From the NCBI RefSeq assembly GCF_003050785.1, contig NZ_QAOH01000005.1, forward strand, positions 1 through 64,000: a stretch of DNA of 64,000 bases, written 5' to 3'. The notes under the pieces are model-generated. The model had not been told where the DNA came from. It saw only the letters and a list, made by a program, of their open reading frames with translations, and did not search any database. The translations under genes and the position numbers were made by a program. Shown here piece by piece: positions 1 through 64,000 of the stretch. This DNA is from Celeribacter persicus (lineage in GTDB: Bacteria; Pseudomonadota; Alphaproteobacteria; Rhodobacterales; Rhodobacteraceae). The first letter of the stretch is position 1; each line of letters starts with the position of its first letter.

Positions 1-111
1 CGCAAAATCGCCGAAAACGACACAGGCTCCCTCGGCGACATCTCAACCCTCGCCGAACCACAAGTCGTCGACGAGTTGATACAGAATTCGCTGTACCAAA
101 AATCTGCGTGA
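1..111 (+). CDS. acs: Acetyl-CoA synthetase, C-terminal end (partial)
   Basis: The open frame entering at base 1 gives 36 residues and stops with TGA at 109-111. It contains [20 protein letters not shown] followed by QVVDEL, which matches the conserved C-terminal tail of AMP-forming acetyl-CoA synthetase (RKIA...LGDTSTLADP.VVEKL). This tail carries the lysine that is acetylated in the family, here the K of RKIA. The enzyme makes acetyl-CoA from acetate, CoA and ATP in the cytoplasm. The symporter genes just downstream fit the common acs-symporter arrangement. Only the end of the gene is visible, so the call rests on this tail and on context. Confidence 0.85.
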
Positions 112-137
112 ATTTTTCACAGATATGGTAGGCTAAA

Positions 138-167
138 GTATCACCCCCACGAAATGAGGGGTGATAC
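138..167 (+). promoter_or_regulatory. Inverted repeat between acs and the symporter genes
   Basis: Perfect 10-bp arms GTATCACCCC (138-147) and GGGGTGATAC (158-167) are separated by 10 nt. The hairpin lies 27 nt after the acs stop. It has no T-tract, so it could be a weak terminator, an mRNA-stabilising hairpin or an operator for the symporter operon. Confidence 0.45.
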
Positions 168-301
168 ATCCAAAGGCCTCAGGGCCGACATGGAGAAAAG
201 AACGGTATCCGCGAGGAGGCGGGGCCGTCACTTCAGAAGATTCATGTACCTGCACCAAAGGTGGGGGACACGGATCGGGGACAAAAGGGAGGACCGCACT
301 T

Positions 302-559
302 ATGGCGGAAAATTCGGACAACAACGCCTATTGGTCGGCAAACAAGCGGATCATCGGCATTTCTCTGGTGATTTGGTTCATCTGTTCTTTCGGCTTCGGC
401 ATTCTGCTGCGCCCGATGCTTGCGGGCATCAAAATCGGCGGCACGGATCTCGGTTTCTGGTTCGCCCAGCAAGGCTCGATCCTTGTCTTCCTCGTGCTCA
501 TCTTTGCCTACGCGGCGCGGATGAACAAACTCGACAAAGAACACGGCGTCGACGAGTAA
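302..559 (+). CDS. DUF4212 small subunit of a Na+/solute symporter
   Basis: An 85-residue membrane protein with two hydrophobic helices, around residues 20-42 and 56-75. It matches the DUF4212 small subunit that accompanies VC_2705-type sodium:solute symporters. The start is ATG 302 because a strong AGGGAGG lies about 8 nt upstream. A longer in-frame reading from 161 would begin with Gly/Arg-rich sequence and ignore that ribosome site. It sits 12 bp before the large transport subunit and 190 bp after acs, so it probably forms an acetate or short-chain acid uptake unit with its neighbour. The exact role of the small subunit is not known from the sequence. Confidence 0.9.
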   Translation: MAENSDNNAYWSANKRIIGISLVIWFICSFGFGILLRPMLAGIKIGGTDLGFWFAQQGSILVFLVLIFAYAARMNKLDKEHGVDE

Positions 560-571
560 GGAGCAGATATC

Positions 572-2311
572 ATGGATCAGTTTACCCTCAATCTCATCGT
601 TGTGGGCGCGACCTTCGCGCTCTACATCGGGATCGCGATCTGGGCCCGCGCGGGCTCCACATCTGAGTTCTATGCCGCCGGTCGGGGCGTTCACCCGGTT
701 CTGAACGGCATGGCGACCGGCGCGGACTGGATGTCTGCCGCCTCCTTCATCTCCATGGCGGGGATCATTTCCTTCGGCGGCTACGACACTTCCGCCTACC
801 TGATGGGCTGGACCGGGGGCTATGTGCTTCTGGCGATGCTGCTCGCGCCCTACCTGCGCAAGTTCGGCAAGTTTACCGTGCCCGAATTCATCGGCGATCG
901 TTTCTACAGCCAGACCGCGCGCACCGTTGCCGTGATCTGTCTCATCGTCGCCTCCATCACCTACGTGATCGGCCAGATGACCGGCGTGGGCGTGGCCTTC
1001 TCCCGCTTCCTCGAAGTGGACAAGACCACTGGTCTGCTGATCGGTGCCGCTATCGTGTTCTTCTACGCCGTCATCGGCGGCATGAAGGGCATCACCTACA
1101 CCCAGGTCGCCCAGTACGTCGTTCTGATCATCGCCTACACCATCCCGGCGATCTTCATCTCGCTGCAACTGACCGGCAATCCGATCCCGCCGCTCGGCCT
1201 GTTCTCCGACCATGTCGGCACCGGCGAACCGATCCTCGCCACGCTGAACGGCCTGCTGCAAGACCTCGGTTTCTCCGAGTACACCAAGCAAAGCGACACG
1301 ACCCTGAACATGTTCCTGTTCACCGTGTCCCTGATGATCGGTACCGCGGGCCTGCCGCATGTGATCGTGCGCTTCTTCACCGTTCCCAAAGTGTCCGATG
1401 CGCGCTCTTCCGCAGGCTGGGCTCTGGTCTTCATTGCGCTTCTGTACCTGACGGCTCCGGCTGTTGCGGCCATGGCGCGTGTGAACCTGATCGACACGTT
1501 CTACCCGAACGGCACCAAGGCCGAGGCGGTCACTCTGGACGCGATCCAGAACGATGAAGCCCTCGACTGGGTACGCAACTGGGAAACGACGGGGCTTCTG
1601 GCATTCGACGACAAGAACGGCGACGGCATGATTGAGTACAACGCCTCCGCCGAGAACGAGCTGACGGTGAACCGGGACATCATCACGCTGGCGAACCCGG
1701 AGATCGCAAACCTGCCGGGTTGGGTGATCGCTCTGGTCGCCGCTGGTGGTCTGGCCGCCGCACTCTCGACCGCTGCGGGTCTCTTGATGGCGATTGCGTC
1801 CGCCGTGTCGCATGACCTCATCAAGTCGCAAATCAACCCGTCGATCTCGGAAAAAGGCGAACTGACAGCCGCACGCATCGCCATGGCCGTAGCCATCGTT
1901 GTTGCGACCTATCTGGGCCTGAACCCTCCGGGCTTTGCCGCGCAAACCGTGGCTCTGGCCTTCGGTCTTGCCGCCGCCTCAATTTTCCCGGCGCTGATGA
2001 TGGGCATCTTCTCGAAGCGCATCAACAACAAGGGTGCGGTCGCGGGCATGGTCTCCGGCTTGGTGGTGACGATCGTCTACATCTTCCTGCACAAGGGCTG
2101 GTTCTTCATCGCAGGCACCAACTCCTTCACCGATGCCGATCCGCTGCTGCTGTCGATCAAATCGACCTCCTTCGGCTCCATCGGTGCGCTGGTGAACTTT
2201 GCGGTCGCCTACGTGGTGTCCAACGCTACGGATGAGCCGCCGGTGGAAATCCAGGAACTGGTGGAAAGCATCCGCATCCCGCGCGGTGCCGGTGCCGCCG
2301 TCGATCACTAA
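572..2311 (+). CDS. Na+/solute symporter large subunit (VC_2705/ActP-like)
   Basis: A 579-residue SSS-family permease with about 13 membrane segments. The N-terminal region has the SSS pattern YAAGRGVHPVLNGMATGADW followed by MSAASFIS. The DUF4212 partner just upstream and acs before it suggest acetate or another small monocarboxylate as substrate, imported with Na+. A hydrophilic insert at residues about 310-375 interrupts the membrane region and contains an EF-hand-like stretch, DDKNGDGMIEY, at residues 346-356. ActP of enteric bacteria has neither this insert nor a DUF4212 partner, so the gene should not be equated with actP. The start ATG at 572 follows AAGGAG. Confidence 0.9.
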   Translation: MDQFTLNLIVVGATFALYIGIAIWARAGSTSEFYAAGRGVHPVLNGMATGADWMSAASFISMAGIISFGGYDTSAYLMGWTGGYVLLAMLLAPYLRKFGKFTVPEFIGDRFYSQTARTVAVICLIVASITYVIGQMTGVGVAFSRFLEVDKTTGLLIGAAIVFFYAVIGGMKGITYTQVAQYVVLIIAYTIPAIFISLQLTGNPIPPLGLFSDHVGTGEPILATLNGLLQDLGFSEYTKQSDTTLNMFLFTVSLMIGTAGLPHVIVRFFTVPKVSDARSSAGWALVFIALLYLTAPAVAAMARVNLIDTFYPNGTKAEAVTLDAIQNDEALDWVRNWETTGLLAFDDKNGDGMIEYNASAENELTVNRDIITLANPEIANLPGWVIALVAAGGLAAALSTAAGLLMAIASAVSHDLIKSQINPSISEKGELTAARIAMAVAIVVATYLGLNPPGFAAQTVALAFGLAAASIFPALMMGIFSKRINNKGAVAGMVSGLVVTIVYIFLHKGWFFIAGTNSFTDADPLLLSIKSTSFGSIGALVNFAVAYVVSNATDEPPVEIQELVESIRIPRGAGAAVDH

Positions 2312-2336
2312 GACGGTTCGGGCTGGCCTGCGGGCC

Positions 2337-2359
2337 CGCCCCACACCATACTCGGGGCG
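2337..2359 (+). other. GC-rich hairpin after the symporter
   Basis: CGCCCC (2337-2342) pairs with GGGGCG (2354-2359) within the 99-bp gap between the symporter and the DUF294 gene. There is no clear T-tract; it may slow or stabilise the transcript. Confidence 0.3.
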
Positions 2360-2410
2360 CGGGAGCAGTGAGCTTTCGCGCCCTTTTTCAAAGCTTTTCC
2401 GGAGCCCGGG

Positions 2411-4228
2411 ATGCAGACCGCAGACAAGATCATCGGCTTTCTCCAGATCACCCACCCCTACGACGTGCTGCCGCAAGCAGAACTTGAGGATTTATCCACG
2501 TCCTTTTCGCGCAAGGCCTTTCGGGAAGGGGATGTGATCTATGCCCATGGCGACCTGCTAGAGGGGCTCTATCTCATCAAGGAGGGATCGGTCGAGATCA
2601 CCGATGTGAATGGCGGGCAGGTTTCGCTATTGCAGAAGTCCAACCATTTCGGCGAGCGTGGTTTGCTCCGCGACGGCATAGCCGCCACCACGGCAACCGC
2701 CGCATCCGACTGTACGGTTTTGCTGCTCACCCCCGTTGCATTCAAAAAGGAAGTCGCGGCCAACGCCGCCTTCGCCCGCTATTTCAACCGCGGTCAGGCA
2801 AGACCCAAAGCCGCTTCCGGGCTGATGACCCAGCACATTTCCGATCTCATGGCGCACGCGCCAGTGACCTGTTCGGAACACACACCGATTACCGACTGCG
2901 CCCGTCTGATGCGTGACGAAAAAGTGTCCTCTGTCGCGGTGACCGAGGGGGATCGTCTTCTCGGCCTCGTGACCGTACGCGACATGACGAACAAGGTGCT
3001 GGCCGAAAACCGCGACACCTCCCTGCCGGTCTCCACGATCATGGCGCGCGATCCGATCACCCTCGATCCCGGCGCTTTGGGCACCGATGTCATTCACGTC
3101 ATGCTGGAAAACCGCATCGGGCATCTGCCAATCGTGGAAGGCGGTAAATTCGTCGGCATGGTGACCCAGACCGACATCACGCGCTTTTTCGGCTCCTCGC
3201 AGACGCAAATGGTCTTCGACCTGAGCAACGCCAAAACCATTACCGAGATGGCCGCCGTCACCGCGCGTTTGCCCGAGTTCTTGATGCAACTCGTCGGTGC
3301 GCATCTCGCCCATGACATCGTCACCCGCAAGGTGACCGATATTGCCGACATCGTCACGCGGCGGCTTCTCAAAATGGCCGAAGAAGAATTCGGCCCCGCC
3401 CCCGTGCCGTACCTCTGGGCAGCCTGTGGCAGCCAAGGCCGACGCGAACAGACCGGCGTGTCCGATCAGGACAATTGCCTGATCGTCGATAATTCCGCGA
3501 CCGACGCCGACATGGAGTACTTCCGCAAACTCGCACGGTTCGTCTGCGACGGCTTGGATGCCTGCGGCTATGTCTATTGCCCCGGCGAGATGATGGCGAT
3601 GACCGAGCGCTGGTGCCAACGTCTTGCGGTCTGGGAGCGCTATTTCAACAAATGGATCGCGGCCCCCGACAACGAGGCACAGATGCTCGCCTCCGTCATG
3701 TATGACCTGCGTCCCATCGGCGGCGATGAACGCCTGTTTGCACCGCTGCAAAAAACCGCGTTGGAGGCCGCGTCAAAAAATTCCATCTTCGTGGCCCACA
3801 TGATCTCGAACTCGCTCAAGCACACGCCGCCACTTGGCCTCTTGCGCGGTTTCGCCACGATCAAATCCGGCGAGCACCGCAACGCACTCGATATGAAGGC
3901 GAACGGCGTCGTACCCATCGTCGATCTGGGGCGGGTCTATGCGCTTCAAGGCAAACTGCCCGTCGCCAACACGCGCGCGCGTATCGTGGGCGCGATCGAG
4001 GCCGGGATCATCTCGGAAACCGGCGGCAAGGATCTCTTGGCCGCTTACGACACCATCGCCACCGCCCGGCTCGAACATCAGGCCGCGCAGGTGCGCGACG
4101 GCCAGAAGCCCGACAATTTCCTGAGCCCCTCGGCCCTTCCCGCCTTTGAGCGCTCTCACCTGCGCGATGCCTTCGTCATCGTTCGCACCATGCAATCCTC
4201 ACTCGGCTCCTCCTCGGCGCGTTCATAA
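2411..4228 (+). CDS. Cyclic-nucleotide/CBS/DUF294 nucleotidyltransferase-like signalling protein
   Basis: A 605-residue soluble protein. Domain order: cNMP-binding fold (about 20-125, with GDLLEGLYLIKEGSVEI and FGERGLL), a CBS pair (about 140-265, with SDLMAHAPVTC and VSTIMARDPITL), a DUF294 nucleotidyltransferase-like core (about 290-430), and a DUF294 C-terminal domain (about 460-600). The core keeps the GSQGRREQT...DQDN pattern that resembles the metal-binding part of GlnD-type uridylyltransferases. Proteins of this build are often linked to DUF4212-type symporters and to exonuclease-like partners, as here. A role in sensing nucleotides and controlling acetate transport or use is plausible but not shown. 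Its target is unknown. Confidence 0.88.
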   Translation: MQTADKIIGFLQITHPYDVLPQAELEDLSTSFSRKAFREGDVIYAHGDLLEGLYLIKEGSVEITDVNGGQVSLLQKSNHFGERGLLRDGIAATTATAASDCTVLLLTPVAFKKEVAANAAFARYFNRGQARPKAASGLMTQHISDLMAHAPVTCSEHTPITDCARLMRDEKVSSVAVTEGDRLLGLVTVRDMTNKVLAENRDTSLPVSTIMARDPITLDPGALGTDVIHVMLENRIGHLPIVEGGKFVGMVTQTDITRFFGSSQTQMVFDLSNAKTITEMAAVTARLPEFLMQLVGAHLAHDIVTRKVTDIADIVTRRLLKMAEEEFGPAPVPYLWAACGSQGRREQTGVSDQDNCLIVDNSATDADMEYFRKLARFVCDGLDACGYVYCPGEMMAMTERWCQRLAVWERYFNKWIAAPDNEAQMLASVMYDLRPIGGDERLFAPLQKTALEAASKNSIFVAHMISNSLKHTPPLGLLRGFATIKSGEHRNALDMKANGVVPIVDLGRVYALQGKLPVANTRARIVGAIEAGIISETGGKDLLAAYDTIATARLEHQAAQVRDGQKPDNFLSPSALPAFERSHLRDAFVIVRTMQSSLGSSSARS

Positions 4229-4246
4229 CAGAAGGGATCAATCCCC

Positions 4247-4738
4247 ATGCTTTTGGAATTCATCGCTACAATCTCCGCCGGAGTCGGTGCCGCCGGTCTC
4301 ATGGTTGCCCTGCGCAAACTGACCCGTGGCAGCTTGCCGAAGTGGCTGGTTCCCGCTGCCGCCGGTCTCGCCATGCTCACCTTCACCATCTGGTCGGATT
4401 ACTCGTGGTTCACCCGCGCGCAGGACACCCTAGGTCCCGACAAGATCGTCGCCACTACGGTCGAAAAGCAACAGCTCTGGCGGCCCTGGACCTATTTCGC
4501 AGCGGTCACGACACAATTCATCGCCCTCGACAAGGCCAGGACGACGATCGACGAAGCCACGGTGAGTACCGATATGTATCTTCTGTCCCGGCGTGGCGAC
4601 AGCGCCATCGTGCCTGTCACCTTCGACTGCCTGATGTCGCGTCGCACCGATGCGACTGGCGATCTCTCGGAAGCCGAATGGTTCAGCATGGACCAAGACG
4701 ACCCGATCCTGCGTACCGCCTGCGACCGGCTGAGATAG
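4247..4738 (+). CDS. Small membrane protein of unknown function
   Basis: 163 residues. Two hydrophobic helices open the protein (about 2-24 and 30-48), followed by a soluble domain of about 110 residues with a YSWFTRAQDTL stretch after helix 2. I recognise no family. It lies 18 bp after the DUF294 gene and 17 bp before the response regulator, in the same direction, so it is probably co-transcribed with the signalling genes. It could be a membrane anchor or an envelope partner of the pathway, but nothing in the sequence proves this. The ribosome site is weak (AGAAGGGA about 12 nt upstream). Confidence 0.75.
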   Translation: MLLEFIATISAGVGAAGLMVALRKLTRGSLPKWLVPAAAGLAMLTFTIWSDYSWFTRAQDTLGPDKIVATTVEKQQLWRPWTYFAAVTTQFIALDKARTTIDEATVSTDMYLLSRRGDSAIVPVTFDCLMSRRTDATGDLSEAEWFSMDQDDPILRTACDRLR

Positions 4739-4755
4739 AACGGAGGGAAAGCACC

Positions 4756-5145
4756 ATGGCCGAGCCATCCCGCATTCTGCTTGTCGAGGACGAGGACAAC
4801 ATCGCGATTGCCGTCGAGGTCCTCCTGTCTCGCCTCGGACATGACATTCTGCGCATCGCCGATGGCGATCAGGCCCTGCCGAATATCCGCGCACAAACAC
4901 CCGACCTCGTGATCCTCGACGTAACGCTCCCCGGCAGGTCCGGCTACGAAATCTGCCAGCAGATGCGCCTCGACCCCGCACTCTCGGAGGTCCCCGTGCT
5001 GATGATGTCGGCGCGCTGTTCCGAGCCGGAAAAGCGCAAGGGCCTTGCCATGGGTGCCAACGCCTTTCTGAGCAAACCCTTCGCGCCCAACGATCTGCGC
5101 AGCGCCGTGACGCGACTGATCGAGGGAGCCCGCCATGAAGATTGA
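4756..5145 (+). CDS. Single-domain response regulator (CheY-like)
   Basis: 129 residues forming a receiver domain alone, with no output domain. It has the acidic pair in LLVEDEDN, the phospho-acceptor Asp in LVILDVTLPG (about residue 54), the switch residue region LMMSA, and the Lys of LSKPF (about residue 105). The start is ATG 4756 behind GGAGGG; in-frame starts further upstream would overlap the preceding gene. The 3' end overlaps the next gene by 11 bp, so the two are translationally coupled. It is likely the partner of the adjacent kinase-like protein. That protein seems to lack the phospho-donor His, so the source of phosphate is uncertain. Confidence 0.9.
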   Translation: MAEPSRILLVEDEDNIAIAVEVLLSRLGHDILRIADGDQALPNIRAQTPDLVILDVTLPGRSGYEICQQMRLDPALSEVPVLMMSARCSEPEKRKGLAMGANAFLSKPFAPNDLRSAVTRLIEGARHED

Positions 5146-7240
5146 ACACTGGTCCCTGCGCCTGCGCGTTTTCCTGTTCTTCGCCTTCCTCGCCGTGGTC
5201 GCGATCTCCGGCGAGACCATCGGACTTTACCTCGGCTTTGCCCGGATGGAAAAGCCCACCGCCCCGGATGGATTCGTCTTCGCGGGCGTCATCGCGGGAT
5301 TTGCCACACTCGCCGCCGTAGCTTGGGTCTGGTTCCTGTTCGACGAACATGTCGCCCGCCCGATCCAACGGCTGGCGGGCGGCCTTCTGGCCCGTGCCCA
5401 TGCCGATGTCGAAGAAGCGATTGATGCGAAAACCGCGCGCTATCTCGGTGATCTGGCACCTGCAGCGCAGGCTGTGACGGCAAACCTTGCCGCCACGCGC
5501 AATAAGCTCGCCGAGACGGTGGCACAGGAAACCACCCGCCTCGTCGAGGAAAAGGAGAAACTCACCGCGCTGTCTGCCGAAATGCCGCACGGGGTGGTGC
5601 TCCTGTCCGGGTTGCACAAGATCGCCTTCTATAACGGTGCGGCGGCGGAGCTTTTGTCCGCCGATCATGCGCCGGGTCTCGACCATTCGATCTTCGATTT
5701 TCTCCGGGCGCGTCCGATCCTTTCGGCCTATTCTAGGCTCTGCGCCGGAGAAGGCGGCGACGGTCATGTCCTGCCCCTCACCGTGGCGACGGTACATGGC
5801 GCGGAAGTGCTTTCCGCCCGCATGCGCCTCATGCATGCCCCCGACGAGGGTGATATCAGCCCACCCTACGTGCTCAGCCTCGATGACGTGACGACCGATC
5901 TGGCGCTTCATACCGAGCGCGAAAAACTCCTCTCAAAGCTTTTTGCCCGTCTTCGACCTTCCCTCACCGCTCTGCGTACCGCGCTCGCCGCTCGTGCGGA
6001 AAGTGGCCCGCAAAACGATCCCCGCCTCGATGCCGCCCTCATCGACGAGATCGAGCATCTGACCGGCGAGGTCGCCACGCTCGACGCCGAATATGAGGCG
6101 CATAAATCCGACTGGTGGCCCATGGCGCAGGTGCGCGCCAGCGAGCTGTGCGATGCGCTCTCCGCACAACTCTCCGAGGACGATATGACACTCGCCGCCG
6201 ATGCGCCCGATCCGCTGGCCCTCACGCTCGATGCGGTACAGATTGTCACTCTGCTCGGCCATGTGGCCCGGCGATTGTCACAAGAGGGAGGCCGCGCCTT
6301 TTCCTTTCTCGTCAGCCGAGACGAGGGCGGCGGTGCGATGCTGGCGCTTGGCTGGAGCGGCGATCCGCTTTCGGTCGATCTGTTGGAAAGCTGGCTCGCC
6401 GAACCGCTCGATGTTGGTCTCGCCGATATGACCGGGCGCGATATTCTCGACGCGCACGGCACCGAGGTCTGGCCTGAATTCGGGCGTGGCTCGCGTGCGG
6501 TTCTCAAACTCCCGATCCGCGAGGCCCACCGCCTACGCCGCAGCTTCGGTGACGGTCGTCGCACGGCCACCTACGATTTTGATCTCCTGAGCCGCACGCC
6601 GCCGAAAGAGTTGATGGAAAGCCCGCTCGCCGATCTGTCCTATGTGGTTTTCGATACGGAAACCACCGGACTTCTCCCTTCGCAAGGGGACGAGATTTGT
6701 CAGATCGCCGCCCTGCGCGTGGTCAACGGCAAAGTAGTAAAAACCGAGCGGCTCGACCAGCTTGTGAACCCCGGACGCAACATTCCCGCTTCGGCCACAG
6801 CCGTCCATCACATCACCAATGAGATGGTACAGGACGCGCCGAAAATCGACGTGGCCGGTCGGCAATTGCACAGTTTCGCCCGGGGCGCGGTTCTGGTTGC
6901 CCATAACGCGCCGTTCGATCTCGAATTCTTCCGCCGTCACGAGGCCGGGATCGGCGCGAAATTCACCAATCCCGTGCTGGACACCGTGCTTTTGTCCGCC
7001 ATCGTCTTCGGCCAGTCCGAAGAGCACACGCTTGATGCGATTTCTGCCCGGCTCGGTGTGAAAATCCCGCCCGAAGCGCGGCACACGGCGATGGGCGACA
7101 CGATCGCTACGGCGGAAGTGTTCATCAAACTGCTGCGCATGGCGGAGGAAAAGGGCATCCGCACGTTCGGCGATGCGCTCACCGAAATGCGCAAACACAA
7201 ACGCCTGTTGCAGGACGCGAATGAGACGTCCGGGACTTAA
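5135..7240 (+). CDS. Kinase-like membrane protein fused to a DEDDh 3'-5' exonuclease
   Basis: 701 residues. Two membrane helices (about 8-32 and 48-70) lead into a HAMP-like stretch, a coiled coil and a PAS-like region (about 160-250), then a degenerate histidine-kinase-like region (about 260-480), then an exonuclease domain (about 500-675) related to DNA polymerase III epsilon. The exonuclease has all DEDDh positions: Asp and Glu in FDTETTG, Asp in HNAPFDLEF, and His and Asp in RHTAMGDT. The position of the kinase phospho-acceptor reads LFARLRPSL around residue 270, so the usual His is absent. Known relatives occur next to DUF4212 symporters and DUF294 proteins. A real nucleic-acid role is possible, but membrane signalling seems more likely from context. 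It overlaps the response regulator by 11 bp. Confidence 0.88.
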   Translation: MKIEHWSLRLRVFLFFAFLAVVAISGETIGLYLGFARMEKPTAPDGFVFAGVIAGFATLAAVAWVWFLFDEHVARPIQRLAGGLLARAHADVEEAIDAKTARYLGDLAPAAQAVTANLAATRNKLAETVAQETTRLVEEKEKLTALSAEMPHGVVLLSGLHKIAFYNGAAAELLSADHAPGLDHSIFDFLRARPILSAYSRLCAGEGGDGHVLPLTVATVHGAEVLSARMRLMHAPDEGDISPPYVLSLDDVTTDLALHTEREKLLSKLFARLRPSLTALRTALAARAESGPQNDPRLDAALIDEIEHLTGEVATLDAEYEAHKSDWWPMAQVRASELCDALSAQLSEDDMTLAADAPDPLALTLDAVQIVTLLGHVARRLSQEGGRAFSFLVSRDEGGGAMLALGWSGDPLSVDLLESWLAEPLDVGLADMTGRDILDAHGTEVWPEFGRGSRAVLKLPIREAHRLRRSFGDGRRTATYDFDLLSRTPPKELMESPLADLSYVVFDTETTGLLPSQGDEICQIAALRVVNGKVVKTERLDQLVNPGRNIPASATAVHHITNEMVQDAPKIDVAGRQLHSFARGAVLVAHNAPFDLEFFRRHEAGIGAKFTNPVLDTVLLSAIVFGQSEEHTLDAISARLGVKIPPEARHTAMGDTIATAEVFIKLLRMAEEKGIRTFGDALTEMRKHKRLLQDANETSGT

Positions 7241-7842
7241 AACAGTGCCCTGATCTGCCCGACCCTGCCGCGATGATCGTAAAACGGCACATGATCCGGC
7301 GGCAGGGCACGCCCGAAAGCCGCCTCGATTTCGGCCAGGACCACACGGGTTACAAAAGGCAGGTCAAAGCCGCGCGCGCCATGCAATGTCACCCATTGCA
7401 GATGCGACAGCTCATCCTCGGCACCGGAAAAATCATCGGCATCGCAAGAGAGATGCGCCGCATTCACCAGAAAAAACCGCGCATCGAAACGGCGCGGACG
7501 ACCCGGCGGGGTGATGGCGCGAAACACGAACTGCAACTCCGCAACAGACGGCAGCACCAGCCCGGTTTCCTCCCGCAGCTCCCGCAGCGCGGCATTGGCA
7601 AGCGCCGGGACGAGGCCGGGCGCACACTCCGCCGCCAACCGTCTTTGCGTCACCGGGTCGAGCGCGCCGGGCAAAGGCGTCTCATAATCCGCCACATCCA
7701 CCGCACCGCCGGGAAAGACGAATTTCCCCGGCATGAACACCGCGCTACGCCCACGCTGTCCCATGAGGACACGCGGACCATCAGTTCCCTCGCGCAACAG
7801 GATGACGGTCGCGGCGTCTCTTATCGGAAGATCGGTGCTCAT
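7237..7842 (-). CDS. NUDIX hydrolase
   Basis: 201 residues from ATG 7842, which has AGGA at a proper distance; an in-frame TTG at 7863 would add seven residues. The NUDIX core RELREETGL is present at about residues 85-93. The glycines before it (FPGGAVD) are separated by an inserted loop of about 45 residues, as in the NUDT19/NUDT7-like branch. It probably hydrolyses a nucleoside-diphosphate-linked compound such as a CoA or nucleotide-sugar derivative; the substrate cannot be read from sequence. It is the last gene of the leftward secretion operon, starting 22 bp after the HlyD stop. Its end overlaps the convergent exonuclease gene by 4 bp. Confidence 0.87.
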   Translation of the reverse strand: MSTDLPIRDAATVILLREGTDGPRVLMGQRGRSAVFMPGKFVFPGGAVDVADYETPLPGALDPVTQRRLAAECAPGLVPALANAALRELREETGLVLPSVAELQFVFRAITPPGRPRRFDARFFLVNAAHLSCDADDFSGAEDELSHLQWVTLHGARGFDLPFVTRVVLAEIEAAFGRALPPDHVPFYDHRGRVGQIRALF

Positions 7843-7863
7843 GGCGGCGATCCTAGACGCCAA

Positions 7864-9033
7864 TCAAGGCTCGCGGAAGGCCTCTCGCGACTTATAAAGC
7901 GGTTTCAAGAGATATTGCAGGAAGGTTTTCGAACCGGTGTGCAACTCCACCTGCGCCCGCATCCCCGGACGGATCTCGATCTTTTGCTGGCGCTCGGTCA
8001 GGCTGCCGAGATCGACCGTAGCCGTCACCCTGTAATAGGACTGGGCATCCGGGTCGCGTTCGTCCTTGAACGTGTCGGCGGAAACCACCTGCACCTTGCC
8101 CTTCAGCGAGCCGTAAATCGTGTAATCGTAAGCCGAAAGCTTGATCGTCGCCTCCTGCCCCGGCTCGACATGGGCGATGTCCTCGGGGCGCACCTGTGCC
8201 TCGATGAACAGTTCCTCATCGACCGGAATGATCTGCACCAACTCCTCGCCCGGACGGATCACGCCCCCGATGGTCGTCACAGTCAGATTGTTGACAATGC
8301 CTCGCATCGGTGCGGTGATCACCGTACGTCCCAACTGATCCTGCGCCAAGGTCAGCGCCTGCCTCACCGAGGCAAGCTCCTTGAGCGTGTCGGAATAGTC
8401 CTCCGCCCGCTCCAGTTCCGCCTGCGTCACGATCTCGTTGTATTTGAGTTGCGCGTCGGAATGCGCCTTGCGCGCCCGCGTCACCTCGATCAGTGCCACG
8501 ACGTTCTTCTGGAGCATGTCCTCCATCATCGAGCGCTCGGCTTCGGCCTGTTTCAGAACCGCCATCGCACCATCCTTGCGCGCCAGATAATCGTCCACGC
8601 GGGCTGACAAAAGCGCCTTCTCGGAGGCCAGAACATTAGGGGCGCGGGCGGCGAGGTCTTCGGGCACCTCAAAACTGTCTTCGCCAGCCATCTCCGCCTC
8701 AAGCCGCAGCCGCCGTACCTCGAACGCATCGAGTTTTTCCTGAAGATCGTCGGCGGAAGTGCGAAATTCCGTGCCCTGCAACCGGGCAAGGACCTGCCCC
8801 TGCTCGACCTCCTGCCCCTCATGAACCAGAAGCTCCGACAGGATGCCCCCTTCGAGGTTCTGCACGATCTGCGGTCGGGACGAGGAAATCATCTGCCCAT
8901 CGGCGCGCACGATCTCGTCCACACGCGCGATCGCGGACCAAAGCAGAAACAGAAGCACCACGAGCGCAGATATCTTGATCACCCATCCGGGACGATCCAT
9001 GTCGCGCGCCAGCATATCGTCGAGCAAAACCAT
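7864..9033 (-). CDS. Type I secretion membrane fusion protein (HlyD family)
   Basis: 389 residues. One N-terminal membrane helix (about 15-38, with VVLLFLLWSAIARVD), a biotinyl-lipoyl-like half (GILSELLVHEGQEVEQGQVL), a long coiled coil (about 90-225), the second lipoyl half with TVITAPMRGIVNNL, and a C-terminal beta domain. This is the usual build of HlyD/PrtE/LapC adaptors, which bridge the inner-membrane exporter and the outer-membrane channel. Its start codon overlaps the ABC exporter stop by one base, so the two are coupled. With the exporter, TolC-like protein and adhesin upstream it makes a complete type I secretion set. Confidence 0.94.
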   Translation of the reverse strand: MVLLDDMLARDMDRPGWVIKISALVVLLFLLWSAIARVDEIVRADGQMISSSRPQIVQNLEGGILSELLVHEGQEVEQGQVLARLQGTEFRTSADDLQEKLDAFEVRRLRLEAEMAGEDSFEVPEDLAARAPNVLASEKALLSARVDDYLARKDGAMAVLKQAEAERSMMEDMLQKNVVALIEVTRARKAHSDAQLKYNEIVTQAELERAEDYSDTLKELASVRQALTLAQDQLGRTVITAPMRGIVNNLTVTTIGGVIRPGEELVQIIPVDEELFIEAQVRPEDIAHVEPGQEATIKLSAYDYTIYGSLKGKVQVVSADTFKDERDPDAQSYYRVTATVDLGSLTERQQKIEIRPGMRAQVELHTGSKTFLQYLLKPLYKSREAFREP

Positions 9034-11669
9034 CAGCCGCCCTTCTGTGTCAGATGCGCCATGACCTGTTCGCGCGGCCCATCGACCTTGAGGCGTCCCT
9101 GATGGAACACCATGCAGCGATCCGCGAGGCCTACGATGGGCATGCGGTGGGTGGCGACCACCGCCGTGCGCCCGGCAAGCCAGCCCTGCAACCGCCCGAC
9201 CAGCGCAGTTTCAAGCGCCTGATCGAGCGCGGCGGTGGGTTCATCGAGAAGGCACACCGAAGGGTCCTGCAACCACAGCCGCGCCCAGCCGATGGACTGG
9301 CGCTGACCGACGGAAAGCCCCTCGCCGCCGTCTCGAATTTCAAGATCGAGGCCCCGGTGGTGCCCGCGCACGAAGGTCCCGAGCCCCGCGAAATCCAGCG
9401 CCGCGAGAAGCCGGTCGTCATCGCGCTCCAACCCGCCGAGATTGAGATTGTCGCGCAGCGTCCCAGCAAAGAGCCGCACGTCCTGACCGAGATAGCCCAC
9501 GCTTCGGCGAATGTCGCGCGGGTCGATCTGGCTCATCTCCGCCGCATCGAGGAGAATGCGCCCCTGCGACGGTGCATAAAGCCCTGCCAAAAGTTTCAAA
9601 AACGTGCTTTTCCCCGACCCATTTGCCCCCAGAACGGCAATTTTCTGCCCTATCCTAACATCGACAGCAGGCAAATCCAGCGTCGGCGCACCTTCAGCAT
9701 CGTAGCGAAACTGCACCTCGCGCAGCGCGAAATCGCCCCTGATTTCGGGACGCCGTAGGAAATTACGATCTTCGCCCGCGTCCTGCGGCGCGGTTGCGAT
9801 GGCATCTAGCCCCTCAAGCGCCGTCTTCACATTAGTCCAGCGCGCCATCGTGCCCGACAATTGCGTCAAGGGCACCAGCGTCCGGGAGGTCAGAATGCCC
9901 GTCGCGATGATCGTCCCGACAGTGAACTCGCCCGCGAACACGAGATAAGTTCCCGCCACCACGGCGGACACATAGGTGAACTGCTGTACCCCCTGCGACC
10001 AGAAGGTCAAAAGACCGGAAAGCTTGCGCTGTTCGGAGGATTTCGCCGTCGACAAGAGGTTCAACTCATCCCAGATCCGGCGGACGCGCTCTTCGCCGCG
10101 CTGGGTCTTGATCGTGTCGAGCTCGAACACAGCCTCATGCAAAAGCCGCGAAGCTCTGGCCGAGGCGCCCTGTGTCTCCTGCGTCAGGCGCATCATGCGC
10201 TTTTGCATGAAATAACCCGGAATCACCATGATCACCGCGCCCAAAAGCAGGATGAACACAACCGGCCCGGCGATTGAGGCGACAAGCACGAAGAACAGGA
10301 AGATGAACGGGATATCCGCCACCGATCCAATGGTCGAAGCGGTAAAAAACTCGCGCACCGAACTGAATTCCCGCATCGCGGAGAACAGGCCAGAGGGCGT
10401 CGTCGGGCGCGCGTCCGAGCGCATACCCAACAGCCGCCCCATCAGCATTGATTGCACCCGCATCTCGATCTGCCGTCCGGCCCCGTCCATCAGGCGCGAA
10501 CGCGCGAGTTTCAACACCGCTTCCAGTGCGATCGCCATGGCCGCACCGAGCGCCAACACCCAAAGCGTCGCCTGCGACTGGTGCGGGATCACCCGGTCAT
10601 AGACCTGAAGCGAGAACATCGCGACAGCCACCGCCAGCATATTGGCCACGAGAGAACCAAGAGCAATCTCGCCGATCTGACGTTTGAACGCGCCGAACTG
10701 CCCCCAGAACCAGTGTTTTTTCGACATATCCGGCACATATTGTGCAGAAATTGTCTCCAATGTTTTCCCGGCGCGCACCAGCGTACCGGAAAAGAACGGC
10801 GCGAACTCGGCGAGCGGCACCTCGGCGCGCTGATCCGGCGCGGTGCTGTCATGGATCGTCAGCACCGCGCCCTTTTGCTTCAGTACTAAAATCACATGAC
10901 CCGAAGACATATAGGCAAGCGCGGGCCAGAGCTTTACCGTCAGTGCCCGCGGGCGCGCCAGTTCTGCGGCCAACCCGGTGCCCTGCAAGGCGCGCACCAT
11001 GGCCTCCGGCGAAATCTCTCCGCCGGTCTGATCGGCAAAACTCTCGATGATGTCGGAGACCATCGCGCGCTGTCCAAGCTGGCTTGCGAAGGCCACGACA
11101 AGCTCGGCCCGTTGGATGATCCGGCGGGAAAATACCGGCTGGGCCGGGAGCTTCTGCGCCTCCGGCATCGGTGGTGCGGACGGTTCCGCGATGGCTATAG
11201 GCGCAACTGGCTCTGGTTTCACTTCGGGCGTGATCTCCGCGACCGACACCTGTACGGGTTCGGAAATCAGAGCCTCCCGGCGCGCTTTCGCAGCGGCCTT
11301 GACCTCGGCCGCCCCACGTTTCGGTTTACGTGTCGCATCCGCTGCCAGACGCGCCCGTTCCAAACGCTGCGCATTCAAAGTCTCGCGTGCCTGACGCTCG
11401 ATCTCGATTTCCCGCGCGCGTGCCTCTTCGCGCTCGCGGGCTTCGCGTGCCGCATCGGCGGCTTTGCGCCGCAGCGCGTCCTTGGCAGCCTGTTTCCTGG
11501 CTTCAACAGGATCGACGGACGGCGCGGGTTTTGCAGGCCTGGCCTCCACCTTCGGCGACCCCAGATGTACCGTCAGCGGCGTAGGCGCTTTCGGGTGGTT
11601 CGACACGTCCTCGGGCACCTTGGGGCGTGCGGAACTTAGGGTAAAGGCAAGTTTCGGAGTACGGCTCAA
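9033..11669 (-). CDS. Type I secretion ABC exporter (LapB-like permease/ATPase)
   Basis: 878 residues. After an unusual N-terminal extension rich in Ala, Arg and Glu (about 45-180), there is a C39-peptidase-like domain (about 185-305) without an evident catalytic Cys, a six-helix ABC membrane domain (about 330-600), and an ATPase (about 640-878). The ATPase has Walker A GANGSGKST, a signature LSVGQRQ in place of LSGGQ, and Walker B CLLDEPTAALD. C39-like domains lacking Cys bind rather than cleave the exported protein in this class. The likely cargo is the Ig-repeat adhesin encoded at 13088-16243. The gene starts 4 bp inside the end of the tolC-like gene. Confidence 0.93.
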   Translation of the reverse strand: MSRTPKLAFTLSSARPKVPEDVSNHPKAPTPLTVHLGSPKVEARPAKPAPSVDPVEARKQAAKDALRRKAADAAREAREREEARAREIEIERQARETLNAQRLERARLAADATRKPKRGAAEVKAAAKARREALISEPVQVSVAEITPEVKPEPVAPIAIAEPSAPPMPEAQKLPAQPVFSRRIIQRAELVVAFASQLGQRAMVSDIIESFADQTGGEISPEAMVRALQGTGLAAELARPRALTVKLWPALAYMSSGHVILVLKQKGAVLTIHDSTAPDQRAEVPLAEFAPFFSGTLVRAGKTLETISAQYVPDMSKKHWFWGQFGAFKRQIGEIALGSLVANMLAVAVAMFSLQVYDRVIPHQSQATLWVLALGAAMAIALEAVLKLARSRLMDGAGRQIEMRVQSMLMGRLLGMRSDARPTTPSGLFSAMREFSSVREFFTASTIGSVADIPFIFLFFVLVASIAGPVVFILLLGAVIMVIPGYFMQKRMMRLTQETQGASARASRLLHEAVFELDTIKTQRGEERVRRIWDELNLLSTAKSSEQRKLSGLLTFWSQGVQQFTYVSAVVAGTYLVFAGEFTVGTIIATGILTSRTLVPLTQLSGTMARWTNVKTALEGLDAIATAPQDAGEDRNFLRRPEIRGDFALREVQFRYDAEGAPTLDLPAVDVRIGQKIAVLGANGSGKSTFLKLLAGLYAPSQGRILLDAAEMSQIDPRDIRRSVGYLGQDVRLFAGTLRDNLNLGGLERDDDRLLAALDFAGLGTFVRGHHRGLDLEIRDGGEGLSVGQRQSIGWARLWLQDPSVCLLDEPTAALDQALETALVGRLQGWLAGRTAVVATHRMPIVGLADRCMVFHQGRLKVDGPREQVMAHLTQKGG

Positions 11670-13024
11670 ATCGACTGCCCCTCTGCCAAAGCGCCCTTGT
11701 CGCGCGCGATCTCAAGCTCGGTCAGCGCAATTTCGTATTTGAGATCAATATGTTTCAGTTCCTCGCGGATCATTTGTTCATAGACGTTCAGCACATCCAT
11801 GACGGATTTCTGCCCGGCTTCGAACTGATCCTGAAAAATCCGGTAATTGGCGCGGGTTTGCTGTACGAGATCAGCGGCATCGCGCTCCTGACGACGCAGC
11901 GCCGTCAGCTTGCTCTCTGCCCGGGCAGCACGGCGGGCGGCGGTTTCTCTGGCCTGCGTGACCGTGGCTTGCGCCGCCGCTTCGCGCGCCCGGCTGGCTT
12001 CTATCTCGGCGGCAGTGCCCAGACCGAGCCCGCCACCTTCATAGCTCAGACCCGAGCTGTTCGACTGCCCGAGCAGGGTCGAGGCGCTCAACGTCGGCAA
12101 CATCGCCGCACGCTCCGCCTGTGCCTCGGCAACGGTTCGTTTCGCTTCGGCCTCGGCACGCAACACGTCGAGCGGGATCAGCGAAGACGCCGGGAGCGCA
12201 ATCCCCATGACCTGCTCCATCACGGGAAGGTTTGCCCCGCCGGTGAAACTCCCAAGCTCCTCGCGCGCACTGGTTTCGGCCTCACGGTGAGTCCGTGCCT
12301 CATGTTCCATCTCGGAAATGATCGAGCGCACGACACGCTGATCCGACAGGCTGGAAGCGCCGCCTTTCACCCGCTCGGTCACCACCCGGTTGAATTCGCG
12401 CATCCGCCCCAGACCGCGCTCGGCCATGTCCGCCTTTTCACGCGCCTCGGAAATCGTGATGTAGAGCGTCAGCCCGTCGTAAACCCGGTCGTTCATATCC
12501 TGTGACAAGGCAACGGCGGAAACTTCGACATCGGCGGCGGCAAAGGCACGTTCGGCCTTGCGTTTGCCATTGTCGTAAAGCGCCGCCTCGACCAGAAGTC
12601 CGCCTGCAAGCTTGCCCAGAGATGTCAGGGAAATTTCCGGCCCGATGGTTGGCAGCCAGTTCTTTTCTCGCGCCACCGCGCGCATTTTCGACGCCCTGAG
12701 CTCCGCCTGCGCCACCCCGGATGAAGTGGCGAGCACGGCGGAGGCGACCCGATCATAGGCGGAGCCTGCGGGCAAAACGGATTGTCGCGCCAGAAGATCG
12801 GAAATGAGTGGAGACCCCTCTCCCTCGTTGGCGGCAGAGAGGGCGTGGGTCGGCGTCGGGGTTGTGCCAGAAGCGGTGTCGAACCGGTCCGTTTTGAAAA
12901 GCGCCACCGGCGAGACCGACGACAGACCACGTCCCGAGGTCGAGCCCGCGACACAGCCACCAAGCCCCATTGCGGACGCCATGAGGGCACCGATCACAAT
13001 GCCGAACTGTGGTCGCGCGCTCAT
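11666..13024 (-). CDS. TolC-family outer membrane protein
   Basis: 452 residues from ATG 13024; a GTG at 13042 is also in frame, but its ribosome site would be too close. The N-terminal segment ends in a possible lipobox (MGLGGCVAG), suggesting a lipid-anchored precursor. The rest is rich in Ala-heptad helical hairpins (for example EAEAKRTVAEAQAERAAML), as in the periplasmic tunnel of TolC/LapE-type channels. It would form the outer-membrane exit of the type I system. It follows the adhesin gene by 63 bp, which contain a strong GC hairpin, and overlaps the exporter gene by 4 bp. Confidence 0.9.
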   Translation of the reverse strand: MSARPQFGIVIGALMASAMGLGGCVAGSTSGRGLSSVSPVALFKTDRFDTASGTTPTPTHALSAANEGEGSPLISDLLARQSVLPAGSAYDRVASAVLATSSGVAQAELRASKMRAVAREKNWLPTIGPEISLTSLGKLAGGLLVEAALYDNGKRKAERAFAAADVEVSAVALSQDMNDRVYDGLTLYITISEAREKADMAERGLGRMREFNRVVTERVKGGASSLSDQRVVRSIISEMEHEARTHREAETSAREELGSFTGGANLPVMEQVMGIALPASSLIPLDVLRAEAEAKRTVAEAQAERAAMLPTLSASTLLGQSNSSGLSYEGGGLGLGTAAEIEASRAREAAAQATVTQARETAARRAARAESKLTALRRQERDAADLVQQTRANYRIFQDQFEAGQKSVMDVLNVYEQMIREELKHIDLKYEIALTELEIARDKGALAEGQSI

Positions 13025-13054
13025 GCCCTCGTTACTCCTCACCTCCGTTGCCGT

Positions 13055-13076
13055 GCGGGCGGGGTGCCCCGCCCGC
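13055..13076 (-). terminator. Strong hairpin between adhesin and tolC-like gene
   Basis: Arms GCGGGCGGGG (13055-13064) and CCCCGCCCGC (13067-13076) form a near-perfect palindrome 12 nt after the adhesin stop. There is no T-tract on the minus strand. It more likely stabilises the adhesin mRNA or lowers read-through into the export genes than acts as a full terminator. Confidence 0.5.
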
Positions 13077-13087
13077 TGCGCTCTGCC

Positions 13088-16000
13088 TCAGGGCAGAACG
13101 ACTTCGATATCGTGATCGACCAGAACCTGATCGTCACCCAGCGTGTAAATGTCGTAGGTGTTGCCATCCTCGGTCACGCTGCCGGTGAGTGTCGCGGTTT
13201 CCTCGAAAACCACACGATCATCCTCGCCACCGTGAATGGTCAGCGTGCCCTCCTCGCCCACAAGCCGGTCGAGATCGGCCGAAGACAGGCTCACCTCACC
13301 GCCATTGACGAATTGCAGATCAATCGCGCCAAGGTCGAACCGGTCGAGACCGGAGTTGTCGAGATCCACCTCGAAATAGGCACCATCGGGCCGCTCGTTT
13401 GTGGTGTCGAGCACCAGAAGCGTATCAGAGGCGTTTCCTGCCGCATCGTCGGCGGTGATGACGATCTGATCGCCATTGGAGACCTTGGCGTCGAAATTGA
13501 GAAGCGTCTCGGAGCCGAGATCGTAAGCCGTATGACCGATCTCGCTGGTCGATCCTCCCTCATCGAGCGCATGGACCGAGACGTCGTCATCCGTTGCTGC
13601 AATGGAAATGGACCGCACGCCATCGACCCCGCGCGTCACGCTTTCGACAACGGCACTGTCGATCTCGGTGTCGACGGTGATCGTGGTCGTCTCGGACAGC
13701 GTATTGCCCGCCGCATCGGTCGCGGTGACCAGAACGTCGGTGTCATATGTGCCCTTGGCGATCTCATCCGGTGCGAAGGTCACGGTCCAGTTGCCGGAGG
13801 CATCCACCGTCGCCTGGCGGGTCATGCCTTCGAGTGTCACATAGACGGTGGAACCGACCTCCACGATGCCCGTCAGCGTCGCGCCGTCATTGACCTCCGC
13901 GAGGTTGAGATAGAGATCGCCGCCCGCATCCGCCGAGAGTTCCAGCGCATTCACATAGGTGTCGTAGGTCAGGGTCTCGGTCAGGGTCGAAGTGTTGCCC
14001 GCTGGATCTGTTGCGGTGATCGACACGCTGGTCGTGCCCTCGCCGGACGGCAGGGCCGAGGCCGGGATCGTCGTGGTCCAGTTGCCGGAGGCATCGACGT
14101 TTGCTGTATAGCTCTGACCATTGAAGGACAGCACCACGGTGGAGCCCACTTCGACCGTGCCGGCAAGCACGACGCCGGAGCTGGCTTCTGCCGCGTTGAT
14201 CACACCGTCCGCGCCGCCCTGCACGCCGGTTTCGGCAAAGTTCGATACATAGGTGTCGATCTCCACCGCCGCCTGCACGGTCTTGCTGTTGCCCGCCGCG
14301 TCGGTGAGAGTCGCGGTGACGGTGCTGTCGTATTCGCCCGCCGTGATCTCGGAGGCCGCGAAGAACACCGAATAGGTGCCCGCCGCCGTCGAGGGCACGG
14401 TATGGGAGACGCCCGCCAACGTCACGGTCACGCTCTCGCCCGCCGTTGCTGTGCCGGTGATCCAGACACCATCGGAGGCCTCAGCGGCATTGATCACGTT
14501 GTCGCCCTCGATCGGCGTAGTGAGCGTGATATTGCCTGCGACCGTATCGACATGCACCGTGCTGGTGCTGGTTGCGGTGTTGCCCGCCGCATCGGTGGCG
14601 ACCGCCGTCAGGGTCGTGTCATATTCGCCACCCGCCAACGTGCCCGCCGCATAGGTTGCGGTCCATGTGCCATTGGCATCGGCCACAGTGGTGACCGACA
14701 CGCCCGCCAGTGTCACGACAACCGTCGCGCCCGCTTCTGCGGTGCCGGTGAAGCTCATCGCCTGCTGGCTTTCCGAGAGGTTCACGGTCTCGTCACCCCC
14801 CGAATGCCCCGCGTCGATGGCGACACCGGTTTCGGTGTCGATCTCGAACATACCCGTCGCGGTGGTACTGTTGCCCGCCAAATCCGTCGAGGTCGCGGAC
14901 ACTTCGGTGTTGTAAGTGCCTTCCGGCAAAGTGCCGGATTCGTAGGTGACGGACCACGATCCGTCTTCGGTCACGGTGGTCGTGCGGGTCACACCCTCGA
15001 CCGTCACCGTGATCGACGCGCCGGCCTCGCCCGTGCCGGTCAGGGTCACCCCCGACTGCATTTCCGACAGATTCACCGTGCCGTCACCGCCAGCGCTGTC
15101 AGCGTCCACGGTCAGCATGGTCTCAAGGTCGATGGAAATCGCATGGGTATAGGTCGCGGCATTGCCATAGGCATCGGTCACCGTCGCGGTGACCGTACTG
15201 TCATAAGTGCCGGCGGGTAGCGCGCTGCCGTCGAAGGTCACGGACCAGGTGCCGTCTTCCGCCACCACCGTCTCGACAGTTTGTCCCTCAAGCTCGACCA
15301 CAACACTCGCGCCCGCCTCGGACTGGCCGGAGACGACCACATCGTCGGAAGCCTCGGCGATGTTGATCACATCGTCGGTCTCCACCGCGTCAAAGCTCAG
15401 GTCTTCGGCTTCTGTGTCCACGATCAGCGTATCGGTGACGGTGGTGGTGTTCCCCGCCTCGTCAATCGCCGTGACGGTCACGCCGGTGGTGTATTCCCCA
15501 GTCTCGATGGTGTCGCTCTCGAACGTGGTGGACCAGGTACCGTCCTCGCCAACCACGACCGTTTGAGAGGCGTTATTGATCTCGACGGTGACCGAGGCCC
15601 CCGCTTCGCCCTTACCGGAAATCACGAAACTGCCGCTGTCGTAAACCTCACCGTTCACGTAATCGGCAGAGCTTTCCACACCCGACAGGATCGACACCTC
15701 TGGCGGTGTCGTGTCGGAATTTCCGCCGCCGCCATTGCCACCGTTGCCGCCGCTCTCACCGTTCAGCAAATCGTCTGCGACCGCAATCCCGGCCACACCA
15801 GCGGCAGCCGCACCGGCCCCGAGCCAACCGAACCCCGCCGCAGCAATCGGTGCCACCACCGGCTCGACCCGTTCGAGATCGAGGAAGGCAAGTTGATCGT
15901 ATTCGCTCCATTTGCCGGTCAGGTCGATGTCTTGATAGCCCGCGACCAGCGGCCCCTCGCCTTCACTCACAAACTCGACCCGGGTCATCAACCCGCGTTC

Positions 16001-16243
16001 CGAGAGCAAAAGCTCATGCTCGCCTTCGAAAAAGCCCTCAAGGACAATCGTCTTGCCGCCCACAAGCTCGACCACAAGATTGCCGCCCTGGCGGGTATAC
16101 CCGCTGACTGCGGCACTCGACATATTCAGAGAGATATCCTTGACATCCTGAACCGCGAGAACCTCGCTACTGCCGGACAAGGAGAGTGTACCTGTACCGA
16201 TCTGGCCCGCGCTGTCGCGGACGGAATATTGCAATCCCAACAT
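13088..16243 (-). CDS. Large Ig-repeat surface adhesin (BapA/LapA-like), type I secreted
   Basis: 1051 residues. The N-terminal part (about 1-130) resembles the BapA prefix domain. It is followed by a Gly/Ala-rich helix (about 135-160) and a Gly/Asn linker. Seven Ig-like units of about 97 residues follow (about 180-860), each ending near a DxAGNT motif and IDTE/VDTE. The C-terminal 100 residues have the pattern seen in secreted Bap-like proteins: DRFDLGAIDLQF, then a LTIHGGEDD box, and an end at HDIEVVLP. No GGxGxDxxx RTX calcium repeats are seen. It is probably exported by the downstream exporter, adaptor and channel and used for biofilm or surface attachment. No LapG-type protease or LapD gene is seen in the window. 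Confidence 0.9.
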   Translation of the reverse strand: MLGLQYSVRDSAGQIGTGTLSLSGSSEVLAVQDVKDISLNMSSAAVSGYTRQGGNLVVELVGGKTIVLEGFFEGEHELLLSERGLMTRVEFVSEGEGPLVAGYQDIDLTGKWSEYDQLAFLDLERVEPVVAPIAAAGFGWLGAGAAAAGVAGIAVADDLLNGESGGNGGNGGGGNSDTTPPEVSILSGVESSADYVNGEVYDSGSFVISGKGEAGASVTVEINNASQTVVVGEDGTWSTTFESDTIETGEYTTGVTVTAIDEAGNTTTVTDTLIVDTEAEDLSFDAVETDDVINIAEASDDVVVSGQSEAGASVVVELEGQTVETVVAEDGTWSVTFDGSALPAGTYDSTVTATVTDAYGNAATYTHAISIDLETMLTVDADSAGGDGTVNLSEMQSGVTLTGTGEAGASITVTVEGVTRTTTVTEDGSWSVTYESGTLPEGTYNTEVSATSTDLAGNSTTATGMFEIDTETGVAIDAGHSGGDETVNLSESQQAMSFTGTAEAGATVVVTLAGVSVTTVADANGTWTATYAAGTLAGGEYDTTLTAVATDAAGNTATSTSTVHVDTVAGNITLTTPIEGDNVINAAEASDGVWITGTATAGESVTVTLAGVSHTVPSTAAGTYSVFFAASEITAGEYDSTVTATLTDAAGNSKTVQAAVEIDTYVSNFAETGVQGGADGVINAAEASSGVVLAGTVEVGSTVVLSFNGQSYTANVDASGNWTTTIPASALPSGEGTTSVSITATDPAGNTSTLTETLTYDTYVNALELSADAGGDLYLNLAEVNDGATLTGIVEVGSTVYVTLEGMTRQATVDASGNWTVTFAPDEIAKGTYDTDVLVTATDAAGNTLSETTTITVDTEIDSAVVESVTRGVDGVRSISIAATDDDVSVHALDEGGSTSEIGHTAYDLGSETLLNFDAKVSNGDQIVITADDAAGNASDTLLVLDTTNERPDGAYFEVDLDNSGLDRFDLGAIDLQFVNGGEVSLSSADLDRLVGEEGTLTIHGGEDDRVVFEETATLTGSVTEDGNTYDIYTLGDDQVLVDHDIEVVLP
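13660..15710 (-). repeat. Seven tandem Ig-like domain repeats inside the adhesin gene
   Basis: About 290-bp coding units, diverged at DNA level but sharing the frame and the DAAGN and EDGTWSVT/ASGNWTVT motifs. Such arrays can change copy number by recombination. Confidence 0.75.
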
Positions 16244-16483
16244 TTCACCAATTCACTTCTGCTCGAGGAACATCCACGTCCGGAACGTCCGGCGCAGCTT
16301 TTTGTTTCTGACGCGCAGAATTACTCGAAAGGTGATTCGCAAGCTAGGGGAGAAATGCACAGGCGTTAACCATTTTGGCGTTTTTGCCACAAGATCAACG
16401 CTGAGTTGTGCACTGAGCGCGCAAATATTGCGGAGGAACCAAGATATTGAAGTGCTACGACAACATACGCCCCAAACGACGCG
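16244..16483. promoter_or_regulatory. Promoter region of the adhesin operon
   Basis: 240 bp between the adhesin start and the copA stop. It holds a short dyad, CGCAA (16420-16424) and TTGCG (16428-16432), with a 3-bp centre, which could be an operator. No clear -35/-10 pair could be assigned. Confidence 0.35.
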
Positions 16484-18922
16484 TCAGAATGCCGCACCCA
16501 TACGTCGCAATCTGAGAGCATTCGATACAACGAAAACCGAAGACATCGCCATCGCCGCAGCTCCCAGCATCGGGGAAAGCTGCACCCCGAACCTCGGATA
16601 GAGCACGCCCGCCGCCACCGGGATCAACACAGCGTTATACGCGAAGGCCCAGAACAGGTTCTGGCGGATGTTGATCATGGTCTTGCGGCTCACATCATAG
16701 GCAGTGACCACCGCCGCCGGATCGCCGCCCATGAGCACCACGTCCGCCGCCTCAATGGCGACATCCGTGCCCGTGCCCACCGCAATGCCGACATCGGCGG
16801 AGGCCAGCGCAGGCGCATCGTTGATCCCGTCACCGACGAACCCGACGGAGCCATGCGCCTCCTGAAGCGCGGTCACGATTTTGGCCTTGCCCTTGGGCAG
16901 AACCTCCGCCTCGACATGATCAATGCCAAGATCACGCGCGATCACCTCGGCGGCGCGGCGGGTGTCGCCGGAGACCATCGCCACCTTGATCCCACGCGCA
17001 TGCAGCGCCTCCACCGCCTTGCGCGAGGCCGGGCGCACCGGATCGGAAATCCCGATCACCATCACGGGCACGCCGTTGCGGGCCACCAGAACCGGCGTGC
17101 GGCCCTTTTCGGCCAAAGCCGCCAGCGGCGTTTCAAACGGCGTCGTGTCGATCTTCTCGCGGGTCATCAGACGCATGTTGCCCACATGCAGCGTCACATC
17201 GCCGATCTCCGCCTTGATCCCATGGCCTGCAATAGCGCGCGCCTTGTCGACGGACGGGAGTGCCAGCCCCCGCGCCTCGGCGGCACGTTCGATGGCCCGC
17301 GCGATGGGATGTTCCGACTTGGCCTCGACGGCAGCCACCTCGGCCAGCAAAACCGCCTCGTCGCCCTCAAGGACCGTCACCTCGGTCACATCCGGCCGCC
17401 CTTCGGTCAGCGTGCCGGTTTTGTCGAACGCGATCACCTTGACGTCCTGAAGCCCCTGCAACGCATCGCCCTTGCGGAACAACACGCCCAACTCGGCGGC
17501 CCGCCCGGTTCCCACCATGATCGAGGTCGGCGTCGCCAATCCCATGGCACAGGGGCAGGCGATGATCAGCACGGCAACCCCCGCGACCAAAGCATGCGCC
17601 AACGCAGGCTCCGGCCCGAAGATCAGCCAGATCAAGACGGTCAAAGCCGCCAGCGCCATTACCACCGGCACGAAATACATTGTAACCTTGTCGACAAGCG
17701 ACTGGATCGGAAGCTTCGCCCCCTGCGCCTCTTCAACCATGCGGATGATCTGCGCCAGCATCGTGTCGGACCCGACCTTTTCGGCCAGATAGATCATCGT
17801 CCCCTCGCCGTTCACCGTGCCAGCGATCACGGGCGACCCTTCGGATTTCGCCACCGGGATAGGCTCGCCCGAGATCATCGCCTCGTCCACATGGCTATCG
17901 CCCGAGAGCACCTTGCCATCCACCGCGATTTTCTCGCCCGGACGCAGGTGCAGCACATCGCCCACCCTGATCTCTTCGATCGGAACCTCAACCACCTCGC
18001 CGCCGCGCTCGACCCGCGCGGTCTTGGCACGCATCCCGGCCAGTTTGCGGATTGCCTCGCCCGTGCGCCCCTTAGCCCGCGCCTCAAGCCAGCGGCCCAG
18101 AAGGATCAGCGTGACAATCACCGCCGCCGCCTCGAAATAGACATTCTGCGCTCCCATCGGCACCACCTGCGGCCAGAAAGTCACCACCGTGGAAAACAGA
18201 TAGGCAGCCCCCGCACCCAAGGCGACCAGCGCGTTCATATCCGGCGCGCCTTTCAGGAGCGACGGAATGCCCTTGGTGAAAAACATCCGGCCAGGGATCG
18301 CCAGAATCACCGTCGTCAGCGCAAATTGCACCATACGCCAGAGCCATTCCGGCACGGTCATCATCCACCAATGATGCAAGGCCGGGATCAGATGCCCGCC
18401 CATTTCGATGAGGAAAATCGGCAGGGTAAGCGCCGCAGCGAGCATCAGCCGCCCGCGCATCTCCCGCGCTTCGGTCTCCTTGCGGTTCACCGGCTCGGCC
18501 CCGGCTTCCACTCGCGGCTTGGCCTCATATCCCGCCCCAGCGATGGCCTTGGCCAAGCTCCCGGCATCCTGCACGCCCGACAGGTATGTCACCGTCGCCG
18601 TCTCGGTCGCAAGGTTTACGGAGGCCTTCGTCACGCCTTCGACCGCCTGCAACGCCCGTTCGACCCGCCCGACACAGGAGGCACAGGTCATCCCCTGAAC
18701 ATCGAACGTCATTTCTTCGACCCGCGCCGGATAGCCCGCCTTGTCAAGCACCTCGACCAGCCGCGCCACATCAACCCCATCGCCGAACTGCACATCCGCC
18801 GTCTCGGTAGCAAGGTTCACACTGGCCGCCTCGACCCCTTCGGTGCTCTTCAAGGCGCGTTCGACACGCCCCACACAGGAGGCGCAGGTCATACCTTCGA
18901 CGGAGAAACGGGTGCTGTGCAT
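16484..18922 (-). CDS. copA: Copper-exporting P1B-type ATPase
   Basis: 812 residues from ATG 18922; GTG 18931 would add three. Two N-terminal heavy-metal domains each carry MTCASC (about residues 10-16 and 78-84). Eight membrane helices follow, with the CPC motif in IIACPCAMGLATP, the actuator GEP motif in MISGEPIPV, the phosphorylation motif DKTGTLTEGRP, and the hinge GDGINDAPAL. This is a full-length Cu+ export ATPase that pumps Cu(I) across the inner membrane. It is divergent from a copper chaperone gene over 105 bp, so the two probably share control. No CueR-type regulator lies beside them. Confidence 0.95.
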   Translation of the reverse strand: MHSTRFSVEGMTCASCVGRVERALKSTEGVEAASVNLATETADVQFGDGVDVARLVEVLDKAGYPARVEEMTFDVQGMTCASCVGRVERALQAVEGVTKASVNLATETATVTYLSGVQDAGSLAKAIAGAGYEAKPRVEAGAEPVNRKETEAREMRGRLMLAAALTLPIFLIEMGGHLIPALHHWWMMTVPEWLWRMVQFALTTVILAIPGRMFFTKGIPSLLKGAPDMNALVALGAGAAYLFSTVVTFWPQVVPMGAQNVYFEAAAVIVTLILLGRWLEARAKGRTGEAIRKLAGMRAKTARVERGGEVVEVPIEEIRVGDVLHLRPGEKIAVDGKVLSGDSHVDEAMISGEPIPVAKSEGSPVIAGTVNGEGTMIYLAEKVGSDTMLAQIIRMVEEAQGAKLPIQSLVDKVTMYFVPVVMALAALTVLIWLIFGPEPALAHALVAGVAVLIIACPCAMGLATPTSIMVGTGRAAELGVLFRKGDALQGLQDVKVIAFDKTGTLTEGRPDVTEVTVLEGDEAVLLAEVAAVEAKSEHPIARAIERAAEARGLALPSVDKARAIAGHGIKAEIGDVTLHVGNMRLMTREKIDTTPFETPLAALAEKGRTPVLVARNGVPVMVIGISDPVRPASRKAVEALHARGIKVAMVSGDTRRAAEVIARDLGIDHVEAEVLPKGKAKIVTALQEAHGSVGFVGDGINDAPALASADVGIAVGTGTDVAIEAADVVLMGGDPAAVVTAYDVSRKTMINIRQNLFWAFAYNAVLIPVAAGVLYPRFGVQLSPMLGAAAMAMSSVFVVSNALRLRRMGAAF

Positions 18923-18943
18923 CTTTTCCACTCTGGTCTTCTG

Positions 18944-18997
18944 ACGGATCGGCGTTAGGTATATAGCGCAGAGCCACGGCGCATTCGAGCGATCCGT
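18944..18997. promoter_or_regulatory. Inverted repeat in the copA-copZ intergenic region
   Basis: ACGGATCG (18944-18951) and CGATCCGT (18990-18997) are perfect 8-bp inverted arms 38 bp apart, between two divergent copper genes. They could be paired operator half-sites for a metal regulator; this is inferred from position only. Confidence 0.35.
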
Positions 18998-19027
18998 GCA
19001 GATTTTCTCAAAGAAGGGTCACAAACC

Positions 19028-19228
19028 ATGTCCGTCTTTTCCATTCCCAACATGACCTGCGGCCATTGCAAGGCCGCCATCACCGAAGCACTCGAAGCCA
19101 TCGACGACACGGTCGAGATCGAGGCCGACATGGACGCGCATGAGATCGACGTTTTCTCCGAAGCGGGAGATGAAGCCATTCTGGACGCTCTGCAAAAGGC
19201 GGGTTACCCGGCCGAACTCAAAAGCTGA
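19028..19228 (+). CDS. copZ: Copper chaperone / heavy-metal-associated protein
   Basis: 66 residues forming a single HMA domain. The metal-binding motif MTCGHC is at residues 9-14, and the fold continues to GYPAEL at the end, as is typical. CopZ-type proteins carry Cu(I) in the cytoplasm to CopA, which is encoded divergently next door. An AAGAAGGG ribosome site lies about 8 nt before the ATG. The sequence cannot exclude another soft metal. Confidence 0.9.
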   Translation: MSVFSIPNMTCGHCKAAITEALEAIDDTVEIEADMDAHEIDVFSEAGDEAILDALQKAGYPAELKS

Positions 19229-19292
19229 GCGCCCATTGCAACACCGTGCCCCCCACGCCATAAACGGTGTGACAGAGGTGAGGGAGGCACGG

Positions 19293-20033
19293 ATGAGCGC
19301 TACGGCGGGAATTTTGAACGGGACGAAGCTTCGGCTTTGGGATCTCGACACATCTTCCCCTGTTCCGACCGTCACTGAACTGACAGATCGAACCTCTCTG
19401 GCGATGATCGCAGGCACACAGGTTCCCGCGCGCTCTCTGCCCTGTTCCGCGCTGCCCGAAACGCTGCCCTTCCCCGACATTCCGCCGCTGGTCCAGGATC
19501 ATCCCCGCACCCTCACGCGTGGCGAAGAGGTCACGATGGCCGGGTTCATCGCCGAAAATCCGAAATTCGACGGCATTCTCTGCCTGCCCTCTGAGACCTC
19601 GACCCTCTGGGCCCATGTCAGCGCCGAAGAGATCGTCTCCATGCGGCGGTTTCTGACAGGTACGATGGTTGGGGCCGTGTTTGGCACGCCGGGCCTTGGT
19701 GAGGCGGAGGCTTTCACCGATACCCTTTCCGACTGCATGTCCCGCCCTGAAAATGTCGCGCTGCGACTTTCCACGCTCAAGACCGAGCTTGATCTGGGTG
19801 CCCTCCCTCTCCCCGAAGCCACCTCCCGCGCCACCGCCGCGCTGATCGGAGCCGAAATGGCCGCCACCCGTGCCTATTGGCTCGGTCAACCCGTGGCGTT
19901 GATCGGAGCGGACCCGCTCCGCGCGCCCTACCGCGCCGCATTGGACAGCCAGTTTGTGCCCGTGACCGAGGCCGAGGGCGACGCCATGACCCTCACAGGC
20001 TTCCGGCTTGCACGCGAAAGGCGGACCGCATGA
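19293..20033 (+). CDS. Divergent 2-keto-3-deoxygalactonokinase-like protein
   Basis: 246 residues against about 290-300 in DgoK. The C-terminal half follows DgoK closely in pattern: TRGEEVTMAG (DgoK MRGEETQ), FLTGTMVGAVFG (MTGEL), ALIGAEMAATRAYW, and a final GxxPLRAPYRAAL segment. The catalytic-region PGTHSKW of the family is replaced by PSETSTLW. The N-terminal nucleotide-binding part is shortened: GTKLRLWDLD resembles the GTTNLRAW start, but about 50 residues after it are missing. KDGal kinase phosphorylates 2-keto-3-deoxy-galactonate; activity here is doubtful. Its stop overlaps the galM start (ATGA), so expression is coupled. A tame pseudogene or a repurposed protein are both possible. 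Confidence 0.7.
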   Translation: MSATAGILNGTKLRLWDLDTSSPVPTVTELTDRTSLAMIAGTQVPARSLPCSALPETLPFPDIPPLVQDHPRTLTRGEEVTMAGFIAENPKFDGILCLPSETSTLWAHVSAEEIVSMRRFLTGTMVGAVFGTPGLGEAEAFTDTLSDCMSRPENVALRLSTLKTELDLGALPLPEATSRATAALIGAEMAATRAYWLGQPVALIGADPLRAPYRAALDSQFVPVTEAEGDAMTLTGFRLARERRTA

Positions 20034-21025
20034 AGGCGCTTTTCGGTTACCTGAAAGACGGACGACGGGTCGATGCGATCACGCTCACCGCAAGCGATCT
20101 GAGCGTGACCGTTTTGAGCTATGGCGCCATTCTCAACGACGTCCGCCTGCGTGGCGTACCCTATGGGCTGACACTTGGCGGCACGGAGATCGCCGCCTAT
20201 GAAAACGGTCCGATGGACTATTTCGGTGCGATTGTCGGTCCGGTCGCAAACCGGATTTCCGGGGCGCGAGCGGAACTGGACGGGCGGGAGCTGGGGTTCG
20301 AGGCGAATGAGGGCGAAACCCTTTTGCATGGCGGCGCACGGGGCATGCACACGGAACTGTGGAAAATCGCCGCGCTGAGCGAAACCTCCGTGACACTGAC
20401 GCTGTCTCTGCCCGACAGCAGGGGCGGCTTTCCTGGCAATCGTCTGATCGCCGCGCGCTATACGGTCGAGGCGCCTGCAACTCTGCGGCTTGAACTGACG
20501 GCCACCACCGATGCGCCGACGCTTCTCAACCTCGCCAACCATTCCTACTGGAACCTCGACGGCACGCCCACCACAGACGGGCATTGGCTTCAGGTATTCG
20601 CGGATCGCTACACCCCGGTCGATGATCACCTGATCCCGACGGGTGTGCTGGATGTCTCGGGAACCGGGTTCGATCTCAGCGCTGGTCATGTGCTGCGCCC
20701 CTCGGACGCCCAGCGCTATGATCACAATTTCTGCCTCTCGGACGGGCCCGGCAAGATGAAACCCGCCGCCATCCTGCGCGGCACCAGCGGCGTCACCCTG
20801 CGTATGGACACCACCGAACCGGGATTGCAGGTGTTCGACGCCGCTCCCATCGGCAGCGGCGAGATGAATGGCCATCGCGGCGTGCCGGAGGTAGGGTTCT
20901 GTGGCATTGCGCTTGAGGCACAGCGCTGGCCGGATGCCCCGAACCGGTCGGATTTCCCCTCTGTCCGGCTCGACCCGGACGAGACCTACCGGCAGGAAAC
21001 CCGCTGGTCCTTTTCAAAGAAATAA
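20030..21025 (+). CDS. galM: Aldose 1-epimerase (galactose mutarotase)
   Basis: 331 residues, near family length. Catalytic regions are present: His in LANHSYWNLDG (about residue 170), DHNFCL (about 235), and the catalytic Glu in IALEAQRWPDAPN (about 302). It interconverts alpha and beta anomers of aldoses such as galactose or glucose. The start ATG at 20030 overlaps the stop of the kinase-like gene, which decides the start, since a longer in-frame reading would run through that gene. With the DgoK-like neighbour it may have belonged to a galactose/galactonate pathway, but no other pathway gene is nearby. Confidence 0.93.
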   Translation: MKALFGYLKDGRRVDAITLTASDLSVTVLSYGAILNDVRLRGVPYGLTLGGTEIAAYENGPMDYFGAIVGPVANRISGARAELDGRELGFEANEGETLLHGGARGMHTELWKIAALSETSVTLTLSLPDSRGGFPGNRLIAARYTVEAPATLRLELTATTDAPTLLNLANHSYWNLDGTPTTDGHWLQVFADRYTPVDDHLIPTGVLDVSGTGFDLSAGHVLRPSDAQRYDHNFCLSDGPGKMKPAAILRGTSGVTLRMDTTEPGLQVFDAAPIGSGEMNGHRGVPEVGFCGIALEAQRWPDAPNRSDFPSVRLDPDETYRQETRWSFSKK

Positions 21026-21047
21026 GGCGGGGAAGACCCCGCCCTTT
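21026..21047. terminator. Bidirectional intrinsic terminator after galM and puuD
   Basis: GGCGGGG-AAGA-CCCCGCC (21026-21043) is a perfect 7-bp hairpin with CTTTCT after it. It lies between convergent galM (+) and puuD (-). Confidence 0.75.
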
Positions 21048-21059
21048 CTATCCCTCAGG

Positions 21060-22295
21060 TTATCCCTCAAGCCCCGCTTCGTACCATTTGCGAATGGCCG
21101 CGCGGCTTTCGTCGTCAAGCGCCATGTAACTGCCCGCCGGCGGCATGGCATGGGTCACCCCGGCCTGTAACCAGATTTCTTTGGCGAGCGTCGCGACCTC
21201 TTGCGTGGTCTCAAGCCGGATGCCCTTCGGCGGCGAGGCCATGCCCTCCCAATAGGGCTCTTTCGCGTGGCACATCGAGCAATTGGTCGTCACGATGTCA
21301 TGCACCTCGTCAAAACCAGCGGCGGAGGCAAAGCGCTGCGCCATCGGGCCCAGCGCCGCCTCATCCTCGCCATCGTCCTGCATGTAGATGCCCGCCGTCG
21401 AAAGCCACATCACCGCCAGAAACAGACCCACGGTCAGCCCCCATGTCCACCACAGCATGCCGCCCCGTTTGTGCATCGTGTTGAAGAAATGCCGGATCGT
21501 GACCCCCATAAGAAACACCAGCGCCGCGATGATCCAGTTGTACTTGGACGCAAAGGCCAGCGGGTAGTGGTTCGACAGCATCATGAAGATGACCGGCAGG
21601 GTCAGGTAGTTGTTATGGGTCGAGCGCTGCTTGGCGATCTTGCCGTATTTGGCGTCAGGCGTGCGACCCTCGATCAGATCTTTGACCACCACTTTCTGGT
21701 TCGGAATGATGATGAAGAACACGTTGGCGCTCATCACCGTGGCCGTGAAGGCCCCCAGATGCAGGAAGGCCGCGCGGCCCGAAAACACCTGTGTATAGCC
21801 CCAGGCCATGATCACGAGGATCACGTAAAGGATAATCATCAGGTAAGTGTCATCCTTGCCCAGCATCAGCTTGCAGATGGTGTTGTAGGCAATCCAGCCG
21901 AAGGCGAGCGAAGCCACAGAAATCGCAATCGCCACCGTGTTCGACAATTCCATCACGTTCGGGGCGATGAGATAGAGCTCCGAACCGAGATAATAGACCA
22001 CCGCCATGAGCGCAAAACCCGACAGCCAGGTCGAATAGCTCTCCCATTTGAACCAAATGAGATCGGCGGGCATCCGCGCGGGGGCAACCATGTATTTCTG
22101 GATGAAATAGAAGCCACCGCCATGGACCTGCCATTCCTCACCGGAGACGCCCTGACGACGATCCGAGGAGGGACGCAGCCCGAGATCGAGCGCGATGAAA
22201 TAGAAAGACGACCCGATCCACGCAATCGCGGTGATCACATGAACCCAACGCAGGGCAAACTCCGCCCATTCCCAGAAAATCGGCATCAAACTCAT
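21060..22295 (-). CDS. puuD: Urate hydroxylase PuuD (membrane, cytochrome c-linked)
   Basis: 411 residues. Eight or so membrane helices with the PuuD N-terminal pattern FALRWVHVITAIAWIG, and a C-terminal cytochrome c domain with the haem site CSMCH (about residue 348) and a distal Met region (HAMPPAGSY). PuuD oxidises urate to 5-hydroxyisourate using the respiratory chain instead of O2 with H2O2 release. The start is ATG 22295, which has GGGGGAG six bases upstream; an in-frame TTG at 22301 has no room for a ribosome site. It starts 3 bp before the uraH stop, so it is co-translated with the next enzyme in the pathway. Confidence 0.94.
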   Translation of the reverse strand: MSLMPIFWEWAEFALRWVHVITAIAWIGSSFYFIALDLGLRPSSDRRQGVSGEEWQVHGGGFYFIQKYMVAPARMPADLIWFKWESYSTWLSGFALMAVVYYLGSELYLIAPNVMELSNTVAIAISVASLAFGWIAYNTICKLMLGKDDTYLMIILYVILVIMAWGYTQVFSGRAAFLHLGAFTATVMSANVFFIIIPNQKVVVKDLIEGRTPDAKYGKIAKQRSTHNNYLTLPVIFMMLSNHYPLAFASKYNWIIAALVFLMGVTIRHFFNTMHKRGGMLWWTWGLTVGLFLAVMWLSTAGIYMQDDGEDEAALGPMAQRFASAAGFDEVHDIVTTNCSMCHAKEPYWEGMASPPKGIRLETTQEVATLAKEIWLQAGVTHAMPPAGSYMALDDESRAAIRKWYEAGLEG

Positions 22296-22297
22296 GA

Positions 22298-22657
22298 TCA
22301 ACTCCCCCGGTAGGTCGAATAGCTGTAGGGCGACAGCAAGAGCGGCACGTGATAATGGCTCTCCGCGTCACTGATCCCGAAACGGATCGGGATTTGATCG
22401 AGGAACAAGGGCTCATCGCCTGCCTGTCCCGTGCGCCGAAGGTAGTCGCCCGCGAAAAAGATCAACTCATAGCTCCCGGTTTCAAACTTCCCGGCGGGGA
22501 GGATCGGCGTGTCCGTACGCCCGTCATCATTCGTCACCGCAGTCGCAATTTTCCTGTGACTGTTCCCGCTCACCCGATAGAGCGCAATCTCGATCCCCCC
22601 GGCCGGAATCCCTCTGGCCGTGTCGAGAACATGGGTGGTCAAAAAACCGGATGTCAT
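22298..22657 (-). CDS. uraH: 5-hydroxyisourate hydrolase (transthyretin-like)
   Basis: 119 residues from ATG 22657. The start is fixed by the family pattern LTTHVLDTARGIPA at residues 6-19. His, Arg and the C-terminal tetrapeptide YRGS (normally YRGS/YRGT) of the HIUase active site are all present; the last lies directly before the stop. It hydrolyses 5-hydroxyisourate to OHCU, the product handled by the UraD domain encoded divergently. The in-frame reading continues upstream to 22744, but that part has no family match and overlaps the shared promoter. Confidence 0.95.
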   Translation of the reverse strand: MTSGFLTTHVLDTARGIPAGGIEIALYRVSGNSHRKIATAVTNDDGRTDTPILPAGKFETGSYELIFFAGDYLRRTGQAGDEPLFLDQIPIRFGISDAESHYHVPLLLSPYSYSTYRGS

Positions 22658-22738
22658 GAAGAAGCTGCCCAAATTGTTAGCGTTTCTTTTGAAGACTGTC
22701 GGAAAGCCCCGCCAGCGGCAATAATCATTATCGCCAGA

Positions 22739-22770
22739 TTGCATACAAAAGAGTATTCGATGTTTTGCAA
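22739..22770. promoter_or_regulatory. Imperfect dyad in the uraH-puuE divergent promoter
   Basis: TTGCA (22739-22743) and TGCAA (22766-22770) flank ATAC-AAAAGA-GTAT (22743-22756). The location between two divergent urate genes makes an operator likely; the regulator is not in the window. Confidence 0.35.
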
Positions 22771-22808
22771 GCCTACCAATTAGTCAAAAAACACGAAGGC
22801 CAAGGGAA

Positions 22809-24236
22809 ATGCCGAAAAATCCACCGCGTTATGTTCGAAACATGCTGGGCTACGGGGCCAATGCGCCCGATCCTCAGTGGCCGGGCGGAGCGAAGGTCGC
22901 GGTACAATTCGTGCTGAACTACGAGGAAGGCGGCGAAAACTGCGTGCTTCATGGCGATGAGGCTTCTGAGGCCTTCCTGTCGGACATCGCAGGGGCCGCC
23001 ATGTGGAAAGGTCAGCGCCACTGGAACATGGAGTCGATCTACGAATACGGTGCCCGCGCCGGGTTCTGGCGGCTGCACCGGCTTTTCACCGAAGCCGACA
23101 TTCCCGTGACAATCTACGGCGTGGCAACCGCTCTGGCGCGGAGCCCCGAACAGGTCGCCGCGATGCAGGACGCCGGATGGGAAATCGCGTCGCATGGCTA
23201 CAAATGGGTCGAACACAAGGACATGCCGGAGGAAGAGGAACGCGCCTCCATCGCCGCCGCAATCAAACTGCACGAGGAAGTCACCGGCGAGCGTCCTTAT
23301 GGCTGGTACACCGGGCGGTGTTCGGCCAACACCGTGCGCCTCGTCGCGGAAGAGGGCGGGTTCGATTATGTCTCCGACACCTATGACGACGACCTGCCCT
23401 ATTGGCTCGAAGTCGGGGATCGCGATCAGTTGATCATTCCTTACACGCTAGAAGCCAACGACATGCGCTTTGCCACAAGCCCCGGCTGGATCACCGGCGA
23501 GCAGTTCTTCACCTATCTCAAGGACGCGTTCGATACGCTCTACGCCGAAGGCACGACGAGCACACCGAAGATGATGAACATCGGGCTGCATTGCCGCCTG
23601 ATCGGGCGTCCCGGCAAAATGGCGGGCCTCAAGCGCTTCATCGACTATATCAAAACCTTCGACGGCGTCTGGACGCCCCGCCGCATCGACATGGCGCGCC
23701 ATTGGGCCAAGGTGCATCCGCACAGCCGTAAACTCCGCCCATCACAAATGTCGCAAGACGATTTTGTCACGAAATTCGGCGGTGTTTTTGAGCATTCCCC
23801 ATGGGTGGCCGAACGGGCGTGGGCGCTTGAGCTTGGCCCGGCGCATGACGGCTGGGTCGGCGTGCATTCCGTGCTCTGCCGCGCTTTCCGTGCGTCTTCT
23901 GACGCCGAAAAGGATGGTGTTCTGATCGCCCACCCCGATCTCGCCGGGAAACTGGCGCAGGCCAAACACCTCACCGCCGAGTCGACTTCCGAACAGGCCT
24001 CCGCCGGTCTCGATGCGCTCACCGATGAGGAACGCGCCACCTTCGAGCGCCTCAATACCGAATACACCGAAAAATTCGGCTTCCCCTTTATCATCGCCGT
24101 GAAAGACAATACCAAGGCGACAATCCTCGACGCATTCCACACCCGGCTCCAAAACGACCGGGACACCGAATTCAAAACGGCCTGCAAACAGGTCGAACGG
24201 ATCGCGTGGCATCGTCTCAAGGATATGAATCTCTGA
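22809..24236 (+). CDS. puuE: Bifunctional allantoinase (PuuE) / OHCU decarboxylase (UraD)
   Basis: 475 residues joining two enzymes. Residues about 1-305 are a polysaccharide-deacetylase-fold allantoinase of the PuuE type (YVRNMLGYGANAPDP near the start, then EIASHGYKW and CGANT-like GRCSANTVR). Residues about 310-475 are OHCU decarboxylase (HPDLAGKLA, STSEQASAGLD, KFGFPFIIAV). It converts OHCU to S-allantoin and then opens allantoin to allantoate. It is divergent from uraH-puuD over 151 bp and is followed by allE after 10 bp. Fused PuuE-UraD proteins are known in alphaproteobacteria. Confidence 0.93.
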   Translation: MPKNPPRYVRNMLGYGANAPDPQWPGGAKVAVQFVLNYEEGGENCVLHGDEASEAFLSDIAGAAMWKGQRHWNMESIYEYGARAGFWRLHRLFTEADIPVTIYGVATALARSPEQVAAMQDAGWEIASHGYKWVEHKDMPEEEERASIAAAIKLHEEVTGERPYGWYTGRCSANTVRLVAEEGGFDYVSDTYDDDLPYWLEVGDRDQLIIPYTLEANDMRFATSPGWITGEQFFTYLKDAFDTLYAEGTTSTPKMMNIGLHCRLIGRPGKMAGLKRFIDYIKTFDGVWTPRRIDMARHWAKVHPHSRKLRPSQMSQDDFVTKFGGVFEHSPWVAERAWALELGPAHDGWVGVHSVLCRAFRASSDAEKDGVLIAHPDLAGKLAQAKHLTAESTSEQASAGLDALTDEERATFERLNTEYTEKFGFPFIIAVKDNTKATILDAFHTRLQNDRDTEFKTACKQVERIAWHRLKDMNL

Positions 24237-24246
24237 GAAAACACGG

Positions 24247-25077
24247 ATGAGCTACGAATATACCTATTGCGCCCCCACCGGCGGCCTGCCCGATCAAAAC
24301 AACCACGCTCGCGAGCGCGCCGTTTTCACCAATTCCTATGCAGTCATTCCGCATGGGGTGATGTCGGACATTGTGGTGAGCTATCTGCCCGGCTGGGACA
24401 AAACCCGCACCTGGGTTCTCGCCCGACCTCTGACTGGCTTTGCCGAAACCTTCGCCCAACTGATCGTCGAGGTCAGCCCCGGCGGTGGTTCGACCGACCC
24501 AGAGCCCGATCCGATGGCGGAATGCGTGATCTTCGTTCTGGCCGGTCACATGCGCCTCACCCTCGGCGCGCGCGCCTATCAGCTTGACCCCGGCAGCTAT
24601 GTCTTCGTCGCTCCCGGCGATAAATACACCATCGCCAATGATAACGACACGCCCGCGACCTTCGTGTGGATTCGCAAACGCTACGAACCCGCACCGGGGA
24701 TCGACAGACCGGAAAGCTTTGTCACCGCCGATATGGAAAAGCCGCCTGTCGAGATGCCCAACACCTCCGGTTACTGGTCCACGTCGCGCTTCGTCGACCC
24801 GCATGACCTGCGCTACGATTTCCACGTCAATATCGTGACCTTTCTCCCGGGCGGCACCATTCCCTTCGCCGAAACTCACGTGATGGAACACGGGCTTTAC
24901 GTGCTTCAGGGCCGTGGTGTTTACCTGCTCAATCAGGATTGGGTCGAGGTGTCTGAGGGCGATTTCCTCTGGCTCCGCGCTTTCTGCCCGCAGGCCTGCT
25001 ATGCCGCCGGTCGCCGCCCCTTCCGCTACCTCCTGTACAAAGACGTCAATCGTCACGCCAAGCTGGAGCTGGGATGA
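24247..25077 (+). CDS. allE: (S)-ureidoglycine aminohydrolase
   Basis: 276 residues with two cupin domains (about 60-125 and 190-260). Metal-ligand patterns are seen in the C-terminal cupin: ETHVMEHGLYVLQGRG with its Glu/His set, and a downstream RAFCPQACYAAG stretch typical of AllE/YlbA. The enzyme releases ammonia from ureidoglycine to give ureidoglycolate. It starts 10 bp after puuE and overlaps allA by 4 bp. The preceding enzyme, allantoate amidohydrolase (AllC), is not found nearby. Confidence 0.92.
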   Translation: MSYEYTYCAPTGGLPDQNNHARERAVFTNSYAVIPHGVMSDIVVSYLPGWDKTRTWVLARPLTGFAETFAQLIVEVSPGGGSTDPEPDPMAECVIFVLAGHMRLTLGARAYQLDPGSYVFVAPGDKYTIANDNDTPATFVWIRKRYEPAPGIDRPESFVTADMEKPPVEMPNTSGYWSTSRFVDPHDLRYDFHVNIVTFLPGGTIPFAETHVMEHGLYVLQGRGVYLLNQDWVEVSEGDFLWLRAFCPQACYAAGRRPFRYLLYKDVNRHAKLELG

Positions 25078-25562
25078 GCCGCATCCTCACAACCGAACCT
25101 CTGACGCCCGAAGCCTTCGCGCCTTACGGCGATGTGCTCGACGCTGTGGGCACGCCGGACAAGATCATCAATCAGGGCAAATGCGGTCGCTACCACGACC
25201 GCGCCCGGATTGACGTGGCCCCGGAGACGGGCGGTCGCGTCGGCATCTCGATCTTCCACGCCGAGCTGCGGGATTTTCCCTACACGCTCGACCTGATCGA
25301 ACGGCATCTCGAAGGCTCGCAGGCTTTCGTGCCGATGTCCGCCGATCCGTTCCTCGTGATCGTCTCCGACAGCCCCGAGGCCACGCCCCGCGCCTTTATC
25401 ACCGATGGCGCGCAGGCGATCAATTTCCACCGGGGCACTTGGCACGGAGTGCTGACACCGCTCTCCGGCAACGGACTGTTTGCCGTGGTGGACCGGATCG
25501 GCGACACGCCAAACCTTGAAGAGCACTGGTTCGAGGTGCCTTGGGTGGTGATGCAGAGGTGA
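25074..25562 (+). CDS. allA: Ureidoglycolate lyase
   Basis: 162 residues, normal for AllA. Family patterns: EAFAPYGDVLDA near the start, then GISIFHAELRDFPY, ERHLEGSQAFVPM, and NFHRGTWHGVLTPL (His ligand region). It splits ureidoglycolate to glyoxylate and urea, the last step of the pathway here. The start overlaps the allE stop (ATGA), so the two are coupled. Confidence 0.94.
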   Translation: MSRILTTEPLTPEAFAPYGDVLDAVGTPDKIINQGKCGRYHDRARIDVAPETGGRVGISIFHAELRDFPYTLDLIERHLEGSQAFVPMSADPFLVIVSDSPEATPRAFITDGAQAINFHRGTWHGVLTPLSGNGLFAVVDRIGDTPNLEEHWFEVPWVVMQR

Positions 25563-25620
25563 GGCTCTGCCTCCGGCGGGAGTATTTCCGGCACAAAGGA
25601 AACAGACAGGGACGCGGGGG

Positions 25621-28600
25621 TTATCCCGCGCCAAATCCCCCACCGCCCGGCGTTTCCATCACGAAAATGCCGCTTGCCGGAAGGTCGATCTCATCATTGC
25701 CCTGAAGGGCAATTTCGGTTCCATCCGGCAGCACCGCCCAGTTGCGCCCAACCGCGCCCGGCGCGCCACCGGCGACGCCGAAGGGCGGTACGATGCGATG
25801 CGAACAGAGCGTCGTCACCGTCACCGGCGTCAGGAATTCCATTTTGCGGATCAATCCCTTGCCGCCGTGATGCACGCCAGCGCCGCCGGAATTCGGACGG
25901 ATCGAAAACTTCAGAAGCCGTACCGGGAAACGCGCCTCCAGAATCTCGGGATCGGTCATGCGCGTGTTGGTCATATGCGACTGCACCGCATCGCAGCCGT
26001 CGAAATCCGGACCTGCTCCGGTGCCCCCCGCGATGGTCTCGTAATTCTGGAATTCATTGTTCCCCCAGACGAAGTTGTTCATCGTCCCCTGCGATCCGGC
26101 AATCACGCCCAACGCACCAAAGAGCGCATTACACGCCGCCTGCGACACTTCGGTATTGCCCGCAATCACCGCCGCACCCTCGCCCGGATTGAGCATCGAA
26201 CCTTCCGGCACGATGATATGGAGCGGTTTGAGACAGCCTTCGTTGAGCGGGATATTCTTGCCCACCAGCGTGCGGAAGACATAGAGCACCACGGCACGCG
26301 AGATCGACAGGGGCGCGTTGAAATTGCCCTTCTGCTGCGGCGAGGTGCCGGTGAAATCGACCGTCGCCGTACGGGATTTTGCATCGACCGTCAGCCGTAC
26401 CTTGATCTGCGCCCCGCTGTCCATTGGATAGGTGAATTCACCATCCGAAAGCCGGTCGATCACAGCCCGGACCGAAGCCTCGGCATTGTCCTGAACATGC
26501 TGCATATAGGCGGTCACCACATCGGCGCCATAGCGCGAAACAACGTCCATCAGCGCCCGACGCCCGGTCTCGTTCGCGGCAACCTGCGCCTGCAAATCGG
26601 CGATATTCTGGTCGATGTTACGCGCAGGATAGCGCCCCGAAGCCAGAAGCCTGCGCATCTTGCCGTCTTCGAACAGACCCCCCGTGACGATCCGCGTGGT
26701 CTCGATCACGACGCCCTCTTCTTCGAGCGTCGTGCTGTCAGGCGGAAGCGATCCGGGCGTGCGCCCGCCGACATCGGCATGATGCCCCCGCGCACCAAGC
26801 CAATAGATCGGCTTTTCACCCACGAAAACCGGCGTGACCACCGTGATATCCGGCAGATGCGTGCCGCCACGATAGGGCGAATTGAGCACGAAAGCGTCGC
26901 CCTCGACGGCATCGGGAAATTGTCGGATCACCGTCTGCACCGAGTCCGACATGGACCCGAGATGCACCGGCACATGCGGCGCATTGGCGACAAGATGCCC
27001 CTGCGCATCGAAGATCGCGCAGGAAAAATCAAAGCGTTCCTTGATGTTCACCGACCACGAAGTATTCGCCAGCGTCGCGCCCATCTGATCGGCGACCGAC
27101 ATGAAGAGGTTCGACATGACCTCCAAGAGGATCGGATCGGCCTCGGTGCCCACGGCGGCGCTGCGTTCGGCGGCAAAAGCACGCGTCAGGATCAGGTTTC
27201 CCTGTCGATCGAGACGCGCGGTCCAGCCGGGTTCAACCATGTTGGTCCCGGTCGGTTCGGAGATCACGGCGGGACCATGGATTTCTGCGCCTTGCGGCAC
27301 GGCTTGGCGGTCGTAAAGCGGCACCTCGCCCCAGCCGGAGGCCGTCACGGAAATCATGGCTTTCGGCTGAGCGTCCCCTTCGACCATCCGTTGCGGGACA
27401 GGTGTTTCACCAGTCTCCCCGACTGCCTCAACCGCCAGCATATCGAGGATCAGATCACGTCCCGGCGGCGCGAAACCGAAACGCGCTTTATGCGCCGCCT
27501 CGAAGGCTTTGGTCATGTCAGAAGCAGAGCCGAATGGCACATCGAGGGTTTGATGCGAACCGGTGTAGCGCAGATGCGCACGGGTCAGAGTGCGGATTTG
27601 TGTCACGCCTTGGGCCGCGACCTCGGCCTCCGCCTCGGCCATCAGCGCGATGAGCGTCTCCTGAGCGGCATCCAAGCCGGAAAGCGGCAAATCCATCTGC
27701 GCCTCTCGAAGCGCCCGGATCTCGGCCAAGCCCATGCCATAGGCCGACAAGACCCCCGCAAACGGATGGATCAGAACCCGCTCCATCCCCAAGGCATCGG
27801 CGACGAGACAAGCGTGCTGCCCCCCCGCACCGCCAAAACACTGAAGCGTGTACTGCGATACATCATGCCCACGCTCGACCGAGATTTTCTTGATCGCATT
27901 GGCCATGTTGTCGACAGCGATCTTAAGAAAACCTTCCGCCACCTCTTCGGGCGTCAACGCTTGTCCGGTCGCCGCGTTGATCTGGGCGGTGAGCATCTCG
28001 AACCCGCGACGAGTCGCCTCGACATCCAGAGGCTGATCGCCCTCCGGTCCAAAGACATGTGGGAAGTGATCGGGCGAGAGCTTGCCGAGAAACACATTGC
28101 AATCGGTAACGGTCAGAGGCCCGCCCCGGCGATAGGCGGCAGGTCCGGGATCGGCCCCCGCGCTTTCGGGGCCAACCTGAAACCGCCCGTCGCGGAAGCT
28201 ACAGATCGAGCCGCCACCGGCCGCGACCGTATGAATGTCCATCATCGGCGCACGCAGGCGCACGCCCGCGACCTCGGTCTCAAACGTGCGTTCATAAAGA
28301 CCCGCGTAATGCGACACATCCGTCGAGGTGCCGCCCATGTCGAAGCCGATCAGCCGGTCGAACCCCGCAGCCTCGCCCGTGCGGACCATGCCGACGATCC
28401 CCCCCGCAGGTCCCGACAGGATGGCATCGCGTCCCTGAAACAAGGAGGCATCGGTCAGCCCACCATTCGATTGCATAAACAAGAGACGCTCACAGGCATG
28501 GCCCAATGAGAGCGCCTCGGCCACCTGATCGACATAGCGGCGCAGGATCGGGGAGAGATAGGCGTCAACCACGGTGGTGTCGCCACGGGACACAAGCTTC

Positions 28601-29217
28601 GCCAATCTCGAGGTTTCATGCGATGTGGAGACTTGCGTAAAACCGATCTCCCGCGCGATCTCCGCGACGAGAATTTCATGCGCGGGTTCGAGATACCCAT
28701 GCAGGAAGGCGATGGCGACGGCGCGAATGCCCTGATCGAAAGCCGATTGCAGAGCGGTCCGCGCCACATCCTCATCCAGTGTCGTCACAACAGAGCCATC
28801 TGCCGCCAGCCGCTCCGGAATTTCCGCGACACTCTCATAGAGCAATTCGGGACGTTTGATCTCCAGCGAAAAAAGATCGGGCCGGGTCTGGTAGCCGATG
28901 CGCAACAGATCACGGAAACCTTCGGTGATCAGCAAAAGCACCCGCTCACCCTTGCGCTCCAGAAGCGCGTTGGTGGCGACCGTGGTACCCATCTTGACCG
29001 CTCCGATTGCACGCTCCGGGATCGGAGCGCCCGGCGCAAGGCCCAGAAGATCGCGAATGCCCTGTTCGGCGGCATCGCGATAACGCTCTGGATTGTTGGA
29101 CAGGAGTTTATGGGTGTGAAGACGCCCCGAAGGGTCGCGCCCCACCACATCGGTGAAGGTGCCGCCCCGGTCGATCCAGAAATCCCACTGCCTCGTGCTG
29201 CCCGTCTCTGCGCCCAT
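25621..29217 (-). CDS. Fused hydantoinase A/B-type 5-oxoprolinase
   Basis: 1198 residues from ATG 29217; the in-frame TTG-like start at 29274 would add residues unlike the family. The HyuA half (about 1-690) has [43 protein letters not shown] and AAGGGSIC, the ASKHA-type ATP site. The HyuB half (about 700-1198) has [17 protein letters not shown] and VPVHLGSM, then a Gly-rich end ([10 protein letters not shown]). Fused proteins of this length open 5-oxoproline or hydantoin-like rings with ATP. The gene is convergent with allA, and its position beside purine breakdown suggests a cyclic ureide or lactam, which remains inference. Confidence 0.9.
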
Positions 29218-29380
29218 ATCCGCCCCGCAATCCACCTGTCGCGGGAGGTTAGGAGATCGCGACACAGGCAACAAGACAGACAGCGGATCACGGGCACGGA
29301 CCAGCGTGGAATTTTCTGCCGAATTTCGGCGAAATCCCTCTTGACCCCCGCACTGTCCCCCTCTATCTACGCGGCACTTC

Positions 29381-29457
29381 GGCGGAGTAGCTCAGTTGGT
29401 TAGAGCAGCGGAATCATAATCCGCGTGTCGGGGGTTCAAGTCCCTCCTCCGCTACCA
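29381..29457 (+). tRNA. tRNA-Met(CAU), elongator type
   Basis: Full cloverleaf by eye: acceptor GGCGGAG pairs with CTCCGCT (first pair G-U), D stem GCTC/GAGC, anticodon stem GCGGA/TCCGC with loop ATCATAA (anticodon CAT), T arm GGGGGTTCAAGTCCCTC, and an encoded CCA. The D and T loops are standard. The 5' end is GG, not the CG of initiator tRNA, so it is an elongator Met tRNA; a lysidine-modified Ile2 tRNA cannot be fully excluded. It sits at the left border of the repeat-bounded catabolic block. Confidence 0.95.
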
Positions 29458-29602
29458 TATCCTCACAGCAAAACACTGGAATGATGTAGCTTTTCACAAA
29501 GCTCCAATCTGTTCCCACCATTTCTCCCACACTTCGGGCAATGGTTCGTCTACGGCTCATTCTCCGATTTCTCAAAAGAATCCGCGCTTTCAATAAGCGC
29601 CT

Positions 29603-29680
29603 AACCTGAGAAGAATGGAGAAACGAATGTCCAACACCCTTACCCAAGTCACCTCTGATCAAGATCTATGCGACTTGGCG
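29603..29680 (+). repeat. 78-bp direct repeat, left copy
   Basis: It matches 41793-41870 in the same orientation with 7 mismatches in 78 positions and no gaps. It contains a ribosome site and the first 18 codons of a short reading frame. It lies 146 bp after tRNA-Met, with the catabolic block between the two copies. Confidence 0.85.
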
Positions 29681-29722
29681 ACTCCCGCCAAAAAAATCAG
29701 GAGCGATCCGAACGACCTGTAA
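29627..29722 (+). pseudogene. Short ORF in the left repeat, probably truncated
   Basis: 31 codons from ATG 29627 with GGAGA five bases upstream. Its first 13 residues, MSNTLTQVTSDQD, nearly match the right-hand copy (MSNSLTQVTSDQN); the two then diverge, and this copy runs into the 3' end of the epimerase gene. It is probably the cut 5' end of a small gene. No family is recognised. Confidence 0.4.
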
Positions 29723-30944
29723 AATAACGACAATGATCGCGGATACCTTTGTAGTATCCGGAAAGATCTCGCGTCAGCGGATAGATACAGGCCTGCAGCG
29801 CATGATAGATGTCTGGTTTTCCAGTAAATTGCCGTTCCACGGGGCGCCCGACCTCATCAATTTCAGGATACCAGCCGCCCCGGTCATGATCCACGAAGAA
29901 ACGGTTGGCGACATTCCAAAGCCGTCTGAACCATTCAGCATCCACCTCTTTCAACGACAGTTTGTGCAGACTGGAAAACGCGCCCATCGCCTCTGCAACC
30001 GGCCACCAATAGCGATCTGACACGGCAACGTTCCCCTTGAAGTCAAGCGTGTAAGCGAACCCCCCCGTTGGTTGCCAAGCGGCATCTGCCGCCGTTTCTA
30101 TCAGCCGCCGTGCGATACGCGGCGCATCGGTGTTGGGCCGCCCTGAAAGGTCCCAATACTGTAAGAGCAGGCGCCCGAGTTCAAAAGAGTGACCGGGTGT
30201 CGTGCCAGCCGGACGGAACATCGGGTCGCCCGCATAGCTGCGATCTACCGCCCACTCGGCAGTATAATGCTCCGGGAGATGCCACCCGTATGCCGGCGCG
30301 ATCTCATTGGTAAAGAATGTCAGAATACGCCCCGCGCGGAGCAAGAAGACCTCGTCACCCGTCGCCTCGAAGGCGGAAAGAAACGCCTCAATGCCATGCA
30401 TATTGGCGTTCATGCCGCGATACTTGGAAAAAACCGTCCAATCCCGGCGAAACTCGTCGCGTAGCCGACCAGTCCCTTCATCCCAGAAATGCATGTCGAT
30501 GTCGGCGCACACCTCAGCCAACACGCGATCTGCCTCGTCATGGCCCGCCGCCTTTGCACTGGCCGCAGCCAAAAGAACAAAAACATGCCCATAGGCCAGT
30601 TTATCCTCGGAAACCGCGCCATTCCCACGGGCAATTGGCAAATAGCCGCCATAGAGCCGATCACGGTGTTCATTCTTCAACGCAGCCATCCCTGCATCTA
30701 AAATATCCGTGCAGGCCGGAGCCCCCGCAAGGTGTCCCAGAGCATAGGCATGCACCAAGCGCGCCGTGGTCATCAGCGTTTGTGGTTGATCGGGAATGGC
30801 CCGCCCCGCATGGTCCAGAAGATCGAACCCGCCATCGGATCGCAAACTCGCCTGGAAAAACTCGAGCTGCGCCAAAGCATTCGAGATCAGGACCGAGGCA
30901 AGCTCGGGGTCGACAAGAGAAGATGCTTCTGGCCGCGCAGACAT
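29697..30944 (-). CDS. AGE-family sugar epimerase/isomerase
   Basis: 415 residues forming an (alpha/alpha)6-barrel protein of the N-acylglucosamine 2-epimerase/YihS family. Active-site patterns: GHSFELGRLLLQYW (about 245-258), DRYWWPVAEAMGAF (about 312-325) and KPDIYHALQACIYP (about 385). Family members isomerise or epimerise mannose, sulfoquinovose, cellobiose or N-acylglucosamine. The substrate cannot be chosen from sequence. It is the last gene of the leftward set and follows ridA by 62 bp. Its 3' end lies next to the 78-bp repeat, so it marks the left edge of the block. Confidence 0.85.
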   Translation of the reverse strand: MSARPEASSLVDPELASVLISNALAQLEFFQASLRSDGGFDLLDHAGRAIPDQPQTLMTTARLVHAYALGHLAGAPACTDILDAGMAALKNEHRDRLYGGYLPIARGNGAVSEDKLAYGHVFVLLAAASAKAAGHDEADRVLAEVCADIDMHFWDEGTGRLRDEFRRDWTVFSKYRGMNANMHGIEAFLSAFEATGDEVFLLRAGRILTFFTNEIAPAYGWHLPEHYTAEWAVDRSYAGDPMFRPAGTTPGHSFELGRLLLQYWDLSGRPNTDAPRIARRLIETAADAAWQPTGGFAYTLDFKGNVAVSDRYWWPVAEAMGAFSSLHKLSLKEVDAEWFRRLWNVANRFFVDHDRGGWYPEIDEVGRPVERQFTGKPDIYHALQACIYPLTRDLSGYYKGIRDHCRYFTGRSDRS

Positions 30945-31006
30945 TGGCTTTCCTTTGAAATTGAACGAGGCGTCGCAACCTTTGCAACGCCCCCGATTGG
31001 CTGTGC

Positions 31007-31432
31007 TTAGCCCAGCGAAATCGTGATATGCTCAACGTCCGCCTTGGATGCGCCACGATAGGCCGTCACTTCGATTTCAACTTTGAAATCCGGCGCCCCA
31101 AGGGGCGAGCACGTCACGGTGCGCTGAGGATCGATGCCCTTCAGACGCTGACCGACATATTCCATAACTGCCTTGGCATCTTCGACATAGGGGATGAAAA
31201 TCTTCGACTGGACCACATCTTCGAGACAGGATCCGACGGATTTCAGTGCGCCTTCGATGTTGTTGAAACATTGTTTGGCCTGCTCGACGGCATCGGTGGA
31301 CATTTCGCGGGTCTTGTAATTGCGACCGGCAGTATTGGAGACGAAAATCCAGTCATCGACGGCAACGATGCGGGAATAGCTTTCTTTTTCCTCAAAGATT
31401 GAGCCGGATTTGACTTTGGTGATTTTGACCAT
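31007..31432 (-). CDS. RidA/YjgF-family imine deaminase
   Basis: 141 residues, close to family length. It shows the Rid fold pattern NNIEGALKSVGSCLEDVV, then IFIPYVEDAKAV, and the active-site Arg in DPQRTVTC with an EIEVTAYRG end. RidA hydrolyses reactive enamines and imines left by amino-acid oxidation or dehydration. A FAD-dependent amino-acid oxidase is encoded in the same set, which gives it a natural substrate. It lies 111 bp downstream of hyuB, with a hairpin in between, so its level may be set apart from the hydantoinase. Confidence 0.88.
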   Translation of the reverse strand: MVKITKVKSGSIFEEKESYSRIVAVDDWIFVSNTAGRNYKTREMSTDAVEQAKQCFNNIEGALKSVGSCLEDVVQSKIFIPYVEDAKAVMEYVGQRLKGIDPQRTVTCSPLGAPDFKVEIEVTAYRGASKADVEHITISLG

Positions 31433-31483
31433 GGGTATACCTTTCTTGGCCTGTACGTGGGTGTCACGAGAGTGAGAGAAACC

Positions 31484-31515
31484 AGCCCGCTCGCATTTGG
31501 GAACGAGAGCGGGCT
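31484..31515 (-). terminator. Hairpin between hyuB and ridA
   Basis: AGCCCGCTC (31484-31492) pairs with GAGCGGGCT (31507-31515) across a 14-nt loop, 29 nt after the hyuB stop. On the minus strand it is followed by GGTTTCTCTC, so it looks like a partial intrinsic terminator that would lower ridA and epimerase expression. Confidence 0.55.
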
Positions 31516-31543
31516 GACGAGAAACGCCATTAATCGGAAGAGG

Positions 31544-33172
31544 TTAGGCGTCTATCCCATAAACAGTCTTGGCGATGTCCGGGGTGATCCGTCCTTCGGC
31601 GAGATCGCGGGTAATTGCCTCGGGAGCGCGTTTCGCCGGATCGCCATAACCGCCCCCGCCGGGGGTGACGATCGCAACGATCTGGCCGGGTTTAAGATCG
31701 ACCATGCCGGAGAATTCGGTGCGCCCGTCGCCGAAATCGAGATGTGTGCACTCTGCACGGCCGCCGCCTTCCAGCCCCCAGGGGTAGGACGCCACGCGGG
31801 AGCCTTCGACTGTGAACCGACAGGCTTTCTCGGCGCGGTAAACACGCCGAATGCCCATACCGCCGCGGAACTCACCCGCTCCAGCAGACCCATCGACCAA
31901 CTCATATCGCAAAAGCGTCAGCGGATATTCGAGCTCCAACGCCTCGACCGGAAGGTTGGAAGTATTGGTCAGACCAACATGGATACCGGACAAACCATCG
32001 CCCGACGGTCGCGCACCGCCACCGCCGCCGATGGTCTCGAGATAGACCCAGATATTGCCGTCATCGTCCGTACCGTTGAAAATCGCACCGGTGCAGCACC
32101 CGTTGCCAGCGGCCATTACCTTGCCCGGAAGAGCTTTGGCGAGCGCACCATAGACCAGATCGGTGACACGCTGCGCGGCCGCGATGCGTCCGTCCACAGC
32201 CGCGGGATATTCGCAGTTCAGAATAGATCCTTTTGGGGCGGTCACCGTCAGAGGGCGCGCCAGCCCTGCGTTCGGAAGAACGGTCGGGTCCAGTACGGAT
32301 TTCACCGTGAAATAACATGCCGCGAGAAGCGAGGTATAGATCAGGTTCAGCCCACCCCGCACCTGCGGCGGTCCATCGAAGGACAGTGTCATCTCATCAC
32401 TCTTGACGGTGATCGCAACCTGAAATGTCATGACCTCTGCGCGCTGGTTGCTGTCGAACTGATCCTCGAATGTGTATGTTCCATCCGGAATCGCGGCGAT
32501 TGCAGCCCGCATTTTGCGCTCGGCATAATCCTGTAAAGCATCACCCGCAGCGAGAACCTTTTCCATGCCGTACTTGTCACAGAGATCGCTCATGCGCTGC
32601 ACGCAAAGACGGTTGGCTGACATTTGCGCACGCAGGTCCGAAATCCGTTCGCGCGGCACCTGACAGTTCAGCAGGAACATCTCCTGAAGGTCGGTGTTGA
32701 GCTCCCCCTCACGATAGAGACGTACCGGCGGGATACGCAGTCCTTCCTGATAGATGTGATCATGGCCGCGGTCTGCAAAATCTGAATGGTGCGCGGTGTT
32801 GACCGCCCATGCCACTAGGGTTCCCTGCACGAAAATCGGCTCTGCCAGAACGATATCGGGCAAATGCGTCGCCCCACCCGCATAGGCATCATTGGCCATA
32901 AAGACGTCGCCCGGCTTAATGTCCTGAAGCGCGAAACGGCTCAGGATTGCTGGGATCACCCCTAAAAAAGAGCCAAGGTGCATCGGGATATGTTCGGCCT
33001 GACACAGAGTATTTCCGCGATGATCAAAGAGTGCCGTGGAACAGTCGCGCCGCTCTTTGATGTTGGTCGAATAAGACGCACGCACCAACGCCTCGCCCAT
33101 TTCCTCGACAATGGATTGCAGTGCGGAGCCAATAACTTCGACGGTGATCGGGTCGATTGTCGGGGTCGTCAT
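31544..33172 (-). CDS. hyuB: Hydantoinase B/oxoprolinase subunit
   Basis: 542 residues, the usual length of stand-alone HyuB. Patterns: EVIGSALQSIVEEMGEALVR at residues about 9-28, NIKERRDCSTALFDHRG, HIPMHLGSF, and a Gly-rich end VTPGGGGYGDP. HyuB pairs with HyuA to open hydantoin- or oxoproline-type rings with ATP. Its start overlaps the hyuA stop (ATGA), as expected for equal subunit supply. It is separate from the fused copy at 25621-29217 and clearly diverged from it. Confidence 0.92.
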   Translation of the reverse strand: MTTPTIDPITVEVIGSALQSIVEEMGEALVRASYSTNIKERRDCSTALFDHRGNTLCQAEHIPMHLGSFLGVIPAILSRFALQDIKPGDVFMANDAYAGGATHLPDIVLAEPIFVQGTLVAWAVNTAHHSDFADRGHDHIYQEGLRIPPVRLYREGELNTDLQEMFLLNCQVPRERISDLRAQMSANRLCVQRMSDLCDKYGMEKVLAAGDALQDYAERKMRAAIAAIPDGTYTFEDQFDSNQRAEVMTFQVAITVKSDEMTLSFDGPPQVRGGLNLIYTSLLAACYFTVKSVLDPTVLPNAGLARPLTVTAPKGSILNCEYPAAVDGRIAAAQRVTDLVYGALAKALPGKVMAAGNGCCTGAIFNGTDDDGNIWVYLETIGGGGGARPSGDGLSGIHVGLTNTSNLPVEALELEYPLTLLRYELVDGSAGAGEFRGGMGIRRVYRAEKACRFTVEGSRVASYPWGLEGGGRAECTHLDFGDGRTEFSGMVDLKPGQIVAIVTPGGGGYGDPAKRAPEAITRDLAEGRITPDIAKTVYGIDA

Positions 33173-35223
33173 GCTTTGACCTCCAAAATGAGATTGAGAT
33201 AGGAATCCACCGTGCCGCGCATATCGGGCAGGATGACTGTGGTCGTGTCCATTTGCTCGATGATGGCCGGCCCCTCGATCACGTTACCGGCCATGAGCGC
33301 GTTGCGCGAATAGACCGGACAGGTAACGAAATCCCCGGCCTCCGCCATGTAGACATCCCGCGTGTCAATTCGCGCCTCAGAGGCATCCGGACCAACCGGC
33401 ACCTGCGGCTTGAACTGCGCCTTGTTGACGATCCCAGCCGCCTCGAGGCGAAGCGTCACGAGCTGGATCGGCTCTCCCTCGGCAATGAAACCGAAGCGCT
33501 GGCGGTGGGCGGCCTCAAAGCCCTCTTCAAGTGCCTTGAAGGTCTCTGCGGTAATCGGCCCCGCAGGCACTGCCACGGACAGTTCGTAGTTTTGACCCAT
33601 ATAGCGCATGTCGACCGTGCGCGTCATAACGCGGCAATCTTTGGCGATGGCCTCATTGTCGAACCAGATCCCGGCCTGCGCCATGAGATCGGCAAACCCG
33701 CTTTCGACCGCACCCAGAGCGTTCTCATCGAGCGGCATCAGGCGAGAGATTGCGAAATCTGCCCGCAAATCGGTTAGCAAAAGACCAAGCGCGCAGAGCG
33801 TTCCGGGCGTCAACGGCACGATGACTTTGGCCATGTCCAATTCGCGCGCCAGACGCGCTGCATGAAGCGGCCCCGCGCCCCCGAAAGCCATAAGCGCATA
33901 GTCGCGCGGGTCGTGACCGCGTTGCACAGATATCACCCGGATCGCTTTCGCCATATTGGCGGTAACAACGGAAATGATGCCCTGTGCCGTTTCCATCACG
34001 CCAAGACCCAGCTTGTCGGCAAGCCGTTGCACTGAGGCCATCGCCAGATCGCGGCGCACTTTCATCCGCCCACCCAGAATTTCGACCGGGTTCAGTGTCT
34101 GAAGCACGATATTGGCGTCTGTCACGGTTGGCTCCTCATTGCCCAGACCATAACAGACCGGCCCCGGATGTGCGCCAGCCGAACGCGGACCGACCTTCAA
34201 AAGCCCGCCGGTATCAACATGCGCGATAGACCCCCCGCCGGCGCCCACCGTGTGAATGTCGAGCATCGGTGCCTTGATCGGATACCCATGCACATCGGCC
34301 TCACCGGTGAGCTGGCACACCCCGTTTTTGAGCAGCGCGACATCCGACGACGTACCGCCGACATCAAAGGTGATGATATTGTCGAACCCGGCCATTTTTC
34401 CAATGGCCTGCGCCGCCACCACCCCTGTCGACGGGCCGGACAGCACCGTGCGTACCGGTAGATTCGCGGCCGTATCAAACCCGATAACACCGCCGTTCGA
34501 CTGAGTGAGCTGAGGCGCGATCTCAAGGCCGATCTCTGTGAGACGGTCTTTAAGACGGCGGATATAACGATGCATCACCGGGCCGAGATAGGCGTTCACA
34601 ACCGTGGTCGAAAGACGTTCAAACTCACGGAACTCCGGCGCGACATCATGAGAGGTCGACACGAAAACATCCGGAAGCTCTTCGGCAATCACACGCTTGG
34701 CAAGCTCTTCGTGTTCGGTGTTGAGAAACCCGTAGAGAAAGCACACCGCAAGGGACTTGATGTCTTGCGTTGCCAGCGCCTTAAGCTCAGTGCGCAGTGC
34801 CGCCTCATCAAGCGGCACATCAACCGTGCCGTCATGATGCAACCGCTCCGGCACCTCGCGCCGCAAATCGCGGGACACGAGCTGTTCGGGTTTTTCCGCA
34901 AACATGTCGTAAAGGTTCGGACGCTTCTGCCGCCCGATCTCCAGCAAGTCGCGAAAACCGTCAGACACGATCAGCCCCGTTTTGACGCCACGCAACTCAA
35001 TCAGGGCATTCGTCGCCACCGTGGTGCCATGCCCCAGAAAGGACAAATCCTTAGCCGTTGCGCCCACTTGATCCAAGCCTTCGACCACCCCGGCAGTGAT
35101 CCCGCGTGATGGATCATCCGGTGTCGACGACACCTTCCAGATTTCGACTTTCCCGGTCTCTTCATCAAACAAGCACACGTCCGTGAACGTGCCACCCGAG
35201 TCTACGCCAATTCTCCAGGCCAT
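33169..35223 (-). CDS. hyuA: Hydantoinase A/oxoprolinase subunit
   Basis: 684 residues, standard for HyuA. ATP-site patterns of the ASKHA fold: GVDSGGTFTDVCLFD (about 5-19), [16 protein letters not shown] (about 63), TFDVGGTSSDVALL (about 280), and GAGGGSIAHVD. It provides the ATP-dependent half of a ring-opening enzyme. It follows the oxidase gene after 21 bp and overlaps hyuB by 4 bp. Placed between an importer, an amine oxidase and RidA, it probably frees an amino acid from a lactam, hydantoin or similar ring; the real substrate is not known. Confidence 0.92.
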   Translation of the reverse strand: MAWRIGVDSGGTFTDVCLFDEETGKVEIWKVSSTPDDPSRGITAGVVEGLDQVGATAKDLSFLGHGTTVATNALIELRGVKTGLIVSDGFRDLLEIGRQKRPNLYDMFAEKPEQLVSRDLRREVPERLHHDGTVDVPLDEAALRTELKALATQDIKSLAVCFLYGFLNTEHEELAKRVIAEELPDVFVSTSHDVAPEFREFERLSTTVVNAYLGPVMHRYIRRLKDRLTEIGLEIAPQLTQSNGGVIGFDTAANLPVRTVLSGPSTGVVAAQAIGKMAGFDNIITFDVGGTSSDVALLKNGVCQLTGEADVHGYPIKAPMLDIHTVGAGGGSIAHVDTGGLLKVGPRSAGAHPGPVCYGLGNEEPTVTDANIVLQTLNPVEILGGRMKVRRDLAMASVQRLADKLGLGVMETAQGIISVVTANMAKAIRVISVQRGHDPRDYALMAFGGAGPLHAARLARELDMAKVIVPLTPGTLCALGLLLTDLRADFAISRLMPLDENALGAVESGFADLMAQAGIWFDNEAIAKDCRVMTRTVDMRYMGQNYELSVAVPAGPITAETFKALEEGFEAAHRQRFGFIAEGEPIQLVTLRLEAAGIVNKAQFKPQVPVGPDASEARIDTRDVYMAEAGDFVTCPVYSRNALMAGNVIEGPAIIEQMDTTTVILPDMRGTVDSYLNLILEVKA

Positions 35224-35244
35224 GCGTGTAGTCCCTGTTAGTTT

Positions 35245-36576
35245 TTATGCCGCTATTCGTGCGGCTTCGGAATGAGTGTTTTTGAACCGTGTTAAACGGA
35301 ACGGTTTCGGATCGATGCGCGGCGTCACGCCACGGACCATTTCTGCCATCATTTCACCGGCACCGGGGCCAGAGCCAAAACCGTGCCCGGAAAAGCCCGC
35401 CGAAAGAAAGAGCCCCGGAATGGCTTCCACTTCGGAAATCACGGGGATGGCGTCGGGTGTTGCGTCGATCATCCCAGCCCAGGAATGAGTCTGGCGGGCA
35501 TCGGCAAACCCCGGAAAAACCTTGGCAAGATTTTTCAGGGTGTTCCGGTTGAAAGGCTCATGGGGCAAAGGGTCAAGTGTGCGGATTTTTTCGAACGGTG
35601 TGACCTCATCCAGTGCCCAGTGCCGCGGCATTTTCAACTCGCTCAGGAACTGGCCGCCGACCCGGATTTTCAACTCTCGCCAACTGCTCAGGAGCGTCGG
35701 AAAAAACTCTGGCATCAAGCGGAAGCTATCTGGCACGATCGGAGCGACATTGGCATTGCGTTGCGCCACGGTGTAGCCACCGTCCAGCCGCTTGCGGAAG
35801 GAAAAGTCACCACCTCCAACCGGCATCTGCGGGACATCTGCCGCGCTTTCGATCCGCGCCGCTGTGCCAAGCAGTTTGAGCTGAGGAAAATTGATCCCGA
35901 GATTGCCGAGAAACAAACGCGACCATGCGCCGCCCGCGAGCAACGCGCGCTCGGTTTTGATCGTGCCTTTTTCCGTGACCACCCCGGACAGCGCTCCACC
36001 GCTGTGTTCGATCCCACGCACAGCACAGTTTTCCACGATCACCGCGCCCAGCCGTTGCGCGGCCTGCGCCATTTGAGGGACGGCTTTCCAAGGTTCCGCG
36101 CGGCCGTCCGTTTTGGTGTGCAGCCCCATGGAGTAGCGGTCGGAAATACCCGGAAGCACCTCCTGAAGCCCTTTGCGATCGAGTTTGCAGGAGGCCATAT
36201 TGGCTTTTTCTGCATAAACGGCCCAGTCGGAAAATTCCTTGATCTCCGCGCGAGTGCGACACACATAGGTAATGCCGGTTTCCCGATAGCCCGTATCGAT
36301 CCCGAACCGCTGATCGATCTCGCGCCAAAGCTCAAGAGAACGGATGGTCAGCGGCAGTTCCAGAGGGTCGCGTCCCATCTGACGCACCCAGCCCCAGTTG
36401 CGCGCGCTCTGTTCCGCACCAACCCTCCCTTTTTCGCAGAGCACGACTTTCACTCCGGCTTCAGCCAGATAAAGTGCGGTTGCGACACCGGCAATTCCTC
36501 CCCCGATGATCACCATATCGGCGTGGTGGGGAGGATTTTCATCTGATTTAATTTTTTGGATGTTATCGAGGATCAT
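35245..36576 (-). CDS. FAD-dependent amino-acid oxidase (DAO family)
   Basis: 443 residues. The FAD-binding motif is MVIIGGGIAGVATALYLAEA (about 21-40), with Glu at the end of strand 2 (VVLCEKG). The C-terminal part has the DAO-family closing pattern WAGMIDATPDAIPVI, then AGFSGHGFGSGPG. Such flavoproteins oxidise the C-N bond of glycine, sarcosine, D-amino acids or opine-like amines to imines. RidA in the same set would clear the imine. It lies 7 bp after the SDR gene and 21 bp before hyuA. No signal peptide is seen. Confidence 0.88.
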   Translation of the reverse strand: MILDNIQKIKSDENPPHHADMVIIGGGIAGVATALYLAEAGVKVVLCEKGRVGAEQSARNWGWVRQMGRDPLELPLTIRSLELWREIDQRFGIDTGYRETGITYVCRTRAEIKEFSDWAVYAEKANMASCKLDRKGLQEVLPGISDRYSMGLHTKTDGRAEPWKAVPQMAQAAQRLGAVIVENCAVRGIEHSGGALSGVVTEKGTIKTERALLAGGAWSRLFLGNLGINFPQLKLLGTAARIESAADVPQMPVGGGDFSFRKRLDGGYTVAQRNANVAPIVPDSFRLMPEFFPTLLSSWRELKIRVGGQFLSELKMPRHWALDEVTPFEKIRTLDPLPHEPFNRNTLKNLAKVFPGFADARQTHSWAGMIDATPDAIPVISEVEAIPGLFLSAGFSGHGFGSGPGAGEMMAEMVRGVTPRIDPKPFRLTRFKNTHSEAARIAA

Positions 36577-36583
36577 GGCAGGC

Positions 36584-37300
36584 TCACAACGTATCTTCGA
36601 GGCGGCAATTGACCAACATTTCAGCCATCGCGGCCGTGTTCGGCAATTCGATCGCTGTGCGCACGAGACCGGCCAGCGTTTCAGGCTGAATCATTTCGTC
36701 CGGCGTGACTTTTTTCGTATAGGCACTCATTTCCGTGCGCACGAACGAGGGGCAGATTGCCGTCGCGCGCACCCCTTTGTCCCATCCAACAAAACGCGTC
36801 GTGTGGTGCAGGCCCATCATCGCATATTTGGTCATATTGTAGCCGACAAAGGCATTGCGCACGCGTTTGCCTGACAAAGACACTATATTGATGACCCGCC
36901 CACGGCCGGTCTCCTCAAGATGCGGCATGCACAACCGTATCAAACGCAAAGGCGCCTTGACGTTCACTTCCCATAGGCGGTCGAGGGCATCTTCGTTGTC
37001 ATCCATGAGATGCACATGTTCTCCATTCCCCGCATTGTTCACAAGCCCGTCTATACGCCCGAAGCGCTCAACGGTCGCAGCAACCCAGTCTTCTGCTGTT
37101 TTGGACTCATACGCATCAAAACGCGCATAAAGCGTCATATCATCGGAAGAGCCATAGGCTTCCTCGAGCTTTTCCACAGACCTTGCGCCCAAAGACAGGC
37201 GATATCCCGCCCCTTTAAGCTCGCGAACGATGGCTGCACCGATCCCTCTATTGGCTCCAGAAATGAGAATTACTGGAGCATTTTTATCATGAGTCGTCAT
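36584..37300 (-). CDS. Short-chain dehydrogenase/reductase
   Basis: 238 residues from ATG 37300, which has GGGA upstream; an in-frame ATG at 37369 would add 23 residues without family match or ribosome site. NAD(P) motif GANRGIGAAIV (about 14-24), NNAGNG, catalytic Ser in NIVSLSGK, and the YxxxK pair in YNMTKYAMMG. It is a classical SDR that would reduce a keto group or oxidise an alcohol. It is the first gene of the leftward catabolic set, divergent from the TRAP genes over 340 bp. Substrate unknown. Confidence 0.9.
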   Translation of the reverse strand: MTTHDKNAPVILISGANRGIGAAIVRELKGAGYRLSLGARSVEKLEEAYGSSDDMTLYARFDAYESKTAEDWVAATVERFGRIDGLVNNAGNGEHVHLMDDNEDALDRLWEVNVKAPLRLIRLCMPHLEETGRGRVINIVSLSGKRVRNAFVGYNMTKYAMMGLHHTTRFVGWDKGVRATAICPSFVRTEMSAYTKKVTPDEMIQPETLAGLVRTAIELPNTAAMAEMLVNCRLEDTL

Positions 37301-37640
37301 ATAGCTATGTCCCGTGGTCAAACATTCAGATGGATCCATCGAATCCACCGGTTCCTCAAGCTTGCTCATTTATGACGCTTTGTGAATGAAAAAATCAAAT
37401 TAGCAGGGGAATGCGGTCCGAAACGCCCAAATTCGGTGATATTGATTAATAATTGCGCACATAACGCGCTTAAATGCGTAGGCATGCTGTCATTGCTTGA
37501 CATATATTGACGCTTTATGGCCGCATTGTTGCATGATCGCGCACAACTGATGCACTGACAAATCTACCAACGCGTTTTTCCGTGGATAGAGAGCCCGAGA
37601 ATGGCCGATACTCCACCCAACTCAGAACAGGGAAATCAAC
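37301..37640. promoter_or_regulatory. Divergent promoter region of the catabolic block
   Basis: 340 AT-richer bases between the SDR and the TRAP binding protein. A dyad TGTCA-TTGCT-TGACA spans 37488-37502, and GCGCACA occurs twice (near 37455 and 37539). These could be sites for the DeoR regulator at 40740. No complete -35/-10 pair could be assigned with confidence. Confidence 0.4.
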
Positions 37641-38660
37641 ATGACCTTCACACGTCGCACATTCTTGCAAACTGCCACGGCAACCGGTGCGCTTTTGGCT
37701 ACCGGATGGCCAGCCTCGGCGAAATCGGTCACCTGGGACATGGCCGATGAATATGGCGCACAGGCGCTTTCTGGCAAAGCCTCCGCATATTTCCTAGCAG
37801 AACTGGAAAAGAAAATCGGTGACGCGCTTGTCATCAACTATCAGGGCGGCGGCGCGCTTGGCTATAAATCCGTCGATCACTTCGATGCGGTGCAGGATGG
37901 TGCCGTGCAATGTGCCGTCACCCTTGTGACCCAACTTGGTGGCATTGATCCGTTCTTCAACCTCTCATCGCTTCCCTTCATCGCATCGACTCCGGAAGAA
38001 GCCTATCTTCTCTGGCTTGCGGCGCGCGATGAGTATGCAAAGATTTTCGAGGAAAACGGGATGGTACTGCTCTGGGCGATGCCGAACCCGCCATCCGGCA
38101 TCAACGCACCGACACCGATCACCACGATCGACTCGCTCAAGGGGCTGCGCATCCGGACCTATGACGTGAACGGCACCGAAACCATGATGAACGCAGGTGC
38201 TGCGCCACTTCAGGTCGCATGGTCCGATCTCATCCCGCAGCTGTCTACCGGCGGAATCGACGCGGTTCTCACCTCTGCCGACGGCGCGATGCAACTGTCG
38301 CTTTGGGATTACGTGAGCGACTTCACCGAGATGAACTACGCCATGGGCCTCTTTATGTGCCACGTGAACAAGGATGAATTCGACGCCCTGCCTAAAGAGG
38401 TTCAGACGGCCATGACGGAAATCCTTGAGGATTGCGACAAATACAACTGGCGGATCATGCGCGACTCGATCGAGGCGGCCTACACCAAGATGAGCACGAA
38501 CGGCATGAAGATCACCTATGACGACGATGTCCCCACCGAAGTGTTCGATCATCTCAAAAAGGCGGGCGATCAGGTCAAGGTGAGCTGGCTCGCCGAAACC
38601 GGCGACAAAGGCGCTACCGTGCTGGCGAAGTTTGAAGAGTTGAAAGCCAACGCTGGCTAA
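37641..38660 (+). CDS. TRAP transporter solute-binding protein (DctP family)
   Basis: 339 residues. The N-terminus TRRTFLQTATATGALLATG looks like a Tat-type or Sec signal ending near PASAKS. The mature part has the DctP pattern LKGLRIRTYDVNGTETM (about 168-184), where the Arg normally binds the carboxylate of the ligand, followed by STGGIDAVLTSADGAM. It would catch a carboxylate-bearing compound in the periplasm for the DctQM pump. The first of three transport genes, it is divergent from the enzymes at 29697-37300, which suggests that its ligand feeds that pathway. Confidence 0.9.
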   Translation: MTFTRRTFLQTATATGALLATGWPASAKSVTWDMADEYGAQALSGKASAYFLAELEKKIGDALVINYQGGGALGYKSVDHFDAVQDGAVQCAVTLVTQLGGIDPFFNLSSLPFIASTPEEAYLLWLAARDEYAKIFEENGMVLLWAMPNPPSGINAPTPITTIDSLKGLRIRTYDVNGTETMMNAGAAPLQVAWSDLIPQLSTGGIDAVLTSADGAMQLSLWDYVSDFTEMNYAMGLFMCHVNKDEFDALPKEVQTAMTEILEDCDKYNWRIMRDSIEAAYTKMSTNGMKITYDDDVPTEVFDHLKKAGDQVKVSWLAETGDKGATVLAKFEELKANAG

Positions 38661-38774
38661 AACTGCTCTTATTAGGCGCATCCCTTGCCCTGATACTGCG
38701 CCCGAGCCGACCGCAACTCCGCTTGGGCGCAGCCCTCTTTAATAACAGGCTCCAAAAACAAGGATGCGCATACG

Positions 38775-39359
38775 ATGACTGACCCGCAGATTCCCGAGAT
38801 TCCGGAAATTCAACGACATCTTCATCCAACCGTCACAGACGACCCAGCCTGGCTAAAACGGATTGATGGGGTATCGACAGTCCTCAACCGCATCGCAGCG
38901 GTGATCGCCGCGACGTTTCTGGTGCTCATGACCCTGCTCATTCTGACGGAAATCACCCTGCGTCTGTTTTCTCTCTCGACATATATGGCCGATGTGCTTG
39001 TGGGGTATGGTGTGGCCGCCATCACTTTTCTGGCCGCGCCCTGGGCACTTCAGGAAGGCGCGATGATACGCGTCACGGTCCTCACCGAGCGTATGAACGT
39101 GCGGCTTCGTTGGGTGTCGGAAGCGTTTGTTCTATTCTCTGTCGGATTTATCATCTTGTTCCTGATGGCCTATCAATGGAAATCCGTGGCCAAACTCTTT
39201 GCCCGGGGATCGACCAGCCAGCATTTCATCCCGATACCGCTCTGGATCCCAGAAAGTTTTTTTCTGATCGGTCTCGCCCTCATCCTGCTTCAAATCATCG
39301 TGCGTATCCTGCGCCTGTTCACTGTCGGCCATGCCGAAGAACGCGCTCTGAGCCTCTAA
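38775..39359 (+). CDS. TRAP transporter small membrane subunit (DctQ family)
   Basis: 194 residues. Four hydrophobic helices (about 40-60, 75-92, 115-133, 155-178), as in DctQ proteins, with a soluble N-terminus of about 35 residues. DctQ links the binding protein to the DctM channel; the pump uses a Na+ gradient. It is 114 bp after dctP, a larger gap than usual, and 13 bp before dctM. Confidence 0.9.
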   Translation: MTDPQIPEIPEIQRHLHPTVTDDPAWLKRIDGVSTVLNRIAAVIAATFLVLMTLLILTEITLRLFSLSTYMADVLVGYGVAAITFLAAPWALQEGAMIRVTVLTERMNVRLRWVSEAFVLFSVGFIILFLMAYQWKSVAKLFARGSTSQHFIPIPLWIPESFFLIGLALILLQIIVRILRLFTVGHAEERALSL

Positions 39360-39372
39360 AGGAAGGGTCCCC

Positions 39373-40677
39373 ATGTCTATCACACTCTCCGCGCTCATCG
39401 TCCTTGGCCTTCTTGCGCTTTTTCTCGGCGCGGGGGCTTGGATTTTCTCTGGCCTGCTGCTTGTGGGTGCGTCCGCGATGTACGTCATCCTCGATTTTTC
39501 GCCCGCTCGGATCGGGTCCATCGCGACAAAGGTAATTTCCTCCTCGGCCATTTCATGGGAACTCGCCGCCATCCCGATCTTTATGTGGATGGGGGACATC
39601 ATCTTCCGAACAGACATTTCCCAGCGCCTTTTTCGCGGTCTCGCCCCCTTGGTTGCGCGCATTCCGGGTGGGCTCTTGCATACCAATGTCCTTGGCTGCA
39701 CCGTCTTTGCAGCCATTTCAGGCTCCTCAACAGCGACCACGGCAACGGTCGGAAAAATCACGATCCCCGAATTGCGCAGACGCAACTATGACCTGAAATT
39801 GGCAGCCGGATCGCTGGCTGGCGCCGGGTCGTTCGGTTTGTTGATCCCCCCCTCCATCGCCATGATCGTTTATGGCGTCTTGGCCGAAGTTTCGATTGCC
39901 AAGCTTTTTGCGGCCGGCCTTATACCGGGCCTCATGATGGCCATTCTCTATGTTGGCTACATCACCGTCATGTCCATGATCGATCCGTCGCGCGCACCGA
40001 AATACGACGGAGAAGTGACGCTTCGAACGATCCTGCGCGGGCTCGTAGACCTTACACCCATCGTACTGCTTATGTTCATCGTGCTTGGGTCGATCTATTC
40101 AGGGATTGCCACCCCCTCCGAAGCCGCCGCCGTTGGCGTCTTTGGCGCAATACTGATCACCATCGTAACGGGGCAATTTTCGATACCGCTCATGCTCGAC
40201 AGCCTGCTTTCAACGATCCGTGTCTCGGCGATGATCCTTATCCTGATCGCCTCGTCCTCCTTTCTCTCCTCCGCCATCGCCTATATGCATTTGCCCGGCA
40301 TGATTACCGAGGGAATTTCGGCCATGGATTTGTCGCCTTACGGCGTGCTTTTGATTCTCGCCGCCCTTTATATCATCCTAGGGATGTTCCTTGACGGCAC
40401 GTCTATGACCGTCATGACAGTGCCGATTGCGGTTCCTCTCATCGTTCAGGCCGGGTTCGATCCGCTATGGTTTGGTGTTTACCTTGTGATCATGATCGAA
40501 ATGAGCGCCTTGACGCCTCCGGTCGGCTTGAACCTCTTTGTGCTACAGGGCCTCACAGGGCAGTCTATGGGAGAAACCACCCGCGCTGCAGCTCCTTTTT
40601 TCCTGTTGCTCTGCCTTGGAACCATCATTCTGGCGGCATTTCCGCAGATTGTCTTGTGGCTTCCAAACGCCCTATAA
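39373..40677 (+). CDS. TRAP transporter large membrane subunit (DctM family)
   Basis: 434 residues with about 12 helices. The family pattern appears in AISGSSTATTATVGKITIPE (about 115-134) and SLAGAGSFGLLIPPSIAMIV, and again near EMSALTPPVGLNLFVLQG. DctM is the transport channel of the TRAP system. It has a normal length and a good ribosome site (GGAAGGG). It is followed by the regulator after 62 bp. Confidence 0.93.
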   Translation: MSITLSALIVLGLLALFLGAGAWIFSGLLLVGASAMYVILDFSPARIGSIATKVISSSAISWELAAIPIFMWMGDIIFRTDISQRLFRGLAPLVARIPGGLLHTNVLGCTVFAAISGSSTATTATVGKITIPELRRRNYDLKLAAGSLAGAGSFGLLIPPSIAMIVYGVLAEVSIAKLFAAGLIPGLMMAILYVGYITVMSMIDPSRAPKYDGEVTLRTILRGLVDLTPIVLLMFIVLGSIYSGIATPSEAAAVGVFGAILITIVTGQFSIPLMLDSLLSTIRVSAMILILIASSSFLSSAIAYMHLPGMITEGISAMDLSPYGVLLILAALYIILGMFLDGTSMTVMTVPIAVPLIVQAGFDPLWFGVYLVIMIEMSALTPPVGLNLFVLQGLTGQSMGETTRAAAPFFLLLCLGTIILAAFPQIVLWLPNAL

Positions 40678-40739
40678 CAGAACGCAATTACAGAGAAGAC
40701 CGCCATAGAAGCGCGATCTATTTGGAGGAGGAGAACGGT

Positions 40740-41546
40740 TTGAACGATTTCGATGACACGATGAATGATGAGATGCTCCCAGCGGAACGTCGCCAGCATC
40801 TCATTGACTGGTTCAAACAAAATCAGGCGGGCTCCAGTCAGGATCTTGCACGTATGTTCGGCATTTCTCTGTCGACCATTCGCCGGGACCTGGACCTTCT
40901 GGCTTCTGAAGGGTTGGTTCGACGCACCCATGGCGGCGCCGTGGCAATCCGGTCGCGCACCACCTATGAGCCGTCAACAGATCTCGCAAGACGCACGGCC
41001 GTCGAAGAAAAGCAGGGAATCGTGAACGAAGCGCTCAAACTGATTGAACCACATCAGTCGCTTTTGCTCGATACAGGTGCGGTGATCTGTCATATTCTGG
41101 CCGACGAGATCGCGCAGCTCGACATTCCCCTGACGGTCATTACCAACGATCTATACGTCGCCAAGGCCCTGACCTACCGACAAAATATCACGTTGATCGT
41201 TCCAGGTGGAGCGTGCCGGTTCGGCTCGTACAGCCTTTTGGGCGAACCCGGCGAAAGCTTTCTGAAAAACCTTCACTGCGATATCTTTTTCATGTCAGCC
41301 GCAGCCGTCGACGAAAGCGGCGTTTCGGAAACCCTCCTCGAACTGGTCCATCTCAAACGTGCCATGATCGATGCAGCCACCAACGTCGTCCTTTTGGCGG
41401 ACAGCAGTCGCTTTATGTCGCGCGCCCTACATCGCACTGTTCCGATCAACCAGATCGGGCACATCATCACGGACAGCGGCCTCTCTGAAGAGGATCGTTT
41501 AAAATTTCCGGAACGGAAGCCCGCTTTTACAATCGTAGAGATTTGA
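40740..41546 (+). CDS. DeoR-family transcriptional regulator
   Basis: 268 residues from TTG 40740, chosen because GGAGGAG stands eight bases upstream; ATG 40761 has no ribosome site. The N-terminal winged helix has the DeoR signature: SSQDLARMFGISLSTIRRDL then RTHGGAV. The C-terminal effector domain (about 100-255) resembles the ISOCOT fold of DeoR proteins that sense phosphorylated sugars or related acids. It is at the end of the TRAP operon, so it probably controls the divergent catabolic and transport genes from the 37301-37640 region. Confidence 0.9.
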   Translation: MNDFDDTMNDEMLPAERRQHLIDWFKQNQAGSSQDLARMFGISLSTIRRDLDLLASEGLVRRTHGGAVAIRSRTTYEPSTDLARRTAVEEKQGIVNEALKLIEPHQSLLLDTGAVICHILADEIAQLDIPLTVITNDLYVAKALTYRQNITLIVPGGACRFGSYSLLGEPGESFLKNLHCDIFFMSAAAVDESGVSETLLELVHLKRAMIDAATNVVLLADSSRFMSRALHRTVPINQIGHIITDSGLSEEDRLKFPERKPAFTIVEI

Positions 41547-41792
41547 AGCGATGGCCCGAAGCCCAAAATATTCGAGGTATTCGGAAAATGGAGGTGCTTT
41601 GCAAATATGCTGCCAACCCCACTGGAAAGATTCTCGATTTTAGAAAAGTATTGAGCGACCGCGCTGCAAAGACGCGGGCAAGCAATTTTTACAGTAAATT
41701 GCGCCCGTGAGGCTTTTGTCAACAAAGCGAATACATCCCAAAGAAGCTGACGAAATAGAATTCGCGGATCAAACTGAACGCCTCAAACGGGA

Positions 41793-41870
41793 AACCTCAG
41801 CAGAATGGAGAAACGAATGTCCAACTCCCTTACCCAAGTCACCTCTGATCAAAATCTTTACGACTTGACG
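41793..41870 (+). repeat. 78-bp direct repeat, right copy
   Basis: Same orientation as 29603-29680, 71 of 78 positions identical by eye. The distance between copies is 12,190 bp. It includes a ribosome site and the first 18 codons of a short ORF. Confidence 0.85.
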
Positions 41871-41936
41871 CTTCAGTGCCGCGATCTCTCCGCATTGCTC
41901 GAAGATAACCAGATCGAACTCGACAGCGAAAATTGA
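41817..41936 (+). CDS. Hypothetical 39-residue protein in the right repeat
   Basis: From ATG 41817 with GGAGA five bases upstream; residues begin MSNSLTQVTSDQNLYDLTLQ and end LEDNQIELDSEN. It is acidic and hydrophilic. It is probably the more complete form of the cut ORF at 29627. No family is recognised. The copies differ in protein-changing positions as often as silent ones, so selection for the protein is not evident. Confidence 0.4.
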   Translation: MSNSLTQVTSDQNLYDLTLQCRDLSALLEDNQIELDSEN

Positions 41937-42006
41937 GAGAAGAAGCTGGGGGAATTATCGCCCTCGCCAGCATCTTGCATGAGCGGATGTAAAAGGCGGC
42001 ACACAC

Positions 42007-42267
42007 ATGCGATCCGGTGACGCTTCGCAAAGTTCGGGAAGTCGGCTCCTAAGCCATAGCCACTCAATGACACTTTCAGGATGGCTGAGAACCGCGCAGG
42101 ATCGCGGCTGGACCGTTGACCAGATTACTCTGGAGGCGATTTCTCTGCGCTGCACCGGGCAAGGCTGCAGTGCGCATATATCCCGTGCTTTTTCTTCGCT
42201 CGGCACTCTCCTCTACAAAATCAGGCACGTTTTAAAGAAAAGCCTGTGCACACAGAGAACATTGTAG
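42007..42267 (+). CDS. Doubtful 86-residue ORF or gene remnant
   Basis: It contains WLRTAQDRGWTVDQITLEAI followed by SLRCTGQGC, which looks protein-like and could be part of a small zinc-ribbon protein. There is no clear ribosome site, and the C-terminal part is unlike a folded protein. Possibly the remnant of a gene disrupted at the block border. Confidence 0.25.
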   Translation: MRSGDASQSSGSRLLSHSHSMTLSGWLRTAQDRGWTVDQITLEAISLRCTGQGCSAHISRAFSSLGTLLYKIRHVLKKSLCTQRTL

Positions 42268-42375
42268 ACCACCCAGAATGAGAACAAATCTCATCACCAC
42301 GCAGCGGGGGGTTAGCCTCAAGAGAGGGCAGACAGGCGAATGCACGTCACGCTGACCGCTCGCGAACGCCTGAAA

Positions 42376-42397
42376 CGGGGCGCCGAACAGCGCCCCG
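42376..42397 (-). terminator. Intrinsic terminator of the OFA transporter gene
   Basis: CGGGGCGC (42376-42383) pairs with GCGCCCCG (42390-42397). On the minus strand it is followed by TTTC, 11 nt after the transporter stop. Confidence 0.7.
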
Positions 42398-42407
42398 CTT
42401 GTTCGTC

Positions 42408-44129
42408 TTACTCTATCGGAATTGCTTGAAGCTCAGGTTCGTCATGGTGGTGATGTTCTTTCACCGGGCGCATGAACAGGTTTGCGAAGAAGGCCACAAC
42501 CAACAATGCCGCCATGCAATACATGGTCGTGTTGTAAAGTGACGGGGTCGGGTCGATGGTGCCCTCGGGCGCGATCTCCATCAGCTTGGCAATGGTCACG
42601 GTCTTAGCCGCCATCAGTTCCTGAAGCTGCGAGATCGGGGCACCGAACTTTTCGGCGAAGGCCGCAGGGTCGACCTTGCCCGCCAGGTCATTGATGGCCG
42701 AGGTCACGGACATCTGCCGCAGCGAGGTGATCGCTAATGGGCCCAACACACCCGCAGTGGACCACGCCGTCAAAATCCGCCCGTGGATACCGCCCACATG
42801 CATGGTGCCGAACATGTCGGCCAAGTAGGCCGGGATCGTGGCGAAGCCGCCGCCATACATCGAGAAGATGATCATCGTCGCGACGTAGAAGCCGATCAGG
42901 TAGATCATCGCCGGGTTCGTCGCCACGGCCGAGGCGAAATAGGGGATCGACAGATACAGGATCGTACCCAGCACGAAGAAGCACATGTAGGTCGTCTTGC
43001 GTCCGATGAAGTCAGAGGTCGAGGCCCAGAAGAACCGCCCCACCATGTTGAAAACCGAAATCATCAGCACGTAGGTCGAGGCGAAGGCGGCGGTGACCAC
43101 CAGAGGCATGACCGAACCGAAGATTTCCGACATCATCGTCTTGGCAACCCCGATGACGCCGATCCCGGCAGTCACGTTGAAGCAGAGCATGATCCACATT
43201 TGCCAGAATTGCGGCGTCTTCAGCGCCTGGTCGATATGGACGTTGTTTTGCGACACCATGCCCGAGGCGACAGGCTTGGGCTGCCATCCGGCGGGTTTCC
43301 AGCCCTCGGCGGGAACGCGATACTGGAACGAGGCCAGGATCATGACGATAAAATAGACCACACCGAGCGTCAGGAAGGTCTGCGCCGCGCCGGTCTCACC
43401 GGTGCCTACGACATAGACGCCTGCTTCTCCGCCGAAACTTGCGGCCTGCGCGGCAGAGGCGATCACGACCTCGACCTTGCCCATGGCAGTTTCGGCGAAG
43501 ACCCGGCCGTTCTCGACCACGGTTGTCACGGTGCCCTGCGCGCCCAGAAAGTCGGGCGCCTTGGCATAGATGCTCAACAGCCAGCCCTTGACCGGGGCGG
43601 CGATCATCGCGCCACCGCCGAAGCCCATGATGGCCATTCCGGTCGCCATGCCACGCCTGTCCGGGAACCAGCGGAGCAGCGTTGATACGGGCGAGACATA
43701 GCCGAGGCCGAGACCGCAACCGCCCAGCACCCCGTAGCCAAGATAGATCAGCCAAAGCTGGTGGCTTGATATTCCGAGGGAACCAATGATGAAGCCGCCG
43801 CCCCAGAGGAACGCGGCGACAACGCCGACCATGCGCGGGCCCACGTCCTCAAGCCACTTGCCCGCGAAAGCCGCAGAGAGGCCAAGGAAGACGATGGCGA
43901 CGGAGAAGATCCAGACGACCGAGCTGAGGCTCCAGTCATCGGCGCTGGACGCCACGACGCCCAGTTCTCGGGTCAGCGGCTGGTTGAAGACGGACCAGGC
44001 ATAGACCGACCCGATGCACAGATGGATCGCGATGGACGCAGGCGGGACTCGCCAGCGGTTGAAACCGGGTTCGGCGACGATGTGGCTCTTATGCAGAAAC
44101 CCCAGCGCACCACCAGATGCGTTGTTCAT
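42408..44129 (-). CDS. OFA-family MFS carboxylate transporter
   Basis: 573 residues from ATG 44129, behind GGGAGG. Twelve-helix MFS protein of the oxalate/formate antiporter branch; the OFA pattern IHLCIGSVYAWSVFNQPL is at about residues 34-51, and GMATGMAIMGFGGGAM at about 165. A hydrophilic insert of about 55 residues (about 195-250) lies between the two halves, and the C-terminus has a His-rich HHHHDEPE. Substrate is probably a small carboxylate such as oxalate or formate. A sensor/regulator pair is encoded upstream on the same strand, and a palindrome lies 177 bp before the start. Confidence 0.88.
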   Translation of the reverse strand: MNNASGGALGFLHKSHIVAEPGFNRWRVPPASIAIHLCIGSVYAWSVFNQPLTRELGVVASSADDWSLSSVVWIFSVAIVFLGLSAAFAGKWLEDVGPRMVGVVAAFLWGGGFIIGSLGISSHQLWLIYLGYGVLGGCGLGLGYVSPVSTLLRWFPDRRGMATGMAIMGFGGGAMIAAPVKGWLLSIYAKAPDFLGAQGTVTTVVENGRVFAETAMGKVEVVIASAAQAASFGGEAGVYVVGTGETGAAQTFLTLGVVYFIVMILASFQYRVPAEGWKPAGWQPKPVASGMVSQNNVHIDQALKTPQFWQMWIMLCFNVTAGIGVIGVAKTMMSEIFGSVMPLVVTAAFASTYVLMISVFNMVGRFFWASTSDFIGRKTTYMCFFVLGTILYLSIPYFASAVATNPAMIYLIGFYVATMIIFSMYGGGFATIPAYLADMFGTMHVGGIHGRILTAWSTAGVLGPLAITSLRQMSVTSAINDLAGKVDPAAFAEKFGAPISQLQELMAAKTVTIAKLMEIAPEGTIDPTPSLYNTTMYCMAALLVVAFFANLFMRPVKEHHHHDEPELQAIPIE

Positions 44130-44186
44130 TAATGTAACCTCCCTTTTCGATCCGGGCGACGGCCTCCTACCGCGGGCCCGATGAGC

Positions 44187-44204
44187 GGCATGCGACGACA
44201 TGCC
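44187..44204. promoter_or_regulatory. Short dyad upstream of the OFA transporter
   Basis: GGCATG-CGACGA-CATGCC (44187-44204) is a perfect 6-bp dyad about 58-75 bp before the start. Read on the minus strand it resembles a sigma-54 -24 element (TGGCAT), but the GC of the -12 element is one base too close. Confidence 0.3.
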
Positions 44205-44305
44205 ATAGCGCAGAAAGGAACACAGGCACTTACAAAGTCAAGAAAATATGTAAATAAAACAATTGGTTGAGATTACATTTTGACCACGCGCGCACTTCTG
44301 ATAGT

Positions 44306-44326
44306 GACAAAATGGGACATTTTGTC
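44306..44326. promoter_or_regulatory. 9-bp palindrome, likely enhancer site of the NtrC-type regulator
   Basis: GACAAAATG (44306-44314) and CATTTTGTC (44318-44326) are perfect arms with a 3-bp centre, 177 bp before the transporter start. The position and symmetry fit an upstream activator site for the response regulator encoded at 46328-47680. This binding is inferred. Confidence 0.6.
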
Positions 44327-44372
44327 CGGCCTCTTGTCACGCGAAGGGTAAAATCGGGTCAGACTGTCTGGA

Positions 44373-46349
44373 TCAGGCGTTTTTGAAGATCGGCAGGGAA
44401 ACCTCGAACCTGCTGCCTTTACCGGGGGTCGAAGTGACACTGATCCGCCCCCCGGCCTGCGTGGCGATCTGTTGCGAGATCGACAGGCCCAGCCCGGTGC
44501 CCTGCGCCTGCTTGGTGGTGAAGAACGGATCGAAGATGCGCGGCAGCACCTCGGGCGGAATGCCAGTTCCGGTATCGGCGACGACGATCAGGGCGCAGGT
44601 GTCGCGGTCCTCGGTGGCAACGGTCAGGCTGCCGCCGTCGGGCATGGCATGAACCGCATTGAGGATCAGGTTGACGACGACTTGCTGCAATTCGGTGCGC
44701 GACATGCTGACCGTCGCCGTGCTGTCGAAGGTGGGGGAGCAGGTGATCCCCGCCGCCTCGATCTGGTGGTGCGTCAGGACAAGGCAGTCGCGGACCACCT
44801 CGCTGGGGACGATCAGGTTGCGGGAACCTGAATACTCCTCGGGCCGAGCGAATTGCAGCAGCTTCGAGACGATAACGCCGATGCGATAGACCTGATCGTC
44901 GATCAGGCGGAATTCCTCTTCGACCTCTTCGACCTCGGCGCCTAGCCTGCTGCGGGCCAGATCGAGGTTACCCTGGATCACCGCCACGGGGTTGTTGATT
45001 TCATGGGCAACGGAGGCGGTGATCTCGCCCACCGCGGCCAGCTTCTCGGAAATGATCAGGCGTTCGGTCGTGCGTTCCAGCCGCTGGTTGGCGGCCTGAA
45101 GGTCGCTGGTGCGCTCGGCGACGCGGACCTCGAGGCTTTCAGCCCAGTCGCGCAATTCCCGGTCACGGGCCTGGAGCCGGTCCAGCAAATTGTCCAGATG
45201 CCCCGCGACCTGGGCGATCTCACCGCTGTCATCGGGCGGGTTGTTGCGCGCGGCAAGATCCCCCGCCTCGACCCGCGCAATCGTCCGGGTCATCGCCTCA
45301 AGAGGGCGAAAGATATGCCCGGCCCAACGCAAGAAGACCGGGATCGAGGCCAGCGCGATCAGTACGAACGCCCCGCCAAGAATCAAGATCGAGCTGCGCT
45401 TGGCATTGCGGAACGGTGCCTCGAGAAAGCCGACATAAAGCATCCCGACCCGTTCGCCGAAGCTGTCATGGATCGGTTCATAAGCCGAGATGTACCAATC
45501 GTTGACGACAAAGGCACGGTCGTGCCACACACCGCCCTCCTCCAGCACCTGCGTCCGCACCTCGGCGGAGACGCGGGTGCCCAGGGCACGGACATTCTCG
45601 AACAGGCGCACGTTGGTCGACACGCGCACATCCTCAAGGAATAGCGTCGCCGTGCCCTGACTGCCCTCGGGCAGACTCTGTTCGCGGTAGACAAGGGCAT
45701 TGATCGTGTCGATGAAATCGAGATTGTGGTTAAGCAGAACCCCACCGACCAGCGCCGCGGAACGTCCATCGGGTAAGATCAGCGGGGCGGCGGAGTGGAT
45801 GATCATGCCGCGCGTTTCCACGGTGCCGTCTGCCGACACTGCGGCACGGGTGGGGACAATCGGGATCTCGGCCCGTTTGGCCAACCCCTGCGACAGGGCC
45901 TCCAGATCAGCGGCTTCCAGCACATCCACAGCGCTGCGCAGGCGTCCGCTCAGCGCCGCCGCGATGACCGGCCACACCCGCGCCTCGGGCGTGACCATCT
46001 CGATCCGCAGGAAATCGAGCCCCAGCCGCTCCCGCTCATTCTCCAGGAAAGCCGCTGTATCCCCGGCGCCAAGCGCATCCTGCATGGCGACGGAGCGTGC
46101 GACAGCGTCGATCCGTTCGCCCGACAACTCGACCAGACGCGCAAGATATTGGTCGGCAATGGTCAGGTCGCCGGTAACCTTATTGACAAGGATATCGTCC
46201 ACCTTGTTCGACCAGCGCCATATGGTGCCGCCCAGTAACACCGGCAGAAGGACCAGCATCGGCATGAGCGCGATGACCAGAAGCCGGACACGCACCGAAC
46301 CGAGAAAGGCCCCCAACCATGACACTGTCACAGGCCCCAGATCGCGCAT
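44373..46349 (-). CDS. Membrane sensor histidine kinase (Cache domain)
   Basis: 658 residues. Membrane helices near 22-45 and 325-348 flank a periplasmic region of about 280 residues of the double-Cache type (ligand pocket region NDWYISAYEPIHDSFGERVG). HAMP (about 350-400), coiled coil, then HisKA with phospho-His in VAHEINNPVAVIQ (about 440), and HATPase with NLILNAVHAMP, DTGTGIPP and GTGLGLSIS. It resembles DctB-type kinases for dicarboxylates. Its start overlaps the response regulator gene by 22 bp; it is transcribed leftward toward the transporter, with 243 bp between. Confidence 0.92.
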   Translation of the reverse strand: MRDLGPVTVSWLGAFLGSVRVRLLVIALMPMLVLLPVLLGGTIWRWSNKVDDILVNKVTGDLTIADQYLARLVELSGERIDAVARSVAMQDALGAGDTAAFLENERERLGLDFLRIEMVTPEARVWPVIAAALSGRLRSAVDVLEAADLEALSQGLAKRAEIPIVPTRAAVSADGTVETRGMIIHSAAPLILPDGRSAALVGGVLLNHNLDFIDTINALVYREQSLPEGSQGTATLFLEDVRVSTNVRLFENVRALGTRVSAEVRTQVLEEGGVWHDRAFVVNDWYISAYEPIHDSFGERVGMLYVGFLEAPFRNAKRSSILILGGAFVLIALASIPVFLRWAGHIFRPLEAMTRTIARVEAGDLAARNNPPDDSGEIAQVAGHLDNLLDRLQARDRELRDWAESLEVRVAERTSDLQAANQRLERTTERLIISEKLAAVGEITASVAHEINNPVAVIQGNLDLARSRLGAEVEEVEEEFRLIDDQVYRIGVIVSKLLQFARPEEYSGSRNLIVPSEVVRDCLVLTHHQIEAAGITCSPTFDSTATVSMSRTELQQVVVNLILNAVHAMPDGGSLTVATEDRDTCALIVVADTGTGIPPEVLPRIFDPFFTTKQAQGTGLGLSISQQIATQAGGRISVTSTPGKGSRFEVSLPIFKNA

Positions 46350-47680
46350 TTGCGGTCGATCGTCTTGCGCGACACGCCCAGCCGCCGGGCCGCCTCGGTC
46401 CGGTTGCCGTTCAGGGTCTCCAGTGCACGCAGGATCTCGCGCTTCTCGGTGTCCTCCAGCGGAGTGATGTCTTGGGCCGGGCGGGTTTCGCCCAAAGTTT
46501 CAACGGGAAACCGGCCAAAGATCAGCGCCCGCTCCACGAAATTATGTAACTCACGGATATTACCGGGCCAGTCGTAGCGCAGCATGGCCGACCGGACAGC
46601 CGACGGCATGTCGAGCCGTGGCAGATTCAGTGCGGTGGATATTTCCGCTTGAAACAGGTCTGCAAGATCAAGAACGTCGGTTCCTCGGTCCATGAGCGGC
46701 GGCATCTCAATTTCGACAACGTTGAGACGGAACAGAAGGTCCTCGCGGAATCGGCCCTCGCGTACGGCCTCGTCCAGCGCCTCGGTGGAGGCAATCACAA
46801 AGCGCAGGTCGAGTTGCACATCCCGTTCCGTGCCGACCGGGCGGATCACCCCGTCTTCCAGCACCCGCAAGAGTGCTGTCTGTGCACTGGGCGCCAACTC
46901 GCTGACATCATCCAGAAACACAGTTCCGCCAGAGGCCGAGGCCAACAGCCCCTCGCGCCCGGATTGCGCCCCCGGAAAGGCACCTGCCGTGTGGCCGAAC
47001 AGCTCGAACTCGATCATGTCCTCGGGGATCGCCCCGCACTGAATCGCGACGAAGGGTGCGGTTCCCCGCCCTGAATGGTCGTGGATGTGGCGCGCGGCAA
47101 CTTCCTTGCCGGACCCGGACGGCCCCGTGATCAAAACCGGGGTCGACAGGGGGGCGACTCGTTCCAGCAGGCGTCGCACCTCGTTGATGATCGTCGAAGA
47201 TCCGATCAGCTCCCGTCGTTGCGTACCCTGCGTAATCGTTTCAAGCTCGCGTCGGAGCAGGAAGTTCTCGCGCCGTAAGGCCGCCATTTGAAGGCAACGC
47301 CGCAGCGCGTTCAGGATCTGGGTCGAGCGGAAGGGCTTGATCAGAAAATCGGACACGCCCGCGCGCAATGCGTCGATTGCGGTCTGAAGGTCGGCATAGG
47401 CCGTGATCATGATCGTGTCGGTAAAGCCGCCGCTTTCGCGTTGCGAGTGCAACCAGTCGAGGCCCTTTTGGCCGGGCATGATGTTGTCCAGCACCATGAT
47501 GTCATATTGGTGAACGGACAGCAGACGCTCTGCCATAGCCGCGTCGGGCGCTTCATCCACGGCCCGGCAAAGCGGGGCGAGCATCTTGACTAGGAAATGC
47601 CTCATGCCGGGCTCGTCATCCACGACAAGGATACGCGCTCCCGCAAGAAGATCATCCCGCTGAATGGATTGCGTCATCAC
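46328..47680 (-). CDS. NtrC-family response regulator (DctD-like) with altered GAFTGA
   Basis: 450 residues. Receiver domain (about 12-125; Asp in IMVLDNIMPG, Lys in LIKPFRST), AAA+ sigma-54 activation domain (about 150-370; Walker A GPSGSGKE, Walker B GGTVFLDDVSEL), and a Fis-type helix-turn-helix end (TEAARRLGVSRKTIDRK). The sigma-54-contacting GAFTGA loop reads GAFPGA: the codon is CCG in the sequence. Regulators without a standard loop may act on other promoters, as known for Rhodobacter capsulatus NtrC. It is the first gene of the kinase operon and probably controls the OFA transporter. Confidence 0.9.
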   Translation of the reverse strand: MMTQSIQRDDLLAGARILVVDDEPGMRHFLVKMLAPLCRAVDEAPDAAMAERLLSVHQYDIMVLDNIMPGQKGLDWLHSQRESGGFTDTIMITAYADLQTAIDALRAGVSDFLIKPFRSTQILNALRRCLQMAALRRENFLLRRELETITQGTQRRELIGSSTIINEVRRLLERVAPLSTPVLITGPSGSGKEVAARHIHDHSGRGTAPFVAIQCGAIPEDMIEFELFGHTAGAFPGAQSGREGLLASASGGTVFLDDVSELAPSAQTALLRVLEDGVIRPVGTERDVQLDLRFVIASTEALDEAVREGRFREDLLFRLNVVEIEMPPLMDRGTDVLDLADLFQAEISTALNLPRLDMPSAVRSAMLRYDWPGNIRELHNFVERALIFGRFPVETLGETRPAQDITPLEDTEKREILRALETLNGNRTEAARRLGVSRKTIDRKCAIWGL

Positions 47681-47910
47681 CCTTGTATCCCATGTCCAAC
47701 TTAAATCGCTTCACCCATCAAGCGCAAATAACCTATGATTGGCAAGTCGGTGAGCCGTTGACGAGCAACTTCTGCGCAACTGCCATCAAAGGCTGCGGAG
47801 CGCGTGATGTCTTATGGTCCGTTACCATCTCTCCCAAACATTATGAATAAACGCCGCCTCATCGGATGCGCGGACGTTTGTACGCTATGCCAATCTTCAG
47901 GATTGAGCCC

Positions 47911-48828
47911 TCAGACCCGCTGTGTCTGATGGCCCATCTGCGGCTCGAGAAAGACCTCGGTGAAATAGTCATAGAACACCCGCGTCGCCTCGCTCCACTC
48001 CTGCCCCTTGCGCCAGGCGAGACCGACATCCATCGAAGGGATCGCCCGATCGGTCGTCACCGTACCGATCCTCCGACCTTCGAGCGACCAAGGGCGGTGC
48101 ACCATGTCGGAGAGGATCGTCACGCCCTGCCCGTTGGCCACCATGGAACGCACGGCTTCGGTGGAGGAGGTCCGCAGCTTGACCCGCGGCGACAGGCCCG
48201 TCGGGCCCCAATATTTCATCGAGGTATGCGCCGCCTCGTCGACGGTCAGCATGATGTAATCCTCTTCTGCGATCTCCGCGAAGGTTGCGAGGCCCTTGAG
48301 TTGCAGCGGATGGTTCTGTGGCACCCAGAGACGGCGTTGCGAGCGCAGGAGCGTCTGGGTCTCAAGCTCCGGGTTCGCCGTGTTCGAGGTCAGAAGCACC
48401 GCCATATCGAACCGGTTGGTGATCAATCCCTCCTCGATGCTCTCGCGGTTCAGCTCGCTGAGACGGATGTCGAGTTTCGGAAATCGGTGGTTCAGCCGGT
48501 CGAGATGGTAGGGCAGGAAATAACCGATCACCGTATAGGTGGCGGCAATGTTGATCGTCCCTTCGATCTCGGAATGGCTCTGTACCACATTGCGCGCCAT
48601 CTCGACCTTTTCCATAATCTCCCGCGCCGCCCCGAGAAGCTCCCGCCCCGGCGGGGTCAGTTCCATCCCGTGCGCGGTGCGCACAAAGAGAATGGCGTCG
48701 AGATCCTGCTCCAACTCGCGCACCGCTGAGGTGATCGAGCTTTGTGAAATCCTGAGCTCACTGGCCGCACGGCTGACCTGACCGAGTTCGGCAGTGGCGA
48801 TGAAGTATTTAAGCTGACGCAGATTCAT
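47911..48828 (-). CDS. LysR-family transcriptional regulator
   Basis: 305 residues. N-terminal winged helix with the LysR pattern LRQLKYFIATAELGQVSRAA followed by SELRISQSSITSAVRELEQDL, then an effector-binding domain (about 92-300). Divergent from the pxpA operon over 306 bp, so it most likely controls that operon and itself. LysR proteins usually need a small inducer, here perhaps an oxoproline- or lactam-type acid; this is inference. Confidence 0.92.
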   Translation of the reverse strand: MNLRQLKYFIATAELGQVSRAASELRISQSSITSAVRELEQDLDAILFVRTAHGMELTPPGRELLGAAREIMEKVEMARNVVQSHSEIEGTINIAATYTVIGYFLPYHLDRLNHRFPKLDIRLSELNRESIEEGLITNRFDMAVLLTSNTANPELETQTLLRSQRRLWVPQNHPLQLKGLATFAEIAEEDYIMLTVDEAAHTSMKYWGPTGLSPRVKLRTSSTEAVRSMVANGQGVTILSDMVHRPWSLEGRRIGTVTTDRAIPSMDVGLAWRKGQEWSEATRVFYDYFTEVFLEPQMGHQTQRV

Positions 48829-49134
48829 GAGAGCTTTCCCATTCGGATTCTCCGAAACCTTCCGAAGCGATATTTCGAAACATCCTGCCGCATCACGTCA
48901 TAAACGTAAATTTCGATTTTTAAGATAACCATTATCTAAAAATAAGAACCACCTTAAGGCGATTCCGTTCAAAAAGCGCCCAAAAACACATCATACCTTA
49001 TTTTCAGAGGTTTTTTGATAATCCAAATTCTAATCATTCGTTCGGATTTTTCGATAATGCATCAGCTATATTTTGAATTTTACAACCAAAAGATTTTTCT
49101 CCGAGGATGGCTGCAACGAAATTAAGGACCAGCC
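48829..49134. promoter_or_regulatory. AT-rich divergent control region of lysR and pxpA
   Basis: 306 bp, much richer in A/T than the flanks. AGATAA-CCA-TTATCT (48923-48937) is a perfect dyad of LysR type. The string TTTT followed by GATAA within a few bases recurs three times (near 48917, 49011 and 49046), suggesting several regulator contacts. No complete promoter was assigned. Confidence 0.5.
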
Positions 49135-49914
49135 ATGCGAAAGATCATAGATTTGAATTGCGATATGGGAGAGGGCTTCGGACATTGGGTTCTGAGCGAA
49201 GCCCCGGATGAAGAGTTGATGGCTCTGATCTCCTCGGCCAATATCGCGGCCGGGTTTCATGCCGGCGATCCGAACTCCATGGATCGGGTGATCAAGCTGG
49301 CGCAGGATTACGGCGTCGGCCTTGGCGCCCACCCCGGTTATCGCGACCTTCAAGGCTTTGGTCGTCGCTACATCAAGACCACACCAGAAGAGCTGGTAAA
49401 CGACATCATCTATCAGGTCGGCGCGGTGCGCGAATTCGGACGACGTCACGGCATCCGGCTCCAACATGTCAAACCGCATGGTGCGCTCTACATGGAGGCT
49501 GCCGTCAACGAAGAGCTGTCACGTCACATGATCGAAAGTCTGGCGGCGATAAGCGGCGATCTTCTGATCTTCTGCATGGGCGCTTCGAAAACCTATGAGG
49601 TCGCGAAACGTCTCGGCCAACCGGTGATCCGTGAATTCTATGCCGACCGCGATTATGGTGACGACGGGTCGATTGTCTTCACCCGCCGCGTTGCCCGTCC
49701 CTCCCCCGAGGAAATCGCGCAGAAATGCCTGCGTGCCTGTGTCGAAGGCAAGGTGACGACGGTCACCGGGAAAGACATCGACATCGAGTTCGAGTCGATC
49801 TGTTTTCATTCCGACACCCCCGGTGCCGTCGACATCGGCCGCGCCATTCGCGCCGCTCTCACCGAGAACGGGATCAACATCGCACCGGCCTCCGCCGTGC
49901 TCGAAACCGCCTGA
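49135..49914 (+). CDS. pxpA: 5-oxoprolinase subunit A (LamB/YcsF family)
   Basis: 259 residues, normal for PxpA. It has the LamB/YcsF pattern [16 protein letters not shown] at the start, then [21 protein letters not shown]-like [15 protein letters not shown], and [13 protein letters not shown]. PxpA with PxpB and PxpC opens 5-oxoproline to glutamate with ATP in bacteria such as Bacillus subtilis. Here it heads an operon that also encodes a biotin carrier and a biotin carboxylase, so carboxyl transfer to the lactam is likely part of the reaction. Divergent from lysR. Confidence 0.93.
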
Positions 49915-49944
49915 GAGCGGCTCCAACAACAGGGAAACATCACA

Positions 49945-50178
49945 ATGAGCGCTATTCAATCCCCCCTCCCCGGCACGTTTTACCACAAACCCTCCCCGGA
50001 AGAGCCGCCATTCAAGGCACCCGGCGACAAAGTGGCCGTCGGCGACCAGATCGGTCTCGTGGAAGTGATGAAAACCTTCATCGCGGTCAATTCCGAGGTC
50101 GAAGGCACCTTCAAAGGTTACAGTGTCGAGGATGCGACCCCCGTCACGGCGGGTGCCGTGCTCGCGGAGCTTGAGTGA
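49945..50178 (+). CDS. Biotin/lipoyl carrier protein (AccB-like)
   Basis: 77 residues consisting of a single biotinyl domain. The biotin-accepting Lys is in the motif EVMKT (usually EAMKM), at about residue 44, with GDQIGLVEVMKTF around it. Its short size without the long N-terminus of AccB points to a dedicated carrier for this operon rather than fatty-acid synthesis. One base separates its stop from the next start. Confidence 0.9.
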   Translation: MSAIQSPLPGTFYHKPSPEEPPFKAPGDKVAVGDQIGLVEVMKTFIAVNSEVEGTFKGYSVEDATPVTAGAVLAELE

Positions 50179-50179
50179 C

Positions 50180-51556
50180 ATGGCGATCCAACGATTGTTC
50201 ATCGCCAATCGCGGCGAGATCGCCGTGCGCGTGGTAAAAGCCGCGAAAACCCTCGGCATCCACACGATTCAGGCACATTCCGAAGCGGATACGGAGATGC
50301 TGGCCGTAAAGCTTGCCGATGAGGCGGTCTGCGTCGGCCCCGCGCCGTCGAAAGACAGCTATCTCAACATTTCCGCCATTTTGGAGGCCGCGAAGGCGAC
50401 CAACGCGGATGCGATCCATCCCGGCTACGGCTTTCTCTCCGAAAGCCCCGCCTTTGCCCGTACCGTCGAAGAGGCCGGTTTGATTTTCGTCGGACCCTCT
50501 GCCGACACCATTGAGCGCATGGGCGACAAGGTGGCCGCGCGTCAGGCCGCTGAGGCCGCGGGCGTGCCGGTTGTGCCCGGCTCCGAGGGGCGGATTGATG
50601 TTTCCGAAGCGCTCACCGTGGCCAAAAAGATCGGCTACCCGGTGATGATTAAAGCCGCTGCGGGCGGCGGTGGACGCGGTATCCGCATCGCTAAAGACGA
50701 AGCGGAGTTGAAAACCCTCGCGCCGCAGGCCAAGGCCGAAGCAGAAGCCGCCTTTGGCGACGGTGGCCTTTACATCGAACGCGCAATCCTGTCGCCGCGC
50801 CATATCGAAGTGCAAATCCTCGGCGATGGTGAGAATGCCGTGCATTGTTACGAGCGCGAATGCTCGCTGCAACGCCGTCGCCAGAAGGTCTGGGAAGAAG
50901 CCGGGGCCATGTGCCTCGATGACGAGACCCGCGAGAGCCTTTGTACCTCTGCCGTGGCGCTGGCCAAGGCGGTGAACTATCGCGGCGCGGGCACGCTTGA
51001 ATATCTCTACGATGAGGCGGCGAATGAATTCTATTTCATCGAGATGAACACCCGCATTCAGGTCGAGCATCCCGTGACCGAAATGGTCACCGGCGTCGAT
51101 CTTGTGGCGGAGATGATCAAGGTCTGCGGCGGCGCGAAGCTGTCGATGACCCAAGACGAGATCGAAAGGACCGGCCACGCCATCGAGGTGCGCCTCTGCG
51201 CCGAAGATCCGTTCATGAATTTCATGCCCTGGCCGGGCGTGGTCTCGGCGCTCAAAGAACCCTCTGGCGAGGGCGTGCGTTTCGACCACTTCCTCTCCGA
51301 AGGTTATCAAATTCCGCCCTTCTACGACTCGCTTCTGGGCAAGGTCATCGTCCATGCCGACACGCGGGAGGCGGCGATCGACAAGCTGGTGATGGCGCTT
51401 GAGAGCATGGAGATCGGCGGCACGAAAACCACCGCGCCGCTGCATCTGGCGCTGGCTGCCGATCCGGAGGTGCGCAAAGGCGCCTTCCACACGCAATGGC
51501 TTGAGCCATGGCTTGAGGCCGGAAACCTGTCCGCAACCAAAGGAGACGCCGCATGA
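50180..51556 (+). CDS. accC: Biotin carboxylase
   Basis: 458 residues from ATG 50180. Biotin carboxylase patterns: LFIANRGEIAVRVVKAAKTL, IHPGYGFLSE, VMIKAAAGGGGRGIRI (ATP grasp), EVQILGDGENAVHCYERECS followed by LQRRRQK, and FIEMNTRIQVEHPVTE. It carboxylates the biotin of the small carrier next to it using ATP and bicarbonate. It is the second copy type expected in such a genome, since AccC for fatty acids would be elsewhere. Its stop overlaps the pxpB start. Confidence 0.94.
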   Translation: MAIQRLFIANRGEIAVRVVKAAKTLGIHTIQAHSEADTEMLAVKLADEAVCVGPAPSKDSYLNISAILEAAKATNADAIHPGYGFLSESPAFARTVEEAGLIFVGPSADTIERMGDKVAARQAAEAAGVPVVPGSEGRIDVSEALTVAKKIGYPVMIKAAAGGGGRGIRIAKDEAELKTLAPQAKAEAEAAFGDGGLYIERAILSPRHIEVQILGDGENAVHCYERECSLQRRRQKVWEEAGAMCLDDETRESLCTSAVALAKAVNYRGAGTLEYLYDEAANEFYFIEMNTRIQVEHPVTEMVTGVDLVAEMIKVCGGAKLSMTQDEIERTGHAIEVRLCAEDPFMNFMPWPGVVSALKEPSGEGVRFDHFLSEGYQIPPFYDSLLGKVIVHADTREAAIDKLVMALESMEIGGTKTTAPLHLALAADPEVRKGAFHTQWLEPWLEAGNLSATKGDAA

Positions 51557-52428
51557 AAACGCGTTACAGCTATGGCGGGGACGAACATATCTATGTCGAG
51601 ATCGACGATGAAATGTCGCTCGACGCCTTCTTCATCGCGCTCTCGCTTTCGAACATGGTGCGCGAGGCCAATATCCCCGGTGTGACCGAGATCCTGCCCG
51701 CCAATGCCTCTTTCGAAGTGCGCTTTGACCCCGACGTGATCGCGCCCGACGCGATGATGGCGAAGATCAAGGAGTTCGAACACAGGGCGGAGGTGCAGGA
51801 GAAGCGCCTCGACACACGGATCATCGAAATCCCGGTCTATTTCCAGGACCCCTGGACCCATGAAACCCTGATGCGCTTTCGCGAACGGCATCAGGACCCG
51901 TCGGGATCGGATCTCGAATATGCCGCGCGGATCAACGGCTATGACACGGTCGAAGCCTTTATCGAAGCCTTCCACTCGCAACCGTGGTTCGTCTCCATGG
52001 TCGGTTTCGTCGCCGGTCTGCCCTTCTTGTATCAGCTCGTTGATCGCGACAAACAGATCGAAGTGCCGAAATACCTCCGCCCGCGCACTGACACACCGCG
52101 ACATACGGTGGGGATCGGTGGCTGTTTCGGCTGCATCTACTCCGTGCGCGGCGCGGGCGGGTATCAGATGTTCGGCATCACGCCGATGACAATCTTCGAC
52201 CCGGATCAAAAGGTCAGCTACCTGAAGGATTTTATGGTCTTCTTCCGCCCCGGCGACATCGTGAAATGGAAACCCATCGGGCGCGAAGAGTTCGATGCGA
52301 TCACCAAAGAGGTCGAGGAAGGCACCTATACGCCGCGCATCGCCGAGGTCGAGTTTGATCTCGATGCGTTCAACAACGACATGACCGGCTTCAACGCCAA
52401 GCTGATGGAGGCCCTCAATGACGCTTGA
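51553..52428 (+). CDS. pxpB: 5-oxoprolinase subunit B (KipI-like carboxyltransferase domain)
   Basis: 291 residues with an N-terminal stretch (1-75) and the KipI/carboxyltransferase domain (about 80-280; IPVYFQDPWTHETLMRF, FVAGLPFLYQL, RTDTPRHTVGIGG). KipI-type domains also occur in urea carboxylase, where they act in carboxyl transfer. It overlaps accC by 4 bp and pxpC by 11 bp, so all parts are made together. Confidence 0.9.
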   Translation: MKTRYSYGGDEHIYVEIDDEMSLDAFFIALSLSNMVREANIPGVTEILPANASFEVRFDPDVIAPDAMMAKIKEFEHRAEVQEKRLDTRIIEIPVYFQDPWTHETLMRFRERHQDPSGSDLEYAARINGYDTVEAFIEAFHSQPWFVSMVGFVAGLPFLYQLVDRDKQIEVPKYLRPRTDTPRHTVGIGGCFGCIYSVRGAGGYQMFGITPMTIFDPDQKVSYLKDFMVFFRPGDIVKWKPIGREEFDAITKEVEEGTYTPRIAEVEFDLDAFNNDMTGFNAKLMEALNDA

Positions 52429-53389
52429 GATCATCAAACCCGGCCTGGCGACGACCATTCAGGATTTGGGCCGCCCCGGTTATTTTCACTTGGGCATCCC
52501 CGAAGGCGGCGCAATGGATCGTCTGGCTTTTCGGGCCGCGAACCTTCTTGTTGGCAATGACGAGGGCGCAGCGGGGCTTGAGGCCGTGTTCATGGGACCG
52601 GAGATCAAATTCGGCGCCGAAATGAGTGTCGCGGTGACGGGCGCAGAGATGCCGATGTTCCTCGACGGTGAGCCGCGCGACACTTGGACCTCTTTCACCG
52701 TGAAACCCGGTCAGGTTCTGTCCTTCGGCTTCCTGAAAGCGGGCGCTCATATCTATATCGCTGTCTCTGGCGGCATCGACACACCACCCGCGCTCGGCTC
52801 GCGTTCGACCTATCCCATCGGCGCGCTTGGCGGGTTCGAAGGGCGAGCCATTGCTGCGGGCGATGTGATCCCCGTCGGCGTTGGGTCCGTGGTGGCGGAG
52901 GGGCGCGTGGTCCCCGATGCGCTCCGCCGCCGCCCCGGCACTCCGGCCGTGCTGCGTGCTGTCACCGGGCTTTACTGGCACCGTCTGACCGAGAAGAGCC
53001 AGAAGGCCTTCTTCGACGACGACTGGGTGGTCGCGCCTGAGGCAGACCGCATGGGCTATCGCTTCCGTGGCGGCCAGCCGATGGAATTCGTCGACCGTCC
53101 GCAGCCTTTCGGGGCCGGGTCCGACCCGTCGAACATCGTCGATGGTTGCTATTCCTACGGCTCCATTCAGGTGCCCGGCGGGCTTGAACCCATCGTTTTG
53201 CACCGCGATGCGGTGTCGGGCGGCGGCTACTTTACCCTCGGCGCCGTGATCTCCGCCGATATGGACCTGATCGGCCAGTTGCAACCCAACACGCCGGTCA
53301 AATTCAAACGCGTCGAAATGGATGAAGCTCTGGCCGCCCGCGCCCAGCGCAAGGCCATGATCGAAGACATTCGCCAGTCCCTCGCCTGA
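52418..53389 (+). CDS. pxpC: 5-oxoprolinase subunit C (KipA-like biotin-dependent carboxyltransferase)
   Basis: 323 residues, normal for KipA/PxpC. Patterns: TLEIIKPGLATTIQDLGRPG and YFHLGIPEGGAMD near the start, then YIAVSGGIDTPPALGSRSTY, and a C-terminal AVSGGGYFTLGAVIS. It completes the PxpABC set and is the second carboxyltransferase half in the biotin-linked system. The operon appears to continue into the ABC importer 89 bp downstream. Confidence 0.93.
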   Translation: MTLEIIKPGLATTIQDLGRPGYFHLGIPEGGAMDRLAFRAANLLVGNDEGAAGLEAVFMGPEIKFGAEMSVAVTGAEMPMFLDGEPRDTWTSFTVKPGQVLSFGFLKAGAHIYIAVSGGIDTPPALGSRSTYPIGALGGFEGRAIAAGDVIPVGVGSVVAEGRVVPDALRRRPGTPAVLRAVTGLYWHRLTEKSQKAFFDDDWVVAPEADRMGYRFRGGQPMEFVDRPQPFGAGSDPSNIVDGCYSYGSIQVPGGLEPIVLHRDAVSGGGYFTLGAVISADMDLIGQLQPNTPVKFKRVEMDEALAARAQRKAMIEDIRQSLA

Positions 53390-53478
53390 GGGGCTGACAC
53401 CGGGACCCCGGTCCCACCCACCAACCACAACAAGCGGCAAAACCGCCTTCCCTGATGAACCAACAAGGAGTCAGAACC

Positions 53479-54543
53479 ATGAAACTTGCCCTGATGACAG
53501 GTGTGGCGCTTGCCGCACTGGCCACTACCCCCAGCTTTGCCGAAGACTGGTTCCCCTATGAGGCCGAAGAGGTCACCCCGGCCTTTTCCGCCGATGGCAC
53601 GGCGTCACCCGTGACCTATGTGCCGCTCGAAAAAGCCGATGAGGCTTACGAGGTTTGCGTGTCCTTCCCGCATATGAAAGACGCTTACTGGCTGGGTGTA
53701 GATTACGGTGTCGCGGAAGAGGCCGCGCGCCTTGGCGTTAAGATGAACCTTGTCGAAGCGGGCGGCTATACCGAGCTTGCCAAGCAGGTCAGCCAGATCG
53801 AGGATTGCGTGGCCGCAGGAGCCGACGCGGTGATCATCGGTGCGATTTCCTATGACGGCCTCAACAACGTGATCAAGGAAACCGCCGCCAAGGGCATTCC
53901 GGTGATCGACGTGATCAATGGCGTGTCTTCGCCCGACATCTCCGCCAAATCTCTCGTGTCCTTCTACACGATGGGGTTCGAAATCGGTAAGTACCTCGCC
54001 GGGAAACACCCGGCGGGCAGCGATCCGGTCAAAGTCGGCTGGTTCCCCGGTCCGGCAGGCGCCGGTTGGGTCGAAGCGGCGAACACCGGCTTTCTGGAGG
54101 CCGTGAAAGGCTCCGCCGTCGAAGTGCTTGAACCACGCTACGGCGATACCGGCAAGGAAGCCCAGCTCAAACTCGTCGAAGACGTGCTGCAATCCGACCC
54201 GGATGTGAAATACCTCGCAGGCACCGCCGTCACCGCCGAAGCGGCGCAAGGTCTTCTGCGCGAGCGTGGTCTCACCGACGATATTGGTCTTCTCGCCTTC
54301 TACATGACCCCCGGCGTCTACACCGGCATCCAGCGCGGCATGATCGCGGCGGCACCGGCAGACTCGATGGTCATTCAGGGACGGATCGCGATGGATCAGG
54401 CCGTGCGCCTCATCGAAGGCAAGGACTATGTCAAACACGTCGGTCCGAAAATTTTCGTGGTCGATGGCGATAACATCGGCGATGTTTCCCGCGATGCGAT
54501 CCTTCCGCCGGAAGGCTTCCGTCCGGTCTTCTCCGTCGAGTGA
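53479..54543 (+). CDS. TorT-like periplasmic binding protein
   Basis: 354 residues from ATG 53479; an in-frame ATG at 53455 would precede the signal peptide with unlike sequence and lacks a ribosome site. Signal peptide residues 1-23 (ALAALATTPSFAED). The mature part has the type 1 periplasmic fold of the TorT/ribose-binding family (FPHMKDAYWLGVDYGVAEEA, then ADAVIIGAISYDG). Although TorT senses trimethylamine N-oxide in enteric bacteria, here it precedes an ABC ATPase and permease, so it is more likely a transport receptor. The ligand is unknown. Confidence 0.88.
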   Translation: MKLALMTGVALAALATTPSFAEDWFPYEAEEVTPAFSADGTASPVTYVPLEKADEAYEVCVSFPHMKDAYWLGVDYGVAEEAARLGVKMNLVEAGGYTELAKQVSQIEDCVAAGADAVIIGAISYDGLNNVIKETAAKGIPVIDVINGVSSPDISAKSLVSFYTMGFEIGKYLAGKHPAGSDPVKVGWFPGPAGAGWVEAANTGFLEAVKGSAVEVLEPRYGDTGKEAQLKLVEDVLQSDPDVKYLAGTAVTAEAAQGLLRERGLTDDIGLLAFYMTPGVYTGIQRGMIAAAPADSMVIQGRIAMDQAVRLIEGKDYVKHVGPKIFVVDGDNIGDVSRDAILPPEGFRPVFSVE

Positions 54544-54624
54544 TCCCAGACCGATCCTCGATCTAATGTGAAGACCATGCCGGGTGAGGCAATCCCCTGT
54601 TGCCTCACCCGATCAGGAGGCCCC

Positions 54625-56142
54625 ATGACCCTTCCGCTTTTGACCACCCACAATCTGACCAAGGTCTACCCCGGCGTGCGTGCCCTCGACGGGGTGGATT
54701 TCGACCTCATGCCCGGCGAAGTGCACGTCCTCTTCGGTGAAAACGGCGCGGGGAAATCCACGCTGATTTCCATGCTCGCCGGTGCAAACACGCCCTCCGA
54801 GGGCAAGATTTACCTCGACCACCACGAAGTCACCTTCGACTCGGTGGCCCGCGCCAAGGCGCATGGCGTCTTCACCGTGTTTCAGGAATTCTCTCTCATC
54901 CCCACGCTCACCGTGGCCGAGAACATGTTTCTCGGACAGGAACCGCGCACCGGGTTGCTGATCGACCATGCCGAGATGCGACGTCGCGCGCAGGAAATTT
55001 TCGACGAGTTGGGGTTCCCGATCTCACCTACCGCGCAGGTGTCCTCGCTGTCGCGGGCGCAACAGCAGATGCTGGAGATTTCCAAGGCGTTTCATGGCGA
55101 TCCGAAGGTGTTGATCCTCGACGAGCCGACCGCATCGCTCACGGATCGCGAGGTGGATCACCTGTTCCATTTCATCGACCGGCAAAAGGCCAAGGGTGTG
55201 GGCATCATCTACATCTCGCACCGGATACAGGAGTTCAAACGCATCGCCGACCGCATCACTGTTTTGCGTGACGGGGCCAAGATCGGCACGGTCGAGATGG
55301 ACGGCACCGACGAGGCGGCACTGGTCGAAATGATGACCGGGCGCGCAATTGCCGAGATTTACCCTTTGATTTCCACGGAGCCCGGCGAGGTGGTGCTTGA
55401 GGTTAAGGATCTCGCCACTGCCGGTGTCGCACCCTCGTCGCTGACGCTGCGGCGGGGCGAAGTTTTTGGTGTCGCGGGTCTGGTCGGCTGCGGCAAATCG
55501 CGGTTCTTCCGCGCGATGATGGGACTTGTGCCCATACGTTCCGGTACGGTCGCGCTCAAGGGGCAGGACATCACCGGGCGCCCCACCCGCGAGATCATCC
55601 GCGCAGGCCTCTACTACCTCTCACCGGATCGCAAACACGAGGGGCTCGACCTCGCCAAGACCTCCGATGAGAACCTCGCGCTCAATGTCGTCACCTCAGG
55701 CGCGTCAGGAAAAAACGGGCCTGTGAAACGCGGCTGGATCGACTGGCGGTCGGTGCGCAAGACCGTCGCCGGTATCGCCACGCGCGTGGAACTGCCCGAC
55801 GCCTATCGCAGCCGCCGCGTGTCGCAGCTCTCGGGCGGCAACCAGCAAAAGGTTCTGTTCGGCAAAGCCTTTGGCCAAGAGGCCGATGTCTATATCTTCG
55901 ACGAGCCCACCGTGGGCGTCGACATGGGCACGCGCGCGGCGCTTTACCTGAAAATCAAGGCGCTGGCGGAGACAGGCAAAGCCGTGGTCGTAATCTCGTC
56001 TGACCTGCCCGAAGCGATCAACCTCTCCCACCGTCTTCTTATCTTTGCCAATGGCCGGATCAGCGCGGAACTGCCGCGCGCGGAGGCCAGCGAAGACACC
56101 GTCCTCAAACATTTCTTCACCGAAAGCGAGCCCGTCCAATGA
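54625..56142 (+). CDS. Sugar-type ABC importer ATPase (two nucleotide-binding domains)
   Basis: 505 residues from ATG 54625 (strong AGGAGG). Two ABC domains as in RbsA/XylG: domain 1 has Walker A GENGAGKST and Walker B VLILDEPTAS; domain 2 has a weak Walker A GLVGCGKSRF and a good signature QLSGGNQQKV with Walker B YIFDEPTVGVD. Such ATPases power carbohydrate and related uptake with an RbsC-type permease. Encoded between the binding protein and the permease, with a 4-bp overlap to the latter. Confidence 0.93.
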   Translation: MTLPLLTTHNLTKVYPGVRALDGVDFDLMPGEVHVLFGENGAGKSTLISMLAGANTPSEGKIYLDHHEVTFDSVARAKAHGVFTVFQEFSLIPTLTVAENMFLGQEPRTGLLIDHAEMRRRAQEIFDELGFPISPTAQVSSLSRAQQQMLEISKAFHGDPKVLILDEPTASLTDREVDHLFHFIDRQKAKGVGIIYISHRIQEFKRIADRITVLRDGAKIGTVEMDGTDEAALVEMMTGRAIAEIYPLISTEPGEVVLEVKDLATAGVAPSSLTLRRGEVFGVAGLVGCGKSRFFRAMMGLVPIRSGTVALKGQDITGRPTREIIRAGLYYLSPDRKHEGLDLAKTSDENLALNVVTSGASGKNGPVKRGWIDWRSVRKTVAGIATRVELPDAYRSRRVSQLSGGNQQKVLFGKAFGQEADVYIFDEPTVGVDMGTRAALYLKIKALAETGKAVVVISSDLPEAINLSHRLLIFANGRISAELPRAEASEDTVLKHFFTESEPVQ

Positions 56143-57155
56143 GTGATGCAACCGCACAGGCGCAAAGCGAGACCCGCGCCAACCCGATCAAAACCCTGTT
56201 TCTCCGTGTCGGCGTCCTGCCCTTCTTCCTCGGCATCGCCCTTGTGGTGTTCTCCTTCCTGTCTGACAAATTCCTGACCGGGCAGAACCTCGTCAACGTC
56301 GCACGCCAGTCGGTCTATCTGGTGCTCGTGTCTCTTGGGCAGATGCTGGTGCTGGTCTCAGGCGGATTCGACCTGTCCGTCGGCACGGCGATTGCGCTCA
56401 CCTCCGTGGTCTCTGCGCTCTCGATGACATGGGCGGCGGGGGTGTTCGACTCCGTTTTCCTGATCATCGCCATCGGCATCACGGCGGGCGGGATCGTGGC
56501 GCTCATGGTCGGGCTGATCAACGGCGTGGGTGTGGCCTATTTCGAGGTCTCCCCCTTCATCATGACACTGGGCGTGTCCTCCGTTGGGGCGGGGCTTGCG
56601 CTTTTCATGACCGGTGGCATCCCGATCTCCGGCCTGCCATTCGCATTCGGCGACACTTTCGGTTTCGGCAAATGGTTCGGCGTGCCCGTACCAGTGTTCA
56701 TCGCACTGATCTGCATCGCGGCGATGTGGCTGATGATGGCGCGCACGCCCTTGGGAACGCGGCTCTACGCGGTTGGCGGCAATATCAAGGCCGCACATCT
56801 TTCGGCGATCGACACGAAGAAAACTCTCGTTCTGGCCTATGTGCTCTGTTCGCTGATCGCGGCGCTCGCCGGTGTCCTTCTGACCGCGCGGGTCGAAAGT
56901 GGCGAGGCGAACCTCGGCGGCACCATGGCGCTCGAGTCGATCTCCGCCTGTGTCATCGCGGGCGTGTCCCTTCGGGGTGGCATCGGGCGGGTTCAGAACG
57001 TGGTGCTTGGAGCTTTCTTCATCGTCATGGTGCAGAATGGCATGAACCTCGCCAAGATCAGCTCCTATATGCAGATGGTGCTTCTGGGCGGCCTGTTGAT
57101 CCTCGCCGTAATCTTCGACCAGATGCGTTACCGGATGATCATGCAGGGACGCTGA
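56139..57155 (+). CDS. Sugar-type ABC importer permease (RbsC-like)
   Basis: 338 residues with about ten membrane helices. It shows the RbsC pattern LVLVSGGFDLSVGTAIALTS (about 70-89), NGVGVAYFEVSPFIMTLG, and AVGGNIKAAHLSAID (about 207). It is the membrane channel of the importer formed with the ATPase and TorT-like protein. A terminator follows 23 bp after the stop, so it ends the pxp operon. Confidence 0.92.
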   Translation: MSDATAQAQSETRANPIKTLFLRVGVLPFFLGIALVVFSFLSDKFLTGQNLVNVARQSVYLVLVSLGQMLVLVSGGFDLSVGTAIALTSVVSALSMTWAAGVFDSVFLIIAIGITAGGIVALMVGLINGVGVAYFEVSPFIMTLGVSSVGAGLALFMTGGIPISGLPFAFGDTFGFGKWFGVPVPVFIALICIAAMWLMMARTPLGTRLYAVGGNIKAAHLSAIDTKKTLVLAYVLCSLIAALAGVLLTARVESGEANLGGTMALESISACVIAGVSLRGGIGRVQNVVLGAFFIVMVQNGMNLAKISSYMQMVLLGGLLILAVIFDQMRYRMIMQGR

Positions 57156-57178
57156 TTTCTCCAGAAAAGGATGAGACA

Positions 57179-57200
57179 GGGGGCTGCATCGCAGTCCCCT
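57179..57200 (+). terminator. Intrinsic terminator of the pxp/ABC operon
   Basis: GGGGCTGC-ATC-GCAGTCCCC forms an eight- to nine-base stem with one G-T pair, followed by TTTG. It ends the transcript 23 bp after the permease gene. Confidence 0.7.
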
Positions 57201-57536
57201 TTGTCATGCCATGATCTCAGGCTTGGGTGAGTCGCAGGCGTACCGGCGAGGCTGACGGGGAGTTGTGTGCATTTTTCACACTGGAACCGGGCCACATCAA
57301 GAATGTAACACTTTTACGAACAGCCATGCCGCAAGTGCGAAATCAATTCCCCCTGACTCCATGGGGAATCCGCACCCTGCGCGCAAAATCCCACTTGCGC
57401 GATGGACAAAAAAGGTCAAAAGGCATTGAGAATAGGAGGAATTCCGCCCGCTTTGAGCAGCTTTCCGCCACAGAACCCCGCAGATTGGCATTTTCTGCTG
57501 CAGAGCAAAATCCACGCCCTATCTACTGCCCTGACC
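57201..57536 (+). promoter_or_regulatory. Leader region of opgG with mutually exclusive hairpins
   Basis: 336 bp without a gene. CGCAAGTG (57330-57337) can pair with CACTTGCG (57392-57399), enclosing a smaller hairpin ATTCCCC (57346-57352)/GGGGAAT (57363-57369). Alternatively CGCGCAA (57380-57386) pairs with TTGCGCG (57395-57401). The two use the same bases, so only one can form. An in-frame reading from 57402 upstream of opgG has no family match. Confidence 0.45.
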
Positions 57537-59216
57537 ATGACTTTACGGAGTGCCAGTTTGACGACCCCCGCCGGTTCAACCGCCGCAATCGAAAATACGC
57601 CCGACAATCTGCGCCGCCGCCGCTTTCTTGCGACGCTTGCCGGCTCTGTCGCTCTGTCCGCGGTGATGCCCTACACCCTGCACGCACAAGACGCAGCACC
57701 GGAAACCCAGCCGGAAGTCCCCGCCACGGCAGAACCCGCCGAACCGCCCAAGTTGCCCCCGTTCAGCTTCGATGCGCTGACCGAAGAAATGCGCATCACT
57801 GCGGACGAAGACTGGCATGAGGCTGAGAAGATCGAAGGCGCACTCGCCGGGCTCGATTACGACGCCTACCAACGTATCCGTTTCCGCCCCGACCATGCCC
57901 GCTGGAAGGACGAAGGGCAGAACTTCCGTCTGCACGCCTTCCATCTCGGCTGGCTCTTCAAGGAGCCGGTGCATATCTACGAGATCGTCGACGGGCGCGC
58001 GCGTTCGATGGATTTCACCACCCATGATTTCGAATATGGCGGCAACGTCAGCGAGCAGATCCCCGAAGACACACCGATGCCAGGGGTCGCAGGTTTTCGT
58101 CTGCATAACCCGCTCAACCGCGCGGATATTTTCGACGAACTGATCGCCTTCCTCGGCGCAAGCTATTTTCGTGCTCTGGGACGCAGCAATGTCTACGGTC
58201 TCTCCGCGCGCGGTCTGTCCGTCAACACTGCCATGAGCGGAGGGGAGGAATTCCCGCGTTTCACCGATTTCTGGCTCGAACGCCCGATCCCCGGCGCAAC
58301 CACGATGACGGTCTATGCCGCGCTCGACAGCAAATCCGTGACCGGCGCCTACCGTTTCGTGATCACCCCCGGCGAAACCACCGAGATGGAGGTCACTGCC
58401 CGTCTCTTCCTTCGCGAGAAGACCGATCAGATCGGCATCGCGCCGCTGACCTCGATGTATCTCTTCGGCGGTGCCGATCCGCGTGGCTTCGACGACTTCC
58501 GCGCCTCAGTGCATGACAGCGAATATCTCGTGCTCAACACCCGTGGCGGCGAAACCTACCTGAGAGCGCTCAATAACCCGCCGCGTCTGGCCAGTTCCTA
58601 TCTGGGGGCGGAAAATCCGCTATCCTTCGGCCTCGTGCAACGCAGCCGTGATTTCGACGATTATCTCGACGCCCAGGCGCATTACGAACGCCGTCCGTCG
58701 CTCATGGTCGAACCGATCGGCGACTGGGGCAAAGGCATGGTGCGGTTGGTGGAAATTCCTTCGAAGCTCGAAGGCAATGACAACATCGTCGCCTTCTGGG
58801 TGCCCGAGGGTAAAATGGAAAAAGGTGCGGCGCTGGAATATGCTTATCGCCTGCACTGGGGCATGGCCCCGAAAGGCGACCGCAGCGTGGACCGCGCGCG
58901 CATCCTGCGCACCCGTGTGGGCGAAGGCGGTGTTGCCGGGGTCGAACAGAAAAGCGATGCCCGCAAATTCGTGATCGACTTCGAGGGTGGCACGCTGTCC
59001 TCCCTGCCCGCAGATGCCGAGCTTGTCCCGCAGGTCAGCATAGGACACGGAGAAATCGAGCAGGCTATTGTCAGCAAGGTCAGCGATACCGATATCTGGC
59101 GTCTGGTGATCGAGGCCAAGGCTGATCCCGGAAATGTCGCGGAACTCAAAGCCGCCCTGACGGGTTATGATCAGACACTGACCGAAACATGGCTTTACCA
59201 ATGGGTGAGGGAATGA
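57537..59216 (+). CDS. opgG: Periplasmic glucan biosynthesis protein OpgG (MdoG)
   Basis: 559 residues from ATG 57537; TTG 57558 with GGAG upstream is an equally plausible start. A Tat signal RRRRFLATLAGSVALSA (about 23-39) exports the folded protein, ending near HAQDA. The mature part has MdoG patterns: PPFSFDALTEEM, YDAYQRIRFRPDHARW, FHLGWLFKEPVHIYEI. OpgG with OpgH builds osmoregulated periplasmic glucans by branching the glucan chain. It overlaps the next small ORF by 4 bp, and opgH and opgC follow. Confidence 0.92.
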   Translation: MTLRSASLTTPAGSTAAIENTPDNLRRRRFLATLAGSVALSAVMPYTLHAQDAAPETQPEVPATAEPAEPPKLPPFSFDALTEEMRITADEDWHEAEKIEGALAGLDYDAYQRIRFRPDHARWKDEGQNFRLHAFHLGWLFKEPVHIYEIVDGRARSMDFTTHDFEYGGNVSEQIPEDTPMPGVAGFRLHNPLNRADIFDELIAFLGASYFRALGRSNVYGLSARGLSVNTAMSGGEEFPRFTDFWLERPIPGATTMTVYAALDSKSVTGAYRFVITPGETTEMEVTARLFLREKTDQIGIAPLTSMYLFGGADPRGFDDFRASVHDSEYLVLNTRGGETYLRALNNPPRLASSYLGAENPLSFGLVQRSRDFDDYLDAQAHYERRPSLMVEPIGDWGKGMVRLVEIPSKLEGNDNIVAFWVPEGKMEKGAALEYAYRLHWGMAPKGDRSVDRARILRTRVGEGGVAGVEQKSDARKFVIDFEGGTLSSLPADAELVPQVSIGHGEIEQAIVSKVSDTDIWRLVIEAKADPGNVAELKAALTGYDQTLTETWLYQWVRE

Positions 59217-59389
59217 CTGTGACGCATACTCCACATGATACCGATACCAACGCCCTTCTGGACGCGGCCCAGAACTGGACCCCGCCCGAAGCACCGCTAG
59301 ACATGCCGCAGCAGGTGCTCGAACGAGACCATGTGCGCGCCGAATGGCCGCGCCTTGTGCGTCTGATCCTGCCCGGAAAGACTGTCTGA
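59213..59389 (+). CDS. Small protein between opgG and opgH
   Basis: 58 residues from ATG 59213, overlapping the opgG stop (ATGA). Pro-rich and charged: LLDAAQNWTPPEAPLDMPQQ then VLERDHVRAEWPRLVRLILP. No membrane helix or signal. It is placed where enteric OpgH has its cytosolic N-terminal region; it could supply that part as a separate peptide. No family recognised. Confidence 0.65.
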   Translation: MTVTHTPHDTDTNALLDAAQNWTPPEAPLDMPQQVLERDHVRAEWPRLVRLILPGKTV

Positions 59390-59402
59390 GGGAGGCCCGG
59401 GC

Positions 59403-61199
59403 ATGTCGTCTTCGCCACGCAAGGTGATGGCTGCGGATTCGCGGACCAAACTCTTGCGCACATTGGCCCTGAGTTTCGCGCTTCTGGCCGCACTCACCGC
59501 CTCCACGCTTCTGGCCGATGCCGCCATTCAGGATGGGGTCGATGTCTGGGACGTGGTGCGCGGTCTTCTGATTTTCGTCACGACAGCCTGGCTGGCCTGG
59601 GGCGCGACCCTGTCTTTCGTCGGCCTCGCGCCCAGCGTCCGCAAACCGCGCCCGATGCCCGATCTGACGTCCCCCGCCCCCCGGCTCGTCGTACTCGTGC
59701 CGATATGTAACGAGGATCCCGTGACGACCTTTGCCCGCATCGCCGCCATGGATCATTCGATCCGGACCGAAAGTCTGATGGCCGATATCGCAATCCTGTC
59801 GGACACGCGCAACGAGGAAGCCGCTCTTCTGGAACGGCAAACCTATCTTCGCCTCATTGCGGAAACCCAAGGCAAGGGCCGGATTTTCTATCGTCGCCGC
59901 AACGACAACCGGGGCCGCAAGGCCGGCAATATCGAAGACTTCATCCGCCGCTCCGGCGCTGCCTACGATCTCGCTCTCATTCTCGATGCCGATAGCTTGA
60001 TGGAAGGCCGCGCCGTGCGAGACATGGCCGCCAGAATGCAGGCCGACCCGCAGCTCGGGCTACTCCAAACCCTGCCGAAAATCATCGGAGCACGATCGTT
60101 CTTCGGTCGTGCCATGCAATTTGCGGCAAGCTTTCACAGCCCGGTCTTCACCCGTGGCCTCGAACGGCTTCAAGGCAACACCGGCCCGTTCTGGGGTCAC
60201 AACGCCATGGTGCGGCTCAAGGCCTTTGCCGAAAGCTGCGCGCTGCCGGAACTCGCCGGGCCGCCCCCATTTGGCGGGCATATCCTGAGCCATGACTATG
60301 TCGAAGCCGCGCTTCTGGCGCGTGCGGGCTGGCGTGTGCAGGTGGATCACACCATCGGCGGCTCATACGAGGAAGGCCCGGAGAACATCCTGTCCTACGC
60401 CAAGCGCGACCGCCGCTGGTGTCAGGGCAACCTGCAACATTCCCGGCTTCTGCTCGCCCCGGGTCTGGCCGCCTGGTCGCGTTTCGTTTTCCTTCAAGGC
60501 ATCTTCGCTTATCTCGTCTCAGTGCTCTGGGCCGCCTTCCTGATCACCTCCGTCGTGGCCACGATTCTTGCGCCGGTGCCGAACTATTTCCCGGAACCGC
60601 ATATGCTCTTCCCGGTCTTCCCCGATGACCGAACCAAGGAGATCACCGCGCTGATCGTGGGCATCATGGGGCTTCTGATCCTGCCGAAATTCGCCATTCT
60701 CTATGAAGCGTCGGGAACGCGCCGCACCGCACGCTTTGGCGGATCTGTTCGGGCGGGCTTCTCCGTCGTGGCCGAAATTCTTCTGTCGTCTCTGATCGCG
60801 CCCTTGATGCTGATGTATCAGACCAAGGCGGTGATGCAGGTGCTTTCCGGTCGTGACGGCGGCTGGCCCGCCAACCAGCGTGGCGAAGGCGCTCTGACAT
60901 TGGTCGACGGCTTCCGCGCGGGCCTCTGGATCATGCTCACCGGCGGCGCGGCGCTTGCGATCGTCGCCCGTGTGGCCCCCGATCTGACTTTGTGGCTCCT
61001 GCCCGTCTGTCTGCCGATGCTGGCCGCGCCGTTTCTCATCGCATGGACCTCGCGCCCGTTGACGCACAAACTGTTTCTGGTGCCCGAAGAGCGCCGCCCC
61101 GCGCCGGTGATCCGCAACTATCGCGAGATCCTTGGCCGCTGGCAATCCGAGCCTCACCCCGAAACCGTGACCACGGAGGTGACCCATGTCCCGGCATGA
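59403..61199 (+). CDS. opgH: Glucan glucosyltransferase OpgH (MdoH)
   Basis: 598 residues, shorter than the about 850 of E. coli OpgH, mainly at the N-terminus. Membrane helices near 18-38 and 45-68, then a GT2 domain (about 95-330) with DAD in LALILDADSLMEGR and the Q/RxxRW-type motif DRRWCQGNLQHSR, then several C-terminal helices. It extends the beta-glucan chain from UDP-glucose across the inner membrane. It starts 13 bp after the small gene and overlaps opgC by 14 bp. Confidence 0.92.
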   Translation: MSSSPRKVMAADSRTKLLRTLALSFALLAALTASTLLADAAIQDGVDVWDVVRGLLIFVTTAWLAWGATLSFVGLAPSVRKPRPMPDLTSPAPRLVVLVPICNEDPVTTFARIAAMDHSIRTESLMADIAILSDTRNEEAALLERQTYLRLIAETQGKGRIFYRRRNDNRGRKAGNIEDFIRRSGAAYDLALILDADSLMEGRAVRDMAARMQADPQLGLLQTLPKIIGARSFFGRAMQFAASFHSPVFTRGLERLQGNTGPFWGHNAMVRLKAFAESCALPELAGPPPFGGHILSHDYVEAALLARAGWRVQVDHTIGGSYEEGPENILSYAKRDRRWCQGNLQHSRLLLAPGLAAWSRFVFLQGIFAYLVSVLWAAFLITSVVATILAPVPNYFPEPHMLFPVFPDDRTKEITALIVGIMGLLILPKFAILYEASGTRRTARFGGSVRAGFSVVAEILLSSLIAPLMLMYQTKAVMQVLSGRDGGWPANQRGEGALTLVDGFRAGLWIMLTGGAALAIVARVAPDLTLWLLPVCLPMLAAPFLIAWTSRPLTHKLFLVPEERRPAPVIRNYREILGRWQSEPHPETVTTEVTHVPA

Positions 61200-62400
61200 C
61201 ATCGCGGTGCCCACCGAACTCGCGCAACCCACCAAACGCCCACGCGATCCCCGGATCGACGCGTTTCGCGGTCTTGCGCTCCTGATGATTTTCGTCGATC
61301 ACTCGCCGGACAATCCCTACGAATATCTCACCGTGCGCAACATCGGTTTTTCCGATGCGGCGGAGGCGTTTTTCATCATGTCTGGGATTGCCGCAGGACT
61401 GGCCTACACAGGTCGGTTCGAAGCGCGCGGTGAAAAAGGCCTGTGGCAGGCCATCGCGCCGATGTGGAAACGCTCCTGGACGCTCTATCTGGTGCAAATC
61501 CTCCTCACCGTTTGCGCCATCGCGATCTTTGCTGCCGGAGCGACCTGGTTCGGCGTCGATGAACTGCTGACCAAAATCAACCTCAAACAGGTGTTCAACA
61601 ACACCGCGGAGGCAATGATCGGCATTCCCCTGCTGGGCCATCAGCTCGGCTATGTAAATATCCTGCCTGCTTATTCGGCTCTTCTGTTCTTCGGGCCGCT
61701 GATGATCCTCTTGGGCCTCTGGCGTCCGATGCTGCTATTGGGTCTTTCGGCAGCGCTTTGGCTCGCGGCCGGGATCTGGCGGCTCAATCTTCCGAATTAC
61801 CCGAACCCGGGCGGGTGGTTCTTCAACCCCGTTGCCTGGCAATTCATCTTTATCGTGGGCCTTCTCACCGGTATCTTTCTGCGCCTGGGCAAACGTTTCG
61901 TCCCGAAAACGCCGTGGCTCTTCTGGCTCGCAACCGGCTGGCTCGTGCTGGTTCTCGCCTGGCGCTATGTGCCCGGATTCGGCCCGTTCATGAATCACCA
62001 GATGGCGCTTCTGGGCAAGGCGGGACTGCCGTTCAACATGGTGTCGCATGACAAGACCTTCCTCGCCCTGCCGCGCATGACTCATGCGCTGGCGCTGGCC
62101 TATGTCCTCTCCTGTCTGCCTTGGGTGACGCATCTGACCGGGTCGAAAGCGCTGTCTTTCCTGCGACTGCTCGGGCGTCAGGGTTTGCTGGTTTTCTCTA
62201 CCGGGACCATCCTTGCGCTCTTTAACCATGTGATCATGGGCTATTATGCCGAAGCTCACTGGCTCGGTTGGGTTCTTATGCCGTTGGGCGCGCTGATCCT
62301 GATTGTCGTCGCTTGGCTCGGCGACATTCAGAAATCCGCCAGACGGCAGAACGCCACGCGCCCCATGACCTTCGCCGCCCGAACGATGCCCGCGGAATAA
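61186..62400 (+). CDS. opgC: OpgC-family membrane acyltransferase
   Basis: 404 residues with about ten membrane helices. The OpgC/acyltransferase pattern RIDAFRGLALLMIFVDHSPD (about 22-41) includes the catalytic-type His. OpgC-type proteins succinylate periplasmic glucans. Its start overlaps opgH by 14 bp, so the glucan genes form one operon. It is convergent with the ABC ATPase gene after 50 bp. Confidence 0.9.
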   Translation: MSRHDIAVPTELAQPTKRPRDPRIDAFRGLALLMIFVDHSPDNPYEYLTVRNIGFSDAAEAFFIMSGIAAGLAYTGRFEARGEKGLWQAIAPMWKRSWTLYLVQILLTVCAIAIFAAGATWFGVDELLTKINLKQVFNNTAEAMIGIPLLGHQLGYVNILPAYSALLFFGPLMILLGLWRPMLLLGLSAALWLAAGIWRLNLPNYPNPGGWFFNPVAWQFIFIVGLLTGIFLRLGKRFVPKTPWLFWLATGWLVLVLAWRYVPGFGPFMNHQMALLGKAGLPFNMVSHDKTFLALPRMTHALALAYVLSCLPWVTHLTGSKALSFLRLLGRQGLLVFSTGTILALFNHVIMGYYAEAHWLGWVLMPLGALILIVVAWLGDIQKSARRQNATRPMTFAARTMPAE

Positions 62401-62450
62401 TCGCATTCAAGGCAGTCGCGATCTGGTGAGATCATACGTCTTCGTTGAAA

Positions 62451-63461
<1,011 letters not shown>

Positions 63462-63462
63462 T

Positions 63463-64000
63463 TTATGTCTCCTTCTCTGCCGTTAGCGGGGTGCGACCAA
63501 CGCCGCACCATGTAAGCCAGACGGCAGCCGTCCAGCCAAAGGACGGCCCACCACAGGGTGTGCCATCCATCGGATCATAATACTCCCAAAATCCCCCCAT
63601 CTCGATCAGCCGGGCCGTCTCGTCGCGCAGCCGCGCTTCGGCCTCTTTGCGGCCCATGTCCCTGAGTCCCATGGCAATCAGGGAATTGACCACCGGCCAA
63701 GTCGGGCCGCGCCAATAGCGACGACGCTCAAAACGTTCACTCTCCGGGTCCGCCGAGGGAATGCCGTAGGAAACCTTGTCCCAGCTCCGCGCGAAATGCG
63801 CATCGAGCGCCGGACGGGACACCCCCGCGAGATAGGAGAGAAACGCCCCGGAACCGAGCACGCCTGCGAATGCGCCCGTGCGCAGATCGTAGGCATCGAA
63901 CCAACCGGTTTCCGGGTTCCAGAGCTTGTCGAGCCCGTCGCGCAGCTTGGCCTCCTGCGCCACAAGACCGGAGGTATCTTCGCCCAAAACGCGACCCAGC
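63463..64000 (-). CDS. Glycoside hydrolase (GH63/MGH1-like), C-terminal part
   Basis: About 178 residues at the end of a protein that enters from beyond base 64000; the reading stays open to the window edge. Family patterns: NPETGWFDAYDLRTG, RRRYWRGPTWPVVNSLIAMG, and FWEYYDPMDGTPCGGPSFGW, as in (alpha/alpha)6-barrel hydrolases of the GH63/GH37-like group. It probably cleaves short alpha-glucosides imported by the ABC system that follows; substrate not certain. One base separates its stop from the ATPase start. Confidence 0.85.
   Translation of the reverse strand, partial: LGRVLGEDTSGLVAQEAKLRDGLDKLWNPETGWFDAYDLRTGAFAGVLGSGAFLSYLAGVSRPALDAHFARSWDKVSYGIPSADPESERFERRRYWRGPTWPVVNSLIAMGLRDMGRKEAEARLRDETARLIEMGGFWEYYDPMDGTPCGGPSFGWTAAVWLTWCGVGRTPLTAEKET

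Follow-up and report, generated by a model that had tools for sequence, protein, structure and literature searches.

An insertion at a tRNA-Met locus was observed in Celeribacter persicus, within the 64,000-nucleotide stretch analysed here (the window), where a block of ten genes interrupts the native locus and a 78-bp unit is doubled around it, because the matching empty site is present in Celeribacter litoreus and because the sequence upstream of the left copy of the unit, not that upstream of the right copy, is native. It belongs to an ordinary kind of element, an acquired catabolic islet that lacks an integrase and is flanked by a long duplication. Its boundaries consist of the following features:

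29381..29457, + strand, tRNA-Met (CAT), called by ARAGORN
29603..29680, + strand, left copy of the 78-bp unit, which comprises codons 1–18 of a small gene and the 24 bp before them; upstream side native
41793..41870, + strand, right copy of the 78-bp unit; downstream side native
41817..42034, + strand, remainder of the broken small gene, located by tblastn with the C. litoreus small protein; stop after codon 39, frame change, second stop
42067..42204, + strand, N-terminal remnant of a helix-turn-helix (HTH) gene, tblastn, 63% over 46 amino acids; the gene is whole in C. litoreus

The two copies lie on the same strand and are identical at 71 of 78 positions, with seven differences, no gaps and shared exact runs of 24 and 26 nt, and exact repeats of at least 20 nt occurred in none of 20 shuffled copies of the window. 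The unit was found twice in its own genome (G000, 4.30 Mb, 94 contigs), both times in the window, which rules out a common dispersed repeat, the finding that the sequence-only reading had named as speaking against an island; two further matches of 14 bp (E 3.5) were taken as chance. No second repeat pair of similar kind was observed between 24 and 64 kb, the other families there being 24–48 nt long and 71–88% alike. A right copy longer than 78 bp was rejected, as the faint likeness upstream of 41793 did not rise above shuffles, and a 27-bp match to that stretch in genome G088, located within an ABC-transporter gene, was likewise taken as chance. Inverted repeats in the unit were equalled in 144 and 148 of 200 shuffles, and the att repeat of another genome of the genus (G004), used as a control, was similarly unremarkable (57 of 200). 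Between the end of the tRNA-Met (29457) and the left copy 145 bp intervene, and a second tRNA-Met 3′ end was not found in the window, where the 28-nt tail occurs once with up to 5 mismatches allowed. The sequence-only reading had described ungapped repeats of about 91% identity in the same orientation, with the left one beginning 146 bp past a tRNA whose 3′ end is not repeated at the far side, and all of this held.

The empty site is known from one genome, that of Celeribacter litoreus ASW11-22 (G007, contig NZ_JAIUFY010000014.1), whose tRNA locus (L056) carries tRNA-Met followed by one unit, an intact 78-codon small gene and the whole HTH gene, with no block. Window positions 29335-29667 align to L056 9116-9446 at 81% and positions 41804-42156 to L056 9393-9746 at 73%, and the two alignments overlap within the unit, so that the homologues of both flanks are contiguous in G007. 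The sequence upstream of the left copy aligned to G007 with a score of 103, reached by 0 of 300 shuffles, and is native; the score of the sequence upstream of the right copy was reached by 145 of 300 shuffles against G007 and by 44 of 300 against the left upstream sequence, and this side is not native. A relative with one repeat and without the block, which the sequence-only reading had proposed to look for, thus exists, and the same arrangement conserved throughout the relatives, which it had listed as contrary evidence, was not seen: the unit occurs in 2 of 20 genus genomes, G000 and G007, and the block stands at the unit in G000 only.

In the window the left copy of the small resident gene stops after codon 18 and runs on into unrelated sequence. 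The small protein had no match in Pfam at E 1, none in phage records and only weak matches in PHROG (best E 0.16), and no plasmid match was obtained for the small-gene region; on these results a phage or plasmid gene was rejected. Across 394 family genomes (393 genera), the small protein was found in G000 only, among the matches listed.

The sequence-only reading had seen an importer, enzymes and a regulator enclosed by the repeats and no integrase, and the annotation bears this out, with ten genes between the two copies:

29697..30944, − strand, AGE-family sugar isomerase/epimerase (PF07221, 4.6e-95; D-mannose isomerase model 298 bits, below the cut-off of 600)
31007..31432, − strand, RidA-family protein (PF01042, 1.5e-18)
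31544..33172, − strand, HyuB, hydantoinase B/oxoprolinase (PF02538, 4e-170)
33169..35223, − strand, HyuA, hydantoinase A/oxoprolinase (PF01968, PF05378, PF19278)
35245..36576, − strand, FAD-dependent amine/amino-acid oxidoreductase, DAO (PF01266, 4.5e-70; nearest solved L-amino acid deaminase 5fjm)
36584..37369, − strand, SDR oxidoreductase (PF00106, 3.7e-38)
37641..38660, + strand, DctP, TRAP substrate-binding protein (PF03480, NF037995)
38775..39359, + strand, DctQ, TRAP small permease (PF04290)
39373..40677, + strand, DctM, TRAP large permease (PF06808; TIGR00786 over its cut-off)
40773..41546, + strand, DeoR-family regulator (PF00455, PF08220)

The DeoR reading frame is open from 40467, and the domain matches placed its start codon, an ATG, at 40773. 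In the table of open reading frames, the widest gaps separating block genes and repeats are 271 and 246 bp. All ten genes are metabolic, transport or regulatory; no integrase and no transposase is among them, and no integration or transfer genes were found inside the block. None of the 20 Phage_integrase (PF00589) matches of the genome lies on the contig of the window, all 20 being on other contigs, and no copy of the unit stands beside any of these integrases, the unit having its two copies only. A composite or unit transposon was dismissed, given the lack of a transposase among the block genes and a unit that, present in just two copies, codes for the beginning of a small gene.

The tRNA-Met locus is variable in the genus. 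It was compared in 9 of the 19 relatives, all of which have the tRNA-Met, and the sequence past it comes in one version common to G001, G002 and G003 and in others in G004, G014, G018, G008, G010 and G007. In G001–G003, a backbone matching window position 62451 resumes about 2.9 kb past the tRNA, so that 29.5–62.4 kb of the window forms a larger variable region. At the same tRNA-Met in G004 (locus L050), a 7.2-kb stretch holds a Phage_integrase gene and is bounded by an exact 53-bp repeat made of the 3′ part of the tRNA and the next 3 bases; on its gene and repeat content, this element is a classical tRNA-att integrase island. The window block was not assigned to that class, as its tRNA tail is single and its contig is free of PF00589 matches. 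This agrees with the sequence-only reading, which had considered the block not to be a simple tRNA-att island, and G004, with its two tRNA ends, served as the positive control. To that reading the analysis adds the nature of the unit as the 5′ end of a small protein gene, the native side of each copy and the att-flanked integrase island of G004.

Over 68 alignable sites, 5 differences separate the two copies of the unit, against 17 between the left copy and G007 and 18 between the right copy and G007; the two copies formed the closest pair in 0.9986 of 10,000 site bootstraps. Five coding differences between the copies were polarised, three having changed on the right and two on the left; the remaining two of the seven differences lie upstream, outside the polarised set. 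Because the copies are nearer to each other than either is to G007, the duplication probably arose on the lineage of the window, after C. litoreus had branched off. A similar pattern could result from gene conversion between the copies.

The cargo also differs in composition from its surroundings, with a GC content of 56.4% in the block compared with 61.8% on the left side of the tRNA and 60.7% over 42.3–62.5 kb, a comparison with the flanks that the sequence-only reading had suggested. The order DeoR-DctM-DctQ-DctP / SDR-FAD oxidase-HyuA-HyuB-RidA was complete in 6 of the 76 named loci from other genera, namely in Maritimibacter (2), Flavimaricola (1) and Martelella (3), and the same nine-gene order is present on the Martelella plasmid pMM593 at 58–91% identity; the recurrence of this order in the six loci and on the plasmid suggests that the operon moves as a unit. 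The nine genes are ordered in Maritimibacter, Flavimaricola and Martelella as in the window, whereas among these AGE was seen in the window only, and judged by gene order the cargo is a known operon of several alphaproteobacteria with an AGE isomerase added here. AGE was rejected as a constant member of the operon: it was found in 0 of the 76 named loci within the flanks examined, and none of 11 AGE loci of the family, examined over about 1.5 kb on each side, had other block genes beside AGE. Since the family is rich in AGE relatives (67 of 394 genomes, best 62%) and these stand apart from the other block genes in the 11 loci, AGE may be a separate gain. Plasmid matches to 29300-30944 came from 238 records, and the best 8 of the 238 were all annotated as AGE.

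On the Agrobacterium plasmid pAoF64/95, SDR, FAD oxidase, HyuA, HyuB, RidA, DeoR and AGE are all present as in the window, at 42–76% identity, whereas the TRAP importer is replaced by ABC importers situated between HyuB and RidA. The AGE gene of this plasmid adjoins DeoR and is 42% identical to that of the window, and, because the 11 AGE loci examined in the family have no block-gene neighbours, pAoF64/95 is the one pointer to a role of AGE in the pathway. C. litoreus has its own version of the operon on another contig, with HyuA at 86% and without SDR or RidA, and it is the only other of the 20 genus genomes with HyuA above 44% identity. In trees of HyuA and of HyuB (22 rows), G007 and the window share a wider clade, and the forks separating them are without strong support (87/92 and 83/87), so that the apparent acquisition of the block by transfer is indicated mainly by the empty site, the composition and the patchy presence.

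As regards the mechanism, for which the sequence-only reading had offered duplication, recombination between small-gene copies or loss of the integrase, the preferred reading is an att-like insertion of a foreign operon by an integrase that worked in trans or has since disappeared; it is ranked above break repair and recombination with a donor, and is given close to, though under, an even chance. A foreign catabolic operon of about 12.1 kb would have entered the start of the small gene downstream of tRNA-Met in the C. persicus lineage, after its split from C. litoreus, and would have duplicated 78 bp of the target in direct orientation, so that a truncated copy closes the native upstream sequence and a second copy, retaining the upstream region and the first 18 codons, opens the native downstream sequence. 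The presumed recombination step would be a site-specific, att-like integration of an element carrying a copy of the 5′ end of the gene, the integrase would have acted in trans or been lost later, leaving a block that now resembles a cis-mobilizable element, and the small gene would have decayed after the insertion. This reading accounts for the sharp ends and the preserved gene start; att repeats often preserve the start of the gene they sit in. In its favour, too, are the recurrence of the nine-gene order in other genera, the true integrase island that the same tRNA carries in G004, and the existence of islands between att repeats that lack an integrase (PMC3146451). The block shares sequence features with cis-mobilizable elements, namely terminal direct repeats, a one-copy empty site and an interior free of integration and transfer genes. 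Against att-like insertion count the 9% divergence of the copies, more than is expected of fresh att repeats, the absence of the unit from the surroundings of the 20 integrases of the genome, and the need for a lost or trans-acting integrase, since the block holds none and the contig is without a tyrosine integrase.

That same lack of integrases fits an illegitimate insertion during break repair, in which a long staggered break or replication template switching captured the operon and copied 78 bp on both sides without a recombinase, as do the absence of a recognisable recombinase site from the unit and the length of the duplication, far above the usual range of transposases; common transposases make target duplications of 2–14 bp. 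The genome has no Ku (present in 1 of 20 genus genomes, G006), so that classical end joining is unlikely and Ku-dependent joining was set aside, and retention of the gene-start region would be a coincidence; break repair is considered rather unlikely, but ahead of the readings that follow. The 9% difference between the copies is accounted for by homologous recombination with a donor that already bore the block upstream of the small gene, with a crossover on the right, illegitimate joining on the left and the gene start of the recipient remaining as the left copy, and one-sided homology combined with illegitimate joining is a known route in the part of the literature consulted (PMC3240628). Such a donor was found neither among the 20 genus genomes nor among the listed small-protein matches of the 394 family genomes, and the proposal shifts the original insertion to another strain; it is regarded as doubtful. 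The same final anatomy would also result if a tandem duplication of the gene start had later taken up the block, or if a shared block had been lost in C. litoreus through recombination between the repeats, which would delete the block and leave one unit. A landing precisely between tandem copies is improbable, and copies older than the split should be as distant from each other as from G007, yet they differ at 5 sites against 17 and 18 of 68, unless gene conversion intervened, so these histories have a slim chance. Slimmer still, and decidedly improbable, is a more general route that inserts operons at the starts of small genes with target duplications of about 80 bp that keep the gene start, using a recombinase in trans or none; if it were true, tools that seek integrases or repeated tRNA ends would miss such islets.

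The cargo is tentatively predicted, with rather less than even likelihood, to import and degrade an acidic lactam or sugar-amine compound. HyuAB would open the ring with ATP, the amine or amino acid would be freed by the FAD oxidase together with RidA, the sugar part would be processed by SDR and perhaps by AGE, and DeoR would exert control. Hydantoinase/oxoprolinase-type enzymes carry out ATP-driven opening of lactam or imide rings, RidA proteins can hydrolyse the imine products of L-amino acid deaminases, and agropinic-acid catabolism in Agrobacterium involves HyuAB-like proteins. Among solved structures, HyuA and HyuB come closest to 7hk5 (N-methylhydantoinase) and 6yra (a deposition named 5-oxoprolinase/hydantoinase), and the FAD enzyme has its closest relatives among L-amino acid deaminases; HyuA, HyuB, the FAD oxidase, RidA and the importer lie in one cluster, as in HyuAB operons of the lactam/opine type. 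The curated caprolactamase models (CapA/CapB) were not reached, with 612 and 275 bits against cut-offs of 1000. A HyuA/HyuB pair on pTiEU6 has been suggested to open lactam opines, in the portion of that report drawn on here (PMC6733357), and mannityl opines come from a sugar-glutamine conjugate according to the section cited (PMC4231840). A literature search brought up no paper on this locus among the titles listed.

The locus presents a clear case of a marine alphaproteobacterium gaining an operon, with the empty site, the filled site and their relative age all readable from sequence, and it connects a marine HyuAB / FAD oxidase / RidA operon with a catabolic cluster on an Agrobacterium plasmid, which points to a testable substrate class. 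Moreover, the same tRNA-Met locus has taken up a classical integrase island in G004 and, in the window, an islet without an integrase that lies between two copies of a protein-gene start: the tRNA tail is present twice and accompanied by an integrase in G004, and is single and without integrase in the window. Among known systems, islands at ssrA in Dehalococcoides have been described between att repeats without an integration module (PMC3146451). In the passages of that account considered here, they share with the block a catabolic cargo, terminal direct repeats, a tRNA or tmRNA neighbour and the absence of integration genes, whereas the repeat of the window corresponds to the beginning of a small protein gene instead of the end of an RNA gene, is 78 bp long and 9% diverged, and is read here from sequence alone.

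The window holds three oxoprolinase-type systems for ring opening near one another, the second of them inside the repeat-bounded catabolic block:

Window 25621-29274: HyuA-like protein of 1217 aa, probably a 5-oxoprolinase, as we infer the name
Window 31544-35223: HyuAB of the block
Window 49135-53389: LamB/YcsF with biotin carboxylase and carboxyltransferase, a set putatively named PxpABC-like

An MFS transporter and a two-component system at window 42345-47803 exhibit 91.6% identity to the relative G003 at a different site (L057), whereas the tRNA-side flank displays only 74% identity to that genome, a difference that points to this segment as probably another recent exchange, and the MFS reading frame is split into two pieces in G003. 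A periplasmic glucan cluster comprising MdoG, a glycosyltransferase and OpgC (window 57402-62400) was also observed within the variable region, and the backbone returns right after it, at window 62451.

The tRNA-Met genes at this locus in three relatives, G001 (L064), G002 (L053) and G003 (L052), differ at 6 positions from the gene of the other relatives, mainly in the 3' part and including a matching change in the acceptor stem, and this gene looks as if it had been replaced. A classical tRNA-Met island of 7.2 kb was detected in another relative, G004 (contig C49, L050, 4627-11906), with a perfect 53-bp repeat and, close to the far copy of this repeat, a gene for an integrase; this classical island and the block of the window lie at one and the same tRNA-Met.
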